A stretch of 64,000 nt of DNA from Chloroflexota bacterium (GTDB lineage: Bacteria > Chloroflexota > Anaerolineae > 4572-78 > J111): positions 1 through 64,000 of the forward strand of contig BOKF01000041.1 in NCBI GenBank assembly GCA_016860845.1. Reading direction: 5' to 3'. The notes below the pieces were generated by a model that saw only the letters and a program-made list of their open reading frames with translations, searched no databases and was not told the DNA's origin. This document shows positions 1-64,000 of the stretch, in pieces. Within the stretch, counting starts at the first letter, position 1. Each line of letters starts with the position of its first letter. The translations under genes and the position numbers were made by a program.

Positions 1-158
1 AAACACGGACGTTTGGCCAAAAGCCTTTTTCGCTATGGCTTAGACCATTTGCGGTCCATCGTTTTTGATATTCAACTCAAAATGGATGATTTCCTGTTCT
101 CTCTGAAATTTTTGTCCTGTACATAGATTTTGACCAGTTTATTCAGATTAAAAGGGCC

Positions 159-1043
159 ATGCGCCGCCCACGGACGGTCGAGTGGTATATGAACACGTAT
201 CGGTACTACAAAACAGCCAGCGCCGGCTTGGGGCCGGACTGGCCGCCGACGCCAGCCCACGGGCTGGCTTTTTTTGAGATGTTCAACAAAAACGAGCTGA
301 GTGATTACAGCCGCAGCAATTATTATCGGGGGATCCGCGGCTTCTTTAACTGGCTGGTCGAAACCGGCGCATTGAACCGCAATCCCCTCGATGCCTTGGG
401 CCGGGTCAAAGCGCCGCGCCCGCTGCCCAAATCGCCCGACGAAGAGGAGGTCGCCGAATTGTTGAAAACGGTCAGCGATATGATCCGGGAGGATAAAGAA
501 AACAAGAGCTGGCAGACCGTCCGTGACCTGGCAATGTTCAGTGTGGCCCTCGACACGGGCGCCAGGCTGAATGAACTGGTCAACATGAGCCTGCCCGATC
601 TCAGCCTGAAAAGAAAGCAAATTCAGGTGTTTAGCTGGAAGGATAAAGAGGAGCGAGTGCTGGCCTTGAGCGATGAGACGATAGGCGATTTGACCCCCTG
701 GTTCAAATTGCGGGCCAAACTCAAACCGCCCAAGTCGTTGAAATCTCTGTGGCTCAGCGACTACCAAAATAAAGGACTGCGCCCCTTGACCGGCAACGGC
801 ATTGCCCAACGGCTGCGCTACTGGCTGCAAAAAGCCGATGTACCGCATTTCAGTATGAACCAGATGCGTCATGCCTTTGCCGTGTTCAGCTTGCGCAACG
901 GGGCGGACCTGATAGATATTCGCGACCAGATGGGTCACGCCAACATCAAGACGACCGCCATTTACCTGGAGGTGGTGAACAAGGGCCGGGGCGAGCGTCA
1001 CCAAAAAACCAGCCCTCGCAAAAATTTGCCTTTTGACTCTTGA
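159..1043 (+). CDS. Tyrosine recombinase of a neighbouring, older element
   Basis: Site-specific integrase of the phage/XerD type, 294 aa. Catalytic-region residues visible are Arg136 (DTGARLNEL), Lys163, Arg237, His260 (QMGHANIKT) and the Tyr269 nucleophile (AIYLEV). The His that normally opens the HxxR motif is Asn234 here (NQMRHAF). It is clearly homologous to the integrase at 46332 over its whole length and ends with the same TSPRKNLP tail. That homologue has about 27 more N-terminal residues. Here the frame is open upstream to about position 90 and matches them, but it offers no ATG or GTG, so the 5' end is eroded or uses a rare start. It lies outside attL, immediately upstream of the tRNA fragment, so it belongs to another element in the same site. 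Confidence 0.88.
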   Translation: MRRPRTVEWYMNTYRYYKTASAGLGPDWPPTPAHGLAFFEMFNKNELSDYSRSNYYRGIRGFFNWLVETGALNRNPLDALGRVKAPRPLPKSPDEEEVAELLKTVSDMIREDKENKSWQTVRDLAMFSVALDTGARLNELVNMSLPDLSLKRKQIQVFSWKDKEERVLALSDETIGDLTPWFKLRAKLKPPKSLKSLWLSDYQNKGLRPLTGNGIAQRLRYWLQKADVPHFSMNQMRHAFAVFSLRNGADLIDIRDQMGHANIKTTAIYLEVVNKGRGERHQKTSPRKNLPFDS

Positions 1044-1081
1044 AACTGATTGTGATAGCATGATGACCAACTAAATAAAAA

Positions 1082-1105
1082 GACCGCTGCTTAACCGCAG
1101 CGGTC
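1082..1105. terminator. Hairpin between left integrase and tRNA fragment
   Basis: GACCGCTGC and GCAGCGGTC form a perfect 9-bp stem with a 6-nt loop. The A-rich flank on its left means a U-tract exists only for minus-strand transcription, so it would stop antisense transcripts coming from the right rather than integrase mRNA. A similar hairpin, preceded by AAATAAAAA, sits at the equivalent position upstream of the intact tRNA at 47304. Confidence 0.5.
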
Positions 1106-1117
1106 AGATCAAAAATT

Positions 1118-1155
1118 GCCCCCGTAGCTCAGTGGATAGAGCAACTGCCTTCTAA
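1118..1155 (+). repeat. attL: 5' fragment of tRNA-Arg
   Basis: These 38 bases are identical to the first 38 bases of the intact tRNA at 47336 and stop just after the anticodon loop. The following bases diverge (ATAG against GCAG). In the excised circle this junction would be attP. There ATAGAGCAACT, eleven bases, then AGTTGCTCTAT give a perfect 11-bp inverted repeat around the crossover, as expected for a tyrosine recombinase core site. Confidence 0.92.
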
Positions 1156-1237
1156 ATAGTTGCTCTATGGGGGAAAGGCCGGGCCAGCGCACGTTTTTTG
1201 TTGTCTCGAATCTATTCGGTTGTTAAATTCGCGCCCA

Positions 1238-1277
1238 CGGGCCAGGCTCTCAATCAATGGGTTGGGGGCCTGGCCCG
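1238..1277. repeat. Inverted repeat just inside attL
   Basis: CGGGCCAGGC at 1238-1247 is the reverse complement of GCCTGGCCCG at 1268-1277. GCCGGGCCAGCGC at 1178-1190 is related. The roughly 190 bp from attL to the terminator at 1302 contain no convincing gene, so these may be integrase or excisionase arm sites. That role is inference from position alone. Confidence 0.3.
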
Positions 1278-1301
1278 CGCGCCCGAATAGGCGGACGGAT
1301 T

Positions 1302-1334
1302 TAAATAAAAAAAGTGGGGCAGACGTTGCCCCAC
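1302..1334 (-). terminator. Rho-independent terminator of the RHH gene
   Basis: Read on the minus strand, GTGGGGCAA and TTGCCCCAC arms (reduced by loop bases) are followed by seven T residues, ten bases beyond the stop of the RHH gene at 1344. Confidence 0.8.
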
Positions 1335-1343
1335 GGAATCAAT

Positions 1344-1604
1344 TTAATTTTGAATCAGGACCGGGTCCGGCGTGTTTTGCTGTTCGATCTGCTTGATGTA
1401 AGCGCGAACGGCAATTTCGACAAAATTGGAATCGACCGACAGGTTCGACTTTTCAAGCCATTCGGTATAAACGCCCACGGCCCTGGCGACGAACTTTGAC
1501 TTTGTATCTCCGGCGCGCTCCACCTGGACGTTCACCCGACTATCGAGGCCGGCCGGGAGTCGGGTCATGACCGGCACGGACTTTTCCGAGGTTTGGGTGG
1601 CCAT
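1344..1604 (-). CDS. Ribbon-helix-helix (CopG/Arc-like) regulator
   Basis: Small 86-aa protein. Residues 9-50 have the RHH pattern: a strand (VPVMTRLP), then two helices around SKFVARAVGVYTEWLE. A second, weaker repeat of the pattern follows (SVDSNFVEIAVRAYIKQIE). Such proteins bind palindromic operators as dimers. It is divergent from the XRE gene at 1675 and its start has a strong site (AAGGAGGTGATTT-ATG). Its own promoter on the minus strand is excellent (TTGACA at 1674-1669, 17 bp, TATACT at 1651-1646). The ATTACA-TC-TGTAAT operator lies between that promoter and its start codon, which fits autorepression. It is a likely lysogeny or early-gene repressor by position. Confidence 0.7.
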   Translation of the reverse strand: MATQTSEKSVPVMTRLPAGLDSRVNVQVERAGDTKSKFVARAVGVYTEWLEKSNLSVDSNFVEIAVRAYIKQIEQQNTPDPVLIQN

Positions 1605-1621
1605 AAATCACCTCCTTGCCT

Positions 1622-1674
1622 ATTACATCTGTAATGGACAAGCCTAGTATATCATTAATAAAAGGTGGTGTCAA
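1622..1674. promoter_or_regulatory. Divergent promoter and operator region
   Basis: Operator ATTACA-TC-TGTAAT at 1622-1635 is a perfect inverted repeat. The minus-strand promoter for the RHH gene is TTGACA (1669-1674) and TATACT (1646-1651) with a 17-bp spacer, so the operator falls just after the expected start of transcription. The same operator recurs at 2469-2482. Confidence 0.7.
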
Positions 1675-1938
1675 GTGGAAAATTCAGAGAAATTTAAAAA
1701 CTGGCTGACAGAGGAGTTAAGAAAACGGAATTGGTCTTATGGAGAGTTGGCCCGGCGGGCCGGAAGGAATGCCTCTCAGCCTCTGATCAGCCTGACCCTG
1801 GCCGGCGAGCGGTCTGTCACCTGGAATTTCTGCCTGGCCATCGCCGGGCCGCTGGGCTACCAGCCCGAAGAGGTCTTCAGGATCGCCGGGCTGCTGCCGA
1901 ACGGGAGCAACGGAAATGAGGCCAAAGGGGGAGAATAG
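1675..1938 (+). CDS. XRE/Cro-CI type helix-turn-helix regulator
   Basis: 87 aa, GTG start after AAAGGTGGT. Residues 15-55 show the phage repressor HTH pattern: NWSYGELARRAGRNASQPLISLTLAGERSVTWNF, with the recognition-helix position near ASQPLISL. It is divergent from the RHH repressor at 1344 and upstream of a 138-aa unknown, only 3 bases away. This is the classical place for Cro/CI proteins in temperate phages. It has no peptidase tail, so it is not self-cleaving like CI. Its operator could equally be the ATTACA palindrome shared with its neighbour. Confidence 0.78.
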   Translation: MENSEKFKNWLTEELRKRNWSYGELARRAGRNASQPLISLTLAGERSVTWNFCLAIAGPLGYQPEEVFRIAGLLPNGSNGNEAKGGE

Positions 1939-1941
1939 TCT

Positions 1942-2358
1942 ATGCCATTAGGAAATAGCGCAGACAAAGAATGGACCGGCTGGCTGGTAGACAACCTGGG
2001 GAGCCGGGAGCAGGAATTCCAGCAGGCCCTTATGACCGCCCTGGAGGCCCGCAAAATCCCCAAAAGTAAAATCACCGCCGGCACGGTCAACATGTGGTGG
2101 CGCAAAGACAGCCGCTGCATTGACGTAGTGAGTGACCTGGACGGCAATATTATGGCCACGATCCACATCCAGGAGTACGGCTCCGGCTTGATGATTGGCC
2201 GGGCGGTTGATCCCCCAGCCCAGTGGAACTATTACAAGCGCATGGCTGCCGGCGCGTTCACCGAAACCATAGACCGCTGTATCCGGGAAACAATCCTGAG
2301 TATGGCTGCCGAGGAGGAGGTCCGCACCGTAACCGACAGCCGGCGAGTTATGAAATAG
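1942..2358 (+). CDS. Unknown protein following the XRE regulator
   Basis: 138 aa, not recognised. A mixed alpha/beta protein with a central strand-rich part (GTVNMWWRKDSRCIDVVSDLDGNIMATIHIQEY) and a helical C-terminus (AAGAFTETIDRCIRETILSMAAEEE). Three bases separate it from the XRE gene, so they form one transcript, closed by the terminator at 2375. The context suggests a role in the control region, for example an anti-repressor or partner of the regulator, but nothing in its sequence proves it. Confidence 0.65.
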   Translation: MPLGNSADKEWTGWLVDNLGSREQEFQQALMTALEARKIPKSKITAGTVNMWWRKDSRCIDVVSDLDGNIMATIHIQEYGSGLMIGRAVDPPAQWNYYKRMAAGAFTETIDRCIRETILSMAAEEEVRTVTDSRRVMK

Positions 2359-2374
2359 CCGCAACCAAGCCCCC

Positions 2375-2409
2375 AGGGCCGCTTTTCACATGAAAAGCGG
2401 CCCTTTTTT
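2375..2409 (+). terminator. Strong rho-independent terminator
   Basis: AGGGCCGCTTTTC pairs with GAAAAGCGGCCCT around a short loop and is followed by six T residues, 16 bases after the stop at 2358. It isolates the regulator operon from the promoter at 2448. Confidence 0.93.
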
Positions 2410-2447
2410 ATTTCCCCCACGAGTTTTGACATTATGGCAACTGCCTC

Positions 2448-2501
2448 TTGACAAAAAATCAAATACCCATTACAATTGTAATTAGCCATTACAAATGCAA
2501 T
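2448..2501 (+). promoter_or_regulatory. Operator-controlled early promoter
   Basis: TTGACA at 2448-2453, a 17-bp spacer and TACAAT at 2471-2476 make a near-consensus promoter. The operator ATTACA-AT-TGTAAT at 2469-2482 covers the -10 box. A second near-match, ATTACA-AA-TGCAAT at 2488-2501, lies 19 bp (about two helical turns) downstream. The arrangement predicts direct repression of the early operon by the RHH or XRE protein. Confidence 0.8.
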
Positions 2502-2532
2502 GACAAGCCAACCCAAGAAAGGATTATCAAAA

Positions 2533-2706
2533 ATGCAAGTCAGACAATGCCCACAGTGCCAAAACTAAAATGTAGTCAGTACCAAGGAGCGCGTCGAAGG
2601 TCAGCCGATCTGCAAGTGTCAAGATTGTGGCCGCACCGCCATAATCGCCGACTTTGACCTGGCCGATTTTCGACAGCCAGCTATCACCATCAAGAGCAAG
2701 CGATAA
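2533..2706 (+). pseudogene. Zinc-ribbon gene interrupted by an in-frame TAA
   Basis: Starting at ATG 2533 (AAAGGA site upstream) the frame reads MQVRQCPQCQN, then TAA at 2566-2568. It continues open as NVVSTKERVEGQPICKC, QDCGRTAIIADFDLADF and on to a stop at 2704. The two halves together form a four-cysteine zinc ribbon (CPQC and CKCQDC). A CAA (Gln) to TAA change would explain it. It is the first gene behind the operator-controlled promoter and is followed by its own terminator at 2706. Alternatives are readthrough or a very short peptide. The downstream part has no good independent start, so loss of function or recoding is likely. Confidence 0.55.
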
Positions 2707-2744
2707 GCCACCCCCTCCTGCGGGAGACGTGGCTTTTTATTTTT
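2706..2744 (+). terminator. Terminator after the zinc-ribbon locus
   Basis: AGCCAC pairs with GTGGCT with an inner CTCCTGCGGGAG hairpin, followed by a long T-rich run. It overlaps the last codon of the interrupted gene. Confidence 0.8.
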
Positions 2745-2787
2745 CCCCACGACAGCGGCATCGTCGAAGCCGATGCAAAGGAGTAAT

Positions 2788-3075
2788 GTGGAAAAGGAGT
2801 ATGTGATCGTCCGCACCTACAGCGCCGGGGTTTTTGCCGGCGAACTCGAATCCCGCGAGGGGAAAGAGGTCACTTTGACCAACGCCCGGCGCATCTGGTA
2901 TTGGGCCGGAGCGGCCTCGCTCAGCGAATTGGCCCAGCGTGGCACATCAAAACCGAAACAATGCAAATTCCCGGTGGCCGTTGAAAAGGTGATCTTGACC
3001 GAAGCTATCGAGATTCTATCTGTCACCCCGCAGGCCCGTGAGAGCATAGCAGGAGTGCCGGTATGGACAGAGTAG
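2788..3075 (+). CDS. DUF6948-like phage protein
   Basis: 95 aa. GTG 2788 is preferred because AAAGGAG lies four bases before it; the in-frame ATG at 2773 would contain that site. The sequence has the look I associate with the DUF6948 family of small phage proteins: an N-terminal YVIVRTYSAGVFAGELE segment, then ARRIWYWAGAASLSELAQRG and a C-terminal EAIEILSVTPQARESIAGVPVW. No biochemical function is known to me. Its last 13 bases overlap the start of the Gly-rich ORF at 3063, so the two are translationally coupled. Family assignment is from memory of the motif pattern. Confidence 0.65.
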   Translation: MEKEYVIVRTYSAGVFAGELESREGKEVTLTNARRIWYWAGAASLSELAQRGTSKPKQCKFPVAVEKVILTEAIEILSVTPQARESIAGVPVWTE

Positions 3076-3365
3076 ACGACGGCTCCGGCTACGGCGACGG
3101 CGACGGCTCCGGCTCCGGCTCCGGCTCCGGCTACGGCTCCGGCTACGGCTACGGCGACGGCTACGGCGACGGCGACGGCTCCGGCGACGGCGACGGCTCC
3201 GGCTACGGCGACGGCTACGGCGACGGCGACGGCTCCGGCGACGGCTCCGGCTACGGCTCCGGCGACGGCGACGGCTCCGGCTACGGCTACGGCGACGGCG
3301 ACGGCTCCGGCTCCGGCTACGGCTACGGCTCCGGCGACGGCTACGGCTACGGCCAGGTTGCTTAA
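3063..3365 (+). CDS. Gly-Ser/Tyr/Asp dipeptide-repeat protein
   Basis: 100 aa, of which about 90 are strict Gly-X dipeptides with X only Ser (TCC), Tyr (TAC) or Asp (GAC). At DNA level it is a 6-bp repeat, GGC followed by TCC, TAC or GAC, from about 3078 to 3352. The ATG has a good site (GCAGGAG, seven bases). The ORF overlaps the DUF6948-like gene, and ends with GQVA. The chain should be disordered, acidic and sticky, a style seen in phase-separating or adhesive peptides. Because the repeat keeps one frame and ends in a normal stop, coding is more likely than a bare microsatellite. Function is unknown. Confidence 0.6.
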   Translation: MDRVDDGSGYGDGDGSGSGSGSGYGSGYGYGDGYGDGDGSGDGDGSGYGDGYGDGDGSGDGSGYGSGDGDGSGYGYGDGDGSGSGYGYGSGDGYGYGQVA

Positions 3366-3392
3366 ACCTCTCATAGAAAACAGGAGACCCCC

Positions 3393-3647
3393 ATGCCAAT
3401 CTTCAAAGAAATCAAAATTGAATACGGACTAACCTTCAGCTACGGCAAGACCTACGTCAAGCCGACGGTCGGCTTCACGGTCGAGCTGGCCGAGGGCGAT
3501 AATGCCGACGAGGTTATCGCGGCCACCCAGGCCACCGCCCGCCGGCTGGTCCACGAGGAAATTGACCGCGCCCTGGTCCTGGACGGCCAGGAGCCGCGCT
3601 TTGGTACGAGTACGAAGGCCGACCCATCAGATACCGTGGCGTTTTAA
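3393..3647 (+). CDS. Small conserved-looking phage protein
   Basis: 84 aa with a clear site (ACAGGAG) seven bases upstream. Residues 1-35 are strand-rich (KIEYGLTFSYGKTYVKPTVGFTVELAEGD), followed by a helix rich in Ala, Arg and acidic residues (ADEVIAATQATARRLVHEEIDRAL). I recall similar small proteins in phage early regions, with the pattern of one beta layer plus a long helix, but I know no function. It is followed by a strong hairpin at 3655. Confidence 0.65.
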   Translation: MPIFKEIKIEYGLTFSYGKTYVKPTVGFTVELAEGDNADEVIAATQATARRLVHEEIDRALVLDGQEPRFGTSTKADPSDTVAF

Positions 3648-3654
3648 AAACAAA

Positions 3655-3687
3655 GGCCCTGGCAGCGTTTGCGGCGCTGCCAGGGCC
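3655..3687 (+). terminator. Long perfect hairpin without U-tract
   Basis: GGCCCTGGCAGC at 3655-3666 pairs perfectly with GCTGCCAGGGCC at 3676-3687. No T-run follows, so it may slow polymerase or protect the 3' end of the upstream message rather than terminate efficiently. Confidence 0.5.
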
Positions 3688-3715
3688 ATACTCCCGGAAA
3701 GGAGCAGTGTCAAGT

Positions 3716-3934
3716 ATGTTAAGTTTAGCTCAAATCCTTAGAAAAATCAAGACCGCCCTTGGCAAAAATCAAGACCGCCCGCTCCGGCCCGTCGCGGCCC
3801 CGGTCAAAAACACGCCCTGGCGCGGCAAGGCCGCAAGGCCCCAGGACAGCACCCGCTCGATCCTGTGGACCGTGGGTAGCCATACCCGTGTTTTGTTGTA
3901 TCCTGAGCCTGTCGAAGGGCAGGTGGCCCTATGA
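3716..3934 (+). CDS. Small basic protein carrying a dispersed-repeat peptide
   Basis: 72 aa from ATG 3716; an in-frame GTG at 3707 sits too close to the AAAGGAG site. The N-terminus (LAQILRKIKTALGKNQD) is a basic helix. The C-terminus ends YPEPVEGQVAL, where PEPVEG is the translation of a dispersed 19-bp repeat at 3901. Its stop overlaps the next ATG (ATGA), which supports real, coupled translation. The function is not recognised. Confidence 0.5.
   Translation: MLSLAQILRKIKTALGKNQDRPLRPVAAPVKNTPWRGKAARPQDSTRSILWTVGSHTRVLLYPEPVEGQVAL
3901..3919 (+). repeat. REP-like dispersed repeat, copy 1
   Basis: TCCTGAGCCTGTCGAAGGG. Related copies lie at 5002 (inverted), 14847 and 21291. This motif is common in many bacterial genomes as a dispersed extragenic-type unit; here it lies inside a reading frame and adds codons to its end. 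Confidence 0.7.
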
Positions 3935-4410
3935 AATCACAAGTCGTTCTTATCAATACCCTGGCCGATTTTATGGCCGAAGTTCCCTTCCCCGGCCCGG
4001 TCCGTCTGAATCTGACCAAGCGGCGCGACGCGCGCACGTTTGGCAGCGGCAGAATAAAGCACCAGATCCCCACGCTCCATGTCCAGCTTGATTTGCAGGG
4101 CGTGAACGAGCGCGGCGAGATCGTCTGGCTGCACGAATCCCATGAACTACAAAAGACGCCCGGCGGCGGCGAATTCTGGGGGCCGACCGACAAGAGCCTC
4201 TACGGGCAAATGCCCCGCCTTCAGGAGATCGTCAAGGCCCACCTGGAAAGCCGGGGCTACCAGGTGCGCGGCGGCCAGTACGGGCTGCCCAAGACGGTGC
4301 AGCCGGTGCGCGGCGTGTTTGAGTGCGCTCGCTGGGAGAAGATCGGCGAGCGCGAACTGCGAGTGTCGGCGGAGGTGGCCCTTCGTGAGTCTCAGGACGC
4401 AGCCCCATGA
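3931..4410 (+). CDS. Unknown early phage protein
   Basis: 159 aa, not recognised. Start ATG 3931 overlaps the preceding stop and its own stop overlaps the ATG at 4407, so it sits in a coupled run. Residues 45-75 are strand-like (IPTLHVQLDLQGVNERGEIVWLHESHEL); the rest mixes basic and aromatic residues. There is no signal peptide or membrane segment. It is probably a soluble protein of the early operon. Confidence 0.65.
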   Translation: MKSQVVLINTLADFMAEVPFPGPVRLNLTKRRDARTFGSGRIKHQIPTLHVQLDLQGVNERGEIVWLHESHELQKTPGGGEFWGPTDKSLYGQMPRLQEIVKAHLESRGYQVRGGQYGLPKTVQPVRGVFECARWEKIGERELRVSAEVALRESQDAAP

Positions 4411-4700
4411 CCCGCGCCGAAGCCCTGGCCCTGGGCCGGTCCAAAGGCGGCCAGGCGGCGGCCCAGAAATACGCGCCAACCGCCCCCTGCCCCCGCTGCG
4501 GTAAGGTCTACCCATTCCTGACGCCCTGGCTGGCCTGGCTGGGCCACCTGGGCCTGCACGGCCTGGCCGACCGGTATTTTGGCGGCGACATCCGGGCCGC
4601 CCAGCGCCGGCTCGGAGAAAACGGCCGGGCCAGGCAGGAGCAAGACGCGAGCTGGCAGAACGGGGCCAGCCCCACCTATCGGCCCGTGACCGAAGCGTAA
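4407..4700 (+). CDS. Small zinc-finger-like protein
   Basis: 97 aa with CPRCGK at residues 29-34 and His residues in HLGLHGLADRYF about 20 residues later, a plausible CCHH zinc site. The N-terminus (RAEALALGRSKGGQAAAQKY) is the kind of basic helix seen in small nucleic-acid-binding phage proteins. It overlaps the preceding gene by four bases (ATGA). One of at least six small genes with zinc-type motifs between 4.4 and 7.1 kb. Confidence 0.6.
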   Translation: MTRAEALALGRSKGGQAAAQKYAPTAPCPRCGKVYPFLTPWLAWLGHLGLHGLADRYFGGDIRAAQRRLGENGRARQEQDASWQNGASPTYRPVTEA

Positions 4701-4708
4701 GTAACCAA

Positions 4709-4756
4709 CCCGGCCCCACCGGGACAAACAACTCAGGTATTTTATGACAGGAGGTA
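4709..4756 (+). promoter_or_regulatory. Repeated 5' leader, copy 1
   Basis: CCCGGCCCCACCGGG plus ACAA at 4709-4727, then TTTTATGACAGGAGG before ATG 4759. Nearly the same hairpin plus TTTTATTGCACAGGAGG occurs at 5868-5921 before ATG 5924. A related hairpin and CAGGAGG precede the ParB-like gene at 8433. These look like duplicated translation-control leaders. Confidence 0.5.
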
Positions 4757-4758
4757 AA

Positions 4759-5085
4759 ATGCGAACCAAAAACCCCATTCAAAAACTTATCGAGGATTTT
4801 GATGCCGAACGGCTGCACGCCCGCCGGCTCTCGGACGGCATGCTGATCGAGGACCTGGGCAACCTGGTCGCGGCCATTTTGGCCGACGACTGCGTCATCG
4901 GCCCGCGCTCGAAGTTTGAGCAGGCCCGGGCCGAGTTCCTGGCCGCGCGCGAGCAGTTCGCCGGCCAGGTCGAGGCAGCCGCAAACGGCACGCCGGCCCG
5001 GCCCTTCGACACGGCTCAGGACAGGCCCTTTAGCCGCATCCTTATCCCTTCCGCGGAGGACCCTCGTGGAAACCCGTCTTTGTAA
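4759..5085 (+). CDS. Unknown small phage protein with repeat-derived tail
   Basis: 108 aa from ATG 4759, chosen because AGGAGG lies five bases upstream; an ATG at 4744 would contain that site. Mostly helical (NPIQKLIEDFDAERLHARRLSDGMLIEDLGNLVAAILADD), with a second helix around residues 55-75. The last 25 residues include PFDTAQDRP, the reading of a REP-like repeat at 5002-5021, so the original C-terminus was probably different. It overlaps the GTG of the next gene by 20 bases. Function unknown. Confidence 0.6.
   Translation: MRTKNPIQKLIEDFDAERLHARRLSDGMLIEDLGNLVAAILADDCVIGPRSKFEQARAEFLAAREQFAGQVEAAANGTPARPFDTAQDRPFSRILIPSAEDPRGNPSL
5002..5021 (-). repeat. REP-like dispersed repeat, copy 2
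   Basis: Reverse complement reads TCCTGAGCCGTGTCGAAGGG, one base longer in the middle than copy 1. It lies inside the 3' part of the gene at 4759. Confidence 0.65.
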
Positions 5086-5299
5086 GCGCGGCCACAAAAT
5101 GACCCGCGTGGGCCGGGGCGACAAGAAGCGCTGGGTCTGCAACAAATGCCGATCCGCGTCGCGGCGGGCGAACGCGAGCGGCAGCCGGCGCGGGCGGCGG
5201 TTGAGCTACGATGTAAGCTGGTCGGCGGCGGCCAGCGTGCCCGCGGTCAATGCGTCCTATTACGACCGGCCGGCGGCTGAAGAGGAGGAAACCCGGTGA
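5066..5299 (+). CDS. Small zinc-ribbon protein
   Basis: 77 aa from GTG 5066 (GGAGGA five bases before). Residues 4-31 read RLCKRGHKMTRVG then RWVCNKCRSASRR: Cys-x3-His followed by CxxC, a compact zinc finger like the HNH-associated fingers of phage nucleases but without the HNH catalytic part. A basic Arg/Ser stretch follows. The stop overlaps the next GTG (GTGA). Likely nucleic-acid binding. Confidence 0.6.
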   Translation: METRLCKRGHKMTRVGRGDKKRWVCNKCRSASRRANASGSRRGRRLSYDVSWSAAASVPAVNASYYDRPAAEEEETR

Positions 5300-5475
5300 A
5301 CGCATCTTCGCTCCTGGCCGATTTGCCCCTCACCCCGGCCGCGTCGCTGCCCCAATTTGACCTAGTCATTGCCAGTAAGAAAGCCTACGGTATTTCCAGC
5401 CAGGCCGAAGCGCCCATTTTATGGTGGAAGGTGGCCGGGCAGGAGAAGGAGTACCCGCCCAAGCCGTGCAGCTGA
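5296..5475 (+). CDS. Small unknown protein
   Basis: 59 aa from GTG 5296, overlapping the previous stop (GTGA) with AGGAGG nine bases upstream. Sequence includes PQFDLVIASKKAYGISSQAEAPILWWKV and ends KPCS. Too short for a confident fold. Coupled position in a run of overlapping genes and a strong ribosome site are the evidence for coding. Confidence 0.5.
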   Translation: MNASSLLADLPLTPAASLPQFDLVIASKKAYGISSQAEAPILWWKVAGQEKEYPPKPCS

Positions 5476-5576
5476 CCCACCCGGCCATCCAGAAGCGGCT
5501 GCTCGACTACGACCTGGCCGGGACCGAGGCCCGGCAGGGAATGGTTATCCGGCGTTACCGGCGGAAGGCAGGCTGA
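5466..5576 (+). CDS. Possible 36-residue peptide
   Basis: GTG 5466 to TGA 5576, overlapping the preceding stop by ten bases and ending one base before the next ATG. The peptide is basic and helical (AIQKRLLDYDLAGTEARQGM, then VIRRYRRKAG). It fills an otherwise empty 100 bases between two coupled genes. Evidence is positional only. Confidence 0.35.
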   Translation: MQLTHPAIQKRLLDYDLAGTEARQGMVIRRYRRKAG

Positions 5577-5577
5577 G

Positions 5578-5766
5578 ATGGAGATCAGGCTGATCGGGAC
5601 ATTTGAACAGGTAGAAACGGTGACGCGAGAACTGCGGCGGCAGTTCGTGGTCATAACGGAGCGAGACAGGCCGGCCCGGAACGACGATCTGAGACGGTAC
5701 TTGATTCTTGACCTGGCTCCGGCCCCGGCCCAACCCCGGCAAGAGAAAGAGGCAGATCAACAATGA
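5578..5766 (+). CDS. Small unknown protein
   Basis: 62 aa. N-terminal half alternates strand and helix (MEIRLIGTFEQVETVTRELRR, then QFVVITERD), a ferredoxin-like half pattern seen in many small phage proteins. Its stop overlaps the next ATG (ATGA). No function can be assigned. Confidence 0.55.
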   Translation: MEIRLIGTFEQVETVTRELRRQFVVITERDRPARNDDLRRYLILDLAPAPAQPRQEKEADQQ

Positions 5767-6275
5767 GCGCATGGCCCCAATTTGACCGATGGATGGCCGA
5801 ACAGAAGGAATTGATCGCCCAGACAGGGAGGGATTACCCCCCCCTGGCCCTGGACATTGTAGAAGACCCCGGCCCCACCGGGGACAACAAAAATCAAAAC
5901 GGTTTTATTGCACAGGAGGCAACCATGTTTGATTCTGATTTGACCGAGGTAATTTCTACCCAGGAGAAGCCGCCGCAGGGGCCGCACTGCGAATACTGCG
6001 GCACGCCCCTCAAAGAGGCCAAGCAGGCCCGTGCTATCCACCTACGGCACTGCCAGGCGTACAAGCTGGCAAAAGTCGACCAGGACGCGCCGCCTTACCC
6101 GGCTGCCGGGACCAACGGCCAGGACGTGATCCTGACCCCGGAGCGGGCCTCGAAGCTGTGGCAGGCCGTCACCGGCGGCACGCTGGTGATGACGATTGAG
6201 GCCGGCCAGGTCGTGTGCCGGGTCAGCAAGTCATCCTTCGACAAGGCCCTGCCGGTCCTGTTGGACCTGCTGTAA
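5763..6275 (+). CDS. C2HC zinc-finger phage protein (possible fused start)
   Basis: 170 aa from ATG 5763, coupled to the previous stop. A zinc motif CEYCGTPLKEAKQARAIHLRHC occupies residues 80-101 (CxxC-x13-HxxxC), followed by a tail ending DKALPVLLDLL. A much stronger start lies inside: AGGAGG five bases before ATG 5924 (residue 55), behind a hairpin leader nearly identical to the untranslated one before 4759. The most economical reading is a 116-aa protein from 5924, with the first 54 codons being an older short gene whose stop was lost. Confidence 0.6.
   Translation: MSAWPQFDRWMAEQKELIAQTGRDYPPLALDIVEDPGPTGDNKNQNGFIAQEATMFDSDLTEVISTQEKPPQGPHCEYCGTPLKEAKQARAIHLRHCQAYKLAKVDQDAPPYPAAGTNGQDVILTPERASKLWQAVTGGTLVMTIEAGQVVCRVSKSSFDKALPVLLDLL
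5868..5921 (+). promoter_or_regulatory. Repeated 5' leader, copy 2
   Basis: Hairpin CCCGGCCCCACCGGG with ACAA at 5868-5887 and TTTTATTGCACAGGAGG before ATG 5924, matching 4709-4756. Here it lies inside an open frame, which bears on the start choice for the zinc-finger gene. Confidence 0.45.
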
Positions 6276-6286
6276 GGAGGCCGACG

Positions 6287-6595
6287 ATGCTCCAGCAAAT
6301 AACCACCAGTAAAAAGCGGCCGGCCCGCAAATCGGCCCCGCAGGGCATCAAGCGCGGCATTCTCTTTTTCAACCGCAAGCACCAGCCGGCCGCGATCGCC
6401 GTGAGGATGGCCCTGGCCGAGTACCGCGCGGCCCCGCACACCCAGGGCTACGCACCCAGGGAAGTTTATTTCCACCCGGACGAGTGCCCCGAAGCGGCCG
6501 TTATCACCGGTTTGACCGTCTACACCGACCGGCAGATCAGACCCGGCCACGTCCGGGTGACGACCAACGTCGTGGAGTATGTCGAGGGCTTATGA
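6287..6595 (+). CDS. Unknown small phage protein
   Basis: 102 aa from ATG 6287 with AAGGAGG six bases upstream. A basic N-terminus (SKKRPARKSAPQGIKRGILFF) leads into a strand/helix domain (KHQPAAIAVRMALAEYRAAPHTQGY, AVITGLTVYTD, HVRVTTNVVEYV). No catalytic motif. Its stop overlaps the next ATG at 6592. Confidence 0.55.
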   Translation: MLQQITTSKKRPARKSAPQGIKRGILFFNRKHQPAAIAVRMALAEYRAAPHTQGYAPREVYFHPDECPEAAVITGLTVYTDRQIRPGHVRVTTNVVEYVEGL

Positions 6596-6807
6596 ATGGG
6601 ACGCTCGACTTCCTGGGCCGGGGAAACATCCCGCTCCTGGCCTTTCTCAAACGGTGCCGGGGGAGCGGCGGGCGGCCCAGCCCGGTCATAATGGGCCTGT
6701 ACGTGGTCCGCTACGAGTGCGCCCACTGCGGCGCCCGGTTCGGCGTGGCCGAGGTGGAAGGCAACACAACTCCCGACCATGAGGCCGCAGAGAGCCGGGC
6801 CAATTAG
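6592..6807 (+). CDS. Small protein with one CxxC knuckle
   Basis: 71 aa from ATG 6592, chosen for the ATGA overlap with the previous stop. Centre reads VVRYECAHCGARFGVAEVEG, half of a zinc ribbon; no second cysteine pair is present, so a dimer or an incomplete site is possible. C-terminus is acidic. Confidence 0.5.
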   Translation: MNGTLDFLGRGNIPLLAFLKRCRGSGGRPSPVIMGLYVVRYECAHCGARFGVAEVEGNTTPDHEAAESRAN

Positions 6808-6811
6808 GAGA

Positions 6812-7111
6812 ATGATGAAACGCAACCGTTTAGGCCACCCGACAGGGCCGACCATGCGTATCGGCGGCAAAGTGGTCAGCAGGATCACGGCCCGCTACGA
6901 CTACCGCTGCGCCGAATGCCTGGGCGCGCTGGAATACTGGAACGCCGGGGTGCGCTGCGCTACAAGCAGTGCACACCGGGGATTCGTTCACAAGAGCGAG
7001 GCGGCCCGGCTTCGGGCGGCCCAGCAGAAAAATATCAAGCAGTTGAGCGAGGTCTACGAGATCGTGGACGGAAAGGTGAGAATCAAGAATGAGCATCAAG
7101 GGACTGACTGA
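6812..7111 (+). CDS. Small zinc-ribbon protein
   Basis: 99 aa from ATG 6812, with TAGGAG directly upstream. YRCAECLGALEYWNAGVRC plus a later His (AHRGFVH) gives a CxxC-x12-C-H type site around residues 30-58. The C-terminal half is helical (SEAARLRAAQQKNIKQLSEVYEIV). It overlaps the RDF-like gene by 23 bases, so it is in the same operon, perhaps as a DNA-binding partner. Confidence 0.6.
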   Translation: MMKRNRLGHPTGPTMRIGGKVVSRITARYDYRCAECLGALEYWNAGVRCATSSAHRGFVHKSEAARLRAAQQKNIKQLSEVYEIVDGKVRIKNEHQGTD

Positions 7112-8336
7112 TTTAAGCGCGGCCTTCCCGCGCATCGGCGAACTGCGCAAGGGCGAGAAAAAGCCGGAAACCGGCAACCGCCCCGGCAAGGACCTGACCT
7201 ATTTTCGTTTTACCAGCGACGATTCGCTGGCTATAAAGAAATTCAACGAGGCGTACCCTGACCAGGAGGCGCTGCGCAACATCAACGTTTTTTTGCCGCA
7301 CCGGACGACCGACGAAAATATTGACAGTTGGATCGAGAAATGGGTCGCCGGCGGCCTGGTCTACCGCTCCGACGGTGAGACGCTGGTCCTGTGGCGCAAC
7401 GAAAAAGGCGGCTATTCGCTCGAACCCAGGCCGGACCCGTATCGGGAACTGGACGCAAACGGCAAGCGCAAGGACGGCAGCGGCCAGGTCGGACGGCTGG
7501 CGGTCATCATCCCCGAACTGGGCCGCTTCGCCACCGTGACCATCCTGACCACCAGCAAGCACGACATCATGAACCTGACCCGCCAACTGCGCAGTTACGA
7601 GGCCCTGCGCGGCGACCTGCGCGGGATCCCGTTCGTCGTCAAGCGCCGGATGTACAAAATCAGCACGCCCGGCCAGGGTGGCGAGCGGCTGCGGCGCGAA
7701 AAGTGGCTGCTCTCTATCGAGACTCAGCCGGCCTGGACCATGGCCCAACTGGGCGCAATGGAACGAGCCGCGCTGCCGGCGGGTGACATAGTGGAGGCGG
7801 AAGAGGCCGAATTTACCCTGCCTCAACTACCCGCCGGCATCTCTGACCCGTTTGACGAGCCAGAGGAGGAAGCGCCGCCGGAGCAGCCGACCCGCAAAAT
7901 CCTTTCACCGCGAGAATTAAAAGAGGCTATCGAAAAAAAGACGGCTAAATCCACCCTGCGCGACAGGGAGACCGGCGAGTTCCTGCCGGTCGCGCTCCAC
8001 CCCTTTGGTAGCAAAACGGCCAACCTGGTCAGCGCCAAATTCGAGGAGGCGTTCAGGCCCGATCCCAGGGCCGGCAAAATGTACCATGCCGCCCTGAAAT
8101 GGTTGACCGGCCAGGAGAGCGCCACCCAACTAACGGCGGCCCAGGCCGACGCGGTGCTTGACTGGCTACTGAACGGCAACAAAGAATTGAAGTGGAAAGC
8201 GGTTGTAACCATGCCCGCGCCGGAGGAAGCCCTGGCGGTTTACCAGGAGGCGGTCAGGACAGAGGTGGCGACCCAGAAGGAGGCCGGCCAGCAGGAACTA
8301 TTTGGCGAGCCGGTCCAGGACGAGATCGAATTTTAG
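7089..8336 (+). CDS. Gp3-like / recombination-directionality-factor family protein
   Basis: 415 aa. The opening MSIKGLTDLSAAFPRIGELRKG followed by PGKDLTYFRFT is what I recognise from the Gp3-like family (phage proteins annotated as recombination directionality factor-like or hydrolase/metal-binding). Residues 1-230 form that domain; an acidic, proline-rich linker (about 235-265) joins a helical C-terminal part. In phiC31, Gp3 turns a serine integrase toward excision. This element uses a tyrosine integrase, so the name need not give the role here. Family members also occur in early operons of phages without serine integrases, where a DNA-recombination or repair role is as likely. Confidence 0.65.
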   Translation: MSIKGLTDLSAAFPRIGELRKGEKKPETGNRPGKDLTYFRFTSDDSLAIKKFNEAYPDQEALRNINVFLPHRTTDENIDSWIEKWVAGGLVYRSDGETLVLWRNEKGGYSLEPRPDPYRELDANGKRKDGSGQVGRLAVIIPELGRFATVTILTTSKHDIMNLTRQLRSYEALRGDLRGIPFVVKRRMYKISTPGQGGERLRREKWLLSIETQPAWTMAQLGAMERAALPAGDIVEAEEAEFTLPQLPAGISDPFDEPEEEAPPEQPTRKILSPRELKEAIEKKTAKSTLRDRETGEFLPVALHPFGSKTANLVSAKFEEAFRPDPRAGKMYHAALKWLTGQESATQLTAAQADAVLDWLLNGNKELKWKAVVTMPAPEEALAVYQEAVRTEVATQKEAGQQELFGEPVQDEIEF

Positions 8337-8341
8337 GGAGT

Positions 8342-8364
8342 TGACTGTAAACCGTTTACAGTCA
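8342..8364. promoter_or_regulatory. 23-bp palindrome, TGACTG...CAGTCA type
   Basis: Arms TGACTGTAAAC (8342-8352) and GTTTACAGTCA (8354-8364) are perfect reverse complements about one central base. It lies in the gap before the PRTRC cassette. An 11-bp-arm palindrome of the same geometry and same outer hexamers lies at 8860-8882 and 42113-42135, and an imperfect relative at 38924-38945. Likely binding site of a dimeric regulator or of the ParB-like protein. Confidence 0.6.
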
Positions 8365-8432
8365 GATTGTTGACAAACCAAACCGCCGGGCGGCCCTACC
8401 CCCGCCCGGCCCATTTTTACAGGAGGCTAATT

Positions 8433-9599
8433 GTGAGTGATTATTACAAACCCGACGACCCCAACCTGGTCTTTATCCAATCCCGGGCCGAGATAGACCT
8501 GGCCCTGGTCGAAGAATACGCCCAGATGATGCGCGACGGGGTCCAGTTCCACCCGGCCAGGGCCATCGCGGAGGGCTACACCATTTACGTCTTTGACGGC
8601 TTTCACCGGGGAGAGGCGGCCAAATTGGCCGGCCAGCTTCTTTTTGTTTCATCCCGGCCGGGGACCCGGGCCGAGGCGGAATGGGCCGCCCTGAACGCCA
8701 ACCAGGACCACGGCATGCGGCGAAGCAACGCCGACAAGCAAAAGATCGTCAAGCTGGCCCTGACCCACGAGTTTGGGGCCAAGCTGAGCGACCGGCAGAT
8801 CGCGCACCATTGCGGGGTGCATCATACGATGGTGGGCAGAATTAGGGGCGAGCTTGAAATGACTGGTGCATTGCACCAGTCAGATACCCGTGTCGGCGCC
8901 GATGGCCGGGAGATCAACACGGCCAACATCGGCAGCAGCCAGCCGGACTACGTCACCATCTGGGAATTGGGGCAGGGGGTCAAGGCGTGGGTCACAGCCA
9001 AATACAGCAGCTACCCCCGGGGCCAGATCGAGACCCTCCAGGCCATCAAGCAAAAGCGGGACGAAGGGCCGGCCCTGCTGGAGGAGCTGCTGACCGGCGA
9101 TGTCCTGCCCGGCCCGCGCCGCAAGGGCGATGTGGTCCAGGCGGTCAACAACGTCCTGGCCCAATTGGAGGAGCAGGAGCGGCAGGCGCTACGGCAGGCT
9201 CAGGACGTGGCCGCGCCGGCGCCGGAAGAATCTGGCGCAGAAGAGACCCAGCCGGACTGGCTCGAAGAGACCTCCGCGCCACCAGGCGGCCAGGTCGAAG
9301 CGCCGCTGGAACAGGAGGGTACTCCCCTACCCCCGGCCCCCATCCCCCAACCCCTGTCCCCCGCTCCTCCTCCCCCACCTCCCCCTCCGGCCCCAAAGCC
9401 GGCGGCGACGCCGGACTGGCACCTGCACATTACTCTGAAATCTACCGGCATCTGCCTGGTCACATTGGCCCAGGCCGGGCAAGCCGAGCCGGCGGCCAAC
9501 CTGGTCACGCACGTGGACCAGGTGCTCGACCAGGTCGAGCAGGCCCTGGGCCGGCACGTGCCCAACTTCAACGGCAAAGAAAAGGAGATGATTTACTAA
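8433..9599 (+). CDS. ParB-related protein of the PRTRC cassette
   Basis: 388 aa from GTG 8433 (AGGAGG seven bases before). Residues 10-90 form a ParB-type N-terminal domain with the motif DGFHRGEAAKLAG, followed by an HTH (LSDRQIAHHCGVHHTMVGRIRGEL, about 115-140). A long proline-rich linker (about 275-320) joins a C-terminal strand-rich domain (WHLHITLKSTGICLVTL) and a last helix. A ParB-related protein beside ThiF, ubiquitin-like, E2-like and JAB genes defines the PRTRC (ParB-Related, ThiF-Related Cassette) arrangement known mainly from plasmids. Its stop overlaps the next start (TAATG). A 23-bp palindrome lies inside the gene just after the HTH. Confidence 0.82.
   Translation: MSDYYKPDDPNLVFIQSRAEIDLALVEEYAQMMRDGVQFHPARAIAEGYTIYVFDGFHRGEAAKLAGQLLFVSSRPGTRAEAEWAALNANQDHGMRRSNADKQKIVKLALTHEFGAKLSDRQIAHHCGVHHTMVGRIRGELEMTGALHQSDTRVGADGREINTANIGSSQPDYVTIWELGQGVKAWVTAKYSSYPRGQIETLQAIKQKRDEGPALLEELLTGDVLPGPRRKGDVVQAVNNVLAQLEEQERQALRQAQDVAAPAPEESGAEETQPDWLEETSAPPGGQVEAPLEQEGTPLPPAPIPQPLSPAPPPPPPPPAPKPAATPDWHLHITLKSTGICLVTLAQAGQAEPAANLVTHVDQVLDQVEQALGRHVPNFNGKEKEMIY
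8860..8882. promoter_or_regulatory. 23-bp palindrome inside the ParB-like gene
   Basis: Arms TGACTGGTGCA and TGCACCAGTCA around one T. The whole 23 bp recurs exactly at 42113-42135, 33 kb away, in an unrelated gene on the other strand. Identity between two unrelated coding contexts argues for a DNA-level function, such as a parS-like site for the ParB-like protein. Confidence 0.6.
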
Positions 9600-10039
9600 T
9601 GGCTACCATTTACGAGCACAACGGCAAGGAACTCTTCAAGGACGAGGCGGACGCCTACGAGATCGAGGATATCCGCACCCATTACGCCCAATTCAACAAA
9701 GAGTTACTTTCGGCTACCTACACGGTCATTCCGGCCGAGAAGGAAGGCGAACCGCGCAAGGTCGTCTTCGCCAAGAAGACCGGGACGAAGGGAGGGCAAG
9801 ACCCGATCATCGCCGCACTGCTCTCCGTACCCCCGGCCCGGCCCGAAGCCTTTGGCCTGCTGGCCGAGCTGCTCTCGGACCCGGAGAAGCTGACCCCGGA
9901 AATATTGCTCTTTAAGGGCGCGGAAATCTGGGCCGCCGAGAATGACCTGTGGGAACTGGCCTCACGGAGCCATCTCGCCGTCCAGCGTGTTTTACAACTG
10001 AAGCCGGCCCCGGCCCCGTTCGTGCCGGCAGGATTCTAA
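9599..10039 (+). CDS. Ubiquitin-like protein (PRTRC system protein C type) with C-terminal extension
   Basis: 146 aa, ATG overlapping the ParB-like stop (TAATG). Residues 1-64 match the PRTRC protein C pattern, a beta-grasp (ubiquitin-like) fold: MATIYEHNGKELF, a helix around ADAYEIEDIRTHYAQFNKELLSA, then strands TYTVIPAEKEG and RKVVFAKKTGTKG. As I recall, other members stop at or near GTKG. Here the domain ends in Gly65-Gly66 and runs on into an 80-residue helical tail (QDPIIAALLSVPP... to PAGF). That is the layout of a precursor that a JAB peptidase trims to a free Gly-Gly end; the JAB gene lies two genes downstream. Processing is inference. Confidence 0.75.
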   Translation: MATIYEHNGKELFKDEADAYEIEDIRTHYAQFNKELLSATYTVIPAEKEGEPRKVVFAKKTGTKGGQDPIIAALLSVPPARPEAFGLLAELLSDPEKLTPEILLFKGAEIWAAENDLWELASRSHLAVQRVLQLKPAPAPFVPAGF

Positions 10040-10875
10040 TGCTCGCGCAAGCCGAGGGCCGGGTGTTACGCCCGGCCTCCCTCCTGCGGCCGCTGCGGCT
10101 GGATAAGGCGGCCAACCTGCTGGGCGACTTTGGCCGGCAGGCGCGGGTGCTGGCCCTGATCCAGACCAACTTCCCGGACGACTGGCAAGGAGAGTGGGCC
10201 GTCGAGGCTAAAGATTGGTTCGAGCACTACTGCGAATTCCTGCGGGCCGTCGAGGCTAAAGATTGGTTCGAGATAGACTGGCCCACTCTCCAGATGTGGG
10301 AGCAGAACTGGATGGAGACCGGCGACGACGAATGCGCCGGCTTTGACATCCCGAGCGACTATTTGCTGGGCATCCCGGTCTACTGCTTCGGCTGGGACGT
10401 GACCGAGCCGGAACTCGAAATGGGCGACCCGGCCACCATCCAGGATTACCCGGCCCTAGAGCTGCTGCGCTTCCTGGTCCTGGGCACGGAGAAGGGCCGG
10501 GTGGTGAGCGATTACATGGAACAAATGCTGGAGACGCTGGGCTTTTACCGCCTGGACTATTACAGCCGCAACGACGCCCGCGCCCGGCTGGAGCGGGCCG
10601 GCCGGCGGCAGAAGCCGCCCTGGAAGTGGCTGGCCGAGATGGCCGATTTTGCCTGCGACCGCTCCGGCAACATTATTCTGGACACGACGGTTGACAGCCA
10701 TGACCCGTGGCCGTGCCGGTGGACCTGGGACAAGGACCTGGAGACGATCAAGGGCGCCTGGGCCAGGGCGAAGCCCACAGTCGAGCATTTTAGAGAATTC
10801 GTGGATCGGGTGAACAGCAAGGACGATCTGGAGTACATCGCTGCTGTGGCGATGGGTAAACGGAGGCGAAAGTGA
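10039..10875 (+). CDS. Unknown acidic protein within the PRTRC cassette
   Basis: 278 aa from ATG 10039, overlapping the previous stop. Rich in Trp and acidic residues; helical. No family recognised; by position it could be a divergent PRTRC protein E or F or a substrate of the system. It contains an exact internal duplication: the peptide AVEAKDWFE occurs twice, 16 residues apart, because 29 bp are repeated with a 48-bp period (10196 and 10244). Cys residues at DDECAGF, PVYCFGWD and FACDR could form a metal site. Its stop overlaps the E2-like start at 10872. Confidence 0.65.
   Translation: MLAQAEGRVLRPASLLRPLRLDKAANLLGDFGRQARVLALIQTNFPDDWQGEWAVEAKDWFEHYCEFLRAVEAKDWFEIDWPTLQMWEQNWMETGDDECAGFDIPSDYLLGIPVYCFGWDVTEPELEMGDPATIQDYPALELLRFLVLGTEKGRVVSDYMEQMLETLGFYRLDYYSRNDARARLERAGRRQKPPWKWLAEMADFACDRSGNIILDTTVDSHDPWPCRWTWDKDLETIKGAWARAKPTVEHFREFVDRVNSKDDLEYIAAVAMGKRRRK
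10196..10272 (+). repeat. Tandem 29-bp exact duplication inside a gene
   Basis: 29 identical bases at 10196-10224 and 10244-10272 (period 48 bp), beginning GGGCCGTCGAGGC and ending GGTTCGAG. Frame is kept, and no silent difference has accumulated, so the event is recent. Confidence 0.85.
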
Positions 10876-11576
10876 ATCTACAAGACGACACGATAGACCT
10901 GGCCCTGCCGGTCTATCCCCAGTTTGAATTCAAGGAGGACGACTACGACAGCATCAAGTTGCGGCTTGACCTGTACGGCTCAATGATCGCCGCGACCAGG
11001 TTCAACGGCCAGGGCCGGCCCGTCGAGACCTATGCCCTGGACCCGGCCGACGTGGCCACGGCCCTGGCCAACGTTCCGCTGGTGTCCGGCCTTCTGCCGC
11101 GCCACTGCCTCTTCTGGGGTAAAGCCAATGGCGGCGAGCGGCTGGCCATCTTTGTCGAGCCAAAGGTCTGGCCGGTCAGTGTCGAGCGGGAAAAGGAGAC
11201 CTGGTACGTGCCGATGCCCGGCCTGGTTTTTATCGGCCAGGGCGGCAAATACACCCTGTACGCGGTCAAGGAGCAGTATTGGCCCGTGGCCGACACCCCG
11301 CTGTACCACGCCCCATGCCCCAACGTCTGGGGCAATACCGGCATCTGCCAGGGCAACGCGCCCTTCCCGGAGGCGCGCGCGGCCACGATCTGGCAGGCAG
11401 TCGAGGTCTTTTTTGCGAGCGGGTTCAACAACCACCTGGCCCAGGGCAAGAGCAAGGCGCACAAGGACAACATCCTGAAGATATGGCGCGCCCTGCACGA
11501 GGCCAATGCCGGCGAGTACCCGCTCGACGACCTGGTCGAGACCGGCCGGACTCTGGCCAAGGTGGTGACAGAATGA
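10872..11576 (+). CDS. E2-like conjugating protein (PRTRC system protein B type)
   Basis: 234 aa. PRTRC protein B is proposed to have an E2 (UBC)-like fold. The segment LYHAPCPNVWGNTGICQGN (residues 145-162) fits the region in which the family keeps its conserved cysteine; Cys159 in GICQGN is my candidate for the thioester cysteine, Cys149 the alternative. The helix after it (FPEARAATIWQAVEVFFASGFNNHL) ends with a conserved-looking NNHL. It sits between an unknown protein and the JAB peptidase, overlapping each by four bases, so stoichiometric co-expression is expected. Regulation would come from the cassette's first promoter. Confidence 0.8.
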   Translation: MNLQDDTIDLALPVYPQFEFKEDDYDSIKLRLDLYGSMIAATRFNGQGRPVETYALDPADVATALANVPLVSGLLPRHCLFWGKANGGERLAIFVEPKVWPVSVEREKETWYVPMPGLVFIGQGGKYTLYAVKEQYWPVADTPLYHAPCPNVWGNTGICQGNAPFPEARAATIWQAVEVFFASGFNNHLAQGKSKAHKDNILKIWRALHEANAGEYPLDDLVETGRTLAKVVTE

Positions 11577-12199
11577 AGCCGCTGCCCAACCCGGTTGATT
11601 ATTATATCTACACCGGTCAGGAAATCCCGGCGCCCACCCTGTACGCCTACCTCATGGCCGGCAACGGCGTGATCAAGCTGGCCGAGACGGCGCATTTCCG
11701 GGCCGCGGCGCCGGTCTATCCCTACTGGGCCGCCGTGGCCGGCCTGCCCGACTACCCGCCGGGGATCGAGCTAAAAGTCCCCAAAATCCCGGCCCGCTGG
11801 CTGTATCTGGTTCTGGACCACGCCCGTAACTGCGGCCGGCATATCGAGCAGATGTACCATTTCCACTGGTGGCCGGTCTCGTCCGGCCCCGGCTTTGCTC
11901 CGCTGGGCCGGGGGGAGTGGCGGGTGAGCATCCCCCGGCAGCAAGCCAGCGCCGGGCGGGTCAGTTACCACGGCGGCGGCGATCCGACCATCGTGCTGGA
12001 TCTGCACTCCCATCACGCGATGTTGTCGTTCTTTTCATCAACCGACAACGGCGACGAACAGGGGCTGAGGTTTTACGCGGTGATCGGCCGGATCTATGAC
12101 CAGCCGGAGCTGCGGCTGCGGGTGGGGGTCTACGGCGATTGGCTGGAACTGGACCCGCTGGACTTATTTGACGGCCTGGGGCCGTTTGTGGAGGCGTGA
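11573..12199 (+). CDS. JAMM/JAB metallopeptidase (PRTRC system protein A type)
   Basis: 208 aa from ATG 11573 (ATGA overlap). The JAMM motif is complete: His145-Ser-His147, seven residues, Ser155, two residues, Asp158 (HSHHAMLSFFSSTD). It predicts a zinc-dependent deubiquitinase-like peptidase that cleaves after Gly-Gly. Preceding strands (DPTIVLDLHSH) and following strand (LRFYAVIGRI) match the JAB fold. The upstream ubiquitin-like protein with an internal Gly-Gly is the natural substrate. It overlaps the tiny SH3-like gene by one base. Tail phages also use JAB proteins in tail assembly, but those are fused to NlpC domains and lie beside tail genes, unlike here. Confidence 0.85.
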   Translation: MKPLPNPVDYYIYTGQEIPAPTLYAYLMAGNGVIKLAETAHFRAAAPVYPYWAAVAGLPDYPPGIELKVPKIPARWLYLVLDHARNCGRHIEQMYHFHWWPVSSGPGFAPLGRGEWRVSIPRQQASAGRVSYHGGGDPTIVLDLHSHHAMLSFFSSTDNGDEQGLRFYAVIGRIYDQPELRLRVGVYGDWLELDPLDLFDGLGPFVEA

Positions 12200-12345
12200 T
12201 GTTTCAGGTCGGCGACCGGGTTTACTGGCAAGGCTGGATCGCTTATATCCTGGCCTTTCGCTGCTCCGGGAGCCGCGTTGTCATCAGGCTGGTCATCGGC
12301 CAGACCAAAACTGTTTCGGTAGAAAATATTTCGAGGTACCCTTAA
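12199..12345 (+). CDS. 48-residue SH3/KOW-like small protein
   Basis: ATG 12199 to TAA 12345, overlapping the neighbours on both sides (TGATG and TAATG). The sequence MFQVGDRVYWQGWIAYILAF then a strand-rich second half ending SVENISRYP has the FxxGDxVxW opening typical of small SH3-like barrels. Perfect coupling on both sides makes it a real gene of the cassette. It could be an adaptor or an RNA/DNA-binding barrel; no such member is part of the standard PRTRC set that I know. Confidence 0.65.
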   Translation: MFQVGDRVYWQGWIAYILAFRCSGSRVVIRLVIGQTKTVSVENISRYP

Positions 12346-13418
12346 TGAAACCCATCAAAACCCACCGCCTGGAAATCGGCGCGCCCAGGCGCGTGACCAT
12401 CATCCTGGCCGGCTGCGGCGGGACCGGTTCCTATGCCGCGCTGCACCTGGCCCAACTGGCCTACGCGGCCCGCGGCCACGAGATCGAGGTCAGCCTGGTC
12501 TTTGTGGACCCGGACACCGTCGAGCGCAAGAACGTGGCCCGGCAGAATTTCGCCCCGGCCGAGGTCGGCCAGCCCAAAGCCGTGACCCTGGCCCGCCGTT
12601 ATTCGCTGGCTCTGGGCCTGGCCATTACGCCCATCGCCGGCAAGTTCGAGCGGGCCGTCCTGAACCATTACCGGCAGCAGACCGGCTGGAACGAGGATGG
12701 CCTGACGGTCGTTGCCGGCTGCGTGGACAACATCGCGGCCCGGCAGGACATCCGGGCGGCCCTCCTGCCCGACATCGAGGACGGCTATTCGTGGCAAAAA
12801 GACCTCTTCTGGCTCGACGCCGGCAATCACTACGCCCACGGCCAGGTCCTGCTGGGCAACTCGACCTACCCGCGGCCGCTCCTGTCGCCGCTGGGCTTTG
12901 CCTACGGCCTGCCACTGCCCTCAGTCCAGGAGCCGGGCCTCGTGGCCCCGGAAGCGCCGGAAGCCGGGCCGGCCCTCTCCTGCGCCGACCTGGTTGAACG
13001 GGACGTGCAGGCCCGAACGATCAACAAGATGATGGCGGCCTGGATTGACGTGTTCTGCGAGCGGCTGATTGTCTCGCGCGATTTGCGCATCATGGGGGTC
13101 CGGCTCGACCAGCGCGGCGGCGCGGCGGCCGGCATCCCTATCGCCGGCGGTGTTGTGATGGACCCGGCGAAGGGCAAGATCAGCCACCCGGATAGCTATC
13201 CCGCCGGCTACCCGGCCAATGAAGATGACGAGGAAGATGACGACACACTGACCGGCCCGATGTGCCCGGAATGCGGCGGCGACATCATCCGGGGCCGGGA
13301 CATCATCGGCGGCGCGGAGACCGAGATCTATTTCTGTCTTCACTGCAACTGGCAGATGACCGCCGAGGAGTTCAATGAGATACAGGCCGGCGAGGCCCTG
13401 GGCCGGTTGATGGAGTGA
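12345..13418 (+). CDS. E1-like ThiF/MoeB adenylyltransferase with C-terminal zinc ribbon
   Basis: 357 aa from ATG 12345 (TAATG). Nucleotide-binding motif GCGGTG at 23-28, the acidic loop VDPDTVERKNVARQNF at 54-69 and GCVDN at 125-129 are E1/ThiF hallmarks. It would adenylate the Gly-Gly end of the ubiquitin-like protein. Cys213 (LSCADLVERD) is a candidate acceptor cysteine. Beyond the usual PRTRC ThiF core is an acidic linker (EDDEEDDD) and a four-cysteine zinc ribbon: Cys307, Cys310, Cys331, Cys334 (CPECGG ... CLHCNW). This extra domain might recruit the E2 or the target. Last gene of the cassette; a promoter for the next unit starts 21 bases after its stop. Confidence 0.85.
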   Translation: MKPIKTHRLEIGAPRRVTIILAGCGGTGSYAALHLAQLAYAARGHEIEVSLVFVDPDTVERKNVARQNFAPAEVGQPKAVTLARRYSLALGLAITPIAGKFERAVLNHYRQQTGWNEDGLTVVAGCVDNIAARQDIRAALLPDIEDGYSWQKDLFWLDAGNHYAHGQVLLGNSTYPRPLLSPLGFAYGLPLPSVQEPGLVAPEAPEAGPALSCADLVERDVQARTINKMMAAWIDVFCERLIVSRDLRIMGVRLDQRGGAAAGIPIAGGVVMDPAKGKISHPDSYPAGYPANEDDEEDDDTLTGPMCPECGGDIIRGRDIIGGAETEIYFCLHCNWQMTAEEFNEIQAGEALGRLME

Positions 13419-13438
13419 ATCTACATAACACAGAACGT

Positions 13439-13468
13439 TTGTTCACATTTGCCGTTTTTTGGTATAAT
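13439..13468 (+). promoter_or_regulatory. Promoter with perfect TATAAT
   Basis: TTGTTC at 13439-13444, 18 bp, TATAAT at 13463-13468. Transcription should start near 13475. An intrinsic terminator follows about 145 nt later. Confidence 0.7.
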
Positions 13469-13474
13469 ATGCTT

Positions 13475-13620
13475 ACAGCAGCGACAGGAGCGCTGCCAAT
13501 GGACCAATTGCTCATTTACAAACGAACGGTGACGGGTAAGGGGGGCCGGGCGTATATTTACCAACTCCAAACAAGTGGCGCGCGGAGCGGTCCGATTATG
13601 GATTCTCCGCGCTTTTATTT
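13475..13620 (+). ncRNA. Candidate short RNA or terminated leader
   Basis: Bounded by the TATAAT promoter and by GCGCGGAG (13580-13587) pairing with CTCCGCGC (13605-13612) followed by TTTTATTT. The terminator lies inside the 43-codon reading frame at 13499, whose stop is beyond it, so either the RNA is the functional product or terminator and peptide are coupled. Confidence 0.45.
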
Positions 13621-13630
13621 AACTGCCTAA
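13499..13630 (+). CDS. 43-residue peptide overlapping a terminator
   Basis: ATG 13499 has CAGGAG eight bases upstream. Product MDQLLIYKRTVTGKGGRAYI, then YQLQTSGARSGPIMDSPRFYL and TA: strand-rich, with plausible coding character. The stop codon lies ten bases beyond the terminator run, which is odd. Ribosomes translating the end would melt the hairpin and let transcription continue, a possible attenuation switch for the genes downstream. Confidence 0.45.
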   Translation: MDQLLIYKRTVTGKGGRAYIYQLQTSGARSGPIMDSPRFYLTA

Positions 13631-13642
13631 ATTGACAATTGA
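13622..13642 (+). repeat. 21-bp repeat with TTGACA, copy 1
   Basis: The core CTGCCTAAATTGACAATTG, plus one base each side, is identical at 21212-21232. Both copies sit at the head of a gene block and contain a -35-like TTGACA; weak -10 candidates follow. Possible shared late-promoter or activator site. Confidence 0.55.
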
Positions 13643-13674
13643 GTGACAATAGCAGGTATGGTAGAGTGGAGGCA

Positions 13675-14064
13675 ATGACACACGGGGCGACCACGAGGTT
13701 TTACCAGCCGGCGGAGGGCTTCCTTCGCCTGAGCCGGTCGCAGATCGGCGAGATCCGGCGGCTGTACGGCCTGCTGCACGCCTTTCTGGCCGAGCAGCCG
13801 GAGGCCGAGGCCCGGCTGATCATCGTGGTCAAACGCGGCAAGGTCCGTTTCGGCGAGGTGGAACTGCCGGCCGGGAACATTCCCCGGCGCGGGCTGGGCC
13901 AGATGCCGGACGCGCTCCTGCTCCAGATAGACGCCATGCTGTCCAGCCTGTGCGGCTTCACCGAGCAGGTCGGGGGCGAAGCCAGGCTGGTCCTGGCCTT
14001 CTCAACCCGGAGCGCGGTCAGAATGAGGATGGTCCTGAGCCACGAGCTGGCCCCGGTGCGTTAG
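13675..14064 (+). CDS. Unknown phage protein
   Basis: 129 aa from ATG 13675; a TTG at 13639 and a GTG at 13666 are in frame, and the GTGGAGG before 13675 is too close to be ideal, so the start is uncertain. Residues 40-65 are strand-helix (EARLIIVVKRGKVRFGEVELP), and a helical stretch around MPDALLLQIDAMLSSLCGF follows. The frame ends just before a LuxR-type regulator. No family recognised. Confidence 0.5.
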   Translation: MTHGATTRFYQPAEGFLRLSRSQIGEIRRLYGLLHAFLAEQPEAEARLIIVVKRGKVRFGEVELPAGNIPRRGLGQMPDALLLQIDAMLSSLCGFTEQVGGEARLVLAFSTRSAVRMRMVLSHELAPVR

Positions 14065-14068
14065 TTAG

Positions 14069-14099
14069 CCCTCCACGGGAGGGATTAAAAATTGAGCAG
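14069..14099 (+). promoter_or_regulatory. Hairpin sequestering a ribosome-binding site
   Basis: CCCTCC (14069-14074) pairs with GGAGGG (14078-14083) over a 3-nt loop. GGAGGG is the Shine-Dalgarno site for TTG 14092. Translation of the regulator would need the hairpin to open, for example by ribosomes ending the upstream gene at 14064. Confidence 0.5.
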
Positions 14100-14370
14100 G
14101 CCCGACAGCGATTTCGATCCGGGGCAATCCACAGACGATGGATTGCCCTTTTTGATTTCCAGCCGGCAGCAGGAGGTGCTTTACCTGGCCGCGATGGGCC
14201 AGACCGACCGGGCCATCGCCCGGAATCTGGCCATCGCCCCGCGCACGGTCCGGGCGCACCTCCAGGCCATCCGCGAGGCCCTGGGGGCGCGCAACACGAC
14301 CCACGCCGTAGCCATCGCCCTGAGCCGGCACATCCTGGATGTAGAGGAGGCGCAATGGACAACCCCGTGA
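14092..14370 (+). CDS. LuxR/FixJ-type helix-turn-helix regulator
   Basis: 92 aa, TTG start after GGAGGG. Residues 24-80 hold a GerE/LuxR DNA-binding domain: LISSRQQEVLYLAAMGQTDRAIARNLAIAPRTVRAHLQAIREALGARNTTHAVAIAL, with the recognition helix around RTVRAHLQAI. No sensor domain is attached. It lies at the head of the block leading to the terminase, where a late-gene activator is expected. This role is inferred from position. It overlaps the next gene by 16 bases. Confidence 0.82.
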   Translation: MSRPDSDFDPGQSTDDGLPFLISSRQQEVLYLAAMGQTDRAIARNLAIAPRTVRAHLQAIREALGARNTTHAVAIALSRHILDVEEAQWTTP

Positions 14371-14696
14371 CGGCCAGGACCGGCCTGGCCGTGGAAATAA
14401 TCAACGGTAAAAGCATCCCGACCGGCACGCTTGACGAATTTAGCCGGGCCATCTACCGCAAGAAGTTGACAGGCGACGACGGCAGGCTGTCGGGACTGCC
14501 TGGCGAGCCGGGCCTGGGTATCGAAAAGTTCAAAACGGCCGGGCTGAAATTCTACCGCCTGGTCTGGGTCGGCCTGGCCCGGGCCTGGCTGGCCGCCGAA
14601 GATACCACGCCCTACAGGTCCAAATACCTGGCCGTAGCCGGCGGTGAGCTGCTGGCCGGCCAGACAGGGGCCGGCTTCAGCGAGGCGACCCGCTAA
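14355..14696 (+). CDS. Unknown phage protein
   Basis: 113 aa from ATG 14355 with AGGAGG four bases upstream. Central part is helical and aromatic (GIEKFKTAGLKFYRLVWVGLARAWLAAEDTTPYRSKYLAVAGGELLAG). The next gene starts on its stop (TAATG). No known domain; probably a small soluble protein of the pre-terminase block. Confidence 0.55.
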   Translation: MDNPVTARTGLAVEIINGKSIPTGTLDEFSRAIYRKKLTGDDGRLSGLPGEPGLGIEKFKTAGLKFYRLVWVGLARAWLAAEDTTPYRSKYLAVAGGELLAGQTGAGFSEATR

Positions 14697-14911
14697 TGCC
14701 GGCGGCGCCGATCCCGATCCTGAGCGACATCCACGATTTTTGCGCCGCCCTGCAAGCTGACGGTTATTTTGACTGGCTGCTATGGGATCTGTGGTATGGC
14801 CGGGAGGCCCGTCTCTGGCGGGTGGCAGTTCCCGCCCGGCTGCCCATCCTGAGCAGTCGAAGGGCCGGGAGGCCCACAACTAACAGGAGAGACCATGAGC
14901 GAATTCTTTAA
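14696..14911 (+). CDS. Small unknown protein with repeat-derived tail
   Basis: 71 aa, starting on the previous stop. Residues 5-45 contain LSDIHDFCAALQADGYFDWLLWDLWYG, a compact helix pair rich in aromatic residues. A REP-like unit at 14847 supplies part of the C-terminus and the frame runs 17 bases into the holin-like gene, so the original stop may have been displaced. Confidence 0.5.
   Translation: MPAAPIPILSDIHDFCAALQADGYFDWLLWDLWYGREARLWRVAVPARLPILSSRRAGRPTTNRRDHERIL
14847..14864 (+). repeat. REP-like dispersed repeat, copy 3
   Basis: TCCTGAGCAGTCGAAGGG, one base shorter than copy 1 in the centre, inside the 3' part of the gene at 14696. Confidence 0.6.
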
Positions 14912-15140
14912 GACCGCCTTCAGCCGGGCCGCGCTAAAAGCCTGGGCCGCGCTGCTGATCGGCTATTTCGGCCCAATGCTAGCCCCGGTGCTGGATCGGG
15001 TTGTTGCCGACTTTACCCCCGCCAACCTGGTTGCCGCGCTGGGCCAGGTTGGCATAGACCTGCCGTATCAGGCGGCGGTCCTGATCGTCGGCATCGCCGG
15101 CTATCTGTTTGTGTACTTTACCAAAAACCGCCAGGCTTAA
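14895..15140 (+). CDS. Small two-helix membrane protein, holin-like
   Basis: 81 aa, ACAGGAGAGACC before ATG. Two hydrophobic segments (about residues 15-36 and 58-76, ending LFVYFTKNRQA with a basic tail) resemble class II holins. Placement before the terminase rather than beside an endolysin is unusual, and no endolysin is recognised in the element, so the holin label is tentative; a general membrane adaptor is possible. Confidence 0.5.
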   Translation: MSEFFKTAFSRAALKAWAALLIGYFGPMLAPVLDRVVADFTPANLVAALGQVGIDLPYQAAVLIVGIAGYLFVYFTKNRQA

Positions 15141-15146
15141 GCCGTT

Positions 15147-15656
15147 GTGCCGGACAATATTGATCCAGGCCTGAGTCAATTGATCCAGGCCCAACTTGAC
15201 GCCAACCGCCTCAAGCAGAGCGAGTTGAATATCAAACGGCGACAGGAGGCGGCGGCGCTGGAGACCATTTCCAGCACGGAGGCGCTCAAGCAGGATGTCA
15301 GGCAGCTTATTGTCGAAACCCGGCAGCTTCTGGACTATCTCAGGCAAAGCGCGCTCAAGGACGACGCCTTGCAGGACTGGTTTGAGCAGTTGGCCCACCG
15401 CGTCGAGCGGCTAGAATCGGGCATGATGCTGGTCCTGATGGGCAAGTTAGAAAGCAGTCAGGTACGGGCTGCCGCGACCCGGATCGTGGACGAGACCGGC
15501 CGGGAGCACCGGCAGCGGCTCAAAAGCCAATATCTGCGCAACCTGGCCGTACTCGAAGAACAGGCAGCCCAATATGGGGCCGGCAATGTTCCGCTTGACC
15601 TGCAAAACCAGATTGACGCCGAGCACGAAAGGATTCTGGAGCTAAATGACGATTGA
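15147..15656 (+). CDS. Coiled-coil protein with EAD-like C-terminus
   Basis: 169 aa from GTG 15147. Long helices through residues 8-120 (LSQLIQAQLDANRLKQSELNIKRRQEAAAL; LKQDVRQLIVETRQLLDYL) predict a coiled coil. The end, LRNLAVLEEQAAQYGAGNVPLDLQNQIDAEHERILEL, resembles the short coiled motif found next to effector-associated domains and NACHT proteins in Chloroflexota (pattern LxxLExQAAxYG...I..I..L). It overlaps the membrane protein at 15646 by 11 bases and is flanked by membrane proteins on both sides, suggesting a membrane-linked complex. Confidence 0.55.
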   Translation: MPDNIDPGLSQLIQAQLDANRLKQSELNIKRRQEAAALETISSTEALKQDVRQLIVETRQLLDYLRQSALKDDALQDWFEQLAHRVERLESGMMLVLMGKLESSQVRAAATRIVDETGREHRQRLKSQYLRNLAVLEEQAAQYGAGNVPLDLQNQIDAEHERILELNDD

Positions 15657-15948
15657 GCATCTGCTGGCCTGGAATACAGCCTGGATACTCTTGTGGGGGC
15701 TGATGACCCTGGGCGGGGTGATCCTGCTCTTTTTTGGCACGGGCAACGGTATCTACCGGGCCATGCGCATCCATGGCACTTTTGTGACCGCTTTCCTATT
15801 CCTGACTGCCGTTACACAGGCGGTGAACGTGGTCATAAATCCAGACGCCCGCTACATCCTGGCGGTGCTGCGGGCGGTGCTGACCCCCCTGGCGGCGGTC
15901 AGTGTTATTTATATCGGCTTCGAGTTATGGAAGGTGAGAGGAAAATAA
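15646..15948 (+). CDS. Three-helix membrane protein
   Basis: 100 aa with three hydrophobic segments (about 12-31, 44-63, 70-92) separated by short basic loops. Size and topology match class I holins and small phage inner-membrane proteins. It overlaps the coiled-coil gene and is followed immediately (TAATG) by another soluble helical protein. Together with the two-helix protein at 14895 it could be a holin/antiholin pair, but this is only topology-based. Confidence 0.5.
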   Translation: MTIEHLLAWNTAWILLWGLMTLGGVILLFFGTGNGIYRAMRIHGTFVTAFLFLTAVTQAVNVVINPDARYILAVLRAVLTPLAAVSVIYIGFELWKVRGK

Positions 15949-16397
15949 TGATTGATTATTTCGGGCCGATCCTGAGACGGCTCTTATCCGTGACCGCCGA
16001 AGTGCAGGATCTGGCCCGGGTCATCGGCGACGCCCGCCAGGCCGGGGACACGGTCAGCGCCGACATTGAGCAGTTTATGAGCGACCTGGATGCGGCGCAC
16101 CAGGCCAATATGAAAGCGTACGCGACCGGATTAAAACTCAGCGCCGGCCACGATAAGCTGGCATTGGAATTGGCCCGGCTGCAATCCGCGCCGGGGGTAG
16201 CAGAAAAAGCCGGCGATCTGGGCAGCATGGCCCTGATGATGAAGGATGTCATCAGCCAGAACTACATCGAGGCGGCCATTACTTTGGGCCAGCTTGACAT
16301 CGCCCTATATGAGTTGATGTTCCGCGAGTTGGCCAGCTACGACGGCTGGCCCGAAAAGCAGGCCGCGCTCCGGGCGGCGCTGGAGAAAAACAAATGA
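15948..16397 (+). CDS. Unknown helical protein
   Basis: 149 aa, start on the previous stop. Entirely helical, with heptad-like stretches (LRRLLSVTAEVQDLARVIGDARQAG; DIEQFMSDLDAAHQANMKAYATG; LALELARLQSAPGVAEKAG). No motif recognised. Its stop overlaps the start of the zinc-site protein at 16394. Confidence 0.5.
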   Translation: MIDYFGPILRRLLSVTAEVQDLARVIGDARQAGDTVSADIEQFMSDLDAAHQANMKAYATGLKLSAGHDKLALELARLQSAPGVAEKAGDLGSMALMMKDVISQNYIEAAITLGQLDIALYELMFRELASYDGWPEKQAALRAALEKNK

Positions 16398-16723
16398 TTG
16401 ACCTGGCAGATGATATCTGGCAGGAAACCAAGCCGCCCCTGGAACGGATGTACGACGTGTGGGTGCCGGGCCATGACGCCGTTCCCGGCCCAACATTCCG
16501 CCTCTATGGGCCGGACGGCCAGGCGCACCGGTGCAAGCTCTGCGGGCAGGACGACCGATGGCAGCTTGAGCGCGACGAGCCGCTGGTGTTCGTCTGTGAG
16601 CATGAGCCGGTTACAGCCGGCCATTGGGGGATTCGCCAGATTGACGACCGGGCCGGCCCGGCCATTGCCCGAATCGAGGTGGCCGGCGATCCGATGGGAT
16701 TCGCCGGCGGGATGGGGGATTGA
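16394..16723 (+). CDS. Small zinc-site protein before the terminase
   Basis: 109 aa. HRCKLCGQDDRWQLERDEPLVFVCEHEP contains CxxC plus CEH about 20 residues later, a probable zinc ribbon. Placed directly upstream of the small terminase, where HNH or zinc-finger DNA-packaging helpers are common, but no HNH residues are visible. Confidence 0.55.
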   Translation: MIDLADDIWQETKPPLERMYDVWVPGHDAVPGPTFRLYGPDGQAHRCKLCGQDDRWQLERDEPLVFVCEHEPVTAGHWGIRQIDDRAGPAIARIEVAGDPMGFAGGMGD

Positions 16724-16732
16724 TGTTCAATT

Positions 16733-17260
16733 ATGACTGACCAGGCTGCTTCCAAAAAACCCACCAGGAAACAGCAGGTGTTTATCGAACACTACCTCCA
16801 ATGCTGGAACGCCACCGAGGCGGCGCGCCTGGCCCAATATGCCCACCCCAACAAACAGGGGCCGCGGCTGTTGGTGAATGTTGGTATCAAGGCGGCTATC
16901 GAGGCCCGGATCAACGAATTCAAGATGTCGGCTGACGAAGTCCTGGTCAGGCTGACCCGTATGGCCCGTTCCAACATTGCCGATTTTGCCCACATCGAAA
17001 ACGGCCAGGATCTAGCCGAGTTGGGCAGCGCCGGGCAGGTCATCAAGAAGTTCAAGCGCAAAATTATCGGTCCGATAGGTGGTGAACACGATGAGATCGA
17101 ATTGGAGCTTTACGACGCCCAGGCCGCCCTGGTCCATCTCGGCAAGCATCATGGTCTCTTTACCGAGCGCATTGAAATGCCCGACCTGAAGCCGCTGCCG
17201 GAAGCCATCCGCGAACTGGCCGCCAAAGTTTACGGCCAGCAGGAGGAGGCCGCCGATTGA
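16733..17260 (+). CDS. terS: Terminase small subunit
   Basis: 175 aa. The N-terminus TRKQQVFIEHYLQCWNATEAARLAQYAHPNKQGPRLLVNVGIKAAIEARI is the DNA-recognition HTH pattern of the Terminase_2 family; the C-terminal half is the oligomerisation region (YDAQAALVHLGKHHGLFTERIEM). It selects viral DNA for packaging and hands it to the large subunit, whose gene starts 25 bases on. Length is normal for the family (150-180 aa). Confidence 0.92.
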   Translation: MTDQAASKKPTRKQQVFIEHYLQCWNATEAARLAQYAHPNKQGPRLLVNVGIKAAIEARINEFKMSADEVLVRLTRMARSNIADFAHIENGQDLAELGSAGQVIKKFKRKIIGPIGGEHDEIELELYDAQAALVHLGKHHGLFTERIEMPDLKPLPEAIRELAAKVYGQQEEAAD

Positions 17261-17285
17261 ACGAATCCTGCTAACCTTTCTGTTT

Positions 17286-18701
17286 ATGGTAACAATAGCC
17301 ATTGACCCCCTGGAGCTATTTTTCCGGCAGGCCCGCGACGCCGGCTGCCCCCTGGAGCAGGTCGAACGCTTCGTCCAGGCCCTCTATCTGCCCCAGCCCA
17401 AACAGCTTGCCATCCACGCCGCCGCCCGCGAGTGCGACCGGGAGGACGGGCCGGAGTATGTCGGCTCCGGCGGCACGCGCGGCCAGGCCAAGAGTCACGC
17501 CATTTTGGCCCAGGCGGCCATTGACGACTGCCAGCGCTTCCCCGGCCTGAAATGGCTGTACCTGCGCAAGCTCCAGCGCAAGGCCGGCGAACAGCTCGAC
17601 GACCTGGTCCGCAAGGTACTGGTCGAGGTGCCTTACGAATTTCCCCAGGGAACGCTCAGGTTCCCCAACGGCAGCCAGATCATCATTGGCGGCTTCAGGA
17701 GCGAGTCGGGGATTGACAGCTACATTGGCATCGAGTACGACGGCATTATCGTCGAAGACGCGACCACCATCACCAAGACCAAGATTGACCAGGTCTTCGG
17801 CAGTTTGCGGACCAGCAAGGCCAACTGGCGGCCAAGAGCTTACCTGAGCTTCAATCCGGGCGGCGTGGGCCACGCCTGGGCCAGGCAGATGTTCTATGAC
17901 CCCTGGATCGCCGGGCAGGAAACCAGGACCCGCTTCGTCCACGTGATGATGGGCGACAACAAATTCATCAACCCCGGCTACGAGCGCTATTTGAACTCCC
18001 TGACCGGCTGGCTGCGGCGCGCCTGGCGTGACGGCGATTTCTCCATTTCAGCCGGCCAGTTTTTTATCAACTTCAACCCCCTGGTCCACGTCATTTCGCC
18101 CGTCCCCGTGGACCCCCACGGGGCCACCTGGTGGCTGGCGATGGATTACGGCTCGGTCCACTGGAACGTGACCTATCTCCTGGCCCAGCAGGGCGAGCGC
18201 ATCTACGTGGTGGACGAGCACGCCGCCCGGCGCCAACTGGTCAAAGAGAACGCCGCCGGCATCCAGGCCATGCTGGAACGCAACGGCTCGCCCTGGTTCC
18301 GCGCCTTTGTGGCCGGCCATGATGTTTTCGCTCAGCGCGGCACCGAGCTGACTATTGCCGAGGAGTATGCCCAATACGGCTACGGCCTGACCCCGGCCAA
18401 AACGGACCGGATCAACGGCGCGAGCCGGGTGGCCGAACTGTTGGGCCGGCCCGTGCCCGCCGCCGGCGAGACGACCGTCGATCCGCGCCTGTTTATCTTC
18501 AACCGCTGCGCCAAACTGATCGAATGTTTGCCGCAGATGCAGCACGACCCGGCCCGGAGCGAGGATGTGCTCAAGGTGGACTGTGACGCCGATACCGGCG
18601 AGGGCGGCGATGACCCCTACGACGCCCTGCGTTACGGGTTAATGGAAGCGCCGGCCCAGAGCGGCTGGGGGGCCAATCCCCTGGTCGGATATCGAGGCTG
18701 A
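17286..18701 (+). CDS. terL: Terminase large subunit
   Basis: 471 aa. ATPase: Walker A GSGGTRGQAKS at 60-70, Walker B IIVED at 154-158. The nuclease half has its first acidic residue at Asp287 in WWLAMDYGS and a later Asp cluster near the C-terminus. It powers packaging and cuts concatemers at the portal. No clear ribosome site precedes ATG 17286, so translation may depend on coupling to the small subunit. The stop is three bases before the portal start. Confidence 0.93.
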   Translation: MVTIAIDPLELFFRQARDAGCPLEQVERFVQALYLPQPKQLAIHAAARECDREDGPEYVGSGGTRGQAKSHAILAQAAIDDCQRFPGLKWLYLRKLQRKAGEQLDDLVRKVLVEVPYEFPQGTLRFPNGSQIIIGGFRSESGIDSYIGIEYDGIIVEDATTITKTKIDQVFGSLRTSKANWRPRAYLSFNPGGVGHAWARQMFYDPWIAGQETRTRFVHVMMGDNKFINPGYERYLNSLTGWLRRAWRDGDFSISAGQFFINFNPLVHVISPVPVDPHGATWWLAMDYGSVHWNVTYLLAQQGERIYVVDEHAARRQLVKENAAGIQAMLERNGSPWFRAFVAGHDVFAQRGTELTIAEEYAQYGYGLTPAKTDRINGASRVAELLGRPVPAAGETTVDPRLFIFNRCAKLIECLPQMQHDPARSEDVLKVDCDADTGEGGDDPYDALRYGLMEAPAQSGWGANPLVGYRG

Positions 18702-18703
18702 TT

Positions 18704-20302
18704 ATGGCCAATTTATGGAGCAGGCTTATGGCAGCATACAAAGCGTTCAGAGAGCCGTCGCTGATCAGCGACCCACTGGAGGCCGGCAATTTCACCGACT
18801 TCGAGGCCCGCCGATTCCGTTATGCCCTCTATTGGGCCTTTTACGAGAACGACATTTATCGCAACATCCAGGACTGGGCCACGGGCTACAAAACCCAGTA
18901 CGGCCTATATCGCTACATCCGGGGCGTTTACAACCCGGCTTACCGCATCGGCGAATTTTGGAAAAGCCACCTGATGGGCGGGGCGCTGGACCGGGAGGCC
19001 GGCCCGATCGGGGCGCTGCCCATCGAGACAGCCACCGAGGCGCTGCGCCCGGCGATTGCCCAGCTCTGGAGGTGGTCCAATTGGGCCGTCAATAAAGATG
19101 TCTTCACCATGCACGGCACGATCTTTGGCGACGTGGCCTTGCGAATAACGGACGACGACGAGCGAGGCAAGGTCTATCTGCAACTTGTCCATCCGGGCAT
19201 TATCAGGGAGGCCGAGCGCGACCCTTTCGGCAACGTTAAGGGCTATCTCTTTCAAGAGAAGCGGCCCGACCCAACCGGCAGCAAGCGGGCGGTTGAGTAT
19301 GCCGAGGAGTGCCGGCGTGACGGCGATATGGTCGTTTTCAAGACCTATCTCAACGGCAAGCCCTACGCCTGGTCGGAGCAAGGCGAGGAGTGGCAGGAGC
19401 CGTACGGCTTCGTGCCGCTGGTCGTCGTCCAGCACAATAATGTCGGCCTGGAGTGGGGCTGGTCGGAGTTCCACCCGGACCGGGAGAAAATTCACGGCGT
19501 AGACGACCTGGCCAGCAAGCTGCACGACCAGATCAGGAAGTTAGTAGACGCGCCCTGGCTGTTTGCCGGCGTCTCCAAGAGCAGCTCAACACCGACGACC
19601 GAAATGACCCAGCTCTCAGGTGAGGCGGCGGCCAAGCGGCCCCAGCCAGGCCGGGAGGAAATCCCGGCGCTGTACGGCCCGCTGGGAGCCACGGCCACGC
19701 CGCTGGTGGCCTCGCTGGACATCGCGGCCACTTCGGCGGAGATCAAGGCGATGATCGCCGAACTGGAGCGCGACTACCCGGAGCTAAAGGTGGACATCAT
19801 GCGCGCCTCCGGCGAGGCCAGCGGGCGGGCGCTGCGCATCGCCCAGGGGCCGGCCGAAGACAAGGTTAACCAGCGCCGGGCCAATTACGACGATGCCCTG
19901 GTCCGCGCCCAGCAGATGGCCGTGGCCATCGGCGGCTTTCGGGGCTATGACGGCTTTGAGGGCTTCGACCTGGACAGCTATGCCGGCGGCGCGCTCGATC
20001 ATTCGATTGGCGAGCGGCCGGTCTTTGCCGAGGACCCGCTCGACGACGGCGAGATTGAAAAGGCGTTCTGGGAGGCGGCCAACAGCGCCATCCGGGCCGG
20101 CATCCCGCTGCCGGTCTACCTGAAGCGCAAAGGCTGGACCGACGAAGAGATCGCCGCCCTGACTGACGACCCGGAATGGCAGCAGCGGGCCGAGATGTCG
20201 CGCCTGGCCCTCCAGGGCCAGCGGATGATGAGCCAGATTGGCGAAGGCCGGGGGCAGGAGGGCGACGTTAACGATTCGGGCGGCCAGGTAGATAATGCCT
20301 GA
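18704..20302 (+). CDS. Portal protein
   Basis: 532 aa, typical length for siphovirus portals. Identified from place (directly after the large terminase and before a MuF-like gene) and from the sequence style: an N-terminal AFYENDIYRNIQDWATGYKTQYGLYRYIRG segment, the mid-region GVDDLASKLHDQIRKLVDAPWLFAG and the stem-like helix TSAEIKAMIAELERDYPELKVDIMRASGEASGRALRIAQGP. Forms the dodecameric ring through which DNA enters. Overlaps the next gene by 8 bases. Confidence 0.88.
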   Translation: MANLWSRLMAAYKAFREPSLISDPLEAGNFTDFEARRFRYALYWAFYENDIYRNIQDWATGYKTQYGLYRYIRGVYNPAYRIGEFWKSHLMGGALDREAGPIGALPIETATEALRPAIAQLWRWSNWAVNKDVFTMHGTIFGDVALRITDDDERGKVYLQLVHPGIIREAERDPFGNVKGYLFQEKRPDPTGSKRAVEYAEECRRDGDMVVFKTYLNGKPYAWSEQGEEWQEPYGFVPLVVVQHNNVGLEWGWSEFHPDREKIHGVDDLASKLHDQIRKLVDAPWLFAGVSKSSSTPTTEMTQLSGEAAAKRPQPGREEIPALYGPLGATATPLVASLDIAATSAEIKAMIAELERDYPELKVDIMRASGEASGRALRIAQGPAEDKVNQRRANYDDALVRAQQMAVAIGGFRGYDGFEGFDLDSYAGGALDHSIGERPVFAEDPLDDGEIEKAFWEAANSAIRAGIPLPVYLKRKGWTDEEIAALTDDPEWQQRAEMSRLALQGQRMMSQIGEGRGQEGDVNDSGGQVDNA

Positions 20303-21212
20303 CCTCCGGCCCATCGAGTCTTTTACCAGCCAGATGGCCCGGCTGGAAACGCGCTATCTAAAAGAGATCGGCCAGCCGCTCAAGGAGGCCCGGCTGATTT
20401 TGTTTGAGGCCCTGATGCGCGACGCGGCCAACCTGGCCGTCGTGGCCCGGCGCGAGTTCGGGGCGCTGCACGGCAGCGTCAGGGCCGTCGCCTCCGGCTA
20501 CTTGACACCGCTCGAAGAGACGGTCCTGGCTCTGACCGAAAAAGAGTTTGATTTGGTCAGCCGGTTTTATCCCGACCAACCGGCCAGCGTGGAACAGGCC
20601 CGCCAGGTCACGGCCGGCAGGCGGCGGGAAATCCTGACCGGCTTCGGTCAGTATGCCGATGCCTGGCTCGATACGGTCGAGGCCCAGTTCCTGGTGGAGC
20701 TATCCCGGCTGCTGGGTAGCGGCGAGGACCCCCAGGCCATCGCCGACCGGCTGCTGGCCGAGGAGATCGCTGCGGGCCGGGCATCGGTCTGGCGCAACGG
20801 CCAGAACCTGGCCGCGTTGGAAAGCCAGCGCGGCCTGTGGGAAGCGGGCGCGGCTTTGACCGGCGTGTTGTACCTGGCCGGCCAGGCCCAGATGGAGGAG
20901 CGCTGGCGCAAGCAGGCTATCGCCGCGATTGACGAGCGAACAACCGACTGCTGCCTGCGGGTCCACGGGCAGATCAAGGACCTGGATCAGCCCTTCGTCC
21001 TGACCGGCACGCCGCGTTTTGCCGACGAGATGCAAAGCCCGCCCTTTCACCTGTACTGCCGGACGGCCCAGGCCCTCTGGCTGGAACGGTTCGAGGCGGC
21101 CGGGATCACCACGGCCCGGATGCGCGACGCGGCCAGGGCCGAGCTGGAGGCCAGGGAAGATGGCAGCCGGCAGGAGATCCACCCGGCCCACGCGACCAGC
21201 CGGCGGGGGTGA
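20295..21212 (+). CDS. MuF-like head morphogenesis protein
   Basis: 305 aa. The C-terminal half has the minor-head (phage Mu F, PF04233) signature: IDERTTDCCLRVHGQIKDLDQPF, then SPPFHLYCRTAQALW with the conserved Pro-Pro-x-H-x-x-Cys-Arg. The N-terminal 150 residues are helical. Minor head protein, often injected or bound at the portal. Overlaps the portal gene by eight bases and is followed by a regulatory gap of about 170 bp. Confidence 0.88.
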   Translation: MPDLRPIESFTSQMARLETRYLKEIGQPLKEARLILFEALMRDAANLAVVARREFGALHGSVRAVASGYLTPLEETVLALTEKEFDLVSRFYPDQPASVEQARQVTAGRRREILTGFGQYADAWLDTVEAQFLVELSRLLGSGEDPQAIADRLLAEEIAAGRASVWRNGQNLAALESQRGLWEAGAALTGVLYLAGQAQMEERWRKQAIAAIDERTTDCCLRVHGQIKDLDQPFVLTGTPRFADEMQSPPFHLYCRTAQALWLERFEAAGITTARMRDAARAELEAREDGSRQEIHPAHATSRRG

Positions 21213-21327
21213 CTGCCTAAATTGACAATTGAAATTGCAGCCGGTTTCAAGTAAGCTGACTGTAGCCCGACAGAGCAACGGCCGGGGCTGTCCTGAGTTT
21301 ATCGAAGGGCGGCCCCGGTTTTATTTC
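21212..21327 (+). promoter_or_regulatory. Regulatory gap before the capsid genes
   Basis: Contains the second copy of the 21-bp TTGACA repeat (21212-21232). Within it a possible promoter is TTGAAA, 17 bp, TAAGCT. A terminator-like stem CCGGGGC/GCCCCGG with TTTTATTT (about 21283-21327) has a REP-like unit (21291-21309) as its loop. It separates packaging genes from scaffold and capsid and could set their relative dosage. Confidence 0.55.
21291..21309 (+). repeat. REP-like dispersed repeat, copy 4
   Basis: TCCTGAGTTTATCGAAGGG, two or three substitutions from copy 1. It forms the loop of a terminator-like hairpin. Confidence 0.6.
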
Positions 21328-21384
21328 CCCCCAGGGCAGGGGGACATGACGCGACGCGAGCGGCAATCGCGGGGAGAGACCCAA

Positions 21385-22059
21385 ATGTTAATCAACCTAT
21401 TCAGGCCCCGGCCCATCTTCCTGTGGGACGATGACGGCGGCGGGGCCGGCGGCGGTTCTGGCGATCCTGCAAAACCCGGCGAATCAAGCGGCGACGGGGC
21501 CGGCGGGGACGAGAAACGCAGTTTCACCCAAAAAGAATTGGACACGCTGTTTGCGGACCGGGCCAAGCAGGCCAAGCAAAGCGCCCTGGCCGATGTCTTG
21601 AAAGAGCTGGGCGTCGAGAACCTGGACGCGGTCAAGGCCACCATTAGGGCGGCCGAGGACGCCAAAAAGGCACAGATGTCGGAGCTAGAGAAAGCCCAGA
21701 AAGAGGCGGCTGACGCCCTGGCGGCCAAAGAGCAGGCCGAGAGGGACAAGGCCGACACCATGGCCAAGGCCCAGGAGAAGCTGCTAAAAGCGGCCATCCT
21801 GGCCGCGGCGGCCCAGAAGGACTTTAATGACCCGGAAGACGCCTGGCGCTTTGTGGACCGGGCGGCGATCAAGGCCAAAGATGACGATAACTTTGACGGC
21901 GTCGAGGCCGCGCTGGACGCGGTCGTGAAAGCCAAGCCGTACCTGGTCAAGGCCCAGCCGGGCGTTAAGCGGCCCGGCGGCACGCCCCGGCCTGCGGCCC
22001 AGAAGCCGGCCCAGGGGGGTACGCCAACAGAACAGCCGCGCCCGATTGTCAGACTTTAA
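21385..22059 (+). CDS. Capsid scaffolding protein (DUF4355-like)
   Basis: 224 aa from ATG 21385 (GGGGAGAGA five bases before). Gly-rich disordered N-terminus, then RSFTQKELDTLFADRAKQAKQSALADVLKELGV and a long charged helix (about 90-150) rich in Lys, Glu and Ala, and a basic Pro-rich tail (QPGVKRPGGTPRPAAQKP). The F(T/S)QxELDxLxxxRxxxA pattern before a coiled coil is typical of siphovirus scaffolds located between MuF-like and capsid genes. Confidence 0.8.
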   Translation: MLINLFRPRPIFLWDDDGGGAGGGSGDPAKPGESSGDGAGGDEKRSFTQKELDTLFADRAKQAKQSALADVLKELGVENLDAVKATIRAAEDAKKAQMSELEKAQKEAADALAAKEQAERDKADTMAKAQEKLLKAAILAAAAQKDFNDPEDAWRFVDRAAIKAKDDDNFDGVEAALDAVVKAKPYLVKAQPGVKRPGGTPRPAAQKPAQGGTPTEQPRPIVRL

Positions 22060-22071
22060 CAGGAGTTTTTT

Positions 22072-22494
22072 ATGACCGATCTAACCGTAACGGCGGCCCA
22101 GGTGGGCGTAGTTGACCCCGCCAAGGCCGTTATCAAGACTTACATCGCCGCCGCGGCCATCACCGCGGGCCAGGCGATCTACCAGAACACGTCGGGCAAG
22201 GCCGACCTGGCCGACGCCAACGGCTCCGGCACGCTCCAGTTCCGGGGTGTCGCCCTGAAAACGGTTGGGGCCGGCGACGCGGTGGACGTGTGCGAGGACG
22301 GGGAGGTATACGGCTTCGACCTTTCGGGGTTGAACTACGACGCCCTGGTTTACCTCAGTAACACCGCCGGCGCGCTGGCCGATGGGGCCGGAGGCACGTC
22401 CGTCGTTTGCGGCCGGGTTAACGCCCTGACCGACAACCCCACATTAACCAAAGTCCTGCGGGTTTTTGTCCGCCGGTCGGCAGATTGGGCCTAG
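22072..22494 (+). CDS. Head decoration protein (DUF2190-like)
   Basis: 140 aa. Beta-rich, with AAAITAGQAIYQNTSGKADLADANGSGTLQFRGVALKTVGAGDAVDVCEDGEVYGFDLSGL, the pattern of DUF2190 capsid cement or fibre proteins (residues flagged as aging to a constant baseline value). AGGAG stands nine bases before ATG. Located between scaffold and major capsid, the usual place. It would stabilise the expanded capsid from outside. Confidence 0.78.
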   Translation: MTDLTVTAAQVGVVDPAKAVIKTYIAAAAITAGQAIYQNTSGKADLADANGSGTLQFRGVALKTVGAGDAVDVCEDGEVYGFDLSGLNYDALVYLSNTAGALADGAGGTSVVCGRVNALTDNPTLTKVLRVFVRRSADWA

Positions 22495-22503
22495 GAGGAG
22501 AAC

Positions 22504-23583
22504 ATGGCAGGAGTATTTGGACATCTCAACCTTGCCGCGACTGAGCGCGCTTTTAATGCGACCATCGGCCAGCGGCTTATATTCGACGCGGCGACCGAGT
22601 ACATCAACCGGGCCAACGCCGAACTGGCGGCGGCCCTGGCCATCTTCGTGTCCCGCTCTACCAGCGACTTCAAACTGCGCTACAAGCTGCCCGGTGGCGG
22701 CTACCTCCAGGAGCGCGGGCCGGATGGGCGCTATGGCGCGGTCAAGGCCCAGGGGTCCTGGGATGTGGCCTTCCCGCTGCGCGACTACGGCGCGATGATC
22801 GCCGGCAACGACGTGGCGATGGCCTATATGACTATCGCCGAGCTGGATAACCACATCTCGACCATCGTGGCCCAGAATGTTAATACCGTTCGGCATCAAA
22901 TCCTGCGCCGGCTGTTCAAGAACACAACCGACACCTTTGTGGACGACATCCACGGCTCGTTGACCATCCAGCCCCTGGCCAACGGCGACTCGGTCACGTA
23001 CCCGCCGGTGATCGGCTCGGCCTCCGAGGCGACCGAGACCCATTACGCCGAATCGAGCTATGCCGAATCGGCCATCAGCGACACCAACGATCCCTATGAG
23101 GTCATTGTGCCCGAGCTAGAGGAGCACTTCGGGACCCCCACCGGTGGCAGCAATATCGTGACCTTTATCAACGACAGCGCGCGGGCCGAAACGCAAGCCC
23201 TGACCGATTTCTTCGAGGTCAACGACAACTACATCCGCACCGGGGCCAACACCGACGTACCGATTAACCTGCCAAGCACGCCGGGCCGGATCATCGGCCG
23301 GCACAAGGCGGGCACGTGGATCTCGGTCTGGAATTTCATCCCCTCCAACTACGCCCTGGGCGTGCACCTGGAAGCGGACCCGCCCCTGATCCGGCGGATT
23401 GACCCGGCCGACACCGGCCTGGGCGACGGCTTGCAGCTCGTGGCCGAAGATATGGAGTTCCCCTTCGAGGAATCGGTCTGGCGGCACCGCTTCGGGATCG
23501 GCTGCGGCAACCGGCTCAACGGCTATGTGATGGAATTCGGCGTTGGGGGAACTTACACCATCCCGACCGCGTACCAGTCGTAA
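22504..23583 (+). CDS. Major capsid protein
   Basis: 359 aa, AGGAGG five bases before ATG. Beginning AGVFGHLNLAATERAFNATIGQRLIFDAATEYINRANAELAAALAIFV and the ending YVMEFGVGGTYTIPTAYQS fit an HK97-fold capsid protein. It carries a long mid-region with DTFVDDIHGSLTIQPLANGDSVTYPPVIGSASEATE. Position after scaffold and decoration, strong ribosome site and length support the call. The N-terminus shows no obvious cleavable delta domain, consistent with the separate scaffold gene. Confidence 0.82.
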   Translation: MAGVFGHLNLAATERAFNATIGQRLIFDAATEYINRANAELAAALAIFVSRSTSDFKLRYKLPGGGYLQERGPDGRYGAVKAQGSWDVAFPLRDYGAMIAGNDVAMAYMTIAELDNHISTIVAQNVNTVRHQILRRLFKNTTDTFVDDIHGSLTIQPLANGDSVTYPPVIGSASEATETHYAESSYAESAISDTNDPYEVIVPELEEHFGTPTGGSNIVTFINDSARAETQALTDFFEVNDNYIRTGANTDVPINLPSTPGRIIGRHKAGTWISVWNFIPSNYALGVHLEADPPLIRRIDPADTGLGDGLQLVAEDMEFPFEESVWRHRFGIGCGNRLNGYVMEFGVGGTYTIPTAYQS

Positions 23584-23592
23584 GGAGCGGGT

Positions 23593-23781
23593 ATGGCCAC
23601 AGACAAAGCGATCAACGTCCGCCAACTGAAAGCGACCCAGGAGCTGGCCGCGACCCTGGCCGAGATCGAGCGGCGGCTGGCCGGCATCGAAGCCGGCCTG
23701 GCCGAGATCAAGGCAGCGCTGGCAGCCAGCTCTATGTCAAGGCCGTCTTCCCCCACCCAGGCGGCCCGGAAAGCGGGGTGA
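23593..23781 (+). CDS. Small coiled-coil protein
   Basis: 62 aa. Residues 8-45 form an uninterrupted heptad helix (LKATQELAATLAEIERRLAGIEAGLAEIKAALAAS), then a basic tail. Ten bases after the capsid gene with a GGAGCGGGT site. Possibly a trimeric capsid-associated or head-tail peptide. Followed at once by a long GC hairpin. Confidence 0.55.
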   Translation: MATDKAINVRQLKATQELAATLAEIERRLAGIEAGLAEIKAALAASSMSRPSSPTQAARKAG

Positions 23782-23800
23782 GGGGCTAACCCCTCACCCC
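23775..23800 (+). terminator. GC-rich hairpin after the capsid genes
   Basis: GGGGTGAGGGG and CCCCTCACCCC form a perfect 11-bp stem over CTAA. No U-tract follows. Likely reduces read-through or stabilises the capsid mRNA so that capsid exceeds tail proteins. Confidence 0.6.
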
Positions 23801-23818
23801 ACCTTTAAGGAGTCCCTT

Positions 23819-24547
23819 ATGCAGAAAAAACTGCTTCTCTTGCTTGCGGCGCTGGCCATTATTGCCCTGGCCGGGTTCGGCCCGCTCATGCAGGGCACCC
23901 AGCGCTTTAGGGAGATCATTACCCAAAATCTGACCGTTCAAAATGGCGCCACCTTCCAGGGTGCGGCTACCTTTTCCGGCGCGGCCACCCATACCGGGGC
24001 AACCACCCTGGACGATGTGACCCTGACCGGCAATATTGCCAATAGGGCGCTTTATCTGCGCTATCAGGACGTGGCCGCCGCGCCGAGCATCTACGCCGAG
24101 GCCGAGGTGGTTTCGACAACTACCTCGATCACGACCAGCATCCTGGGCATCGGCACGCCGCGCAACGTGGTCCTGACCTATGTGACCGTCACGACGGCCA
24201 CAGCCGGCAGTGTGACCGTGACCGGGACAGACGCGCGCGGCAACAGCGCGACCGAACTCATTGCCGTCGCCGCCGTCAGCGGCACGCAGACCCTGACCGG
24301 CGTCGTGCCCTGGCAATCCATCACCTCGCTGGCAATGCCGACCCGGACCGAGGCCGTGACCCTGACCATAATTGGGGGTCAGAAATTCGGCCTGCCGATC
24401 ATCCCGATCGCGGCCGGCGATGTCTATCACCTGACCGTCAACGCCACGCCCCAGGCCGCGCCGACGGTGAACGCCACTTACGGCACATTTGACCCGGTCA
24501 GTACGCCGGCCGCCGACGTTGATTACAACGTCTGGATGAAACAATGA
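23819..24547 (+). CDS. Virion-module protein with N-terminal signal or anchor
   Basis: 242 aa, AAGGAG seven bases before ATG. Begins MQKKLLLLLAALAIIALAGFGP, a signal peptide or membrane anchor, followed by short Ala/Thr-rich repeats (NGATFQGAATFSGAATHTGATTLDD) and a Thr/Val beta domain. An export signal is unusual for a gene between capsid and head-tail connector. It may be a surface-exposed protein of the infected cell (superinfection exclusion) or a virion protein whose hydrophobic end enters a membrane. It overlaps the connector gene by four bases. Confidence 0.6.
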   Translation: MQKKLLLLLAALAIIALAGFGPLMQGTQRFREIITQNLTVQNGATFQGAATFSGAATHTGATTLDDVTLTGNIANRALYLRYQDVAAAPSIYAEAEVVSTTTSITTSILGIGTPRNVVLTYVTVTTATAGSVTVTGTDARGNSATELIAVAAVSGTQTLTGVVPWQSITSLAMPTRTEAVTLTIIGGQKFGLPIIPIAAGDVYHLTVNATPQAAPTVNATYGTFDPVSTPAADVDYNVWMKQ

Positions 24548-24996
24548 GCTTGAGCCGGGCCAACGTCGAGGCCCTGCTGGTCCGGCGCGTCGGCAGCCTG
24601 CTAACCGAAGCCGGCCTGGACGGGACGACCGTCAACGGGACCAACGCCGACCTGGCCGACCCCATCGGTTGGGCCGTCCGGCAGCTCGGCGGAGCAGTGG
24701 CCAATATCACCGCCGTGGCCGATGCGGACCTGGCCGGAGTGGCCGCGACCGGCTACGACCAACTGCTTGACCTGGCCGAGTACCGGGCGCTGCAAACTAT
24801 CAGCGGCAGCCCGGTTTTTGTCAATATCCAGGTCGGCCAGCGGCGCGAGGATTTGGGCAAGCTGGCCGAGACGGTGGACAAGCGGCTGGAACGCAAGCTC
24901 AAGCAGCTCCAGCAGGACCACGGCTTTGGTCTGGGCGCTTTGCAGGCCGGAGTGGTGGCCCTCGACTTTATGGCCAAGGGTACGGACGATGAGTAA
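24544..24996 (+). CDS. Head-tail connector (adaptor) candidate
   Basis: 150 aa, mostly helical: NVEALLVRRVGSLLTEAGL, DLADPIGWAVRQLGGAV, a YDQLLDLAEYRALQTI segment, then a charged helix. Adaptor proteins bind below the portal and are helical, about 100-150 aa, located after capsid. Assigned mainly by position and fold style; it overlaps both neighbours in the coupled connector series. Confidence 0.6.
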   Translation: MSLSRANVEALLVRRVGSLLTEAGLDGTTVNGTNADLADPIGWAVRQLGGAVANITAVADADLAGVAATGYDQLLDLAEYRALQTISGSPVFVNIQVGQRREDLGKLAETVDKRLERKLKQLQQDHGFGLGALQAGVVALDFMAKGTDDE

Positions 24997-25315
24997 GGCG
25001 TTTGAGAGGCAGGCGACCGTGACCGCTTCGACCAAACGCAGCCCGAATGTGTCGGGTGGCAAGCGCGGCGCGCCGGCGACGAATATCGCCACGCTGGCCT
25101 GCACCCCGCTGGACCCGGTCCAGCCGGAGATCGCTTTCCGGCAGGGGCTGGAAAACCCGTTCGAGCTGCTGGAAACTTTTGTGGACGGCGGCCTCGACAT
25201 CCGGGAGGGCGATATCCTGGTCGTGGGCAGCACCGAATACGCCATCAAGGCCGCGGCAGAATGGACCTGGCGAGACAGCGAGTACCTGCGGCTGCTGCTG
25301 GAGGAAAATAAATGA
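24989..25315 (+). CDS. Head-closure (stopper) candidate
   Basis: 108 aa from ATG 24989, overlapping the adaptor stop by 8 bases. Beta-rich with DGGLDIREGDILVVGSTEYAIKAAAEW, the small barrel pattern of head-closure proteins of SPP1 gp16 type, which normally reads as a loop-rich barrel converting position and units. Second in the connector series; position is the main evidence. Confidence 0.6.
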   Translation: MSKAFERQATVTASTKRSPNVSGGKRGAPATNIATLACTPLDPVQPEIAFRQGLENPFELLETFVDGGLDIREGDILVVGSTEYAIKAAAEWTWRDSEYLRLLLEENK

Positions 25316-25701
25316 GCGACTACTCGGTAACGATCCGGGGCCTCCAGGAACTTAACGATCTCAACGTGCGGACCATCGCCGCCCTGAAGCCAACCGGCGC
25401 CATGGGCCGGGCCGTTAAGTACGCGGTCACTGAGGGCCATCGCTTCCTGGTCTCCATTGTTCACGTGGACACCGGCGCGTACCGGGCCAGCAACCGCATG
25501 GAGGTGACAGCCGACCGGGGCCAGATTTACGTGGACCCCGGCGCGCGCAACCCACGCAGCAAGCAGCTCGTGGCCGATTACGCGCCGGAAGAAGAGGCGC
25601 GCGGCGGCGAGCACGCGGCCTACGCCCGGACCGTGGCCGAGATCAATAGCCGGGTTCTGGACCGGGCCGTGCAGTATCTCCAGGCGGAGCTGCCCTTATG
25701 A
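25312..25701 (+). CDS. HK97 gp10-like tail-completion protein
   Basis: 129 aa. Opens VTIRGLQELNDLNVRTIAALKPTGAMGRAVKYAVTEGHRFLVSIVHVDTGAYRASNRMEV and includes YAPEEEARGGEHAAYARTVAE, the G-x-x-x-L...V.TG.LR.S arrangement of the gp10 family that links tail and head. Overlaps neighbours by four bases at each end. Confidence 0.78.
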   Translation: MSDYSVTIRGLQELNDLNVRTIAALKPTGAMGRAVKYAVTEGHRFLVSIVHVDTGAYRASNRMEVTADRGQIYVDPGARNPRSKQLVADYAPEEEARGGEHAAYARTVAEINSRVLDRAVQYLQAELPL

Positions 25702-26150
25702 CCGTGACCGTGACCAACCCCGAAACTATCCGTGACGAGGTAGCCGCCTTCCTGGAAACCGACCTGGTCGGTTCCGGCAAGCCGGCCCAGGCCGTCTACA
25801 ACTACGAAAAAAAGGATTTCAGCGGTCAGAGTCCGGTCGTACTGGTGGCTACGGGCGGCGACAACTTCAACCGGCACAGCAACAGCGAGCGGGTCAAGGG
25901 AAGCATCTACCTGGACGTGCTGATCTTCGTCCTTTACAGCGACGATGCCAGTGGCTGGACCGAGGCCGACTGCGAGGATGCGCTTAACCTGGTCAAAAAG
26001 ACCACGCTCGATTCAATTTTTAATAACCAGTTCACCCCCAGCCGGTCCATCTTTATCGAGGGCCGGAGCAACATCATCCCGGCCAACGTCGGCGGCCAAA
26101 GCTACCGCCTGGAACGGGTCGCGCTGCGGGTCGAACTCTTCAACGGGTGA
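25698..26150 (+). CDS. Tail terminator candidate
   Basis: 150 aa, alpha/beta, with ETIRDEVAAFLETDL then strands PVVLVATGGDNF, GSIYLDVLIFVLY and LERVALRVELFNG. Fits the gpU/tail-terminator fold (helix, three strands, helix) and its place between gp10-like and tube genes. No sequence signature alone would prove it. Confidence 0.6.
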   Translation: MTVTVTNPETIRDEVAAFLETDLVGSGKPAQAVYNYEKKDFSGQSPVVLVATGGDNFNRHSNSERVKGSIYLDVLIFVLYSDDASGWTEADCEDALNLVKKTTLDSIFNNQFTPSRSIFIEGRSNIIPANVGGQSYRLERVALRVELFNG

Positions 26151-26155
26151 AGCCT

Positions 26156-26326
26156 ATGCTGAAATATATCGGCCAGGGCGCGTTTCTCCCCGGCGTGCCG
26201 GCGCGAGACCTGAGCGCCGAAGAGGCCAAAGAGTACGGGGAGGCCCGCCTGCTTAAGTCCGGCCTGTACAAAAAAGTCGGGGACCGGCCGGCAGGGGAAA
26301 GCCTGCCGAAGCCCAGAAAGGAGTAA
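26156..26326 (+). CDS. 56-residue protein before the tail tube
   Basis: ATG 26156 to TAA 26326. MLKYIGQGAFLPGVPARDLS, then AEEAKEYGEARLLKSGLYKK: the short pattern of small phage proteins (often annotated as hypothetical) located just before tube genes. They have a GxFLPGVPARDLxxEE motif like the T7SS-independent FluMu/DUF7210-style proteins. Followed by AAAGGAG for the tube protein. Confidence 0.6.
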   Translation: MLKYIGQGAFLPGVPARDLSAEEAKEYGEARLLKSGLYKKVGDRPAGESLPKPRKE

Positions 26327-26329
26327 CTG

Positions 26330-27337
26330 ATGACAGTAGGAATTATCGGCTTACGCCAACTCCAGCTTGGCAAAGAGACCGAGCTCGGGACCGGCGTGGC
26401 CTGCACGACCTTCTTGCGAATGGAGGGGGCGATCAAGGACGAATCGAAGCCGGAATACCCCAAGGAGGATGTCGGCTACGTGCGCGGCGTGGGCCGCCTG
26501 TTCGTGCCCAAGTCGGACGGCACGATTGAGATCAAGGGCACGCCGGTTACCTTCGAGCAGCTTCCCTATTTCGGCAACATGGGCATCCACGGCGTGGCCG
26601 GCAGCCAGGACGGGGCCGGATCGGGCTATATCTACACCCATCCGTTTCCGACCACCTCCCTGCTGACTCCCTATACCTACACCATCCGCCACGGCGACAA
26701 CAGCCAGGCCGAAATTATGACCGGCGTTTTTGCCGAGGAGCTGACGATCAAGGGCGAGGCCGAGAAAGCCTGGGGGCTGGACGCCAAGCTGCGCGGCTGG
26801 CCGGGCGGGCCGACGACTTTTACCGGCAGCCTGAGTATCCCCACGGTCGAGGAGGTTATCTTCGGCCTGACCGCGCTTTATATTGACGAGCCGGGCGGGA
26901 CTATCGGCACGACCCAGATCGAGGATGGCTTCCGGGGCTTTGAGCTGAAGATCAGCAAGGTCCACACGGCCCGCTGGCAGGGCAACGGCGCGGGCAAGAC
27001 CTACACCCGGCTGGTGATGTCAAGCGAGCCGGAGATCACGCTCAAGCTAAAGCTGGACCACGACACCAGCGCCGTGGCCGAGCGGGCCAAGCGGCGGGCC
27101 TTGACCCACCGCCTGATCCGCATCGAGGCCGAGGGCAGCAACCTGGTGACGCCGGGCACGGTTTACAGCAAGAAGACGGTCCGGCTGGACCTGGTCGGCA
27201 GTTATATGGAGCCGGAGCCGTATGACGACGACGACGGCGTGACCAGCCTGGAATTTTCGATGGCTACGCATTACAACGCCACGGCGGCCTTGGGCGGCCA
27301 GTTGGTTGTGTGCAACGCGCTGAGCGCGCTGCCCTAG
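26330..27337 (+). CDS. Major tail (tube) protein
   Basis: 335 aa, AAGGAG seven bases upstream. Beta-rich: IEIKGTPVTFEQLPYFGNMGIHG, EAEKAWGLDAKLRGW, YIDEPGGTIGTTQIEDGFRGFELKISKVHTARWQGNG and EITLKLKLDHDTSAVAERAKRRALTHRLIRIEAEG. This is the large tube-protein type of many siphoviruses of Gram-positive and Chloroflexota hosts. Expressed strongly, then cut off by the terminator at 27381. Confidence 0.8.
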   Translation: MTVGIIGLRQLQLGKETELGTGVACTTFLRMEGAIKDESKPEYPKEDVGYVRGVGRLFVPKSDGTIEIKGTPVTFEQLPYFGNMGIHGVAGSQDGAGSGYIYTHPFPTTSLLTPYTYTIRHGDNSQAEIMTGVFAEELTIKGEAEKAWGLDAKLRGWPGGPTTFTGSLSIPTVEEVIFGLTALYIDEPGGTIGTTQIEDGFRGFELKISKVHTARWQGNGAGKTYTRLVMSSEPEITLKLKLDHDTSAVAERAKRRALTHRLIRIEAEGSNLVTPGTVYSKKTVRLDLVGSYMEPEPYDDDDGVTSLEFSMATHYNATAALGGQLVVCNALSALP

Positions 27338-27380
27338 TTTAATGTTTGGGCGGGTCAACCCTGGCCCGCAATAGAGTTTG

Positions 27381-27422
27381 GCCGGGGAGATCCTTTTAAG
27401 TCAGGATTACCCCGGCTTTTTT
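27381..27422 (+). terminator. Terminator between tube and tape-measure genes
   Basis: GCCGGGG (27381-27387) pairs with CCCCGGC (27410-27416), with an inner stem, followed by six T residues. It ends one base before the ATG of an overlapping false frame and five bases before the tape-measure start. No other gene lies between. Confidence 0.88.
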
Positions 27423-27427
27423 ATGAC

Positions 27428-29455
27428 ATGGCGCGATCAATTCTTGAAATTTTAATCCAGGCCAGAGACCAGGCATCCAGGGCGCTGATCCGGATGAACA
27501 AGGAATTAAAAGACCTGACCGACCCGTTGGGTAAGGTCAATAACCTCCTGGCCGGCTTTGGCCTGGCCCTGGGCGCGCGCGAGGCGTTTGAGCTGGGCCG
27601 AGAACTGACCAACGCGGCCCGCGCGGCCAATAACGCCCGGACCACCCTGGCCGCGGCAGCTGAGGGGGTTGCCGATTACGAAGAGACCATGCGCCTGGCC
27701 AAAGAGCAGACGCGGGGAATGATTAGCGAGACCCAGCTCGCGGCCAGCCTGGCGACGATGTTCGGGGCCGGCCTGGCCAAAAATTCCCAGGAAGCGGCCC
27801 AATTATCAAGCGCCGGGTCGGTCCTGACCAATGTCTTTGCCGCTGCGGGGGCCACCCAGGACCTTTATGTTCGACTTCTTTCGTCCGGCTCGGTCGAGTT
27901 GTTCAACAACTTCGGCCTCACTCTGCAAATGGTCCAGGCCAAGCAGCGGGAAATCGAGGCGACGACCCAGTTGACCGGCCAGGAGGCCCGGCTGGCTGCG
28001 GTTAAGGCGGCCCTGATCGAAAACGCCCAGAAATACCAGGCGGCCCTGACCGACGACGCCGTGGCCGCGGCCCAGTTCCAGGCGGCCATAGACGACGCCA
28101 AGGCGGCCCTGGGTCAACTTATCCTCCCTGAAGTGACCCAGTCGTTGCAGAATATCGGCACGGTCATTCGGGGCGCAGCCGACAGCATGAACGAGCTGCC
28201 GCCGGCTGCCCAGGGGGCTGTTGATGGCCTGATCAGTGTTACCAACCCACTCTCGACCCTGAACAGCCTGATCGAGGAGTACCAGCGACTGACCGGCACG
28301 GCTGTTGAATCAAGCGAGGCCCTGGGAGATTCGGCGGCCAACGCGGGGGGCGCAGCCGAGACCGAAGCGGCGGCGCTTGGCCCGGTTGTCAGCTCGCTTG
28401 ACGCGATGGGCTTCAGTGCCGTCGGCGCAGCCGAGGCCCACGACCCACTCATTAAAAAGATGGTCGAGGCCACCTTCCGGGCCAGGGAAGCAGCCAGGGC
28501 TTACGAGCAAAGTGCGGCGGCCTCAATGTCGGCCTCGCTGGCTACTACTTACGGCGGCCAGCAGGATAGCTTTACCCAACGGCGGCAACTGGCCGTGATC
28601 CAGGAGATCGGCAATAAGCGCCTGGCTTACCAGGACGACCAGCAGCGGCAGGAAGAAGAAGCAGCTCGCTCCAGCGAGCGCGTCTTCAAACAGCAGACCC
28701 AGGCGATGGTCAAGGCCACCAGCGAGTTGGGGACGCAAATCTCCAGCGCCGTCTCTGGCGCGATCTCGCAAAACAGCCAGGATGTCATCTCGAAGCTGCT
28801 GGGGGTAGACACGGCCGATCAGAACGCCGGCGAGGCCGTGCGGCGCATGGCAGCGGTGGCTGCCGGGGGGATCAAGGACCAATGGGCGCCGCAGTTGGCC
28901 GCCCAACTGGCCGGGGTCAAGGACCAGACGGCCCAGGCGTTCGTCCAGGCGTTTCAGCAGGGCGACGACGCGGCTCTGAAGGCCCAGGCCCAGAAGCTGG
29001 CCCTGAACCCCATCGTCGAACTGTTCGACGCCAACGCCATCGCCAACCAGATCGAGCAGCAGCTCCGCGCCCAGCAGCTCCAGCAGCAGCTCAACGAGCG
29101 GGTCAACGCCCTGCTGGGCGAGCGCGGCCTCCAAGCCGTGGCCGGCGTGACCCAGCAGGTCGGCCAGGCGGTAACGACGACTGGCCAGGCGGCGGCCCAG
29201 GTCGGGGCGGACCTGACCGGCGTGGCCACGTCGGCCGAGGGGGCCGGCAACCAGATCGGCAAGGCGTTTAACGGCGCACTGCCGGCCGTAGACACACTGA
29301 ACCAGCGTTTCGACCTGATGCTGGGAAAATTATCGGAAATCAACAAAGCGGCCGGGCTGGCCTCGGGCAATATCGCCGGAATGAACCCGCCGGCCGTGGG
29401 TGCCGGCGTGCCCGGTGACGCGGCCCGCAAGATGGGCCCGCCGTCGCCCCTATGA
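27428..29455 (+). CDS. Tape-measure protein
   Basis: 675 aa, almost wholly helical and Ala/Gln-rich. N-terminus SILEILIQARDQASRALIRMNKELKDLTDPLGKVNNLLAGFGL is the tape-measure start pattern; a mid-part GISETQLAASLATMFGAGLAKNSQEAAQLSSAG is typical of the TP901 type. At about 1.5 angstrom per residue it would set a tail near 100 nm. The start has no Shine-Dalgarno site because the terminator lies directly before it, so expression must be low or use antitermination. The usual pair of frameshifted tail chaperones is absent. Confidence 0.85.
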   Translation: MARSILEILIQARDQASRALIRMNKELKDLTDPLGKVNNLLAGFGLALGAREAFELGRELTNAARAANNARTTLAAAAEGVADYEETMRLAKEQTRGMISETQLAASLATMFGAGLAKNSQEAAQLSSAGSVLTNVFAAAGATQDLYVRLLSSGSVELFNNFGLTLQMVQAKQREIEATTQLTGQEARLAAVKAALIENAQKYQAALTDDAVAAAQFQAAIDDAKAALGQLILPEVTQSLQNIGTVIRGAADSMNELPPAAQGAVDGLISVTNPLSTLNSLIEEYQRLTGTAVESSEALGDSAANAGGAAETEAAALGPVVSSLDAMGFSAVGAAEAHDPLIKKMVEATFRAREAARAYEQSAAASMSASLATTYGGQQDSFTQRRQLAVIQEIGNKRLAYQDDQQRQEEEAARSSERVFKQQTQAMVKATSELGTQISSAVSGAISQNSQDVISKLLGVDTADQNAGEAVRRMAAVAAGGIKDQWAPQLAAQLAGVKDQTAQAFVQAFQQGDDAALKAQAQKLALNPIVELFDANAIANQIEQQLRAQQLQQQLNERVNALLGERGLQAVAGVTQQVGQAVTTTGQAAAQVGADLTGVATSAEGAGNQIGKAFNGALPAVDTLNQRFDLMLGKLSEINKAAGLASGNIAGMNPPAVGAGVPGDAARKMGPPSPL

Positions 29456-30006
29456 GAGGTGGTATGGAAGATACGTTGTTTCTGAAAAAAGAGTGGGTCA
29501 TTTTTAAGCACTGGGTTCACTACCGGCAGTTCCTGGGCCGGACCGTGTCTCACCCGCTGCTGTGCCGGCTGCCGTGGTGGAGGCCGGAGCGCGAGCCGGA
29601 ACCCTACGCCATCGAGCGATTCGAGGGCAATGTGGTCCTGAACGACGGCATCACCGTCCTGTGCGACCTGATCGCCGCGACCGAAGGCGGGACCAGCGGC
29701 CTGTTTGACGAGGCCAATGCCGAGCTGGGCGTGGGCGACGACGACACCGCCGCCGCCGCAACCCAGGATGATTTGCAGGCCGCGACCAACGTGGCCTGGA
29801 TCGCAATGGATACCGGCTACCCCCAGCGCAGCAACCAAACTATTATCTGGCAGGCAACCGCCGGCACATCAATTGCCAACTATGCCTGGAAGGAATTTGG
29901 TCTCAGGAACGGGGACGCAGTGCTGTTTAACCGGAAGGTTGATTCGAGGGGGACGAAGGATAGCTCGATGAGCTGGACGGTGCAGCTCAAAATAACGCTG
30001 GCCTAG
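29452..30006 (+). CDS. Tail-tip associated protein, unknown
   Basis: 184 aa, four-base overlap with the tape measure. Residues 45-184 are beta-rich (AIERFEGNVVLNDGITVLCDLIAATEGGTSGLFDEANAELGVGDDDTAAAATQDDLQA ... WTVQLKITLA), similar in style to small phage structural proteins of the T4-gp53-unrelated, DUF-type class. Probably a baseplate or tip component by order. Confidence 0.55.
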   Translation: MRGGMEDTLFLKKEWVIFKHWVHYRQFLGRTVSHPLLCRLPWWRPEREPEPYAIERFEGNVVLNDGITVLCDLIAATEGGTSGLFDEANAELGVGDDDTAAAATQDDLQAATNVAWIAMDTGYPQRSNQTIIWQATAGTSIANYAWKEFGLRNGDAVLFNRKVDSRGTKDSSMSWTVQLKITLA

Positions 30007-30015
30007 GGGTGCACC

Positions 30016-33000
30016 GTGCCGTTTCCGACGACCTCTATTCTGGATAATTTCAACCGGACCGATTTCCCCCAGACGCCGGTGCTGGATGATTTTGATCGCA
30101 GCAATGAAGGCCCACCGCCATCGGCCAGTTGGAATGAACCCGTCGCTACCATAGACAGCATCAAGGTTGTTTCCAACGAGTGCGCCAGCGAGAACACGGG
30201 CGGGGCGGGGCTGGCCTTCTGGGGGACCAGCCTGGGGGCTGACTGCGAGGTTTATTTTACCGTTGCCGACATCCAGAGCGGCGGGACTTTTGGCATCTGG
30301 GCCAGGGCTGACAACACGGCAGGCGGCATCACTCAGGGTTATCAGGTTTTTATCTCTACATCTGCTATCAATTTATATTCGGTTGTTGGTAGTTTTTTGG
30401 CTGGACACAGTATTACTCTGGCGGCGGGGGACAAAATTGGATTGCGTTGCCTGGGCGATGCGATTGGGGTCTGGTACAAACCGGCAGCGGGGAGTTGGTC
30501 GGAGGTTATCAGCGTCACCGATACCGATACAACCAGCGGCGGCCTGATCGCTCTTCAGGTGGCTCACGGCGACGCTCGTGCGGATGATTTCGGCGGGGGC
30601 GAGATTATTGACTTTGGCCCGCCGCCGTCCGGCAACTGGACTGCATTTGGCGAGGGAGGCGGGCTGAAGGTTGTTGATAATCAATGCGCTGCCGACGCCG
30701 CCAATGGCGGTGCGCTCTGGTCGGCCGATACATTTGGGCCGGACTGTGAGGTTTATGCTACCGTTGCCGTACTGCCAGATGATGGCAATCATATTTACCT
30801 TTATTTTCGTTATGATTCACCATGGGGTTATTTGGTCGTTCTGACCCGCGATGATAGTGGCGGGGACACCATTGAGCTATTCGAGGAGGGGGCCGGCATG
30901 CTCGATGCGGCCACGATCACCCTGTCGGCCGGCGATAGCTTTGGGGCGCGGGCAGCGGGAGATAAATTGATGGCCTACCATAAGCCCAGCGGGGGAAGCT
31001 GGACAGAGGTGCTGTCTATAATCAATAGCGCCTTTCCAGATCCAGGTTCGCTGGCAGTAATAATTGAGGACACAACGGCCAGAGTGGACGATTTTGGCGG
31101 GGGTGACATTGTACCGATTGTTTCGACCATCGTCATCACCGACAACCTAACCTTTAGCGACACTGAGACCTACCCGTTGGTGCAGCTCGAAGAGGCCCTG
31201 ACCCTAACCGAGCAGATCGTCTCGGTCATCGAGGACACGCTAACTTTCGACGACGGCGAGATCGTCATTACCATGCCCGATCCAATTATCGTCGAGGACA
31301 CGCTGAATTTTTACGAGAATCTGGACGTTACCGGGCCGGCGGTGCCCGACCCGGACAGCCCGGCCACCGGGGGATTGGACAATAATCACGTGCTAAGACT
31401 GCTTTACGGCGACGACCGCAGGAACCCCGTCCGCACACTCGACCTGGCCGAGAGCGCGGGCGGCCATATTTTTCTTCAGGAGAGCGGCTTTGCGCCCGGC
31501 GCGGGCGAGGTCATCGAGCTGTGGACCGACGAGAGCATCCGCCTGGAGGGCCAGAAGCTCCTGGCCGAAAGCCGGGGTAACAGCCGGCTGGCCGTGACCT
31601 ACGATCTGGCCAGTGGCTCGATGGCCGGGCTATTCAACCTGCAAATGCAGGTCAACGCCTTTTTCCTGGAGGCCAAAATAAAACAGACGCTCGGCCAGGG
31701 CCAGCGGGTCTGGCTCGAGTACCGCTGGTCGGACGGCCTGAATGGATTGGAGACGCCGGCTTTTGGCCAGCTCTCGCACTATTACGAGGTCTATTCGGCC
31801 AAAAGCCCGCGCTGGCCGGAGAATCTGCACAAAGGCGACCTGGTGGCCGGCAACATCCTGGGGGTGACGGTGGAACTGACCGCCTCGCCGACGCCGAAGG
31901 GCCTGAAGCAGGAGGCGGCGATTGCCGGGGGAGATGTCTTGATGGTGTCCAAAGGCGTGCTGATCGAATCGGGTGCCTCGTCCAAACTGCACTGGGGCAG
32001 CTACGGCAGGACAGGCAGCTATACCTACCAGAGCGCTGGCGTGGCCGGTGAATTTACCGTGACCATCTGGATCACCCTGAACGCGAGCTGGGCCAGCGGC
32101 CTGAAGTACATTTTTGATTACTACGTCAACGCCAGCAACCGGATCAGCATTATCTACGACGCCAGCAACGGCTACTGGACTATTACCAAGATCGTCGGCG
32201 GCACGACCTACACCGACAACAGCGCCGCCGACAGTGTGGCCGTGGGCGACGACGTGCACCTGGTCCTGGTCCAGGACGCGACAACGCTTTACCTGTACGT
32301 CAATGGTGTCCTGGCCGCCAGTTGCGCGGCAACGGCCACCATGACCGACAACGGCACGATTGCCCTGGGCTGCCCGGCCACGGGCACGGTAGATGGCGTG
32401 GATGTCATCCTGGACGGCTGCCGGATTTTGCCCGATTCGATCACCAGCACCCAGGCGGCCCGGATTTACACGGCCGAATTGCCGGTGAAACAGGCCGGCA
32501 AGGCGGTTGGACCGCCACCGTACTGGTGGACGAAGGACGGCGACGGCCGGGTGGACAATGCCGACGACACGAGCCGCGACAACTGGGGCATCCTGGGCGG
32601 GATCGGCGGCGATTTGGAGGCCGAGACCCAGATCATCGTCTCGCCGTCCACTCCAGCCGCTTACCATTTCTACCTGGGCCTGCGGGCGGTTGACCCTGGG
32701 GCGACTTACGACCCGAACGATTACCACTGGCTGGACGTGCCAGATGAGGCGACGGCGGATGCCGGCTCGAGCGGTGGCAATTACTACACGGCCAGCGGGG
32801 CCAACCAGGAGATCCACAACTACCTTCTCCCGGCCGATTACAGCCTGCTCTTTGGCCGCTACCGGCACCTGGCCCGGCTGAAGGTCAGCGCGGCCAGCAC
32901 TCTCACTTACGGCTGGTCGCTGACCAGCGAAAATTACAGCGTTTTGAGCCTGCTGATGGACGCCCGGACGCTGGCCCTGTCCAATACCGCATTTAAAGTC

Positions 33001-33399
33001 ATTGACCTGGGCGATATTTTTATTCAGGGCGAGGCCCCGTCCATCAACGACGATACTGTTTTTGTGCTCAAGTACATCTTTGGCGGGACAGTCACCAGCG
33101 GCCTTGATTTCACCATGCTCCTGCCGTGGCCCTACGCCCGCATCCGCCACGGCGTGGCCGGGGTGCCTGTATCAAGCCTGTCCGTGGAGGAGGGCCGGGC
33201 CTATGGCGCAGTCAACCTGGGCTACAGCGAGGCGTTTGAGTACGCTGGCGCGCCGCTGCGGGCCATCCCCGGCAAGAACAATTACTTCTTCTTGCTCCTG
33301 GTCCGGGAATCGGGTGGGGACATTACCATCGTCGACACGGCCAGGGTGCAGGTTTTTGTCACGCCGCGCTATCTGCTGCCGGGGGGGATGGTGGCCTGA
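30016..33399 (+). CDS. Large tail fibre/baseplate protein with LamG-like domain
   Basis: 1127 aa from GTG 30016. Two repeated jelly-roll modules at about 30-190 and 195-370 (both with ECA(S/A)..., ADxCEVYxTV, SGGLIAL/VxDFGGG). A helical neck with TLTLTEQIVSVIEDTLTF, then a LamG-like domain near 665-810 (FTVTIWITLNASWASGLKYIFDYYVNASNRISIIYDASNGYW). The C-terminal third is a fibre-like beta region. Its role is probably host-surface sugar binding at the tail tip. It shares its last base with the hub gene start (TGATG). Confidence 0.75.
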   Translation: MPFPTTSILDNFNRTDFPQTPVLDDFDRSNEGPPPSASWNEPVATIDSIKVVSNECASENTGGAGLAFWGTSLGADCEVYFTVADIQSGGTFGIWARADNTAGGITQGYQVFISTSAINLYSVVGSFLAGHSITLAAGDKIGLRCLGDAIGVWYKPAAGSWSEVISVTDTDTTSGGLIALQVAHGDARADDFGGGEIIDFGPPPSGNWTAFGEGGGLKVVDNQCAADAANGGALWSADTFGPDCEVYATVAVLPDDGNHIYLYFRYDSPWGYLVVLTRDDSGGDTIELFEEGAGMLDAATITLSAGDSFGARAAGDKLMAYHKPSGGSWTEVLSIINSAFPDPGSLAVIIEDTTARVDDFGGGDIVPIVSTIVITDNLTFSDTETYPLVQLEEALTLTEQIVSVIEDTLTFDDGEIVITMPDPIIVEDTLNFYENLDVTGPAVPDPDSPATGGLDNNHVLRLLYGDDRRNPVRTLDLAESAGGHIFLQESGFAPGAGEVIELWTDESIRLEGQKLLAESRGNSRLAVTYDLASGSMAGLFNLQMQVNAFFLEAKIKQTLGQGQRVWLEYRWSDGLNGLETPAFGQLSHYYEVYSAKSPRWPENLHKGDLVAGNILGVTVELTASPTPKGLKQEAAIAGGDVLMVSKGVLIESGASSKLHWGSYGRTGSYTYQSAGVAGEFTVTIWITLNASWASGLKYIFDYYVNASNRISIIYDASNGYWTITKIVGGTTYTDNSAADSVAVGDDVHLVLVQDATTLYLYVNGVLAASCAATATMTDNGTIALGCPATGTVDGVDVILDGCRILPDSITSTQAARIYTAELPVKQAGKAVGPPPYWWTKDGDGRVDNADDTSRDNWGILGGIGGDLEAETQIIVSPSTPAAYHFYLGLRAVDPGATYDPNDYHWLDVPDEATADAGSSGGNYYTASGANQEIHNYLLPADYSLLFGRYRHLARLKVSAASTLTYGWSLTSENYSVLSLLMDARTLALSNTAFKVIDLGDIFIQGEAPSINDDTVFVLKYIFGGTVTSGLDFTMLLPWPYARIRHGVAGVPVSSLSVEEGRAYGAVNLGYSEAFEYAGAPLRAIPGKNNYFFLLLVRESGGDITIVDTARVQVFVTPRYLLPGGMVA

Positions 33400-34979
33400 T
33401 GGCCGAGCGGGTACAGGTTTACGACCTGGCCGGCGTGCCGGTCATTGACCCGGAGGAGGCGATCAAATACGCCACCGGGATCAATTTCGAGACCCGCTGG
33501 CCGCAGGGCTACGCCGTCTGTACTTTCAAGGTGCGACGGTCCGATGTGTTCGCCGATTGGGCCATCCGAGAGGCGTATGGGGTCAAGGTCTTTGACGGGG
33601 CCACGATTATCTACCAGGGCCGGATTGAGACGCTGTCGCGCAGCGCCGGCGGGGCCGACGAATACATCACCGTCGAGTGCGTGGGCTGGTACGTCGTTCT
33701 GGCCGAGCGGACCGTCCAGAAGCGCTGGATTGACCATGCCGCGACCAAGTTCGTGGATTGGCCGGCCAACCTGGAAAACGACCATATTCAAAACACGTGG
33801 ATTTACAATAAGACCGACAACCGCATTCAAGTTTTTGCCGGATCCGGCGACATCCTGCGCAACGACGGCGACTCATTCCAACTGCGCTACGACCTGCACC
33901 ACGGCGGCGTGATCCGGCGGGTCAGGTGCAATTACATCGCCCGGACCGGCGAGGTCATCAACTTTCAGTTTCGCAATACTGACAACGATGCCCACGAGGC
34001 CGGAAAAACGGCCACCGGGGGCGCGGTGATGAAGGGCACGATTAATGCCCTGTTTTCACATGGCGATACGCGCGGGATGATGCTGCGGTGGGTGGCGAAA
34101 CGGCGTGACCTGTACGACCAAAACGACTTTTTTCACATTATGAACCTGCGGGTTGAGGCCGCCTATGAGACCGGCCACCGGACGGCCGCGCCCACCTACA
34201 CCCAGGGCCAGATCGTCGAGGATATCCTGCTCCTGGCGGCCCAGAAGGGCCAGCAGTTTTCGGTGGATTTCGGCCAATTGGGAGATCCCGGCCAGATTCT
34301 TGATCCGTTCACCATCGAGGAGCCGGAATACGCCGGGCCGGCGATAGACAAAATTGCCGCCTATGGCGACACGAACCTCAACACCTGGGGGCTGGCGGTC
34401 TGGGACGGCAACGACACCAGCGACGGCCTGCCGCGCGTGGTGTTCGAGGCGCGCTCGATAGCCGATTACGAATACGAGGCCAGCCTGGCCGACCTGACCA
34501 CAGGCCGGCTGACCTACGCCCGTATTTCAGAGAAGCTACGTAACAGCGTTATTCTCGGCTATGAGGACGCGAAGGGGATGGTCCGCTACCGGACGCCGGC
34601 CGACAGCGCTGCCCTGGCCGATGCCGCCTCGATTGCCGCCGAGTACCAGCGGGACGAATACATCCGGCTGGGCCAGGGGGACACGAGCCGGGCCGACATG
34701 GTTGGCGGCCGCTTTATCGCTTACCACAAAGACCGGCTGACGCGGGCCACGCTGGTTAAAAAGGGCTGGATCAAAAACAAGGGTGGCGGGATCACGCCGG
34801 CCAACCGGGTCCGGGCCGGGCAGCGGGTCAAGCTGATCGAGACCGGCGAGATTCTCTTTATCCGGCAGACATTCTACGACGCCGAATCGCAGACGGTGAC
34901 GATCTCACCTGACGCGGCCGAGGATAATATTTCAATGCTCTTTCTCCAACGCGAGCGCGGATTGGGGAAGTTGGCATAA
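33399..34979 (+). CDS. Baseplate hub / tail-tip protein (ReqiPepy6 gp37-like)
   Basis: 526 aa. Opens VQVYDLAGVPVIDPEEAIKYATGINFETRWPQGYAVCTFKVRR and contains YGVKVFDGATIIYQGRIETLSRSAGGADEYITVECVGWYVVL, the gpD/gp27-like tube-hub pattern seen in the Gp37-like family of siphoviruses. C-terminal part ends in a barrel (VRAGQRVKLIETGEILFIRQTFYDAESQTVTI). It forms the ring at the tail end around the tape-measure tip. No lysin domain attached. Confidence 0.75.
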   Translation: MAERVQVYDLAGVPVIDPEEAIKYATGINFETRWPQGYAVCTFKVRRSDVFADWAIREAYGVKVFDGATIIYQGRIETLSRSAGGADEYITVECVGWYVVLAERTVQKRWIDHAATKFVDWPANLENDHIQNTWIYNKTDNRIQVFAGSGDILRNDGDSFQLRYDLHHGGVIRRVRCNYIARTGEVINFQFRNTDNDAHEAGKTATGGAVMKGTINALFSHGDTRGMMLRWVAKRRDLYDQNDFFHIMNLRVEAAYETGHRTAAPTYTQGQIVEDILLLAAQKGQQFSVDFGQLGDPGQILDPFTIEEPEYAGPAIDKIAAYGDTNLNTWGLAVWDGNDTSDGLPRVVFEARSIADYEYEASLADLTTGRLTYARISEKLRNSVILGYEDAKGMVRYRTPADSAALADAASIAAEYQRDEYIRLGQGDTSRADMVGGRFIAYHKDRLTRATLVKKGWIKNKGGGITPANRVRAGQRVKLIETGEILFIRQTFYDAESQTVTISPDAAEDNISMLFLQRERGLGKLA

Positions 34980-34981
34980 AT

Positions 34982-35004
34982 CCACTGCGATAAAATCGCA
35001 GTGG
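34982..35004 (+). terminator. Hairpin after the hub gene
   Basis: CCACTGCGA pairs with TCGCAGTGG over a short A/T loop; no strong U-tract follows. The next gene has its own AAAAAGGAG site, so partial termination or mRNA protection is likely. Confidence 0.5.
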
Positions 35005-35026
35005 CAATAAGAAAAAGGAGTGATAT

Positions 35027-35407
35027 ATGGCTAAATGGGCAAATGACAGCATGATGGATGCGGCGCTGGCCTACGTTGCCGACAACGGCGACCGGCTGGA
35101 TGTATGCAGCGGCCAGCCGGCCAATTATGCCGGGATTGCGGCGGTGACGCTGGCCACCGTGGCCCTGACAGCGGGGGCCGGCAACGGCGATTACACCCTG
35201 GCCAACGGCGACACCAATGGCCGGAAGCTAACCGTGGCCGCCCAGAGCGGGCTTAGTGTCACCGCGTCGGACACGGCGACACATATCGCCATCAGCGACG
35301 GCAGCGCCACCCTGCTGTACGTGACGACCTGTACCAGCCAGGCACTGACCAGCGGCAACACGGTCAACGTACCGGCCTTCGATATCGAGATCGCGGACCC
35401 TTCCTGA
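35027..35407 (+). CDS. Small beta-rich phage structural protein
   Basis: 126 aa with AAAAAGGAG nine bases upstream. The opening WANDSMMDAALAYVADNGDRLDVCSGQPANYAG and ending YVTTCTSQALTSGNTVNVPAFDIEIADPS belong to a family often seen in phage tail/fibre regions (I recognise the ending pattern). Function is unknown; probably fibre or baseplate related. Confidence 0.7.
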   Translation: MAKWANDSMMDAALAYVADNGDRLDVCSGQPANYAGIAAVTLATVALTAGAGNGDYTLANGDTNGRKLTVAAQSGLSVTASDTATHIAISDGSATLLYVTTCTSQALTSGNTVNVPAFDIEIADPS

Positions 35408-35427
35408 TTGACCCCTTCGGGGGGCCA

Positions 35428-36747
35428 TTGGTTGTCAGTGACCTCAACAGCCGGTATTTTGAAAACGGTTTTGGGCAGCCTGTCATCCTGACCGGATTCC
35501 ATACCTGGTACAATATCCAGGACGGCGGGCCGACCGACCCACCCGGCGCATTTGACTGGGATGAATACCTGTCCGCCCTGGTCAGTTACGGCTGCAATTT
35601 TACCAAACTCTGGGCCTCGATGGAGACGGCCCAACTCTGGGCTGATCCGTTTGGCGGCGTAGCCAACCCACAGTATTTTAGCCCGCCGCGTTACGAGCGG
35701 ACCGGGCCGGGCAATGCCGCCGATGGCGGGTTAAAATTCGACCTGGACCAGATCAACCAGGATTTCCTGGATCGGCTCTATGACCGGGTGGCGGCTTGCG
35801 CCGCTAACGGTATCTATGTCACCATACAGCTTTTTCAGGGCTGGCAAATCGAGGATAAGGGGGGCAGTGACCAGCCCTTTGACTATCACCCATACAATGC
35901 GGCTAACAACATTAACTCGATTGATGGTGATCAGGACAATGATGGGGATGGGACAGAGACGCACCGCAGCGGGGCCGGGAATGTGACCCTGAGTTACCAG
36001 GAGGATTTGGTTGAAGAAATTGTCACGCTGCTCAACGGCTTTGACAACATCATCTGGGAGATTTCCAACGAGGACACCGGCCACGCCGACAATACCACCT
36101 GGCAGGAGGCGATGATAAGCCACATTGCCAGCGTTGAGGCCGGGCTGTCCAAACAACACCCGATTGGCCGGACGGTTAGCTATCCAAACGGCTCAAATGC
36201 TGCTCTGGATGCCAGCGCCGCGGCCTGGGTCAGCTACTCGAATCGAGACGAAGTGGACGGTACGAAGGTGTCAATGTCGGACACAGACCATATCGAGGGT
36301 ATTACCAGCGACCACGAATGGGTGTGGATTTCACTATGTAACGGACACGGCGGCCTGTGGTATATGGACGAGTGGGCCAATGAGGTCTACGGTACAGGGG
36401 ACAGGCGCAACGATGCCACCTATCAGACTATCCGGGCTAATCTGGGCTACGCCAGGGAATTGGTTGATTTGCTGGATGACCTGGCCGGAATGACCCCGCA
36501 GGCGGCTTTGTGTACGACCGGTTACTGCCTGGCGAAAGATCACGCCACTCAGGCCGAATACATCTGTTTTCAGTCGGGCAGCGGGGCCTTTGATCTGGAC
36601 CTATCAACCGCAACCGGCACACTTAATATCCGCTGGTTGCGGTGCAGTGATGGCACGATTGATACCGGCTCGACGGCCAGCGGTGGCGACGTGCGCACCC
36701 TGACCCCACCCTGGGCCGGGGCGGTGGTGGCCTATGTTTTTCATTAG
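35428..36747 (+). CDS. Tail-region glycoside hydrolase (TIM-barrel, GH5-like clan A)
   Basis: 439 aa, probable TTG start behind a CCCC-TTCG-GGGG tetraloop hairpin. Signatures: RYFENGFGQPVILTGFHTWYNIQDGG; DWDEYLSALVSYGCNFTKLWASMETAQLW; GIYVTIQLFQGWQ; NIIWEISNEDTGHADN, where Asn-Glu is the expected acid/base pair; HPIGRTVSYPNGSNAAL. The barrel is followed by a beta domain from about residue 350 (STATGTLNIRWLRCSDGTIDTGSTASGGD), like those fused to collagen-binding GH proteins. Lying between tail genes it probably degrades surface polysaccharide during adsorption. Confidence 0.78.
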   Translation: MVVSDLNSRYFENGFGQPVILTGFHTWYNIQDGGPTDPPGAFDWDEYLSALVSYGCNFTKLWASMETAQLWADPFGGVANPQYFSPPRYERTGPGNAADGGLKFDLDQINQDFLDRLYDRVAACAANGIYVTIQLFQGWQIEDKGGSDQPFDYHPYNAANNINSIDGDQDNDGDGTETHRSGAGNVTLSYQEDLVEEIVTLLNGFDNIIWEISNEDTGHADNTTWQEAMISHIASVEAGLSKQHPIGRTVSYPNGSNAALDASAAAWVSYSNRDEVDGTKVSMSDTDHIEGITSDHEWVWISLCNGHGGLWYMDEWANEVYGTGDRRNDATYQTIRANLGYARELVDLLDDLAGMTPQAALCTTGYCLAKDHATQAEYICFQSGSGAFDLDLSTATGTLNIRWLRCSDGTIDTGSTASGGDVRTLTPPWAGAVVAYVFH

Positions 36748-36756
36748 GGTGAAATC

Positions 36757-38565
36757 GTGACAATAGCGGCTGTTTCAGGACAGGCAGGCGGCAATAATGC
36801 CAACAATGCAACCAGTGTCAGCCGGGCATTTGGTTCAAACGTCCAGGCCGGCAGCCTGATCGTTGTCGTGGGGATGAAATATTCCCCATCATCCGATGCG
36901 TTTGTCGCCGGAGACTGTACTAAATCGGCCGGTACGGCCACACTTGGCACGATCAGTCTGGACAGGCAGGTGCAGGTTGATACCTCTGATGCCGATTTTG
37001 CCTGTGTTGGCATCTGGTCAGCCGTTGTGACCGGTGGCGGCTCGCTGACCATGCAGGTCGGCGGGGCGGTGTCCGGTTCTTACCTACTAATCGCCACTCA
37101 CGAATTTACCGGAAATTGGGGCAGCAACCGGGCCGAGACGGGCAATTCTGGCTCTAATGCCTCTAATGGAGTATCGCCTGCTGTTTCCGGCAACGCCACC
37201 TCTGCCGGGGCGGCGCTGTTTGTCGGTGGCTTGAACGTCAATAGCCTGGCCGGGGTAACGATCACGCCCGATGGCGCCTTTACCCAGATTTATGAGGACG
37301 AGGCCAGCACCGACGATAATGGATCGGCGATTTTCCGTATTGTCTCAACGGGTACGACCGATCAGGCCGAATGGACAATTGCCTCTGGGACGTGGTATGG
37401 CTGGGCGGCGGCGGTAGAGGTTTATAAGGAGGAAGCCGGGGCCACGAACCTCACGGTACAGGACGCGGCCCAGGCCCACGCAGTAGACAGCCCGGCCCTG
37501 ACCCAGGTCCACACTCTGGCCGTGCAGGACAGCGCCCACGCCCACGCCGCCGATAATGTGACCCTGAGTACGGCCATAGATTTGGCCGTGCAGGAGGCGA
37601 CCCACGGGCACACGGCTGACGGCCCCACGCTGACCCAGGTCCATATCCTGATAGTCAGCGACGCCCTGCACGCGCACCTGGTCGAACACCTGGTTATCAG
37701 CCTGGTCTTTGGCCTGCTCGTGCAGGAGGCCCTGCACAATCACCTGGTAGACGGCCCGGCCCTGACCCAGGATCACAGTCTTGTCGGTCAGGATAGCACC
37801 CACGCCCACACAGTGGACAATGTGGCCGTGGGGGTAGACCTGGCCGTACAGGACGCAACTCACGGCCACGCCGCCGATAATGTGGCGTTGACCCAGGGCC
37901 ACGAACTGGCGGTTCAGGACGCTACCCACGCCCACGCGGTAGATAGTCCCACGCTGACCCAGGGCCACGAACTCGCGGTTCAGGACGCTACCCACGCCCA
38001 CGCCGCCGATAGCCCGGCCCTGACCCAACTTCACGAGCTGGCGGCGGCTGATGCCCTGCACGCCCACAGCGCCGATAATCTCGACCTGACTTCCGGCCTT
38101 ATTGCCGAGGATACGGTTCACGCTCACGCGGTGGATAATGTAGCCTTGACCCAGGTCCACGAACTCGCGGCGGCTGACGCTCTCCACGCGCACAACGCCG
38201 ATAATGTAGCCTTGACCCAGGTCCACGAACTCGCGGTTCAGGACGCGCTTCACAGCCACGCTGCCGACAATCTCACTCTATTTGTTGGCCTAACCGTACA
38301 GGACACGCTTCACGGACACACGGCTGACGGCCCCACGCTGACCCAGGAGCACGGCCTGGCCGTGCAGGAGGCCAGCCACGGTCATACGGCAGACAACATA
38401 GTACTGGCCCTGGACACAACAGACCTGGTCGTCCAGGATGCCACACACGGACACACGGCGGATATATTGATCCTGGTGATAATGGCCTTGAGGCGGGGGG
38501 CCATCACCGGGCCGGATAGCACCGGCGCCATCACCGGGCCGGATGGGGCCGGGGCAATCAGCTAG
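36757..38565 (+). CDS. Fibre protein with 16 His-x-His repeats
   Basis: 602 aa. Residues 1-225 form a beta domain (PKD-less, jelly-roll style). Then 16 imperfect repeats of 20-22 residues follow, of the form LAVQDATHAHAADNVALTQVHE, nearly all with His-(Ala/Gly/Asn/Ser)-His. In T4 long tail fibre gp37, HxH motifs coordinate iron inside a trimeric needle, so an analogous metal-threaded trimeric needle is plausible here. The C-terminal ends RRGAITGPDSTGAITGPDGAGAIS. DNA repeats run with about 60-66-bp period (37443-38480). Confidence 0.72.
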   Translation: MTIAAVSGQAGGNNANNATSVSRAFGSNVQAGSLIVVVGMKYSPSSDAFVAGDCTKSAGTATLGTISLDRQVQVDTSDADFACVGIWSAVVTGGGSLTMQVGGAVSGSYLLIATHEFTGNWGSNRAETGNSGSNASNGVSPAVSGNATSAGAALFVGGLNVNSLAGVTITPDGAFTQIYEDEASTDDNGSAIFRIVSTGTTDQAEWTIASGTWYGWAAAVEVYKEEAGATNLTVQDAAQAHAVDSPALTQVHTLAVQDSAHAHAADNVTLSTAIDLAVQEATHGHTADGPTLTQVHILIVSDALHAHLVEHLVISLVFGLLVQEALHNHLVDGPALTQDHSLVGQDSTHAHTVDNVAVGVDLAVQDATHGHAADNVALTQGHELAVQDATHAHAVDSPTLTQGHELAVQDATHAHAADSPALTQLHELAAADALHAHSADNLDLTSGLIAEDTVHAHAVDNVALTQVHELAAADALHAHNADNVALTQVHELAVQDALHSHAADNLTLFVGLTVQDTLHGHTADGPTLTQEHGLAVQEASHGHTADNIVLALDTTDLVVQDATHGHTADILILVIMALRRGAITGPDSTGAITGPDGAGAIS

Positions 38566-38573
38566 GAGGATAA

Positions 38574-38897
38574 ATGGCGCTTGAAAATGCAATCCAGGGG
38601 GCCAGGCATACAACCCAGCGGATCACCTGGACCCGCTCGGACGGCACGGCCCAAAACCTGACCGGGGCCACCCTGAGCGGGACGATCACGCCGGTGATGT
38701 CGCCGGCCACCGCGGCAAAGGCCATTGACGGCACATTGAGCCTGGTTACGGCAGCCAGTGGGATTTTTGATTGGGAGTATGGCGCACAGGACGTGGTCCA
38801 GTGGGGGGTGTTTTTGGTCCAGTTCAAGGCCGACTACGGGGTCGAGGGCTATGATCTGAGCGACCCGGCCGAGTGGACGGTCGGCAAGGCGGGGTAA
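38574..38897 (+). CDS. BppU-N-like baseplate/fibre small protein
   Basis: 107 aa with AGGAGGATAA before ATG. Beta-rich: IQGARHTTQRITWTRSDGTAQNLTGATLSGTITPVMSPATAAKAIDGTLSLVTAASGIFDWEYGAQDVVQWGVFLVQFKADYGVEGYDL, the immunoglobulin-like pattern of baseplate upper proteins. Last gene of the virion operon, closed by the bidirectional terminator. Confidence 0.65.
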   Translation: MALENAIQGARHTTQRITWTRSDGTAQNLTGATLSGTITPVMSPATAAKAIDGTLSLVTAASGIFDWEYGAQDVVQWGVFLVQFKADYGVEGYDLSDPAEWTVGKAG

Positions 38898-38924
38898 AAA
38901 AGCCCCCTCACGGGGAGGGCTTTT
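38895..38924. terminator. Bidirectional terminator between convergent operons
   Basis: AGCCC(CC)TC and GAGGGCT stem with ACG loop; T-run on the plus side (CTTTT) and seven T residues on the minus side. It serves both the virion operon and the minus-strand operon ending at 38952. Confidence 0.85.
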
Positions 38925-38945
38925 GACTGTAACCGTTGACAGTCA
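38924..38945. promoter_or_regulatory. Imperfect TGACTG...CAGTCA palindrome
   Basis: TGACTGTAAC followed by GTTGACAGTCA, one base shorter than the perfect copy at 8342-8364 and sharing TGACTGTAA. It lies between the terminator and the last minus-strand gene. Confidence 0.5.
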
Positions 38946-38951
38946 AACTTG

Positions 38952-39248
38952 TCATATCGGCCCCCAGAAGACCCACCGGCCAATAAGGAGCAGCCAGGCC
39001 GCCTCGGCCATCAGGGCCAGGTCGGCGGCCAGATCGGCCGGCAGGGCAAAGCGCCGGCGAAGCCCGGATATCCGAACCGGCAGAGCGTTCAGCCACAGCA
39101 GAATCGCGGCCAGTAGATAGGCCAGTAGGCCGGGCAGGGTCACAGCCCAGTTGACCAGGGCAAAGCTGGCCGTCTGGAGGTGGTTATCCTGCTGGAATTC
39201 CAGGCCGATAGCCAGGGTAAAGCGGACGTGGTGCTGAAGGCGGATCAT
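38952..39248 (-). CDS. Small membrane protein
   Basis: 98 aa with two hydrophobic segments (about residues 27-57, WAVTLPGLLAYLLAAILLWLNAL, and 78-97, LMAEAAWLLLIGRWVFWG) and a basic loop RISGLRRRF between them. Last gene of the minus operon, overlapping the previous one by four bases. Could be a late lysis or exclusion factor; no motif proves it. Confidence 0.5.
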   Translation of the reverse strand: MIRLQHHVRFTLAIGLEFQQDNHLQTASFALVNWAVTLPGLLAYLLAAILLWLNALPVRISGLRRRFALPADLAADLALMAEAAWLLLIGRWVFWGPI

Positions 39249-39499
39249 TCAGATTCCTCGTCTTCCAGATACATGCGGATAAACGGGTTATCTGGCCAGG
39301 CGATGGTTGCGTGTTCCATCAGACCAGTGAAGAACTCAAGCAACTGTTCCGGCGACTCAAATCTCAGGCCGATGGTGTTAGGACCAATGTGGATCACAAC
39401 CGTGACAAAGCCAGGGCCGGCCTCGAAGGTGACAGGAATGGGGCCGGTCTTGGGGATTTTGCCCATGCGGTTTCTGCCGCTTTGGTTGGCGTAGGACAT
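39245..39499 (-). CDS. Small unknown protein
   Basis: 84 aa with GAAAGGA upstream of its ATG. Beta-rich centre (PIPVTFEAGPGFVTVVIHIGPNTIGLRFESPEQLLEFFTGLMEHA) and acidic C-terminus. I do not recognise it. In the minus-strand operon between the HNH nuclease and a membrane protein. Confidence 0.55.
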   Translation of the reverse strand: MSYANQSGRNRMGKIPKTGPIPVTFEAGPGFVTVVIHIGPNTIGLRFESPEQLLEFFTGLMEHATIAWPDNPFIRMYLEDEESE

Positions 39500-39544
39500 C
39501 GTTGATTTATCCTTTCGTTATTTGCCGCTCGCGCTTTTGGGGGA

Positions 39545-39886
39545 TCATGGCAGCAGCTCCATTTGCCCGGCTCTTACCTTTTTTTGGCGGCGCGTCCGGG
39601 CGGCATTTTGGGCGTGCTCGTCCCGGTCGTAGTTCAGGTGGCACGCCTGGCAAAGCGCGGCCAGATTCTCCGGCCTCACATCCAGCTTGTCGTGTTTGTC
39701 GCCGGGTGAGCCATCCGGCCTGTCCACGCCCAGATGGGCCACCGTCAGGACGACGATAGAGCCGGTATGCGGGTTGGGCTGGCCGTTCTCGGCGCCGCAG
39801 AATTTACAGCGCCAGCCGTCGCGCTCGCGGATGGCCCGGCTGATTTTTTTCCAGTCTTTCGGATAACGTGAATAGTCTACGGGCAT
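39545..39886 (-). CDS. HNH endonuclease
   Basis: 113 aa. RDGWRCKFCGAENG (first CxxC, 25-31), then VAHLGVDRPDG with the catalytic His in the AHL position, NLAALCQACHLNYDR (second CxxC and HxxxxD). This complete HNH zinc-finger nuclease is close to those that help terminases at cos ends. Here it lies in the minus operon away from the terminase, unusual for packaging helpers. Its start overlaps the preceding stop. Confidence 0.88.
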   Translation of the reverse strand: MPVDYSRYPKDWKKISRAIRERDGWRCKFCGAENGQPNPHTGSIVVLTVAHLGVDRPDGSPGDKHDKLDVRPENLAALCQACHLNYDRDEHAQNAARTRRQKKVRAGQMELLP

Positions 39887-40752
39887 CAGTGGCCCCCTTT
39901 GCCGTTGCGGACGGCGGCCAGCCAGTTCCTGCCGGTGCGCTCGCTGACGCCGGCGGCAGCGGCCAGCAGGTTGCCGGTCAGTGTGGCCGGATCTATTTCG
40001 CCGGCGGCAACCATCCGCCGGAACTCGTCCAGGTTGCCCGGCGCGCGCGGCAAGCGGGCCGGAAGGGGAGTGATCTGGACAGGGGGCTTTTCCGGCGGCG
40101 GGCCGGAAGGCTGCCGCTCCTTCCGCCCGGCCTGCCGCTCCTGCCGCTCCTGCCGCTTACGCTGCCACTCGCGTTCCGCTTGTTCAGCTTGCCACTGTCG
40201 CTCTGCCGCTTCCCGCTGCCGCTGCTGCTCCGCTTCTTGCAAACGATACAGATACGCTTGCCGGTCGGCTTCCTTCTGCCGCTCGTGGGCTTCGGCTTCC
40301 TTCTGCCGCTGTTCGAGCCAGGCGGCGCGGCCTGCCTGCCAGGCGGCGACGCGATCCTGATATTCGCGCAGTTCGTAGCCCAGGGTCAGGCTGACAAAGG
40401 CCAGCGCGGCCAGCGGACCGAGGGCCAGGGTGCCGAGCTGCCAGGGGTTGAAGGCGGGCGCGACCGTCGCGGCCTGGATGTAATTGTATGTGCCGGAAAC
40501 GACCAAGCTGACGGCCACGGCGATCCAGATGTACCAGACCTTGAACCGCTTAACCAGGGCCAGAGCCTCGATGATCAGCCCGGCCTCAATCAAGGTGGCC
40601 GCAAAAAACGCTTGAGCCGACCCCGCTACCTGGAGGAAGGCGTGAAAGGCCGCCAGCCAGAGAGCCAGCAAGCCGAAACCGGCCAATCCGGCCAGCAGAT
40701 AAAGTTGAACCGGCGCTATGGGCCGGGGATGGGGGTAGGTGTTATAGTTCAT
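39886..40752 (-). CDS. Membrane-anchored coiled-coil protein with C-terminal HTH
   Basis: 288 aa from ATG 40752 (ATG 40758 is an alternative). Four hydrophobic segments in residues 15-140 are followed by a long charged helix rich in Glu, Arg and Gln (about 150-240). After a Pro-rich stretch comes a short HTH-like end (DPATLTGNLLAAAAGVSERTGRNWLAAVRNG). The arrangement puts a DNA-binding end on a membrane-tethered rod, unusual for a phage regulator. It could tether viral DNA to the membrane or sense the membrane state. Confidence 0.65.
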   Translation of the reverse strand: MNYNTYPHPRPIAPVQLYLLAGLAGFGLLALWLAAFHAFLQVAGSAQAFFAATLIEAGLIIEALALVKRFKVWYIWIAVAVSLVVSGTYNYIQAATVAPAFNPWQLGTLALGPLAALAFVSLTLGYELREYQDRVAAWQAGRAAWLEQRQKEAEAHERQKEADRQAYLYRLQEAEQQRQREAAERQWQAEQAEREWQRKRQERQERQAGRKERQPSGPPPEKPPVQITPLPARLPRAPGNLDEFRRMVAAGEIDPATLTGNLLAAAAGVSERTGRNWLAAVRNGKGGH

Positions 40753-41155
40753 CGTCATACCATTCTTCATCGTCATCATCCTCCCATTCATCGGCAATCC
40801 GGTCGTCTTCCATGAAGAGGATGCTCGAATAATTTAAACCCGAATCCCGGCTGCTCACCATCACATCGGCGGCCAGGACTGGCACGCCTATCCGGTCTAT
40901 CTCGGCCCGGACCTCCTCCGGCGCCAGGTTGAATTGCCGCGCAATCGAAGCAATCAATTTCTCTTTCCGCTCCGGGCCAATTGCCTTCAGGTCAAGCGGA
41001 TAATACAACGCCTCCACACCGCCGGGAAATTTGCCCACGAGCGGGATGATGCTCGTGATCGGGACGACGTTGCTGCCGAATAGGTTTTGCCATTCTGCGG
41101 CCCGCTCTGGATTGGTAACTGTGGCCGTAGTCAGCCATTCATTCACGGTATTCAT
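40742..41155 (-). CDS. Unknown acidic protein
   Basis: 137 aa. N-terminal alpha/beta (TVTNPERAAEWQNLFGSNVVPITSIIPLVGKFPGGVEALYYPLDLKAIGPERKEKLIASIARQFNLAPEEVRAEIDRIGVPVLAADVMVSS) and a tail of Glu/Asp (DEWEDDDDEEWYDDEL). Conserved-looking but not recognised. One copy of a phased 11-bp repeat lies directly before its start (41153). Confidence 0.6.
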   Translation of the reverse strand: MNTVNEWLTTATVTNPERAAEWQNLFGSNVVPITSIIPLVGKFPGGVEALYYPLDLKAIGPERKEKLIASIARQFNLAPEEVRAEIDRIGVPVLAADVMVSSRDSGLNYSSILFMEDDRIADEWEDDDDEEWYDDEL

Positions 41156-41299
41156 CTTCTAACATCCTTTCGTGTCGTTTAGATTCACTGATTGGCCGCT
41201 TTTTTCCACTGTCTGGAGCTGTTAGAAACTGCCGGTTTTGGGCCAGAATCTTCTAACAAAGCCCTGGAATCTTCTAACGGAGGCTCAAAATCTTCTAAC
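41153..41299. repeat. Phased 11-bp repeats (AATCTTCTAAC)
   Basis: Exact copies at 41247-41257, 41268-41278 and 41289-41299, spaced 21 bp (two helical turns), and a fourth with one change (CATCTTCTAAC) at 41153-41163. On the minus strand they read GTTAGAAGATT. The three copies lie in the 3' end of the gene at 41185 and encode LEDF/LEDS peptides. Spacing on one DNA face suggests a protein-binding array. Confidence 0.6.
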
Positions 41300-41874
41300 C
41301 GGGCCAGAATGATGCCTTTCAGGAGCCAGATCAGGGTATCAATGCGCGCCCGATAGTTGCCGGCGTCACGGATGCCCAGCGTCTTGGCGATGCGGTTGCG
41401 CGCACCGTAAAGCAGCTCACCCTGGCTGTTGATGAGCTGGTGCCGGATGGCCGCGACGGCGTCAACGTCCTCATAAGCTTGCAGGATGGCATCAACACCG
41501 GGGACCTTGTAGCCCTGGCTTTTGTAGAGCTGGGCGATGGCCGCGACGACATCCGGCGATGACCGGGCAAAGCGGCGGACAAAAACGGCGAAATCGTGGC
41601 GCGGATCGCCGTTCAGGTCGGCAATGGTCGGCTGCCGTTCCGGGCCGGCCGGTGTCCGGCTGATATGCCCCTGGTCGTTGTCGGCGATGGCCTTTTCGAC
41701 CAGGGCCAGGACCTGGCGCAGCACGGCGGCGGCCACGTCGGCGGCGGCCAGGAAGGGGATGTTTACGCCGTCACCAGTGAAGGCCAAATAGATTCCGCCG
41801 CCATGCTTGAATATCTGCGGCTGAACGGCGACCTTGACGCCGCCGCCGCGAAGCAGGTAAAGATTATTGTCCAT
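41185..41874 (-). CDS. Unknown protein, possible DNA-binding
   Basis: 229 aa from ATG 41874. Beta-rich N-terminal 75 residues (MDNNLYLLRGGGVKVAVQPQIFKHGGGIYLAFTGDGVNIPFLAAADVAAAVLRQVLALVEKA), then a helical C-terminal domain (DFAVFVRRFARSSPDVVAAIAQLYKSQGYKVPGVDAILQAY; IRHQLINSQGELLYGARNRIAKTLG). The end is repetitive (RLEDFEP, PLEDSRA, LLEDSGP). The 3' end holds three helically phased 11-bp repeats. No known family. Confidence 0.55.
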   Translation of the reverse strand: MDNNLYLLRGGGVKVAVQPQIFKHGGGIYLAFTGDGVNIPFLAAADVAAAVLRQVLALVEKAIADNDQGHISRTPAGPERQPTIADLNGDPRHDFAVFVRRFARSSPDVVAAIAQLYKSQGYKVPGVDAILQAYEDVDAVAAIRHQLINSQGELLYGARNRIAKTLGIRDAGNYRARIDTLIWLLKGIILARLEDFEPPLEDSRALLEDSGPKPAVSNSSRQWKKAANQ

Positions 41875-41882
41875 CACCGGCC

Positions 41883-42092
41883 TCAATTCAGCCGGGCGGC
41901 GGCCAGCGCCGGGGCCACGGCAGTGATCTGGATATAGAGGACGCCGCGCCACTTCTGGACCTCGACGATCTTCCAGACCTGGCCGGCCAGGGTCAGGGTC
42001 TGGCCCAGCCAGGCATTTTTTTCGGCGGGGGTGATGTCATTGCAGGGCAGCGCCTTCGGAGACGCGGAGAAGATGGCGTAAATGCGGTTCAT
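41883..42092 (-). CDS. Small beta-rich protein
   Basis: 69 aa. LGQTLTLAGQVWKIVEVQKWRGVLYIQITAVAPALA is a small barrel pattern (SH3/OB style). Overlaps the preceding gene by four bases. Possibly nucleic-acid binding; not proven. Confidence 0.5.
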   Translation of the reverse strand: MNRIYAIFSASPKALPCNDITPAEKNAWLGQTLTLAGQVWKIVEVQKWRGVLYIQITAVAPALAAARLN

Positions 42093-42364
42093 AGCCCCTC
42101 CTCGCCGCCAGATGACTGGTGCATTGCACCAGTCAAAACCGGCTGTATTGTGTGGGCCATCTGGCTGAGCAGGAGAATAGCCTGCTCGACATCGTCCGGT
42201 TCAAACGTGGCCGGGTGGGGCTGGCCGGTCAAGAGATACTCCAGGGCGCGGCCGGCCAGGTGCAGGGCGGCCCTGGGGGTGAGCCGCTCCGAAGTCGGGA
42301 TCTCCAAACGGCGGTGTGATTGTTGGCCGTTTCCGGCCGGTTGGGGTATATTTTGTTTTGCCAC
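42089..42364 (-). CDS. Small helical protein
   Basis: 91 aa, GTG start (CAAGGAGATTACC before it). Central helix SERLTPRAALHLAGRALEYLL and a second, DDVEQAILLLSQMAHTI. Its C-terminal codons (TGAMHQS) are the minus-strand reading of the second copy of the 23-bp palindrome at 42113. First gene of the distal minus operon, behind a 227-bp intergenic region with a LexA-like box. Confidence 0.5.
   Translation of the reverse strand: MAKQNIPQPAGNGQQSHRRLEIPTSERLTPRAALHLAGRALEYLLTGQPHPATFEPDDVEQAILLLSQMAHTIQPVLTGAMHQSSGGEEGL
42113..42135. promoter_or_regulatory. 23-bp palindrome, second copy
   Basis: Identical to 8860-8882 (arms TGACTGGTGCA and TGCACCAGTCA about one T). Confidence 0.6.
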
Positions 42365-42591
42365 GGTAATCTCCTTGTTAGATTGCGTGTGGTGGCCCGG
42401 TGTCGTGCTTGCACCACGCGCCGGGTATTTTTTTATGTTAAAACAGCCTCTCTAAGCCGTTTTGCGGGCCTCGGACCCCCTACCGATTCGGCGGCAAAGG
42501 CCCTTTCTTGCGCCATTATGGGCCGAATCCGGGGCGATTTGCGGGCCGGTCAGAACTACTGTTCTGCCTCTGGGGAGGATGTCATCTGTGA
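42365..42591. other. Intergenic control region with LexA-like box
   Basis: No gene seen in 227 bp. It contains CAGAAC-TACT-GTTCTG at 42551-42566, matching the Gram-positive/Chloroflexota LexA core GAAC-N4-GTTC. A long inverted repeat (CGATTCGGC against GCCGAATC, about 42484-42530) is also present, as is a plus-direction stem CCCGG...CCGGG with a seven-T run near 42394-42435. Probable start region of the distal minus operon. Confidence 0.5.
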
Positions 42592-42897
42592 TTAGTTAAA
42601 ATGGTCGCTGGACAGGCCCTCGCCCGGCCAGTACAGATCAACAGGGTCAAAAGTTTCTTCAGGCGGCGGGGCATCTATCTGGTAATGATTACCAGATGCG
42701 GCTCTGGCCGCCGTGACGATGCCGGCGATCTCGTCGAAGATGGCGGCTACGGTCCCATCGCTCAGCTTCGGCCAGGGATTGCCGGCGGCCAGATTGACCC
42801 CGTGCCGGGCCAGGATTTCGCGCCACCGCTCCAGGCTCATCCCCGGCGCGACGTGGGCCTGGCTGATGCGCAGGATTTTGCGCTCGCGGGAAATCAC
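42592..42897 (-). CDS. Unknown protein after the exonuclease
   Basis: 101 aa from GTG 42897 with GGAGGAAAC upstream, overlapping the exonuclease stop (GTGA). Helix-rich: ERKILRISQAHVAPGMSLERWREILARHGVNLAAGNPWPKLSDGTVAAIFDEIAGIVTAARAASG, tail acidic and Pro-rich. A 21-bp perfect palindrome (ATCTGGTAAT, G, ATTACCAGAT; 42677-42697) is embedded in it. No family recognised; possible exonuclease partner. Confidence 0.55.
   Translation of the reverse strand: MISRERKILRISQAHVAPGMSLERWREILARHGVNLAAGNPWPKLSDGTVAAIFDEIAGIVTAARAASGNHYQIDAPPPEETFDPVDLYWPGEGLSSDHFN
42677..42697. promoter_or_regulatory. 21-bp perfect palindrome inside a gene
   Basis: ATCTGGTAAT and ATTACCAGAT around one G. Same odd-centred geometry as the TGACTG palindromes, but a different sequence. 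Confidence 0.45.
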
Positions 42898-43547
42898 GGG
42901 GTTTCCTCCCCTTTTTCTGTACTGAGTTTGCTGGCGGCCATCCCCTTGACCACCTCCAGGGTCATCAGGGCATCCCCGACGGCGCCGTGAGCGCCCTGGG
43001 TGGAAACTCCAAAGTAACGGGCGGCGGTGGTCAGTTTTTGCCAGCGATAATTGCCGCGGTAGTCGCTCCAGTCGCCGTAGAACTTGGCGAACCATTCCAT
43101 CACGCAATGCCAGCGGGCCTGGTTGGGGTGATGTTCCCGGCCTATCCCTGACCAATCATGCGGCGCAAACCAGGGGGCCTCGTAATCAATCTCGCAGGCG
43201 CGGGCGGATTGCAAAATAATTCGCTGGTCATAGTCCTTATTGTAAATCAGGACGGTTCGAGGATGGTCCACCATGGTGTTGAGTTCGACCAGGATGTGCC
43301 CGAAATTGGGCGCGTCTTTGACCATCTCGTTGGTGATACCATGCAGGCGTGTGGCGCTGTCGGGGATGGGGCGCTGAGGCTTTACGAGCTGGTCAAGCAG
43401 GATTTCGCCGGCCTTGCCGACGATACCAATCTGGCAAACTTCGGCGTCATACTCCAGGCCGGTCGTCTCGGTGTCGAGCACCACGAAATCAGTTTCCAAA
43501 ATTTGCCGTGCCCAAAGAATAGCGCGGTCGCGGGCGGTTGTGCTCAT
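42894..43547 (-). CDS. DnaQ-like 3'-5' exonuclease (DEDDh)
   Basis: 217 aa. Exo I FVVLDTETTGL (Asp25, Glu27), Exo II LIYNKDYDQRI (Asp105 or Asp107), Exo III QGAHGAVGDALMT (His187, Asp192). A complete DEDDh set, so catalytically competent. Free-standing epsilon-type exonucleases in phages act in recombination, proofreading or host-DNA use. It lies in the replication operon with the HerA-like ATPase, suggesting DNA-end processing. Confidence 0.9.
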   Translation of the reverse strand: MSTTARDRAILWARQILETDFVVLDTETTGLEYDAEVCQIGIVGKAGEILLDQLVKPQRPIPDSATRLHGITNEMVKDAPNFGHILVELNTMVDHPRTVLIYNKDYDQRIILQSARACEIDYEAPWFAPHDWSGIGREHHPNQARWHCVMEWFAKFYGDWSDYRGNYRWQKLTTAARYFGVSTQGAHGAVGDALMTLEVVKGMAASKLSTEKGEETP

Positions 43548-43930
43548 TGTTCCCCCAGGGCCTCATTGGCCAGGCGGTATAGTTCGGCGGCGGAGAGGCT
43601 GCCGGGCTGCTCCGGGGCGCCGATGAACAGGGTGATGTTGGCGGTCAGGCGGCGGGCGTAGTCGGCCACCCTGAGCAGGGCCAGGACGTGGGCGCGCTCG
43701 GCGGCGAGGTCTTCACGTAGCTCCTCGATCTGGAACAGGCAGCGGTTGATGGTGGCCGTCAGTTCCTTGTTGTTGGCCTTAAGGGTGATCGCCTGGTGAG
43801 CCAGGTCGCCGCGCTCCAGGTCTAGCCGGCCAATCTGGGCCAGGGCCGTGGCCAGGCGCTGCTCCAGGACGGCGGCGGCCCGTTCCACAGGAAGGTCATT
43901 GACGATGTACGGCGACTGTCGCTCGCTCAT
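43544..43930 (-). CDS. Coiled-coil protein in the replication operon
   Basis: 128 aa from ATG 43930 (ATGA overlap). Almost wholly helical: VERAAAVLEQRLATALAQIGRLDLERGDLAHQAITLKANNKELTATINRCLFQIEELREDLAAERAHVLALL. No motif. Between the exonuclease and another coiled-coil protein; possibly a structural partner. Confidence 0.55.
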   Translation of the reverse strand: MSERQSPYIVNDLPVERAAAVLEQRLATALAQIGRLDLERGDLAHQAITLKANNKELTATINRCLFQIEELREDLAAERAHVLALLRVADYARRLTANITLFIGAPEQPGSLSAAELYRLANEALGEQ

Positions 43931-44337
43931 GGGGACACCTCCGCACCTCTGGCCAGGGCCCTGTGATAGCCGCAGGTGCAGCCGGCTTCGGCGGTGGGGG
44001 TTTTGAGCCGGGCGCAGCCGCGCTGGTGGTCGCCGAACTCCCACAGGTCGGCCCGCAAGCTGCGGACGGTGATCTCCAGCTCGGCAATGCGGGCGCGGGC
44101 GGCTGCCCGCTCGGCGGCCAGGGCGGCGACGATCTGCTCGCTGCCAACCAGGGCGCTGTCCAGCTCGGCGGCCAGGGCGTAGTATTTTTTGGCCGCGGCT
44201 TTCCAGAGCGGGGCCAGGGAGGCCGGCGGGCCGAGGCCGGCGGCGGCCAGGTCGGCCTGGATTTTGGTTTTGGTTTCCAGGAACCACCTGGCGTCGTCCT
44301 GCCATTTCTGGACGACGGGGTCTGAAATGTGAGGCAT
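43927..44337 (-). CDS. Coiled-coil protein with terminal Cys/His cluster
   Basis: 136 aa. A long helix (about 15-95: WFLETKTKIQADLAAAG ... LAAERAAARARIAELEITVRSLRADLWEFGDHQ) ends in GCARLKTPTAEAGCTCGYH, a possible zinc site of three Cys and one His. Starts 20 bases after the HerA-like ATPase gene; overlaps the next start by four bases. Confidence 0.55.
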   Translation of the reverse strand: MPHISDPVVQKWQDDARWFLETKTKIQADLAAAGLGPPASLAPLWKAAAKKYYALAAELDSALVGSEQIVAALAAERAAARARIAELEITVRSLRADLWEFGDHQRGCARLKTPTAEAGCTCGYHRALARGAEVSP

Positions 44338-44357
44338 AGCAAAAATCTCCTTTTCGG

Positions 44358-45260
44358 TTAATGCTCATTATCGAGCAGGGTTAATTGTTTGATAACATGG
44401 GCGTCCGGGAGGCTGGTCACGGACGGACGGTTGTAGCCGTTGACCTGGGGGATAGGCGTCGCGCCCCAGTCGGGGGTACGGCGGGAGCGGATGCGGACCT
44501 GCTCCCAGTAATCGCCGGCCCAGACGACGAACTCGCCCGGCAGGAAGCGGCGGAGCCGGCTGAAGCTGCGATAGCCGGGCGGCAGGTATTTCTGGATGGC
44601 CAGGTAGTCTGACTCCAGGCTGAGCTTGCCAAACAGGCGGATGTTGCACGGGCTGATAACGGCCTTGCTGATTTCCTGCGGGCGCTGGGTGGCCAGCGCG
44701 GCCAGCAGGCCCAGGCTGCGGCCCTCGCTCATGACCAGGTCGAGGATAGCCAGGCTTTCAACCTGGTCGCGGGTGGCCCGGCCCTGGGGGGCAAAGTTGT
44801 GGGCCTCGTCCACAAGGAGCAGAACTGGCCGGGGGTCAAGCTGGGCCAGCTCGTAGACGGCGGTGATCAGGGCGGTAAAGGTCTCGACGGCCAGGCCGCG
44901 CTTCTGGCCGCTCAGGTCGAGGATGAGGGCGTAGTGATCGCGCAGGAGATGGACGGCGAAGCGGCGCGGGTGGTTAAGCACCTCGGACCGGTCGAGATGG
45001 GCGCGGCGGGCCGGGAGGGGATGGTTGGGCAGACCCAGCCGGAGCACGTCGTCACCCAGTTCGCCCAGGCTGGACAGCTCGCCCTTGACATCCACGACCA
45101 GGAAGGGCAAGCCGGCGGCATGGGCCTCCTCGGCCAGGACGGCCAGGAGGGTGCTTTTGCCGGCGCCGGGATTGCCCAGGGCCGCGAGGCGGAAGCCGTC
45201 CTGGGCATAGGGCGGGCCGGCCAAATTAATACGGTAAGTCTCGGATAAATTCAGGTACAT
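44358..45260 (-). CDS. HerA/FtsK-like P-loop ATPase
   Basis: 300 aa, AAAGGAAGTGTC before ATG. Walker A GNPGAGKST at 29-37, Walker B VLLLVDEAHNF at 146-155 (Asp151-Glu152), and a sensor-like ATQRPQEISKAVISPCNIRLFGK. This is the HerA/VirB4/DUF87 pattern: a hexameric DNA translocase. It is smaller than typical HerA (about 500 aa) and lacks the N-terminal HAS barrel. Beside the DEDDh exonuclease it resembles HerA-nuclease pairs that resect or pump DNA. Downstream of the initiator gene on the same strand. Confidence 0.82.
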   Translation of the reverse strand: MYLNLSETYRINLAGPPYAQDGFRLAALGNPGAGKSTLLAVLAEEAHAAGLPFLVVDVKGELSSLGELGDDVLRLGLPNHPLPARRAHLDRSEVLNHPRRFAVHLLRDHYALILDLSGQKRGLAVETFTALITAVYELAQLDPRPVLLLVDEAHNFAPQGRATRDQVESLAILDLVMSEGRSLGLLAALATQRPQEISKAVISPCNIRLFGKLSLESDYLAIQKYLPPGYRSFSRLRRFLPGEFVVWAGDYWEQVRIRSRRTPDWGATPIPQVNGYNRPSVTSLPDAHVIKQLTLLDNEH

Positions 45261-45284
45261 GACACTTCCTTTCCGAAAGAAAAA

Positions 45285-45473
45285 GCGATTTAAGAAATAA
45301 CCCTCTTCTTTAGTTGTTTATAAGTAATTAAGAGTCTTTAAAGAATCAATTTCACCAGTGAAATTAGATACAATTTCACCAGTGAAATTAGATACAATTT
45401 CACCAGTGAAATTAGAGACCCTCTCTGTTTTCACCAGTGAAATTAGAGGCCCTCTCTGTTTTCACCAGTGAAA
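45285..45473. other. Probable replication origin: AT-rich tract and iterons
   Basis: Five copies of TTTCACCAGTGAAA at 45350, 45374, 45398, 45429 and 45460, spaced 24, 24, 31 and 31 bp, each followed by TTAGA. Each core is itself an inverted repeat (TTTCAC, two bases, GTGAAA). The last copy lies inside the 3' end of the initiator gene and encodes NFTGEN. A 65-bp AT-rich segment (45285-45349) adjoins them and could be the unwinding element. Confidence 0.78.
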
Positions 45474-46174
45474 TTAGAGGCCCTTAATTTTGCCTCATCT
45501 TCGGGCGTCAGCGGGTCGTCCAGGCGTATCCGCCAGATTGTTTTATCATTCACGGTGCCGCTCCTGGTCGACGAGTAGCGCCGCTTAGTTTCCGAGCGAA
45601 GGATGAACCTGGCGATCAGGACTTTTCGTTCCGGCTCCTGGGGGTTCAGTAACCGCCATGCTTTCAGTCCGCTGACGCCGATGCTCTCTCCCAGGTCCTT
45701 GTAGGTGGCCTCGAAGGTGTCCCGTTTGATGCCGGTCTCTTTGTTCCAGTAGCAGCGGGTCCGCATTTCCCAGATCAGGAGCCACAGCTCCGGCCCCAGG
45801 AGCGGTAGCCATTTTTTGTGGTAGTAGCGCGACGCATAGTGCTGCAAGTCGGGCTGGACGATCTCGTTGTAGGCATCGCGGTACGTGCCGCTAAAAAACA
45901 ATTCCGGCTGGCCGGCCTCGGACGGCTCGCCGGGATCAAGCTCAAAGACGATCTCCAACTCGCGCCCGGTGACCCGGGCGACGGCCTGCTCGACCTGGGG
46001 CCGGAGGCGGTGTTCCAGCCAGTCGAGAGCATAAGGGCCGGGGGCCAGTACCTTGAGCGAGCCGTTTTGCTGGATGGCCCGCGTAGCCTGGAGGCAGGTG
46101 TCGAAGGTGGCGCGGGTGATGCTGCCCTTGAGGTCGGCCAGGACATCCGGCCACAGTGAAGGTGATGATGACAA
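45443..46174 (-). CDS. Replication initiator with DnaA N-terminal-like domain
   Basis: 243 aa, TTG start behind ATAGGAGGTAATT. Residues 7-75 resemble the DnaA N-terminal (helicase-loading) domain: LWPDVLADLKGSITRATFDTCLQATRAIQQNGSLKVLAPGPYALDWLEHRLRPQVEQAVARVTGRELEIVFEL. After a linker is a winged-helix-like domain (TYRDAYNEIVQPDLQHYASRYYHKKWLPLLGPELWLLIWEMRTRCYW ... FEATYKDLGESIGVSGLKAWRLLN), which would bind the iterons. No AAA+ module, so it is not DnaA. Iterons begin in its last codons, as in lambda O, which supports an initiator role. Divergent from the integrase leader. Confidence 0.72.
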   Translation of the reverse strand: MSSSPSLWPDVLADLKGSITRATFDTCLQATRAIQQNGSLKVLAPGPYALDWLEHRLRPQVEQAVARVTGRELEIVFELDPGEPSEAGQPELFFSGTYRDAYNEIVQPDLQHYASRYYHKKWLPLLGPELWLLIWEMRTRCYWNKETGIKRDTFEATYKDLGESIGVSGLKAWRLLNPQEPERKVLIARFILRSETKRRYSSTRSGTVNDKTIWRIRLDDPLTPEDEAKLRASNFTGENREGL

Positions 46175-46190
46175 AATTACCTCCTATCAT

Positions 46191-46284
46191 TTGTTAAAAC
46201 AGGACCGGCGTACTACAATAGGAGGTGACGAATGGGTGGGGCCTATCCGTCAAGCCTCCTGAGCGGCCAGTCCTTCTGGCCGCT
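46191..46284 (+). promoter_or_regulatory. Integrase promoter and attenuator-like hairpin
   Basis: TTGTTA at 46191-46196, 17 bp, TACAAT at 46214-46219. Downstream, AGCGGCCAG (46262-46270) pairs perfectly with CTGGCCGCT (46276-46284), followed by TTCCTGTTT. The hairpin lies within a 29-codon frame, so translation could control read-through into integrase. Confidence 0.6.
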
Positions 46285-46321
46285 TTCCTGTTTATACCCA
46301 TGCTGCAAAAAAATTACATAA
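46232..46321 (+). CDS. Possible 29-residue leader peptide of integrase
   Basis: ATG 46232 with AGGAGGTGACGA upstream. Reads MGGAYPSSLLSGQSFWPLSC then LYPCCKKIT, stop at 46319, ten bases before the integrase ATG. Strong ribosome site and a hairpin inside the frame suggest a regulatory leader; it could also be a small membrane-active peptide. Confidence 0.45.
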   Translation: MGGAYPSSLLSGQSFWPLSCLYPCCKKIT

Positions 46322-46331
46322 GGGGTGGAAA

Positions 46332-47282
46332 ATGGAACTTGTTTTTGTTGTCGCCGAAGACGACATGAGCTGGCACATGGACCTCTTTCTCCGAGTCAAG
46401 CGGGCGGCCCGGCAGCCGCGCACGGTCGAATGGTACGAAGCCGCGCTGCGATCCTTTCAGGACGTGGCTGGCGGCGAGTGGCCGCCCGGGCCGGCCCACC
46501 TGCTGGCTTTCCTGGAAACGTTCGAGATACGGAAGTTATCCGACGCCAGCCGGAACACCTATTTCCGGGCGGTGCGGGCCTGGCTCAACTGGCTGTACCG
46601 GAACCGCTTTATCCAGCACAACCCGCTTGATTTTATTGACGGCCCCGGCGCGGCCCGGCTGCTGCCCAAGGCTCCGCCGCCGGCCGACGTGGCCCGGCTG
46701 CTGGCGACGGTCGAGGCGAGAGCCGATAGCTGGCAGGATTGGCGCGACCTGGCCCTGTTCAGCCTGGCCCTGGACACCGGCGCGCGGATCGGCGAGCTGG
46801 CCGCGATGGACCTGGGCGATATTGACCTGGGCCAGCAGGAGATCATGGTCTACGGGGCCAAGGACAGGACCGAGCGCGTGGTGGAGTTTGACGATTCCGC
46901 CGCGCGGGACCTGGGGCGCTGGCTGCGACAGCGGGCGGCCCTGAAGCCGGCGCGGACGCTGCGGCGTCTTTTTCTGAGCAACTACCGGGCCATGGGGCTG
47001 CGGCCGCTGACTCACTGGGGCATGCGCCTGCGCTTGAAGTTTTGGCAGATGCGGGCGGGAATTGCGCCGTTCCGTTTCCACGGCTTTCGCCACGCCTATG
47101 CCATTTACAGCCTGCGCAACAACGCCAACCTGCTGGACATCAAGGACCAGATGGGCCACGCCTCGATCAAAACGACGGCGATCTACCTGGAGGTGGTCAA
47201 CAACAACCGCAAGGAGCGGCACCGCCAGACCAGCCCGCGCAAGAACCTGCCCCGGATTGACGGGGAGCAGACTTTGTGCTAA
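46332..47282 (+). CDS. int: Tyrosine integrase of the prophage
   Basis: 316 aa, AGGGGTGGAAA before ATG. Catalytic set complete: Arg152 (DTGARIGEL), Lys178, His250 and Arg253 (FHGFRHAY), His276 (QMGHASIKT), Tyr285 (AIYLEV). An N-terminal SAM-like core-binding domain covers residues 20-105. It recombines attP with the tRNA-Arg gene between the D-arm and anticodon loop. It lies directly upstream of attR, as the older integrase at 159 does for attL. About half of the residues match that protein, so both elements belong to one integrase lineage using the same target. Confidence 0.95.
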   Translation: MELVFVVAEDDMSWHMDLFLRVKRAARQPRTVEWYEAALRSFQDVAGGEWPPGPAHLLAFLETFEIRKLSDASRNTYFRAVRAWLNWLYRNRFIQHNPLDFIDGPGAARLLPKAPPPADVARLLATVEARADSWQDWRDLALFSLALDTGARIGELAAMDLGDIDLGQQEIMVYGAKDRTERVVEFDDSAARDLGRWLRQRAALKPARTLRRLFLSNYRAMGLRPLTHWGMRLRLKFWQMRAGIAPFRFHGFRHAYAIYSLRNNANLLDIKDQMGHASIKTTAIYLEVVNNNRKERHRQTSPRKNLPRIDGEQTLC

Positions 47283-47303
47283 TATCCCGGCCAAATAAAA
47301 ACA

Positions 47304-47328
47304 GCCATCGCACCTGACGTGCAATGGC
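47304..47328. terminator. Hairpin between integrase and tRNA-Arg
   Basis: GCCATCGCAC and GTGCAATGGC pair with one mismatch over a 5-nt loop. T-rich flank on the minus side only. Matches the position and surroundings of the hairpin at 1082. Confidence 0.45.
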
Positions 47329-47335
47329 CTGGTAA

Positions 47336-47408
<73 letters not shown>

Positions 47409-47729
47409 CTGACCAAGATGCTCAATACAAAGAAGCTCCATTTGAATTTGATGGAGCTTCTTTTTGTCTCATCTGCCAGCAATTTGTCAGAAGATTGTCA
47501 GAAGAATTTATTGACTTACCCGTCTACTTTGTGATATTCTGCACAGTATATTCGCATTAATGTCAGCCTGCTATAGTGACTCCTGCTCATAAGGTGTGGC
47601 TGCGGCTTGATTTTGAGCGTCTGCTTGGCCAGACTCCGGCGATGACAATTAAATAGTCTGCTGTCGCAAAGTTTAAACCTAACCGTTCAGCACTGTTCAC
47701 CAATCACTACTTCCCGGAAAGGATTTCCC
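47409..47729. other. Intergenic region with promoter of the PKD/Kelch gene
   Basis: Apart from the tRNA terminator at 47431, it holds a promoter: TTGACT (47511-47516), 18 bp, TATTCT (47535-47540). Two direct copies of TTGTCAGAAGA stand just before it (47484 and 47495). The leader to ATG 47730 is about 180 nt with GGAAAGGA before the start. No RNA gene or ORF of note. Confidence 0.6.
47431..47466 (+). terminator. tRNA terminator
   Basis: AGAAGCTCCAT pairs with ATGGAGCTTCT over a short loop, followed by a T-run. Confidence 0.9.
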
Positions 47730-50591
47730 ATGCCCCGGTTTGAACTCATTATCCGTCTCGTTGTTGTTGCAGCCTTCTTATTAGCCTCGTGTCCGGCAGC
47801 CGTTTCAGCCAATCCTGGCAAACGCCCGGTTTACCTAATCCAAGAGCGACCCGCTCCCCTTGTCGCGCCTGCCCCATCAGCAGTCATCCCTGCGAAAAAA
47901 ACTGTAAACCATCCTGCCGGTATATCTGCGCCTGCTCTCGCTGCGACGGCTTTCGTCTCGCCAACCGGAACCATTACCCCCACCGATTCTGTTTTTCTAC
48001 CTCTTATCAATAAATTAGCCACCTATCCACCAATGGAAGTTCCCCGTAGCCTGCTAATCATCAATAAGACCGCCCCGGCCACCACTACGATGGGCGCGCC
48101 GATTACCTATACCCTCAGGATTACTAATATCGGGCTTGCTCCGGCGGAAAATCTGGTCATTACCGATGCCATTCCCGCCGGAGCCACCTATGTGAGCGGC
48201 GGGATGGCGGCCAACGGCGTGGTAAGCTGGGTCGTACCCGTGCTGAACAGCGGCGCTGCCGTTCAGGCCAGTTTCGTGGTCACAGCAACGACAACGATTA
48301 CCAACAGCGACTATCGGGTTTCGGCCAGCGACGGAGTCTCAGCTAGTGGAGCAACACCCGTGGTAACGGTTATTCAGCGCCCCCCTGAAGCTCACTTTAC
48401 GGCTGACCCCCAAACCGGCCCCATCCCTCTGACTGTTACTTTTACCAACACTTCAAGCGAAGCGACCAGCTTTCACTGGAATTTTGGCGATGGCATCACC
48501 AGCACCCTGCTGAGTCCTACCCATACTTATACCCAAACCGGGGTTTATACTGTCACCCTGAATGCAAGTGGACCGGCAGGCAGCGCTGCGGCTGCAACGG
48601 TCATAACCGCGACCGATGAAACCATTAATGGCTTGAACGTTACTACTGACAGCCCTACGATGATAAATCAGGCCACTACATTTACGGCAACAACCGTAGC
48701 GGGTCGCCCTACCCTCTATGCCTGGGATTTTGGCGATGGCAGCCAGGTGGCCGGCAACGAGCGGGTCGTAACGCATACCTATCCGGCCATCGGCAGCTAT
48801 ACCACCGTGCTCACTGCCAGCAACTCTGTCAGTGTAATCACGGCGACCACCTCGGTTTCCATTACCGGGGCGGCTGACCTGGCCATTGGCAAGAATGCGC
48901 CGATCAGTATTAGAGCCGGCGACCCCATTACCTATACCCTGACCGTCAGCAACAACGGCACCCTGACGGCGACCAACCTGGTCATTACCGATGTTCTGCC
49001 TGCCGGGGCAAATTATGTCAGTGGCGGGACGCCAGCCGGGGCTGCCGTAAACTGGACGATAGATACGTTAGCGCCGGGCAGCAACGTCGCCCTGGAATTG
49101 ATCGTGACGGCGACCGAGACGATCACCAACAGTGAGTATCAGGTTTCTGCGGATGGGGGCTTGGCGGCAGTGGGCCAGGCAGCGGTTGTAACATTGGTTT
49201 ATCCGCCGGTTACGGTTGACTTCGCCGCCGCACCTCTCAGCGGGATTGTCCCCCTGACCGTTACGTTTGCCAACAGTTCCACCAACGCTATCCATTATCT
49301 GTGGGAGTTTGGCGACACTCTGACCAGCACCGAGGTCAGCCCAGCGCACAGTTACACCCAGGCCGGTATCTACTCCATAACATTGACTGCCACCGGCTTA
49401 AGCGGCAGCGAAACTTTGACCCGCCCGAATTATCTAACTCTTTATGAACCGCTCGTGGCCGAATTTATGGCTACCCCCCTCACCGGTCCAGTCCCTTTAA
49501 CTGTTACCTTTGTCAACAGTTCAACCGGCGCATCCGGCTATGTCTGGGATTTCGGCGACGGTATAACCGACACTGCTGTCAGTCCTACCCATGTCTATAC
49601 CCAAGCCGGGGTGTATACGGTCACTTTGAACGCCGGCAACGGGATATTCACAAACTCCTTGACTCAGAGCAGCTTTATTACTACTACCCTGCCGATTACG
49701 AGGGCATGGACACAGATGGCTCCAATTACGCCTTCGCCTCCTATTATCGACGAGCACAGCATGGCCTACGACAGCGCCCGGGCCAGGGTAGTGCTCTACG
49801 GCGGCAATGCCGGCGGCTGGCCTTATGAACAGACTACCTGGGAATTTGACGGAACTGGCTGGGTTGCCATCCCCACGACCGCCCAGCCAGAAGCCCGCTA
49901 CGGGGCAGGGCTGGCCTATGACCCGCTGCGCCAGGTGACAATCCTTTTCGGCGGCAGTGATGAAACCGATACGGCTCTGAACCAGACCTGGGAATATACC
50001 CGTACCGACTGGGTCCAGGTCTTCCCCACGACCTCGCCCTTGAGCCGCACCTATCACAGCTTAGCCGCGAACCCGGCCAGCGGCGCCGTTTACCTTTTTG
50101 GCGGCAACCAGGGGGACATCCATCTCAACGATCTGTGGGCTTATCAGAACGGGGCTTGGCAGGAAATCCAGGGTAGCGGAAACCGTCCGATCAGCCGGAC
50201 CCTGGCGGCTATGACTTACGATCCAGACAAGAACCGCTTATTACTCTTTGGCGGGCGCAGCGCCGCCGGGACCCTGCTGGCCGACCTGTGGAGCTTCGAT
50301 CTTGTGGCCGAAACGTGGCAGGAACTGGCGACTGGAGGCGAAGGCGGCCCGCCCGCCCGCATGGCCCATACCCTGACTTACGATGCCGCCGCCGGCAACG
50401 CTGTCCTGGCCGGCGGCGTGAGCGGTGACGGCGACAGCTTGCTGGACGATACCTGGCACTACCGGGATCAGGCAGGCTGGACGGAAGTTACCGCGACAAC
50501 AGGTTTGCCGGAGTCGGATTATCACCAGGCGGTTTATGACGGCCATGCCATCCTCCTGTTCTCGCACGGAGAGGTCTGGAAGTATGAATAG
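47730..50591 (+). CDS. Secreted PKD/DUF11/Kelch-repeat protein
   Basis: 953 aa. Signal peptide MPRFELIIRLVVVAAFLLASCPAAVSA. DUF11-type domains at about 108-215 and 385-490 (ITYTLRITNIGLAPAENLVITDAIPAGATYVSGG and its near twin). PKD domains at about 217-290, 300-380, 490-565 and 570-650 (FHWNFGDGITSTLLSPTHTYTQTGVYTVTLNA). A beta-propeller of Kelch-type repeats from about 660 (VVLYGGNAGGWPYEQTTWEFDGTGW; TILFGGSDET; YLFGGNQGDIHLNDLWAY; LLLFGGRSAAGTLLADLWSFD) follows. No anchor at the end, so it is released or held by its domains. An extracellular adhesin or matrix protein of the host; same style as the giant neighbour. Confidence 0.85.
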   Translation: MPRFELIIRLVVVAAFLLASCPAAVSANPGKRPVYLIQERPAPLVAPAPSAVIPAKKTVNHPAGISAPALAATAFVSPTGTITPTDSVFLPLINKLATYPPMEVPRSLLIINKTAPATTTMGAPITYTLRITNIGLAPAENLVITDAIPAGATYVSGGMAANGVVSWVVPVLNSGAAVQASFVVTATTTITNSDYRVSASDGVSASGATPVVTVIQRPPEAHFTADPQTGPIPLTVTFTNTSSEATSFHWNFGDGITSTLLSPTHTYTQTGVYTVTLNASGPAGSAAAATVITATDETINGLNVTTDSPTMINQATTFTATTVAGRPTLYAWDFGDGSQVAGNERVVTHTYPAIGSYTTVLTASNSVSVITATTSVSITGAADLAIGKNAPISIRAGDPITYTLTVSNNGTLTATNLVITDVLPAGANYVSGGTPAGAAVNWTIDTLAPGSNVALELIVTATETITNSEYQVSADGGLAAVGQAAVVTLVYPPVTVDFAAAPLSGIVPLTVTFANSSTNAIHYLWEFGDTLTSTEVSPAHSYTQAGIYSITLTATGLSGSETLTRPNYLTLYEPLVAEFMATPLTGPVPLTVTFVNSSTGASGYVWDFGDGITDTAVSPTHVYTQAGVYTVTLNAGNGIFTNSLTQSSFITTTLPITRAWTQMAPITPSPPIIDEHSMAYDSARARVVLYGGNAGGWPYEQTTWEFDGTGWVAIPTTAQPEARYGAGLAYDPLRQVTILFGGSDETDTALNQTWEYTRTDWVQVFPTTSPLSRTYHSLAANPASGAVYLFGGNQGDIHLNDLWAYQNGAWQEIQGSGNRPISRTLAAMTYDPDKNRLLLFGGRSAAGTLLADLWSFDLVAETWQELATGGEGGPPARMAHTLTYDAAAGNAVLAGGVSGDGDSLLDDTWHYRDQAGWTEVTATTGLPESDYHQAVYDGHAILLFSHGEVWKYE

Positions 50592-50598
50592 CCTCCGG

Positions 50599-50619
50599 AG
50601 CCGGCAGCCCGGCTTTCTT
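50599..50619 (+). terminator. Weak terminator after the PKD/Kelch gene
   Basis: AGCCGG pairs with CCGGCT over a 4-nt loop, followed by TTCTT. The next gene starts 36 bases later. Confidence 0.5.
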
Positions 50620-50654
50620 ATCTCCCCATTTTAAGCAGCAACCGAGGTCCAAAG

Positions 50655-53600
50655 ATGAAGCACCTGACCCCCTATACAACTTTGCTCAAACTCTCCCTGG
50701 TCGTGTTGAGTACCTTGCTCCTGGCCGGGCTGGCTCTCCTGACCGTTCCTGTAGCCAGGGGTGCGGCTGAGAACCCATCCGCGCCCTCCCCTGCAAACCT
50801 GGCAGGTCTCGCAGACCTGCCAGGTTTAGGGATAGACTTTAAGGAACGGGGGCCTGTTCACGCAGAGGATTTAACCCCAAGAGGAAGCGCCAACCCCCAG
50901 CCGCTCAACCTGCTGGGCAACCAACCCTCCCCGTCGGATAAGCCAGGGGCGTACCTCCCCCTGACCCAGGGGACAATCTATACCGCGCCCATCATCATTG
51001 ATAATACCGGCAATACCTCGGTGCTGACAGACTACCAGGTCTCGATAGCACTGGATACAACCAGCCTCATCTCCCAAGGACGGATGCGCCCGGACTGTGG
51101 CGATATGAGGTTTTATGACAGCAGCCAGGCGATACCGCTGCCCTACTGGCTGGAGTCGGGCTGCGCTACTTCGTCCACTCAAATTTGGGTCAAGGTCCCA
51201 ACGATCCCCGCTGCTTCCGCAGAAAAGATTTATCTGACATACGGGGACAGCAGTAGGATTTCGGAAAGTAACGGGGATGCGGTCTTTGAGTTTCTTGATG
51301 AATTTAATGGTACAAGTCTACTGACATCGAAATGGGAGGTTCTAAATAGTGAAGGGACAGTTACTGTCCAAAATGGATACTTGGAAGTGTCTAGACCCAT
51401 AGGTGGAATCGTAGTTGACATTGCATCTACATCTATCATCAGCAACACCGCCGGTTTACTCATTGAAACAAGACAAAACCGATCAGTAGGATCATACTAT
51501 TTTCATTCTGTATATTATGGACCTGAGGATTCTAACTACAGTAGCGTTGGATTCGTGGCTTGGAATGATTACGAAAGCAGTCTCTATACAGGGGCTTCAA
51601 AGTATCCCCATAGGACAGGTGGCTATGCTTTTACTGAAGGAGATATAATCAATGATCCAGGTGAGAACTGGTACATCTCACATTTTTATATACCAGTAGG
51701 AAATTATCTATCACACCAATATAATGCTGACAATTGGGAAACAAGCACTCGCTATCAGGGGATTAATACTGGCAGAGTTGGTCTCATCTTGTATTCTAGT
51801 GTAAGTTCAGGCATGACGACCTTCTTTGATTGGATCCGGGTCCGCAAATCTTCTATCCCCGAACCTACAGCTCTTGAAGCTGGCCTAGTTCTGAATCAAA
51901 TCGGATCACCTACGGCTCCTTTAGGTGGTGTTGTTACCTACAATTTAACCATTCAAAATAATGATGTAGTCACTGCTACAAATGCAATTATTACTCATAC
52001 GTTACCAATCAGCATTGCTTTTGTCAGCGCTTCAATTGCCCCCCACCAAACCAATCCCCTGGTTTGGCAATTGGGTAATATTCCTCCCTTAGCCAGCACA
52101 AATCTAACTATTACCGGCTCAATAGGATCAGCAACTTCCATTGGTACATCTCTTCTGGCTACAGCTACCGTGACCTCAGATTTAATCGAGGCAAATCTAA
52201 CGAATAACACCACCTCATTTACCTCGACTGTAGTGGCTGGATCGGGAAACTGGTTGGCTTTAACTGTAGTTAATGAAATAGATATGTTGATCCCTTTCAG
52301 CGCAACAGTAACAGTTTACGATAAGTATGGCAATATCGCCACTGGTTACACCGGCACCCTGACCTTGACCAGCACCGACACTTTAAGTAATTTTCCAATC
52401 ACTCATCAATTTATTACGAGTGATCAAGGGGTCTATACTTTTACTAATCTTGTTTTGCAGACTGCCGGAGTACAAACCATAACAGCTACTGATGATATCT
52501 TAAGCCAAACTCGTACACTTATGGTTGATGATGCTGTTGTTGTTGATCAAAACACAATTTGGCGTGGCACCCGTATCAACTTAAAGAGTTTAGTTGTCAC
52601 TGGAACAGGTACAGTGCTAACCTTAGAAAGACTGCCAGGAATTACAACTCCAACATTGATTACATTAGCAGAAAGTATTACCGTAGGAAGGGGGGCTTTC
52701 ATTCAAGCGGATGGACAAGGATACACTGAAGGAGAGGGGTTGGGAGCAGGAAATTATTGCTCTTGGTGGGCGTGTGCAAATGTTAATGGAGGAGGTAGTG
52801 GGGGTGGCCATGGTAATTTTGGAGGTATTGGGGTTAATAATGACAATGGTGGAACCTCTTATGGTTCTGTACTACAACCCATTGACCTGGGTAGTGGTGG
52901 AGGTGGGAGGCAGTATGCAGGTGCAGGAGGTGCAGGTGGAGGAGCGATTAAAATTGTTGCTGCTTCTTTAACCAATAATGGTGAAATCAGCGCCAACGGC
53001 CTTAATGGTGGTACAGGCGCCGGCGGCGGTTCTGGAGGAAGTCTCTGGATCGAAACAGAGACACTGGCGGGTAATGGAATTTTCAAAGCCAACGGAGGTG
53101 CAGGTGGAGATACCCAAGCTGGTGGAGGAGCAGGAGGACGCATTGCTATCTATTACGAGATCAATAACGGTTTTACCTTCGATAGCAATCATATTCAGAT
53201 TTCGGGCGGCTTAGGTTATCAAGGTGGGGGCCCAGGTACCATCTACCTCGGCCATGTCGACCCCCTGGCCTCCACTGTCGAAATTAGCCCATTATCTATC
53301 CCGGCCAACGGTGTCGCTGGTGGCACTGTAACCGTCACTCTGCGCACCACCACTGGAACACCTGTTCCCGAATATCCCGTTTCAGTCTCTCTGAAAAACG
53401 GCAACCAATCAAGTACTTATATCAATGGCCAACCAACTTCAGTTGGAGCTATCAGTTTGGGTGAAACTAATGCCGATGGGGTGGTGACAACCACCATTAC
53501 TTCAACCTCCTCAGAGACAAAAACTGTTGAAGCTACCAGTGGTGTTGTACGTCTAGTAAATCCAGCGACGGTCTTCTTCGATCCGGATTTTGTTAGCCCA

Positions 53601-56600
53601 ATAGCCTCTACAGTGTCAATTATAGGTCCTTCAACAGTGGCAGCTAATGGTAGTGAGATCGAGGTGCAAGTCACAGCGAGGGATAAGTTTGGCAACTTAG
53701 TGCCCAACATTCCAACTACATTAGAAACATCTCCAGAAGTGACTCTTACCGGGGTTAGTACAATAACAAACCAATTGGGTCAAGCCACTTACCGAATTAG
53801 TCACGATCAACCTGCCCATGTCGTTATTTCGGCTGTAGTGAATGATCTCCCGATCAGTAATGTCGTCACGGCCACTTTTGAAGGGATTGACTTGAATGTT
53901 AGCCTCAGTGCTTCTTCTGCGGTCGTGACAGCTGGTTATCCGATTACTTATTATCTAGCAGTGGCCAACAATGGCTTCCTAACAGCTACCAACATAGTGG
54001 TAACGGACACCCTACCCACCGGAGTCGAGTTTGTCTCGCACGTTGGTAATTTCACGCCCACTAAAATCGGTAATCAACTTGTCTGGCAGGTTGGCGAACT
54101 AGGACCGGGGCAGGCTACTGACAGTTTTAGTCTGGTGGGCACAGTCAATCTGACAGCGCCGACGACGCTGATCAATCAGGTAACCGCAGCGGCAAGCGAA
54201 ACTGAACTCAATCCGGCTGACAACATCGAATCGGTGTCAACCACGGTGGTTCCGCCGGTTCCCCTTCTGGCCGTATCGCCGACCTATCCCACCTTGCCGG
54301 TTCTCCTGGGACAGACTGGTGTGTTGACCATCACTGTGGGTAACACTGGCACTGGAATGATGACCAATGTCCAAGTTGTCGCCGCCCCAACACTGCCCTC
54401 ATGGATTACAGTGAACCAGACATATCTGGAGAACATTCCGCCAGGGCAGGCCGCTGTTTTTACCATTGCGGCCAATACTGCTGAGGTCAACACCTCAGGC
54501 CATTATCGAGATATCGTTACGGTCAAGGCCGATAATGTTGATGAAGAATACATCCTGTTGGATGTTCACGTGCAAAGGCCAACACGAGATTTACAACTGA
54601 GTGTGACTAATAATACGGGAGCGGTAGTAGCAGGCGCAAATGTAACCTTGCGAGAGGATATTTTTGTGGTTACAGAGGGCCAGTTTGGTACACAGCCTTA
54701 CTATCGGCAGGGGGTCACCGACCAGGCCGGCTATCTAACCTTCACTGGTTTGGAGACTGACAAGACGTACAACTTCAGCATTAGCGCCTATAACCATGAT
54801 CCTAAGAGCGGCATCGTCACCGTTGACGATGGAACAGGTACTCAGGCCTGGGCTGAAATCCTAACCGGCTTACCTCGGCTGACTGTTTCACCCGGCACCC
54901 TGGCCTTTGGCATGGCTCGTGGCGGTCTGAACCAACAGACACTAATCCTGCACAATCCTGGCGCGGTCACACTGACCAACATCAATCTAACCAATCCCGA
55001 TAATATCCCCTGGGTTTACCTGAGTCAACCGGCGGCGGGTACGGTTATCCCACCGGGGGGTGAGTTAGCTGTTTGGGTCAATGCCGCTCCTCCATTAACC
55101 GAAACAGTTAGCCAACATCAGGACAACATTGAGATTACAGCATCTAATGGCAATTCGGCCACGGCTGCTTTGGACATCACTCTGAATGATGGTCTCACCC
55201 GAACCCTCTGCATTAGCGTACAGACCGAACTCAACAGCCCACTGGCAGATGGCCTGGTACGCTTGGTGGATCAAACCGGGCAGGTGGTCGCCACCGGCGG
55301 CGTTACCGAAACTGTGCAGAAAACCCTGGTTCAAGCGACCGATAGCAGTGGTCAGACTTGCTTCGCCGAACTCAAGCCCGGTCAATACCTGGCCACAGTA
55401 GGTCAGGGTGAGCTAAAGCTGGGGGAGAAAGAGATTGAGTTAGCGCCAGGCGAGGGCATCCAAGAGGAAGTTATTACTGTAGATGAGTCATCTGTCATCG
55501 TCAACTGGTCGGTAACGCCGACCCTGATTGATGATGTTTACACCACTGTAATGACCATGACCTTTGTGCCCGAGTCAAAACCGGCCCTGACCCTATCCCC
55601 ACGCAGCATCAGTTTATGCCAACCTGGGTCAAACGGTATTATCTCGGAAACCGTGACGATCCATAATTTCTTCCCGGTCGCCTTTACCTTGCCGGTGCTT
55701 GAGTTGGAAACGCTGGGTAACATCAGGGCCACGATCACCACGACCAACGGTAGCGCTTTCAGCGTGCTGCCCGACGGCAAAACCACCTTACCGCTAGACG
55801 ATATTCCGCCTTACGCGCATATCCCCTTGACTCTTTATGCCAGTTTGGCCGAGGATCCGGGGCAGTGTCTTGCCGGAGATGCAGGCACGATTCTGCTCAA
55901 GCTGTCGGCCAATTACGTCCATTATACACCCAACTACTCCTGGTATGACGGAGCCTCAGTCAGCTATCCCCGGCTTACACTGAACCAGACAGCTACGATT
56001 CCGCTCAAGTTGCGCAACAGCGGTTATCCCACCGCAAGTAATCTTAACGGCGCGGCCCCGGCGATGCAAAATATCACCCTGAGTCAGCCCCAACAATTGA
56101 CCTGGATGATAATTACCCCGACCAATATCATTTCCTTGCCGCTCCAACACGAGGCCGGCCTCACGCTAACGGTTAATCCACCTCAATGGCTGGCGCATGG
56201 CGCCTACTACGATCAGGTGTTGGTCAAAGCGACCAACGGTGTGACGGCTATAATTGGCCTCAAAGCGGAAATGTCGGCGGATGGGCTGAAGGTTGAAACT
56301 CAACTGGTCACACCGTTGAATTCCAATAACCCGGATCAGCAGGCAAGTCTGACGCGACCACCCGGCCTGGCTTACCCGCTCACCTACCTGCCGCCCGGTC
56401 AAACCGCCGGTGAGCCGCAGGTAAGCGTCTGGGGTCATCTCGTCGCCAGCCAAAATGCCAAAATCGGCGAAGTGATAGACATTTTTGGCGATGTCTGGAA
56501 CTTACAGGTGCTCAACTGCGACTGTAGCCAACCGGGCCAGCCGCCCAAGCAGCGACCTTCCTGGAGCTGGCTGGGCAACCAACTGGTTGCGGTTAAAGTT

Positions 56601-59600
56601 GGTGATCCCAGCCCGCCGGGGAATGGGGCGGCCTTTGCTCCTGAATTCAAGGATAATCTGGTGCGCTTGCGAGTAAGCCAACGTTATGCCCTGGAGCGGG
56701 AAGCCTTCACTGCTCAACTTGAGCTAATTAATGGCACGGCAGCCCCGATTAATAACATTGAGGTAGATATTACGATTACCGACGAAGGGGGCGCTCCCGT
56801 CCTGATGCGCCAACCCGGCGACCCACTGACATCCACCCAAACAGTCACGCCCAACTTTCCAACTAATTCACTCATCCTAACCTCAATTTTGGCTATCAAT
56901 ATACCCTCAGCCTGGCAAGAAAATGGGGATGCCAATTTCATCATTGTCCCTGATTCGCCGACAGTGCTGGGTAATCTGGACGAGGCTGGGGAACGCCAAC
57001 TGGCCAGTTGGACCATTATTCCTGATGCTTCCGGGATTACCAGCTCTACGGGTAAGAATTACTTCGTTTATGCTACGATCAAGTACAATAACAATAAGGT
57101 CATTGTCACGACTAAAGAGATGATCACCGTCCGGCCCCAGCCCAAGATTCTGCTGGACTACTTCATCCCGCGCTACGTTTATGCCGGCCAGCCGGTTGAT
57201 TGGCAGGTCATTGCCACCAATGTGGGCTATGGGCCGGCCAACAATTTCAGCATGGGCCAGCCGAAAATCGAGATCCTGAAGCAGAGCGACCAATATCCAA
57301 CCAACTTTACGGTCAGCGGCCAGTCCACTTTGAATTTTGCCAGACTGGAGGCAGGCCAACAGGTGACCGGGACCTGGCAAATTACCGCCGATCACGACGG
57401 CTACTTCCGTGACATCGAAGCGGCCTGCCAGCACCAGAACTACCAGGGCGTCGAGCTGCCGCCGCTGATTTACTGTAAACCAACCATCCACATCATCGAG
57501 AACGTCCCGCCGGACGACGCCGGCCAGTGGGGCAAAGATAACGCCTGCACCATCGGTAGCTGGCAGGCCTTTGACAGCGACCCGGTCAATACCTACTCCG
57601 GCAACTTTACCTACAGCCGCCTGGACGTCACTATTCCTACCTGGGGCCTGCCCCTGGCCTTTGAACGGGCCTACAACTCCCGCGACTCGGAGGACGGCCC
57701 GCTGGGCTGGGGCTGGACCCACAACTACAACGTCGAGTTGATCCGGGAAAGCTACATCCCGGCTGTTACCCTGCCCCTGAGTGAGACCCAGGTACTGGGG
57801 GGCAGCAGCGGTGACAGTTCAGCGGGCAGCGGCCAGTCTGTTCTGACCCGCACCCCGGCCAGGATTGGCCAAATCGCCACCCCGCCGGGGCTGACCCTCT
57901 TCGGTCAGACCCAGGACATCATGACCGTCCGCCTGCCGCACGGCTCGCGGGCCTACTTTGAAATCCGGGATAACGGCGCTACCTTTGTGCCCTTCCCCGG
58001 CGTCAAGGCCGAGTTAACCCGCCAGGGCGATGTTTACCGGCTGACCCTGCCCCAGAAGCAGATCGTCTACATTTTTACCCTTGACCAGAAGTTAGCCTAC
58101 ATGGAGGACAGGAACGGCAACCGCCTGACCTTTGCCTACAGCGAAGCGGCGGTCCCTTCGGAGCAGCGGCTGCTCAGCGTCACCGACCCGGCCGGGCGCA
58201 GCCTGACCTTTGCCTACGATGCCGATAAACGCCTGGTCAGCCTGACCGACCCCCTCGGCCGGACGATGGTCTTTGCTTATACCAATGGCTATCTGACCTC
58301 GGTGACGGATTTCCGCGGCCAGGCGGCAACTTATGTCTACACTCCGCCCAGTACGGAGGCAGCTAGCGGGGAAGTCCTGCCCGGCCAACTCGTCACTATC
58401 ACCGATGCCAACGGCCACGTGCAAGTCACCAACCATTACGACGGCAAGCGCCGGGTGGACTGGCAGGAGGACGCCGGCCATCACCGGACCACCTTCGCCT
58501 ATGCCGGCGCTGATAATGCCGGGACAGTCACCACAACCACCACCGATCCGCGGGGACAGGTAACCGTTGACCACTACAACGACAGGGGCCAACTGGTCAG
58601 GCAAACGGATGCTTACGGCTTCTTCGAGACATATGAATACGACGACAGCTACAACATGACCCGGCTGGTGGACAAAAAGGGCCGTGAAACCCGTTATGAC
58701 TGGAACGACTGCGGCTGCGGCTACGAGCAGGTCGCCGACCCGCTGGGCTATACCACCCGCATGACCTACAACAGTCAGGGCCAACCGACCGGCATCACCG
58801 ACAAGCGCGGCTATGTCACCAGCATGACCTATGACAGCCATGCCAACCCCCTGACCGTGTCTGATCCCCTGGCCGGGACGGTCGCCTACAGCTACGGCTC
58901 GCGCGGTGAATTATTATCCAAAACGGATGAAAACAATCACTCCACCTTCTACGGCTATGATTTGTACGGCAATACAACGGTCATCACCGGTGCCCTCGGC
59001 CAGACGACCCGCATGACCTACGACCTGGCCGGGCGGCTGTTAAGTACCACCGATGCCTTGGGCCAGGTGACAAGTTATAGCTACGATCCCGGCGACAATC
59101 TTCTCCGGGTGGTTGATCCGCTAACCGGTACCACAACCTTTACTTATGACAACGCCGGCAACCGGCTAACGATGGTGGATGCCCTCAACCGGTCCACCCT
59201 CTACACCTACGACGCCCGCAGCAACCTGACCCAGGTCACCAATCCTCTCGGCGGCACGCGGGCCTTTACCTACGACGCCAACCGCAACCTGATCAGCGAG
59301 ACCAACGAGAACAATCAGGTCACCACTTACCACTACGACAACCTCAATCGGGTCCTAACTATAACCAATGCCCTGAGTGGGACCATCAGTTACACCTACG
59401 ACGCTGTGGGTAACAAACTGACCGAGCAGGACGGCAATGGCAACGTGACCGGTTATGTCTACGATGCCAATGACCGGATCGTCGAAACTATTTATGCTGA
59501 CGGCAGCAAGATGGCGGCCAGCTACGACCCCGCCGACAACCTGCTCAGCCTGACCGACGCCGAAAACCGCACCCTCAGCTACGAGTACGATGCCCTGGGC

Positions 59601-62600
59601 CGGGTCACTATCCTGCACGATCCTCTCACCGGCACGGTCGTCTACAGCTACGATGCCGTCGGCAACCAGACAGCGGTCACGGATGCGGCCGGACGCACCA
59701 CCACCTATACCTACGATGCGCTTAACCGCCTCATTCAAACGACCGATCCCCTGGCGGGCGCAGCCACGTCGAACTACGACGCGGTGGGCAACATGGTCAG
59801 GCTGACCGACGCCGAGGGGCGAACGACCACCTTCAACTACGACGCACTCAACCGGCTCAGCCAGGTTACCGACCCTTTGAGCGGCACGACGGTATACAAT
59901 TATGACGCCGCCGGGAACAAGCGGCAGGTGCTTGACCCGCTGGACCGGCTGTCAAGCTATGATTACGATGCCCTCAACCGCCTGGTCCAGGTCACTGATC
60001 CCCTGGGCGGCGCAACTCGCTACACTTACGATGCCCTGGGCAATCTGACCCGTACGAGGGATGCCGAAGGACGGACGACCACCTATACCTACGATGCCCT
60101 CAACCGGCTCATCGAAATCGTAAATCCGCAATCGCAAATCCAAAATCGCTACACCTACGACGCCAACGGCAACCTCACCACCGAAACCGACGCCGCCGGC
60201 CGGGTCACCCGCTACGACTACGATATCTTCAACCAGGTCATCACCCTGACCGACGCCGCCGGCGATGTCACGGCAATGGCCTACGACAAGGTCGGCCACC
60301 TCATTCGCCTGACCGACCCCGAACAGCGAACGACCCATTACCAATACGATCCCCTGGACCGGCTGACCCGGATCACCGACCCGCTGGGCAATCTCGTCCA
60401 CTACACCTACGACCCGGTTGGCAACAAGCTGGCCGAAACCGACCCGGAAGGCCGCACCACCCGCTACTTCTACGATGCCCTGGACCGCCTGCTGACCGTT
60501 AGAGACGCACTGGACGGCGAGCTGACCTACACCTACGACCGGGTCGGCAACCGCCTGGGGATGGTTGACCCCACCGGCAGCGCCACTCACTATCAGTACG
60601 ATGCCCTCAACCGGCTGGTCGGCGTGACCAATGCCCTCAGCCAGACCACTGCTTACACGTATGACGCCGTTGGCAACCAACTCAGCGTCGCCGACCCCAA
60701 AGGCCGCGCCTCTACCTACCAATATGATGACTTAAACCGCCTGATCCGCAGCAGCGACCCGCTCGGCCAGACCACCGCCTTTACCTACAGCCTAACCGGC
60801 AACCTGACCACCATCACCAACCCACTTAACCAGACCACCCGCTACACCTATGACGCCCTCAACCGGCCTACCGAAGTTCAACGTGGAACGTTCAACGTTC
60901 AACATTTCACCTACGACGCTCTGGGCAACCTGCTCAGCCAAACCGACGCCAACAACCACACCACCACCTTTGGTTATGATGCCCTCAACCGGCTGATTAC
61001 AACCACCAACGCTCTGAACGGGGTCACGACCTACACTTATGACAAGGCCGGCAACCTGCGCCAGAGCGTCAACCCCATGTCACAAACCGTCAATTACACC
61101 TATGATGCCCTGGACCGGCTGGTCGAAGTGGCTGACCCGCTCAACGACGTGACCGCGTTCAAGTATGACAAGGTGGGCAACCAGATCGAAACCATTGACC
61201 CCCTGCTGCGCTCGACCCGCTACGGTTATGACCTGCTGAACCGCCTGACCGTCATCACCGATGCCCTTAACGGCGTGACCACTTATGCCTATGATCCGGC
61301 CGGTAATCAAATCAGCCGCACCGATGCCGAAGGCCACACCACCACCACCGAGTATGACGCCCTCCACCGGCCCATCAAAACGACCAACCCGCTCTCCGGC
61401 CTCACCCACTTCAGCTACGATGAGGCTGGCAACTTGGTCCAAATCCAAAATCCCAAGTCCCAAAGTCAAAATTTCGAGTACGATTCCTTGAACCGCCTGG
61501 TCGCTGCTACTGATGCCGTCGGCGGGATAACCACCTACAGCTATGATGCCATCGGCAACCTGACCCAAACCCAGAATCCCAAATCGCAAATTCAAAGTTT
61601 TGAGTATGACACCCTGAACCGCCTTACCCAAACCACCAACGCTCTCGGTGGTGTAACCCGTTACGAGTACGACCTCGCCGGCAATCTCATCCGCCAGACC
61701 GACCCGCTGGGCCTGGCCGTCGCCACTACGTACGACGCCCTCAACCGGCCCACGCAGGTTCAACGTGGAACGTTCAACGTTCAACATTTTACCTACGACG
61801 CTCTAGGCAACCTGCTCAGCCAAACCGATGCCAATAACCACACCACCGCTTATGACTACGACGCTTTGAACCACGTCAGGCAGGTAACTAACCCGCTCGG
61901 CCAGAGTACCCGCTTTGAATACGACCCCCTGGGCAACCTCAAGGCCGTGATTGACCCACTCGCCCGGCGCATCGAATATGCTTACGATGCCCTGGGCCGC
62001 CTGGCAGCCGTGACCGACCCGCTCAACCGGATCACCCAGTATGCCTATGACAAGGTGGGCAACCAGACCGGACTGACCGACGCCGAAGGGATAATGACCC
62101 GCTATGAATATGACGCCTTGAACCGCCTGGCTCAAGTGACGCAAAATTACATCAACGGCGGCCCACAAGATGCCAGCACCAATGTTGCCACCCGCTTTGA
62201 GTATGATGCCCTGGGCAATCTGACCAAGCTGGTTGACCCGCTCCAGCATGAACAGACCTTTGCCTACGATGCCCTGAACCGGGTAGTTGCCAAGCGGGAC
62301 ACCCTGCTCCACGAAACTACATATGATTACGACGCCCTGGGCAACGTCGCCCAAATCGTAAATCCGAAATCTGAAATCGTAAATCTACACTACGACGCTC
62401 TCAACCGTCTGACCTCACTAACTCGTCCCGATGAGACGGTCAGCTTCAGCTACGACGCCGCCGGTAACCGCCTCTCGATGAGCGACTCTATCGGCGCTAC
62501 CACCTACGAGTATGATGACTTATACCGCTTAACTCAGGTCACTCAACCCTCGCCAACCGGCGGCCAGCCCTCCGTCGTCGGCTACAGCTACGATGCCAAA

Positions 62601-64000
62601 GGCAACCGCACCGCCTTAACCTACCCCGACGGCACTCAAATAGCCTACACCTATGACAACGCCGACCGGCTAACCCAAATCGCGGACTGGAGCGGCAGCC
62701 TGACCCGTTTTAACTACGATGACGCGGGCCAGCTTACGCAGAAGATTCTGCCCAATGGCATCGCTTCTACCTATGAATATGACACCGCCGGCCAACTGGT
62801 CCTGCTGACCCACACCCGGCCCCAGACCTCCGGCTCCCCGCTGTTAGCCGGCTATGCCTACACGTACGATGACGCCGGCAACCGCATCCAGGCCGTCGAG
62901 ACGGTGCTCAGCCAAATCTTCACCCCTACCGCCGTCTTTACCGCTGCGCCGTTGAGCGGCGTTGCCCCCCTGTCCGTCACCTTCACCAGTACCTTCACCT
63001 ACGCCGCCAGCCTGACCTGGGACTTCGGCGACGGCATCACCGAAACAATCCCCATCACCTCCCCCCTCCCAGGGAGGACCGAGGGGGGTCTAACCACAAC
63101 TCACCTCTATACCCAACCCGGCCTCTACACCGTCACCCTGGCCGCCGCCAACGACGGGGCCGCCTACAGCTTCACCCGTACCAGCTACATCGCGGTGCTT
63201 TCTGCCGGGACTTTTGTGGAAGTGAACGGCCTGTTGGTCATAGAGGCCGAAAACTTTGCCCGGCGCAGCAGCGGAACAACGCACGACTGGCTGCTCAAAA
63301 CCGGCCAGGCCGGCTACACCGGCACATCGTACCTCCAACCCCTGCCCGACATTGATACCCTCTACCCTTCTGAGGCGATTAGCAGCAGCCCGCAGGTGGA
63401 TTACCCGCTCTACTTCACTACCCCCGGAACTTATACCGTCTGGCTGCGCGGCTTCCCGGCCAATGCCGCCGGGGATTCCGTTCATGGGGGGCTGGCTCCT
63501 TCTGCTACCCCTTCAGATCTCCAATTAATTTCAATGACCGGTTTTACTATCCGAAATTGGAATTGGGCGAATGCCTCTACGAATAGTGAACAAGCGACCT
63601 TAGTTGTCTCCACGCCCGGCCCTTACACCCTGACCCTCTGGATGCGCGAAGACGGCCTGCGTCTGGATCGCCTCCTGCTCAGCACCGACCCAACCTACCT
63701 CCCCAGCGGCGACGGTCCCGCCGAGAGCCAGCAGACCGGCGAAGGCTTCCAACTCTTCGCGGCCCCAGTCTCGAAAGTACAGCAGGCGTTGGTCGTGGGA
63801 AGATTGGAAGGCTGGAAGGCTGGAGGGCTGGAAGATAGAACTCAGCTATCCTCTATCCACTATCTACCATCCTCTAACTTCACTCACTCTCCCTTCGCCC
63901 AAGATCCGACTCTCCTCCTCATGTCCCCGCTGGCCGCCGCCGCACCCCTGGCTGGCCGGCGCAGGTGGCGGCGCTCGGCCTGGTTGGTCCTGCTCATCCT
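50655..64000 (+). CDS. Giant secreted YD-repeat (RHS-like) protein, 3' end outside window
   Basis: Open from ATG 50655 to the window end (4448 codons, no stop), checked in frame at 57600, 62931 and 63921. Signal peptide at 1-37. DUF2341-like domain at about 105-220 (YQVSIALDTTSLISQGRMRPDCGDMRFYDSS). DUF11, Gly-rich (about 690-800) and Ig-like domains follow to about 2300. An RHS entry domain comes next (DPVNTYSGNFTYSRLDVTIPTWGLPLAFERAYNSRDSEDGPLGWGWTHNY). YD repeats run from about 2400 to 4080, a PKD domain from about 4092 and a carbohydrate-binding-like domain after it. It ends in basic RRRWRR and a hydrophobic stretch like an anchor. Probably a cell-surface protein; no toxin domain seen inside the window. 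Confidence 0.85.
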   Translation, partial: MKHLTPYTTLLKLSLVVLSTLLLAGLALLTVPVARGAAENPSAPSPANLAGLADLPGLGIDFKERGPVHAEDLTPRGSANPQPLNLLGNQPSPSDKPGAYLPLTQGTIYTAPIIIDNTGNTSVLTDYQVSIALDTTSLISQGRMRPDCGDMRFYDSSQAIPLPYWLESGCATSSTQIWVKVPTIPAASAEKIYLTYGDSSRISESNGDAVFEFLDEFNGTSLLTSKWEVLNSEGTVTVQNGYLEVSRPIGGIVVDIASTSIISNTAGLLIETRQNRSVGSYYFHSVYYGPEDSNYSSVGFVAWNDYESSLYTGASKYPHRTGGYAFTEGDIINDPGENWYISHFYIPVGNYLSHQYNADNWETSTRYQGINTGRVGLILYSSVSSGMTTFFDWIRVRKSSIPEPTALEAGLVLNQIGSPTAPLGGVVTYNLTIQNNDVVTATNAIITHTLPISIAFVSASIAPHQTNPLVWQLGNIPPLASTNLTITGSIGSATSIGTSLLATATVTSDLIEANLTNNTTSFTSTVVAGSGNWLALTVVNEIDMLIPFSATVTVYDKYGNIATGYTGTLTLTSTDTLSNFPITHQFITSDQGVYTFTNLVLQTAGVQTITATDDILSQTRTLMVDDAVVVDQNTIWRGTRINLKSLVVTGTGTVLTLERLPGITTPTLITLAESITVGRGAFIQADGQGYTEGEGLGAGNYCSWWACANVNGGGSGGGHGNFGGIGVNNDNGGTSYGSVLQPIDLGSGGGGRQYAGAGGAGGGAIKIVAASLTNNGEISANGLNGGTGAGGGSGGSLWIETETLAGNGIFKANGGAGGDTQAGGGAGGRIAIYYEINNGFTFDSNHIQISGGLGYQGGGPGTIYLGHVDPLASTVEISPLSIPANGVAGGTVTVTLRTTTGTPVPEYPVSVSLKNGNQSSTYINGQPTSVGAISLGETNADGVVTTTITSTSSETKTVEATSGVVRLVNPATVFFDPDFVSPIASTVSIIGPSTVAANGSEIEVQVTARDKFGNLVPNIPTTLETSPEVTLTGVSTITNQLGQATYRISHDQPAHVVISAVVNDLPISNVVTATFEGIDLNVSLSASSAVVTAGYPITYYLAVANNGFLTATNIVVTDTLPTGVEFVSHVGNFTPTKIGNQLVWQVGELGPGQATDSFSLVGTVNLTAPTTLINQVTAAASETELNPADNIESVSTTVVPPVPLLAVSPTYPTLPVLLGQTGVLTITVGNTGTGMMTNVQVVAAPTLPSWITVNQTYLENIPPGQAAVFTIAANTAEVNTSGHYRDIVTVKADNVDEEYILLDVHVQRPTRDLQLSVTNNTGAVVAGANVTLREDIFVVTEGQFGTQPYYRQGVTDQAGYLTFTGLETDKTYNFSISAYNHDPKSGIVTVDDGTGTQAWAEILTGLPRLTVSPGTLAFGMARGGLNQQTLILHNPGAVTLTNINLTNPDNIPWVYLSQPAAGTVIPPGGELAVWVNAAPPLTETVSQHQDNIEITASNGNSATAALDITLNDGLTRTLCISVQTELNSPLADGLVRLVDQTGQVVATGGVTETVQKTLVQATDSSGQTCFAELKPGQYLATVGQGELKLGEKEIELAPGEGIQEEVITVDESSVIVNWSVTPTLIDDVYTTVMTMTFVPESKPALTLSPRSISLCQPGSNGIISETVTIHNFFPVAFTLPVLELETLGNIRATITTTNGSAFSVLPDGKTTLPLDDIPPYAHIPLTLYASLAEDPGQCLAGDAGTILLKLSANYVHYTPNYSWYDGASVSYPRLTLNQTATIPLKLRNSGYPTASNLNGAAPAMQNITLSQPQQLTWMIITPTNIISLPLQHEAGLTLTVNPPQWLAHGAYYDQVLVKATNGVTAIIGLKAEMSADGLKVETQLVTPLNSNNPDQQASLTRPPGLAYPLTYLPPGQTAGEPQVSVWGHLVASQNAKIGEVIDIFGDVWNLQVLNCDCSQPGQPPKQRPSWSWLGNQLVAVKVGDPSPPGNGAAFAPEFKDNLVRLRVSQRYALEREAFTAQLELINGTAAPINNIEVDITITDEGGAPVLMRQPGDPLTSTQTVTPNFPTNSLILTSILAINIPSAWQENGDANFIIVPDSPTVLGNLDEAGERQLASWTIIPDASGITSSTGKNYFVYATIKYNNNKVIVTTKEMITVRPQPKILLDYFIPRYVYAGQPVDWQVIATNVGYGPANNFSMGQPKIEILKQSDQYPTNFTVSGQSTLNFARLEAGQQVTGTWQITADHDGYFRDIEAACQHQNYQGVELPPLIYCKPTIHIIENVPPDDAGQWGKDNACTIGSWQAFDSDPVNTYSGNFTYSRLDVTIPTWGLPLAFERAYNSRDSEDGPLGWGWTHNYNVELIRESYIPAVTLPLSETQVLGGSSGDSSAGSGQSVLTRTPARIGQIATPPGLTLFGQTQDIMTVRLPHGSRAYFEIRDNGATFVPFPGVKAELTRQGDVYRLTLPQKQIVYIFTLDQKLAYMEDRNGNRLTFAYSEAAVPSEQRLLSVTDPAGRSLTFAYDADKRLVSLTDPLGRTMVFAYTNGYLTSVTDFRGQAATYVYTPPSTEAASGEVLPGQLVTITDANGHVQVTNHYDGKRRVDWQEDAGHHRTTFAYAGADNAGTVTTTTTDPRGQVTVDHYNDRGQLVRQTDAYGFFETYEYDDSYNMTRLVDKKGRETRYDWNDCGCGYEQVADPLGYTTRMTYNSQGQPTGITDKRGYVTSMTYDSHANPLTVSDPLAGTVAYSYGSRGELLSKTDENNHSTFYGYDLYGNTTVITGALGQTTRMTYDLAGRLLSTTDALGQVTSYSYDPGDNLLRVVDPLTGTTTFTYDNAGNRLTMVDALNRSTLYTYDARSNLTQVTNPLGGTRAFTYDANRNLISETNENNQVTTYHYDNLNRVLTITNALSGTISYTYDAVGNKLTEQDGNGNVTGYVYDANDRIVETIYADGSKMAASYDPADNLLSLTDAENRTLSYEYDALGRVTILHDPLTGTVVYSYDAVGNQTAVTDAAGRTTTYTYDALNRLIQTTDPLAGAATSNYDAVGNMVRLTDAEGRTTTFNYDALNRLSQVTDPLSGTTVYNYDAAGNKRQVLDPLDRLSSYDYDALNRLVQVTDPLGGATRYTYDALGNLTRTRDAEGRTTTYTYDALNRLIEIVNPQSQIQNRYTYDANGNLTTETDAAGRVTRYDYDIFNQVITLTDAAGDVTAMAYDKVGHLIRLTDPEQRTTHYQYDPLDRLTRITDPLGNLVHYTYDPVGNKLAETDPEGRTTRYFYDALDRLLTVRDALDGELTYTYDRVGNRLGMVDPTGSATHYQYDALNRLVGVTNALSQTTAYTYDAVGNQLSVADPKGRASTYQYDDLNRLIRSSDPLGQTTAFTYSLTGNLTTITNPLNQTTRYTYDALNRPTEVQRGTFNVQHFTYDALGNLLSQTDANNHTTTFGYDALNRLITTTNALNGVTTYTYDKAGNLRQSVNPMSQTVNYTYDALDRLVEVADPLNDVTAFKYDKVGNQIETIDPLLRSTRYGYDLLNRLTVITDALNGVTTYAYDPAGNQISRTDAEGHTTTTEYDALHRPIKTTNPLSGLTHFSYDEAGNLVQIQNPKSQSQNFEYDSLNRLVAATDAVGGITTYSYDAIGNLTQTQNPKSQIQSFEYDTLNRLTQTTNALGGVTRYEYDLAGNLIRQTDPLGLAVATTYDALNRPTQVQRGTFNVQHFTYDALGNLLSQTDANNHTTAYDYDALNHVRQVTNPLGQSTRFEYDPLGNLKAVIDPLARRIEYAYDALGRLAAVTDPLNRITQYAYDKVGNQTGLTDAEGIMTRYEYDALNRLAQVTQNYINGGPQDASTNVATRFEYDALGNLTKLVDPLQHEQTFAYDALNRVVAKRDTLLHETTYDYDALGNVAQIVNPKSEIVNLHYDALNRLTSLTRPDETVSFSYDAAGNRLSMSDSIGATTYEYDDLYRLTQVTQPSPTGGQPSVVGYSYDAKGNRTALTYPDGTQIAYTYDNADRLTQIADWSGSLTRFNYDDAGQLTQKILPNGIASTYEYDTAGQLVLLTHTRPQTSGSPLLAGYAYTYDDAGNRIQAVETVLSQIFTPTAVFTAAPLSGVAPLSVTFTSTFTYAASLTWDFGDGITETIPITSPLPGRTEGGLTTTHLYTQPGLYTVTLAAANDGAAYSFTRTSYIAVLSAGTFVEVNGLLVIEAENFARRSSGTTHDWLLKTGQAGYTGTSYLQPLPDIDTLYPSEAISSSPQVDYPLYFTTPGTYTVWLRGFPANAAGDSVHGGLAPSATPSDLQLISMTGFTIRNWNWANASTNSEQATLVVSTPGPYTLTLWMREDGLRLDRLLLSTDPTYLPSGDGPAESQQTGEGFQLFAAPVSKVQQALVVGRLEGWKAGGLEDRTQLSSIHYLPSSNFTHSPFAQDPTLLLMSPLAAAAPLAGRRRWRRSAWLVLLI
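50795..50827 (+). repeat. Palindromic dispersed repeat in the giant gene
   Basis: AAACCTGGCAGGTC and GACCTGCCAGGTTT around five bases. Palindromes of this AACCTGnCAGGT kind are common dispersed units in Chloroflexota and cyanobacteria. Inserted in frame, it adds NLAGLADLPGLG just after the signal peptide. Confidence 0.65.
60876..60907 (+). repeat. In-frame 32-bp dispersed repeat, copy 1
   Basis: GTTCAACGTGGAACGTTCAA and 12 more bases, identical at 61758-61789. It adds an odd peptide (QRGTFNVQHF) between YD repeats. Confidence 0.75.
61758..61789 (+). repeat. In-frame 32-bp dispersed repeat, copy 2
   Basis: Identical to 60876-60907; the flanking YD repeat (TYDALGNLLSQTDANNHTT) is also duplicated, so copy 2 may have arisen by internal duplication. 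Confidence 0.75.

Follow-up and report, generated by a model that had tools for sequence, protein, structure and literature searches.

The locus described here raises the question of whether a virus can carry its own pathway for conjugation of a ubiquitin-like protein (Ubl) and, if so, how the Ubl is made ready when its gene continues beyond the terminal glycine. The reading that we put at about even odds (a probability near 0.5) is that it is a prophage-borne, divergent conjugation cassette of the PRTRC type, whose Ubl is made as a precursor and matured by the JAB peptidase encoded next to it.

The cassette and the prophage that carries it

In the window, i.e., the whole stretch of 64,000 nucleotides that was analysed, seven genes on the + strand occupy positions 8433-13418 in the order ParB-like, Ubl, F-position, E2-like, JAB, 48-aa ORF, and E1/ThiF-like, with neighbours overlapping by 1, 1, 4, 4, 1, and 1 bases. 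The original prediction of seven genes overlapping by 1-4 bases was correct in coordinates, strand and order, and the residues that it named are all present (His145, His147, Ser155, and Asp158 of the JAB, GCGGTG and VDPDTVE of the ThiF protein, and the GICQGN cysteine of the E2-like protein). The cassette lies inside a 46.2-kb prophage integrated at tRNA-Arg, and the features of both are as follows.

1118..1160, + strand, attL, 43 nt repeating the 5' part of tRNA-Arg
7089..8336, + strand, Gp3-like recombination directionality factor-like gene, upstream of the cassette (Pfam PF18897, 5.7e-24)
8433..9599, + strand, ParB-like protein, 388 aa, Pro-rich linker (PHROG 1033 ParB-like, 1.7e-7)
9411..9596, + strand, C-terminal module of about 57-62 aa of the ParB-like protein, at the PRTRC E position
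9599..10039, + strand, Ubl protein (protein C), whole gene
9599..9793, + strand, Ubl domain, which spans residues 1-65 of protein C and ends in GTKG
9794..10036, + strand, 81-residue extension of protein C, Gly66 followed by a helical T-type tail, ending PAGF
10039..10875, + strand, F-position protein, 278 aa, conserved between Ubl and E2-like genes
10872..11576, + strand, E2-like protein (PRTRC B, Prok-E2_D) with Asn151 and Cys159
11573..12199, + strand, JAB/JAMM metallopeptidase (PRTRC A) with Glu92, His145, His147, Ser155, and Asp158
12199..12345, + strand, 48-aa ORF without family match, absent in loci L001 and L003
12345..13418, + strand, E1/ThiF-like protein, 357 aa
13263..13346, + strand, ThiF protein, C-terminal CxxC..CxxC resembling a zinc ribbon
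46332..47282, + strand, prophage tyrosine integrase (PHROG 1, 1.1e-38)
47336..47378, + strand, attR, within tRNA-Arg(TCT) 47336-47409

The prophage ends are a direct repeat (95%) of 43 nt, and matches to PHROG families were found for small and large terminase, head morphogenesis, major head and integrase genes and, weakly, for a tape measure. It is plausible that the prophage is a complete siphovirus, as first described, but the expected portal location (18704-20302) was without a PHROG match.

Structure prediction, which had been proposed as a check, gave a beta-grasp fold for the single Ubl domain and, for the E2-like protein, a UBC fold that carries the catalytic Cys and Asn. Cys159 of the latter stands in GICQGN with Asn151 eight residues earlier, both invariant in alignments of 9 and 15 sequences. 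The best alignments of the E2 model were with chains of E2/UEV entries, and the structural matches of the predicted folds include MoaD and FUBI; no PDB match was found by Foldseek at E 0.001 for either the Ubl or the E2 model. The five JAB residues listed above are invariant across seven aligned JABs and fit the JAMM pattern E-x(n)-HxH-x7-S-xx-D, and Ser212-Cys213 of the ThiF protein is invariant in an eight-row alignment. Across loci, the E2 motif was present in 81/85 and JAMM in 69/71, while the two CxxC of the ThiF protein were confined to the window, L001, L003, and L010 among 82 loci.

Relation to PRTRC operons and other Ubl systems

PRTRC membership was judged by the curated cut-offs of NCBIfam models TIGR03734-TIGR03742. 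Matches far beyond chance were obtained with TIGR03737 (B, 8e-26), TIGR03735 (A, 5e-11), and TIGR03736 (ThiF, 2e-31), yet all three scores were under the cut-offs (90.7 vs. 131.45, 42.5 vs. 101.8, and 109.4 vs. 144.75 bits, respectively); in Pfam the same proteins matched Prok-E2_D (5e-28), Prok-JAB (7e-6), and ThiF (3e-13). The Ubl matched TIGR03738 (PRTRC C) only marginally (E 0.018, 15.2 vs. a cut-off of 45.95 bits) and had no match in Pfam; among six Ubl homologues, that of L032 was above and that of L001 below the Prok_Ub cut-off. TIGR03734 (PRTRC ParB) had no match in the window and matched the ParB of L003 at 1.3e-11, under cut-off, and the NCBIfam models of PRTRC E and F matched none of the window proteins. 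A relationship to PRTRC is supported by the B, A, and ThiF models, by the shared gene order and, modestly, by the predicted folds, and weakened by scores that are all under the curated cut-offs, by the silent ParB, E, and F models and by the marginal C. By sequence comparison, the cassette is related to, but has diverged from, the PRTRC operon, whose core we identify with operon type 6d of Iyer 2006 (PMC1779556).

It shares with plasmid PRTRC operons the order ParB-(E)-C-F-B-A-ThiF (ParB-E-C-F-B-A-ThiF on plasmids), the Ubl, E2, JAB, and E1 families and a mobile element as host, but differs in being on an integrated phage, in scoring under all cut-offs, in having no separate E gene, in an F protein unrelated by profile and in the zinc ribbon of ThiF. 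The type 6d operon is described in a passage of Iyer 2006 (PMC1779556) as Ubl, E2-like, JAB, and E1-like genes with one further, largely alpha-helical protein, the E2 being without the classical His and with a conserved downstream His. These four genes and one further protein are adjacent in the window, and the classical His is missing from the E2 motif; the downstream His is present in the window (FNNHL), but not in L001 (FNRDL) or L007 (FNKDL). The small standalone Ubl with C-terminal glycine of the same passage contrasts with the window Ubl, which runs on for 81 residues past GTKG.

The ParB-like protein had no ParB match in NCBIfam or Pfam. Its C-terminal module also follows a DUF3102 N-terminus in L001 and a true ParB in L003, and L007 and L089 have it in the gene that precedes Ubl. 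That this module is PRTRC E was unsupported by profile comparison (hhalign gave no match to plasmid E, the plasmid profiles being shallow) and is a positional lead only. A 23-bp palindrome in the ParB-like gene was considered as a family-wide parS and discarded, having no exact match in 112 loci. Two genes had been called non-standard members. The gene at 10039 belongs to a family conserved at the F position (76 ORFs in the fetched loci, duplicates included) and is therefore no extra to the PRTRC set, although hhalign found no similarity to plasmid PRTRC F, again with shallow plasmid profiles. The ORF at 12199 did prove non-standard, as neither L001 nor L003 has it between the JAB and ThiF genes; it had no match among NCBIfam, Pfam, or PHROG families and looks incidental.

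Several other systems resemble the cassette in part. Burkholderia phage BgVeeders33 (OK665841) also carries a complete cassette, with a Ubl extending 62 aa past GTKG, but its C, E, and F are canonical PRTRC proteins above cut-offs, E is a separate gene and its tail had no significant match to T, the commonest tail family among the loci. Bil (BilABCD) likewise combines Ubl, E1, E2, and JAB, and BilA is reported to be cut by BilC prior to use (PMC11354881); by the definition given there, Bil has two tandem Ubl domains and a CEHH E2 motif, whereas the window has one Ubl and GICQGN. Bil is also a four-gene operon. Compared with PDB sequences, the JAB profile matched BilC best, at E 0.59 only. In lambda, TAPI/TAPK pair a phage Ubl bearing a C-terminal domain with a JAB (JAB-NlpC), and the Ubl is predicted to be cut at glycine (Iyer 2006, PMC1779556); these are tail-assembly genes, however, and that passage names no E1 or E2. 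Similarly, in the ubiquitin-ribosomal protein and FUBI-eS30 precursors of eukaryotes the C-terminal glycine of a Ubl is linked to a partner that a peptidase releases, but these are cut by eukaryotic deubiquitinases such as USP36, and a common origin is not claimed.

The Ubl tail and the JAB peptidase

After GTKG (residue 65) protein C continues for 81 residues, an extension that went unmentioned in the original prediction. In the predicted model residues 69-133 are mostly helical and the Ubl-tail junction is a low-confidence linker. The T profile was weak on the window tail (8.8 bits) and strong on that of L003 (58 bits). T is fused to Ubl in 21 loci, all JAB-bearing, and is a separate neighbouring ORF in 18.

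Seventy-nine loci were scored for both Ubl extension and JAB (66 with intact JAB, 13 without). Residues beyond the terminal glycine were found in 59/66 JAB-intact loci (at least 13 residues in 44 of the 59) vs. 1/13 JAB-lacking loci, the Ubl of the other 12 stopping at the glycine. This argues against simple chance by Fisher's test, which ignores phylogeny (p 1.2e-8), while the tree-corrected test, which was underpowered, gave p about 0.25. The lone extended JAB-lacking locus (L068) is decayed, with JAMM, E1 GxGGxG and E2 motif all lost, and PRTRC A was absent elsewhere in all 12 JAB-lacking genomes or plasmid records searched, which take in 8 of the 13 JAB-lacking loci scored. Among sister loci, the Ubl of L050, with JAB, ends GTKGARA and those of L046 and L051, without JAB, end GTKG; 45/63 residues are identical between L050 and L051. 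A strict rule that JAB implies a tail is ruled out by seven tailless JAB-intact loci. The extension tracks intact JAB, and T, the commonest tail, has in other loci a gene of its own nearby. We infer that the JAB matures a Ubl-tail precursor prior to E1/E2 conjugation.

An unlikely alternative is that the Ubl keeps its tail for good as a second domain, is never conjugated and acts in a non-covalent complex, with JAB, E1, and E2 acting on something else. A functional domain would be expected to be kept, as is the tail ending GF in about ten relatives, and the tailless JAB loci and the Ala in place of the Gly in L060 and L062 also fit. On the other hand tails differ among close relatives (DUF551 in P0007, a zinc-binding pattern in L001 and P0011) in which the Ubl is conserved up to KG, and both the 18 separate T ORFs and the 12 JAB-lacking loci that stop at glycine speak against a permanent domain. 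Also in favour of the precursor reading, the residue after the terminal glycine is variable (13 kinds in 52).

A proposed pathway, its alternatives and its distribution

In the precursor reading, Ubl-GTKG fused to the helical tail would be inactive until JAB cuts after Gly65 (perhaps Gly66), which would release the tail protein and expose the glycine at the end of the Ubl. The ThiF-like E1 would adenylate this glycine and transfer the Ubl to Cys159 of the E2-like protein, from which it would be joined to target proteins, and JAB may also remove conjugated Ubl. The tail would be a partner produced 1:1 with Ubl, like ribosomal proteins fused to ubiquitin. Least certain is the last step, in which targets in the complex of the ParB-like protein would link conjugation to maintenance or control of phage DNA.

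Ubl conjugation also serves anti-phage systems. It is conceivable, but improbable, that the phage attaches its Ubl to proteins of the host or of rival phages in counter-defence or superinfection exclusion, much as Bil (PMC11354881) or CBASS Cap2/Cap3 act for the host. PADLOC E1-E2 (Cap2-type) models gave hits in the ThiF domain, the strongest at 9.4e-8, and several plasmid cassettes have genes for DNA methylases or type I R-M (L005, L007, L089, L092, L100, L101, and L103) or toxin-antitoxin genes (L090, L104, and L107) nearby. Of the six cassette proteins scanned, however, the other five had no PADLOC match, so that an antiphage annotation was not adopted, and ParB-type genes come first in the window, in L003 and in many of the plasmid stretches that were read. 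Of the two roles, DNA maintenance has a slight edge over defence.

It is very unlikely that the cassette is a sulfur-carrier system (ThiS/MoaD-like) supplying a modification, in which the E2-like protein would have an accessory part. ThiF/MoeB models match the E1 domain and MoaD is among the structural matches, but sulfur carriers end in GG where this Ubl has KG, an E2-fold protein with its cysteine and usually a JAB stand alongside, and family scans found no sulfur gene among the seven apart from the ThiF match. That the cassette is a decaying plasmid passenger, functionless in the phage, is scarcely credible: the distribution is sporadic (E2 matched in 2/50,697 phage records), but active-site residues and overlaps are all intact, Ubl homologues exist at 77-81% identity and, as the proposed gene-order check revealed, syntenic cassettes are found in viral contigs L001 and L003.

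PRTRC sets had been described as known chiefly from plasmids, but the B model also matches in genomes of three phyla, and cassette genes are found in IMG/VR contigs and BgVeeders33. By tblastn the window Ubl had no convincing plasmid relative, with a single match at E 10. Related cassettes are present in Chloroflexota genomes; at E 0.001 or better the B model matched, in some cases weakly, 31/400 genomes from the phylum of the Chloroflexota locus, 10/247 from that of the Acidobacteria locus and 5/292 from that of the cyanobacterial locus. A ThiF relative was found in at least seven IMG/VR contigs, at least six of which also have the E2-like gene, and these viral counts are lower bounds because pattern scans pick up nothing beyond close relatives; with the E2 as sole query, IMG/VR gave no relative. 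Tentatively, and somewhat short of probable, phages and other mobile elements in Chloroflexota, cyanobacteria, Acidobacteria, and Nitrospirota may share a complete Ubl pathway. Its modifier would be synthesized with an exchangeable partner attached (T, DUF551, a zinc-binding tail, or others) and would be both matured and recycled by JAB, peptidase loss forcing a gene split or a trim at the glycine. Such a pathway would be a bacterial and viral counterpart of ubiquitin-ribosomal-protein precursors.

If the precursor reading is true, a virus conducts ubiquitin-like conjugation by itself, and the fused precursors of ubiquitin have a parallel in bacteria, in a phage small enough for whole study. 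It would account for the wide length differences among C proteins and give the little-studied PRTRC operon a testable biochemistry (cleavage site, peptidase, thioester relay). A Ubl ending GTKG would leave a single Gly after trypsin, and Gly-Gly remnant searches could for this reason overlook the conjugate. By titles and abstract openings, literature on PRTRC terms held nothing on PRTRC in phages or on PRTRC biochemistry, and several of the papers seem to have matched through the name of a Rhizobium plasmid.

Family membership and prophage setting

The seven genes at 8433-13418 are a real, intact and divergent PRTRC-type cassette borne by a prophage, in agreement with the original prediction. 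All lie on the + strand, overlap by 1 or 4 bases, and have a Gp3-like recombination directionality factor gene on one side and the packaging genes on the other, within a 46.2-kb element bounded by tRNA-Arg sequences:

1118-1160, 43-nt copy of the 5' part of tRNA-Arg (left end)
7089-8336, Gp3-like recombination directionality factor gene, bordering the cassette
from 47336, tRNA-Arg itself (right end)

The tyrosine integrase of the prophage adjoins the tRNA, and genes for small and large terminase, head morphogenesis and major head proteins were identified, along with a weak tape-measure match. A second tyrosine integrase (159-1043; Pfam 5e-24), perhaps from a neighbouring or older element, lies directly outside attL, and a large PKD/DUF11/Kelch protein (47730-50591) is encoded immediately right of the tRNA-Arg attachment site. 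The minus-strand gene 44358-45260 encodes an AAA/HerA-like ATPase matching the PADLOC HerA and mad8 models; upstream of it are five iterons of 24-31 nt with the inner palindrome TTTCACCAGTGAAA (45350-45490). Repeats were also seen at 3025-3407 (dense 12/18-nt direct repeats, 18 copies in register), at 37404-38463 (66-nt repeats within the long ORF 36757-38565) and in the host flank at 59177-62612 (126-nt periodic repeats, by eye YD/RHS-repeat-like).

The expected matches to PRTRC models were obtained in part. In NCBIfam, B (8.4e-26), A (5.1e-11), ThiF (1.7e-31) and C (0.018) were matched, each scoring below its own curated cut-off, while the PRTRC ParB, E and F models matched none of the window cassette proteins. 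Prok-E2_D, Prok-JAB and ThiF exceeded the Pfam gathering scores, and the first gene is ParB-like by PHROG. The window E2-like protein matched 176 of 72,556 plasmid records, and the full gene order on plasmids is ParB-E-C-F-B-A-ThiF. In operon type 6d, according to the available text of Iyer et al. 2006 (PMC1779556), a small ubiquitin-like protein (Ubl) that stands alone and terminates in glycine is encoded together with a helical protein, an E2-like protein lacking the classical histidine, a JAB and an E1. This is taken to be the five-gene PRTRC core, and since it is described there the kind is known, the window member being a divergent one.

The Ubl extension and the JAB peptidase

The main interest lies in a proposed Ubl-tail precursor and in a Ubl end that matches the presence of the peptidase; the viral setting counts for less. 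Window protein C continues past the terminal glycine of the Ubl. Nine relatives were found among about 5.8 billion proteins, in which the Ubl is kept to G-x-KG and the tails differ: some have the same helical tail, P0007 a whole DUF551 domain (68/68 positions), and P0011 and others a zinc-binding pattern. The first C proteins seen to end exactly at the glycine were from L004 and L006, two JAB-less plasmids.

After removal of duplicate fetches 94 loci had an E2-like gene, and 15 were dropped (no Ubl found or contig cut), leaving 79. Residues followed the terminal glycine in 59 of 66 loci with intact JAB versus 1 of 13 without (Fisher p 1.2e-8). This p value is not to be taken as independent evidence; among the 79 loci, some are nearly identical or come from a single genome. 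The extension was 1-5 residues in 15 of the 59 and at least 13 in 44. L060, L062, L042 and L099 were scored as extended despite the motif GTKA, GSLG or GQNG, and the ORF of L056 is a run-on. The states of L094-L096 and L103-L111 were read from the C gene as annotated or as placed by position (for L095, from L112). JAB was present and the extension absent in seven loci (L030, L041, L092, L098, L103, L104 and L106). The sole extended locus without intact JAB, L068, is decayed. In this locus from the cyanobacterial sample (L068:4475-7369) Ubl and tail are split, JAB runs on into ThiF with both JAMM and GxGGxG missing, and the E2 motif was not found.

PRTRC A was absent from all 12 JAB-less whole genomes or plasmid records searched (for plasmids, the plasmid record alone), which between them represent 8 of the 13 test loci lacking JAB; it was matched in both JAB-bearing ones (14 searched altogether). 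A quick tree of E2-like proteins shows 6 changes in JAB and 10 in the tail; just 4 pairs were both independent and well supported, the tail being concordant in 2.8 on average and opposite in none (p 0.25). The neatest contrast, within one starred clade and one phylum sample, is L050 (JAB; GTKGARA) versus L046 and L051 (no JAB; GTKG).

A profile of the commonest tail, T, was run against all ORFs of the loci. T follows the glycine as a fusion in 21 loci, each of which has JAB, and was a separate ORF in 18, 15 with and 3 without JAB, the separate matches being weak in L030 and L031 (about 20 bits) and partial in L001. In the Acidobacteria group a Ubl was seen in 11 of 12 separate-T loci, and it ended 1-4 residues beyond QHKG or QYKG. 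L100 has a truncated JAB, a Ubl ending in GPKG and T as the next ORF, and ThiF was not found there; L023 has no JAB, a Ubl ending in GYKG and T elsewhere within the cassette. That T is fused in some loci and separate in others marks it as a functional partner, and suggests that a link between Ubl and T is not needed for them to work. Against the T profile the window tail scores only 8.8 bits and that of the near relative L003, which aligns with it throughout, 58.

Proposed mechanism and role

The observed parts, residues, order and modelled folds of the cassette, the extension and its association with JAB can be joined in one scheme. JAB would cut the Ubl precursor after Gly65 or Gly66, E1 would adenylate the freed glycine, and Cys159 of the E2-like protein would then carry the Ubl to targets, whose modification JAB would reverse. 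The first cut is plausible by analogy, as BilA precursor is cut by BilC, a JAB, according to the accessible part of a review (PMC11354881). Thirteen kinds of residue follow the glycine in 52 tails, as expected if the cut is recognised from the Ubl side. In L060 and L062 the terminal glycine is replaced (GTKA), with full tail and JAB present; possibly this Ubl is no longer cut, like the Giardia ubiquitin fusion, for which the same part of the review gives a Gly-to-Ala change.

The weakest step is the role, for which replicon maintenance or control is weakly favoured because ParB genes often accompany the cassette. Its chief competitor is a part in defence or counter-defence. Ten of the plasmid stretches read have DNA methylase, restriction-modification or toxin-antitoxin genes close to the cassette, but among the six cassette proteins scanned PADLOC matched nothing beyond the ThiF domain.

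Phage occurrence and other cassette members

Related cassettes occur in Chloroflexota (Anaerolineae) genomes, and the nearest relatives in the E2 tree are L003 (viral) and L010 (Anaerolineales), which makes a host from this phylum probable. Among 50,697 phage records 2 matched E2 and 7 ThiF. The complete Burkholderia phage BgVeeders33 accounts for one of the two E2 matches; its cassette genes, annotated as hypothetical but for ThiF, matched PRTRC F (8e-30), E (3e-18) and C (4e-31). In IMG/VR a ThiF relative was found on seven distinct contigs, six with the E2-like gene also in the fetched stretch; two, L002 and L003, look nearly identical over that stretch. From these few records and contigs the phage-borne cassette appears rare, yet not unique. 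Terminase and portal genes lie near the cassette in L001. The human-gut phage scaffold L009 (MT835919) has E2-, JAB- and ThiF-like genes among genes that by eye resemble DNA replication genes; a Ubl was not found.

Two genes had been regarded as non-standard members. This no longer applies to the 10039 gene, which belongs to a conserved family (76 ORFs, duplicates included) whose members in the window, L001, L003 and L007 occupy the F position, and which did not match five plasmid F proteins in profile comparison; it contains a tandem 48-nt near-repeat, 75% identical (10171-10266). It does hold for the 12199 ORF, without family match in NCBIfam, Pfam or PHROG. The ParB-like protein carries a module of about 57 residues behind a proline-rich linker, which is taken as the PRTRC E counterpart by position only. 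The module is fused to a DUF3102 protein in L001 and to a true ParB in L003, and in two cyanobacterial plasmids the gene preceding the Ubl includes it. A 23-bp palindrome with 11-bp arms, TGACTGGTGCANTGCACCAGTCA, is identical at 8860-8882, inside the ParB-like gene, and at 42113-42135. None was expected in shuffles, an exact match was absent from 112 other loci, and it is a possible operator or parS-like site.
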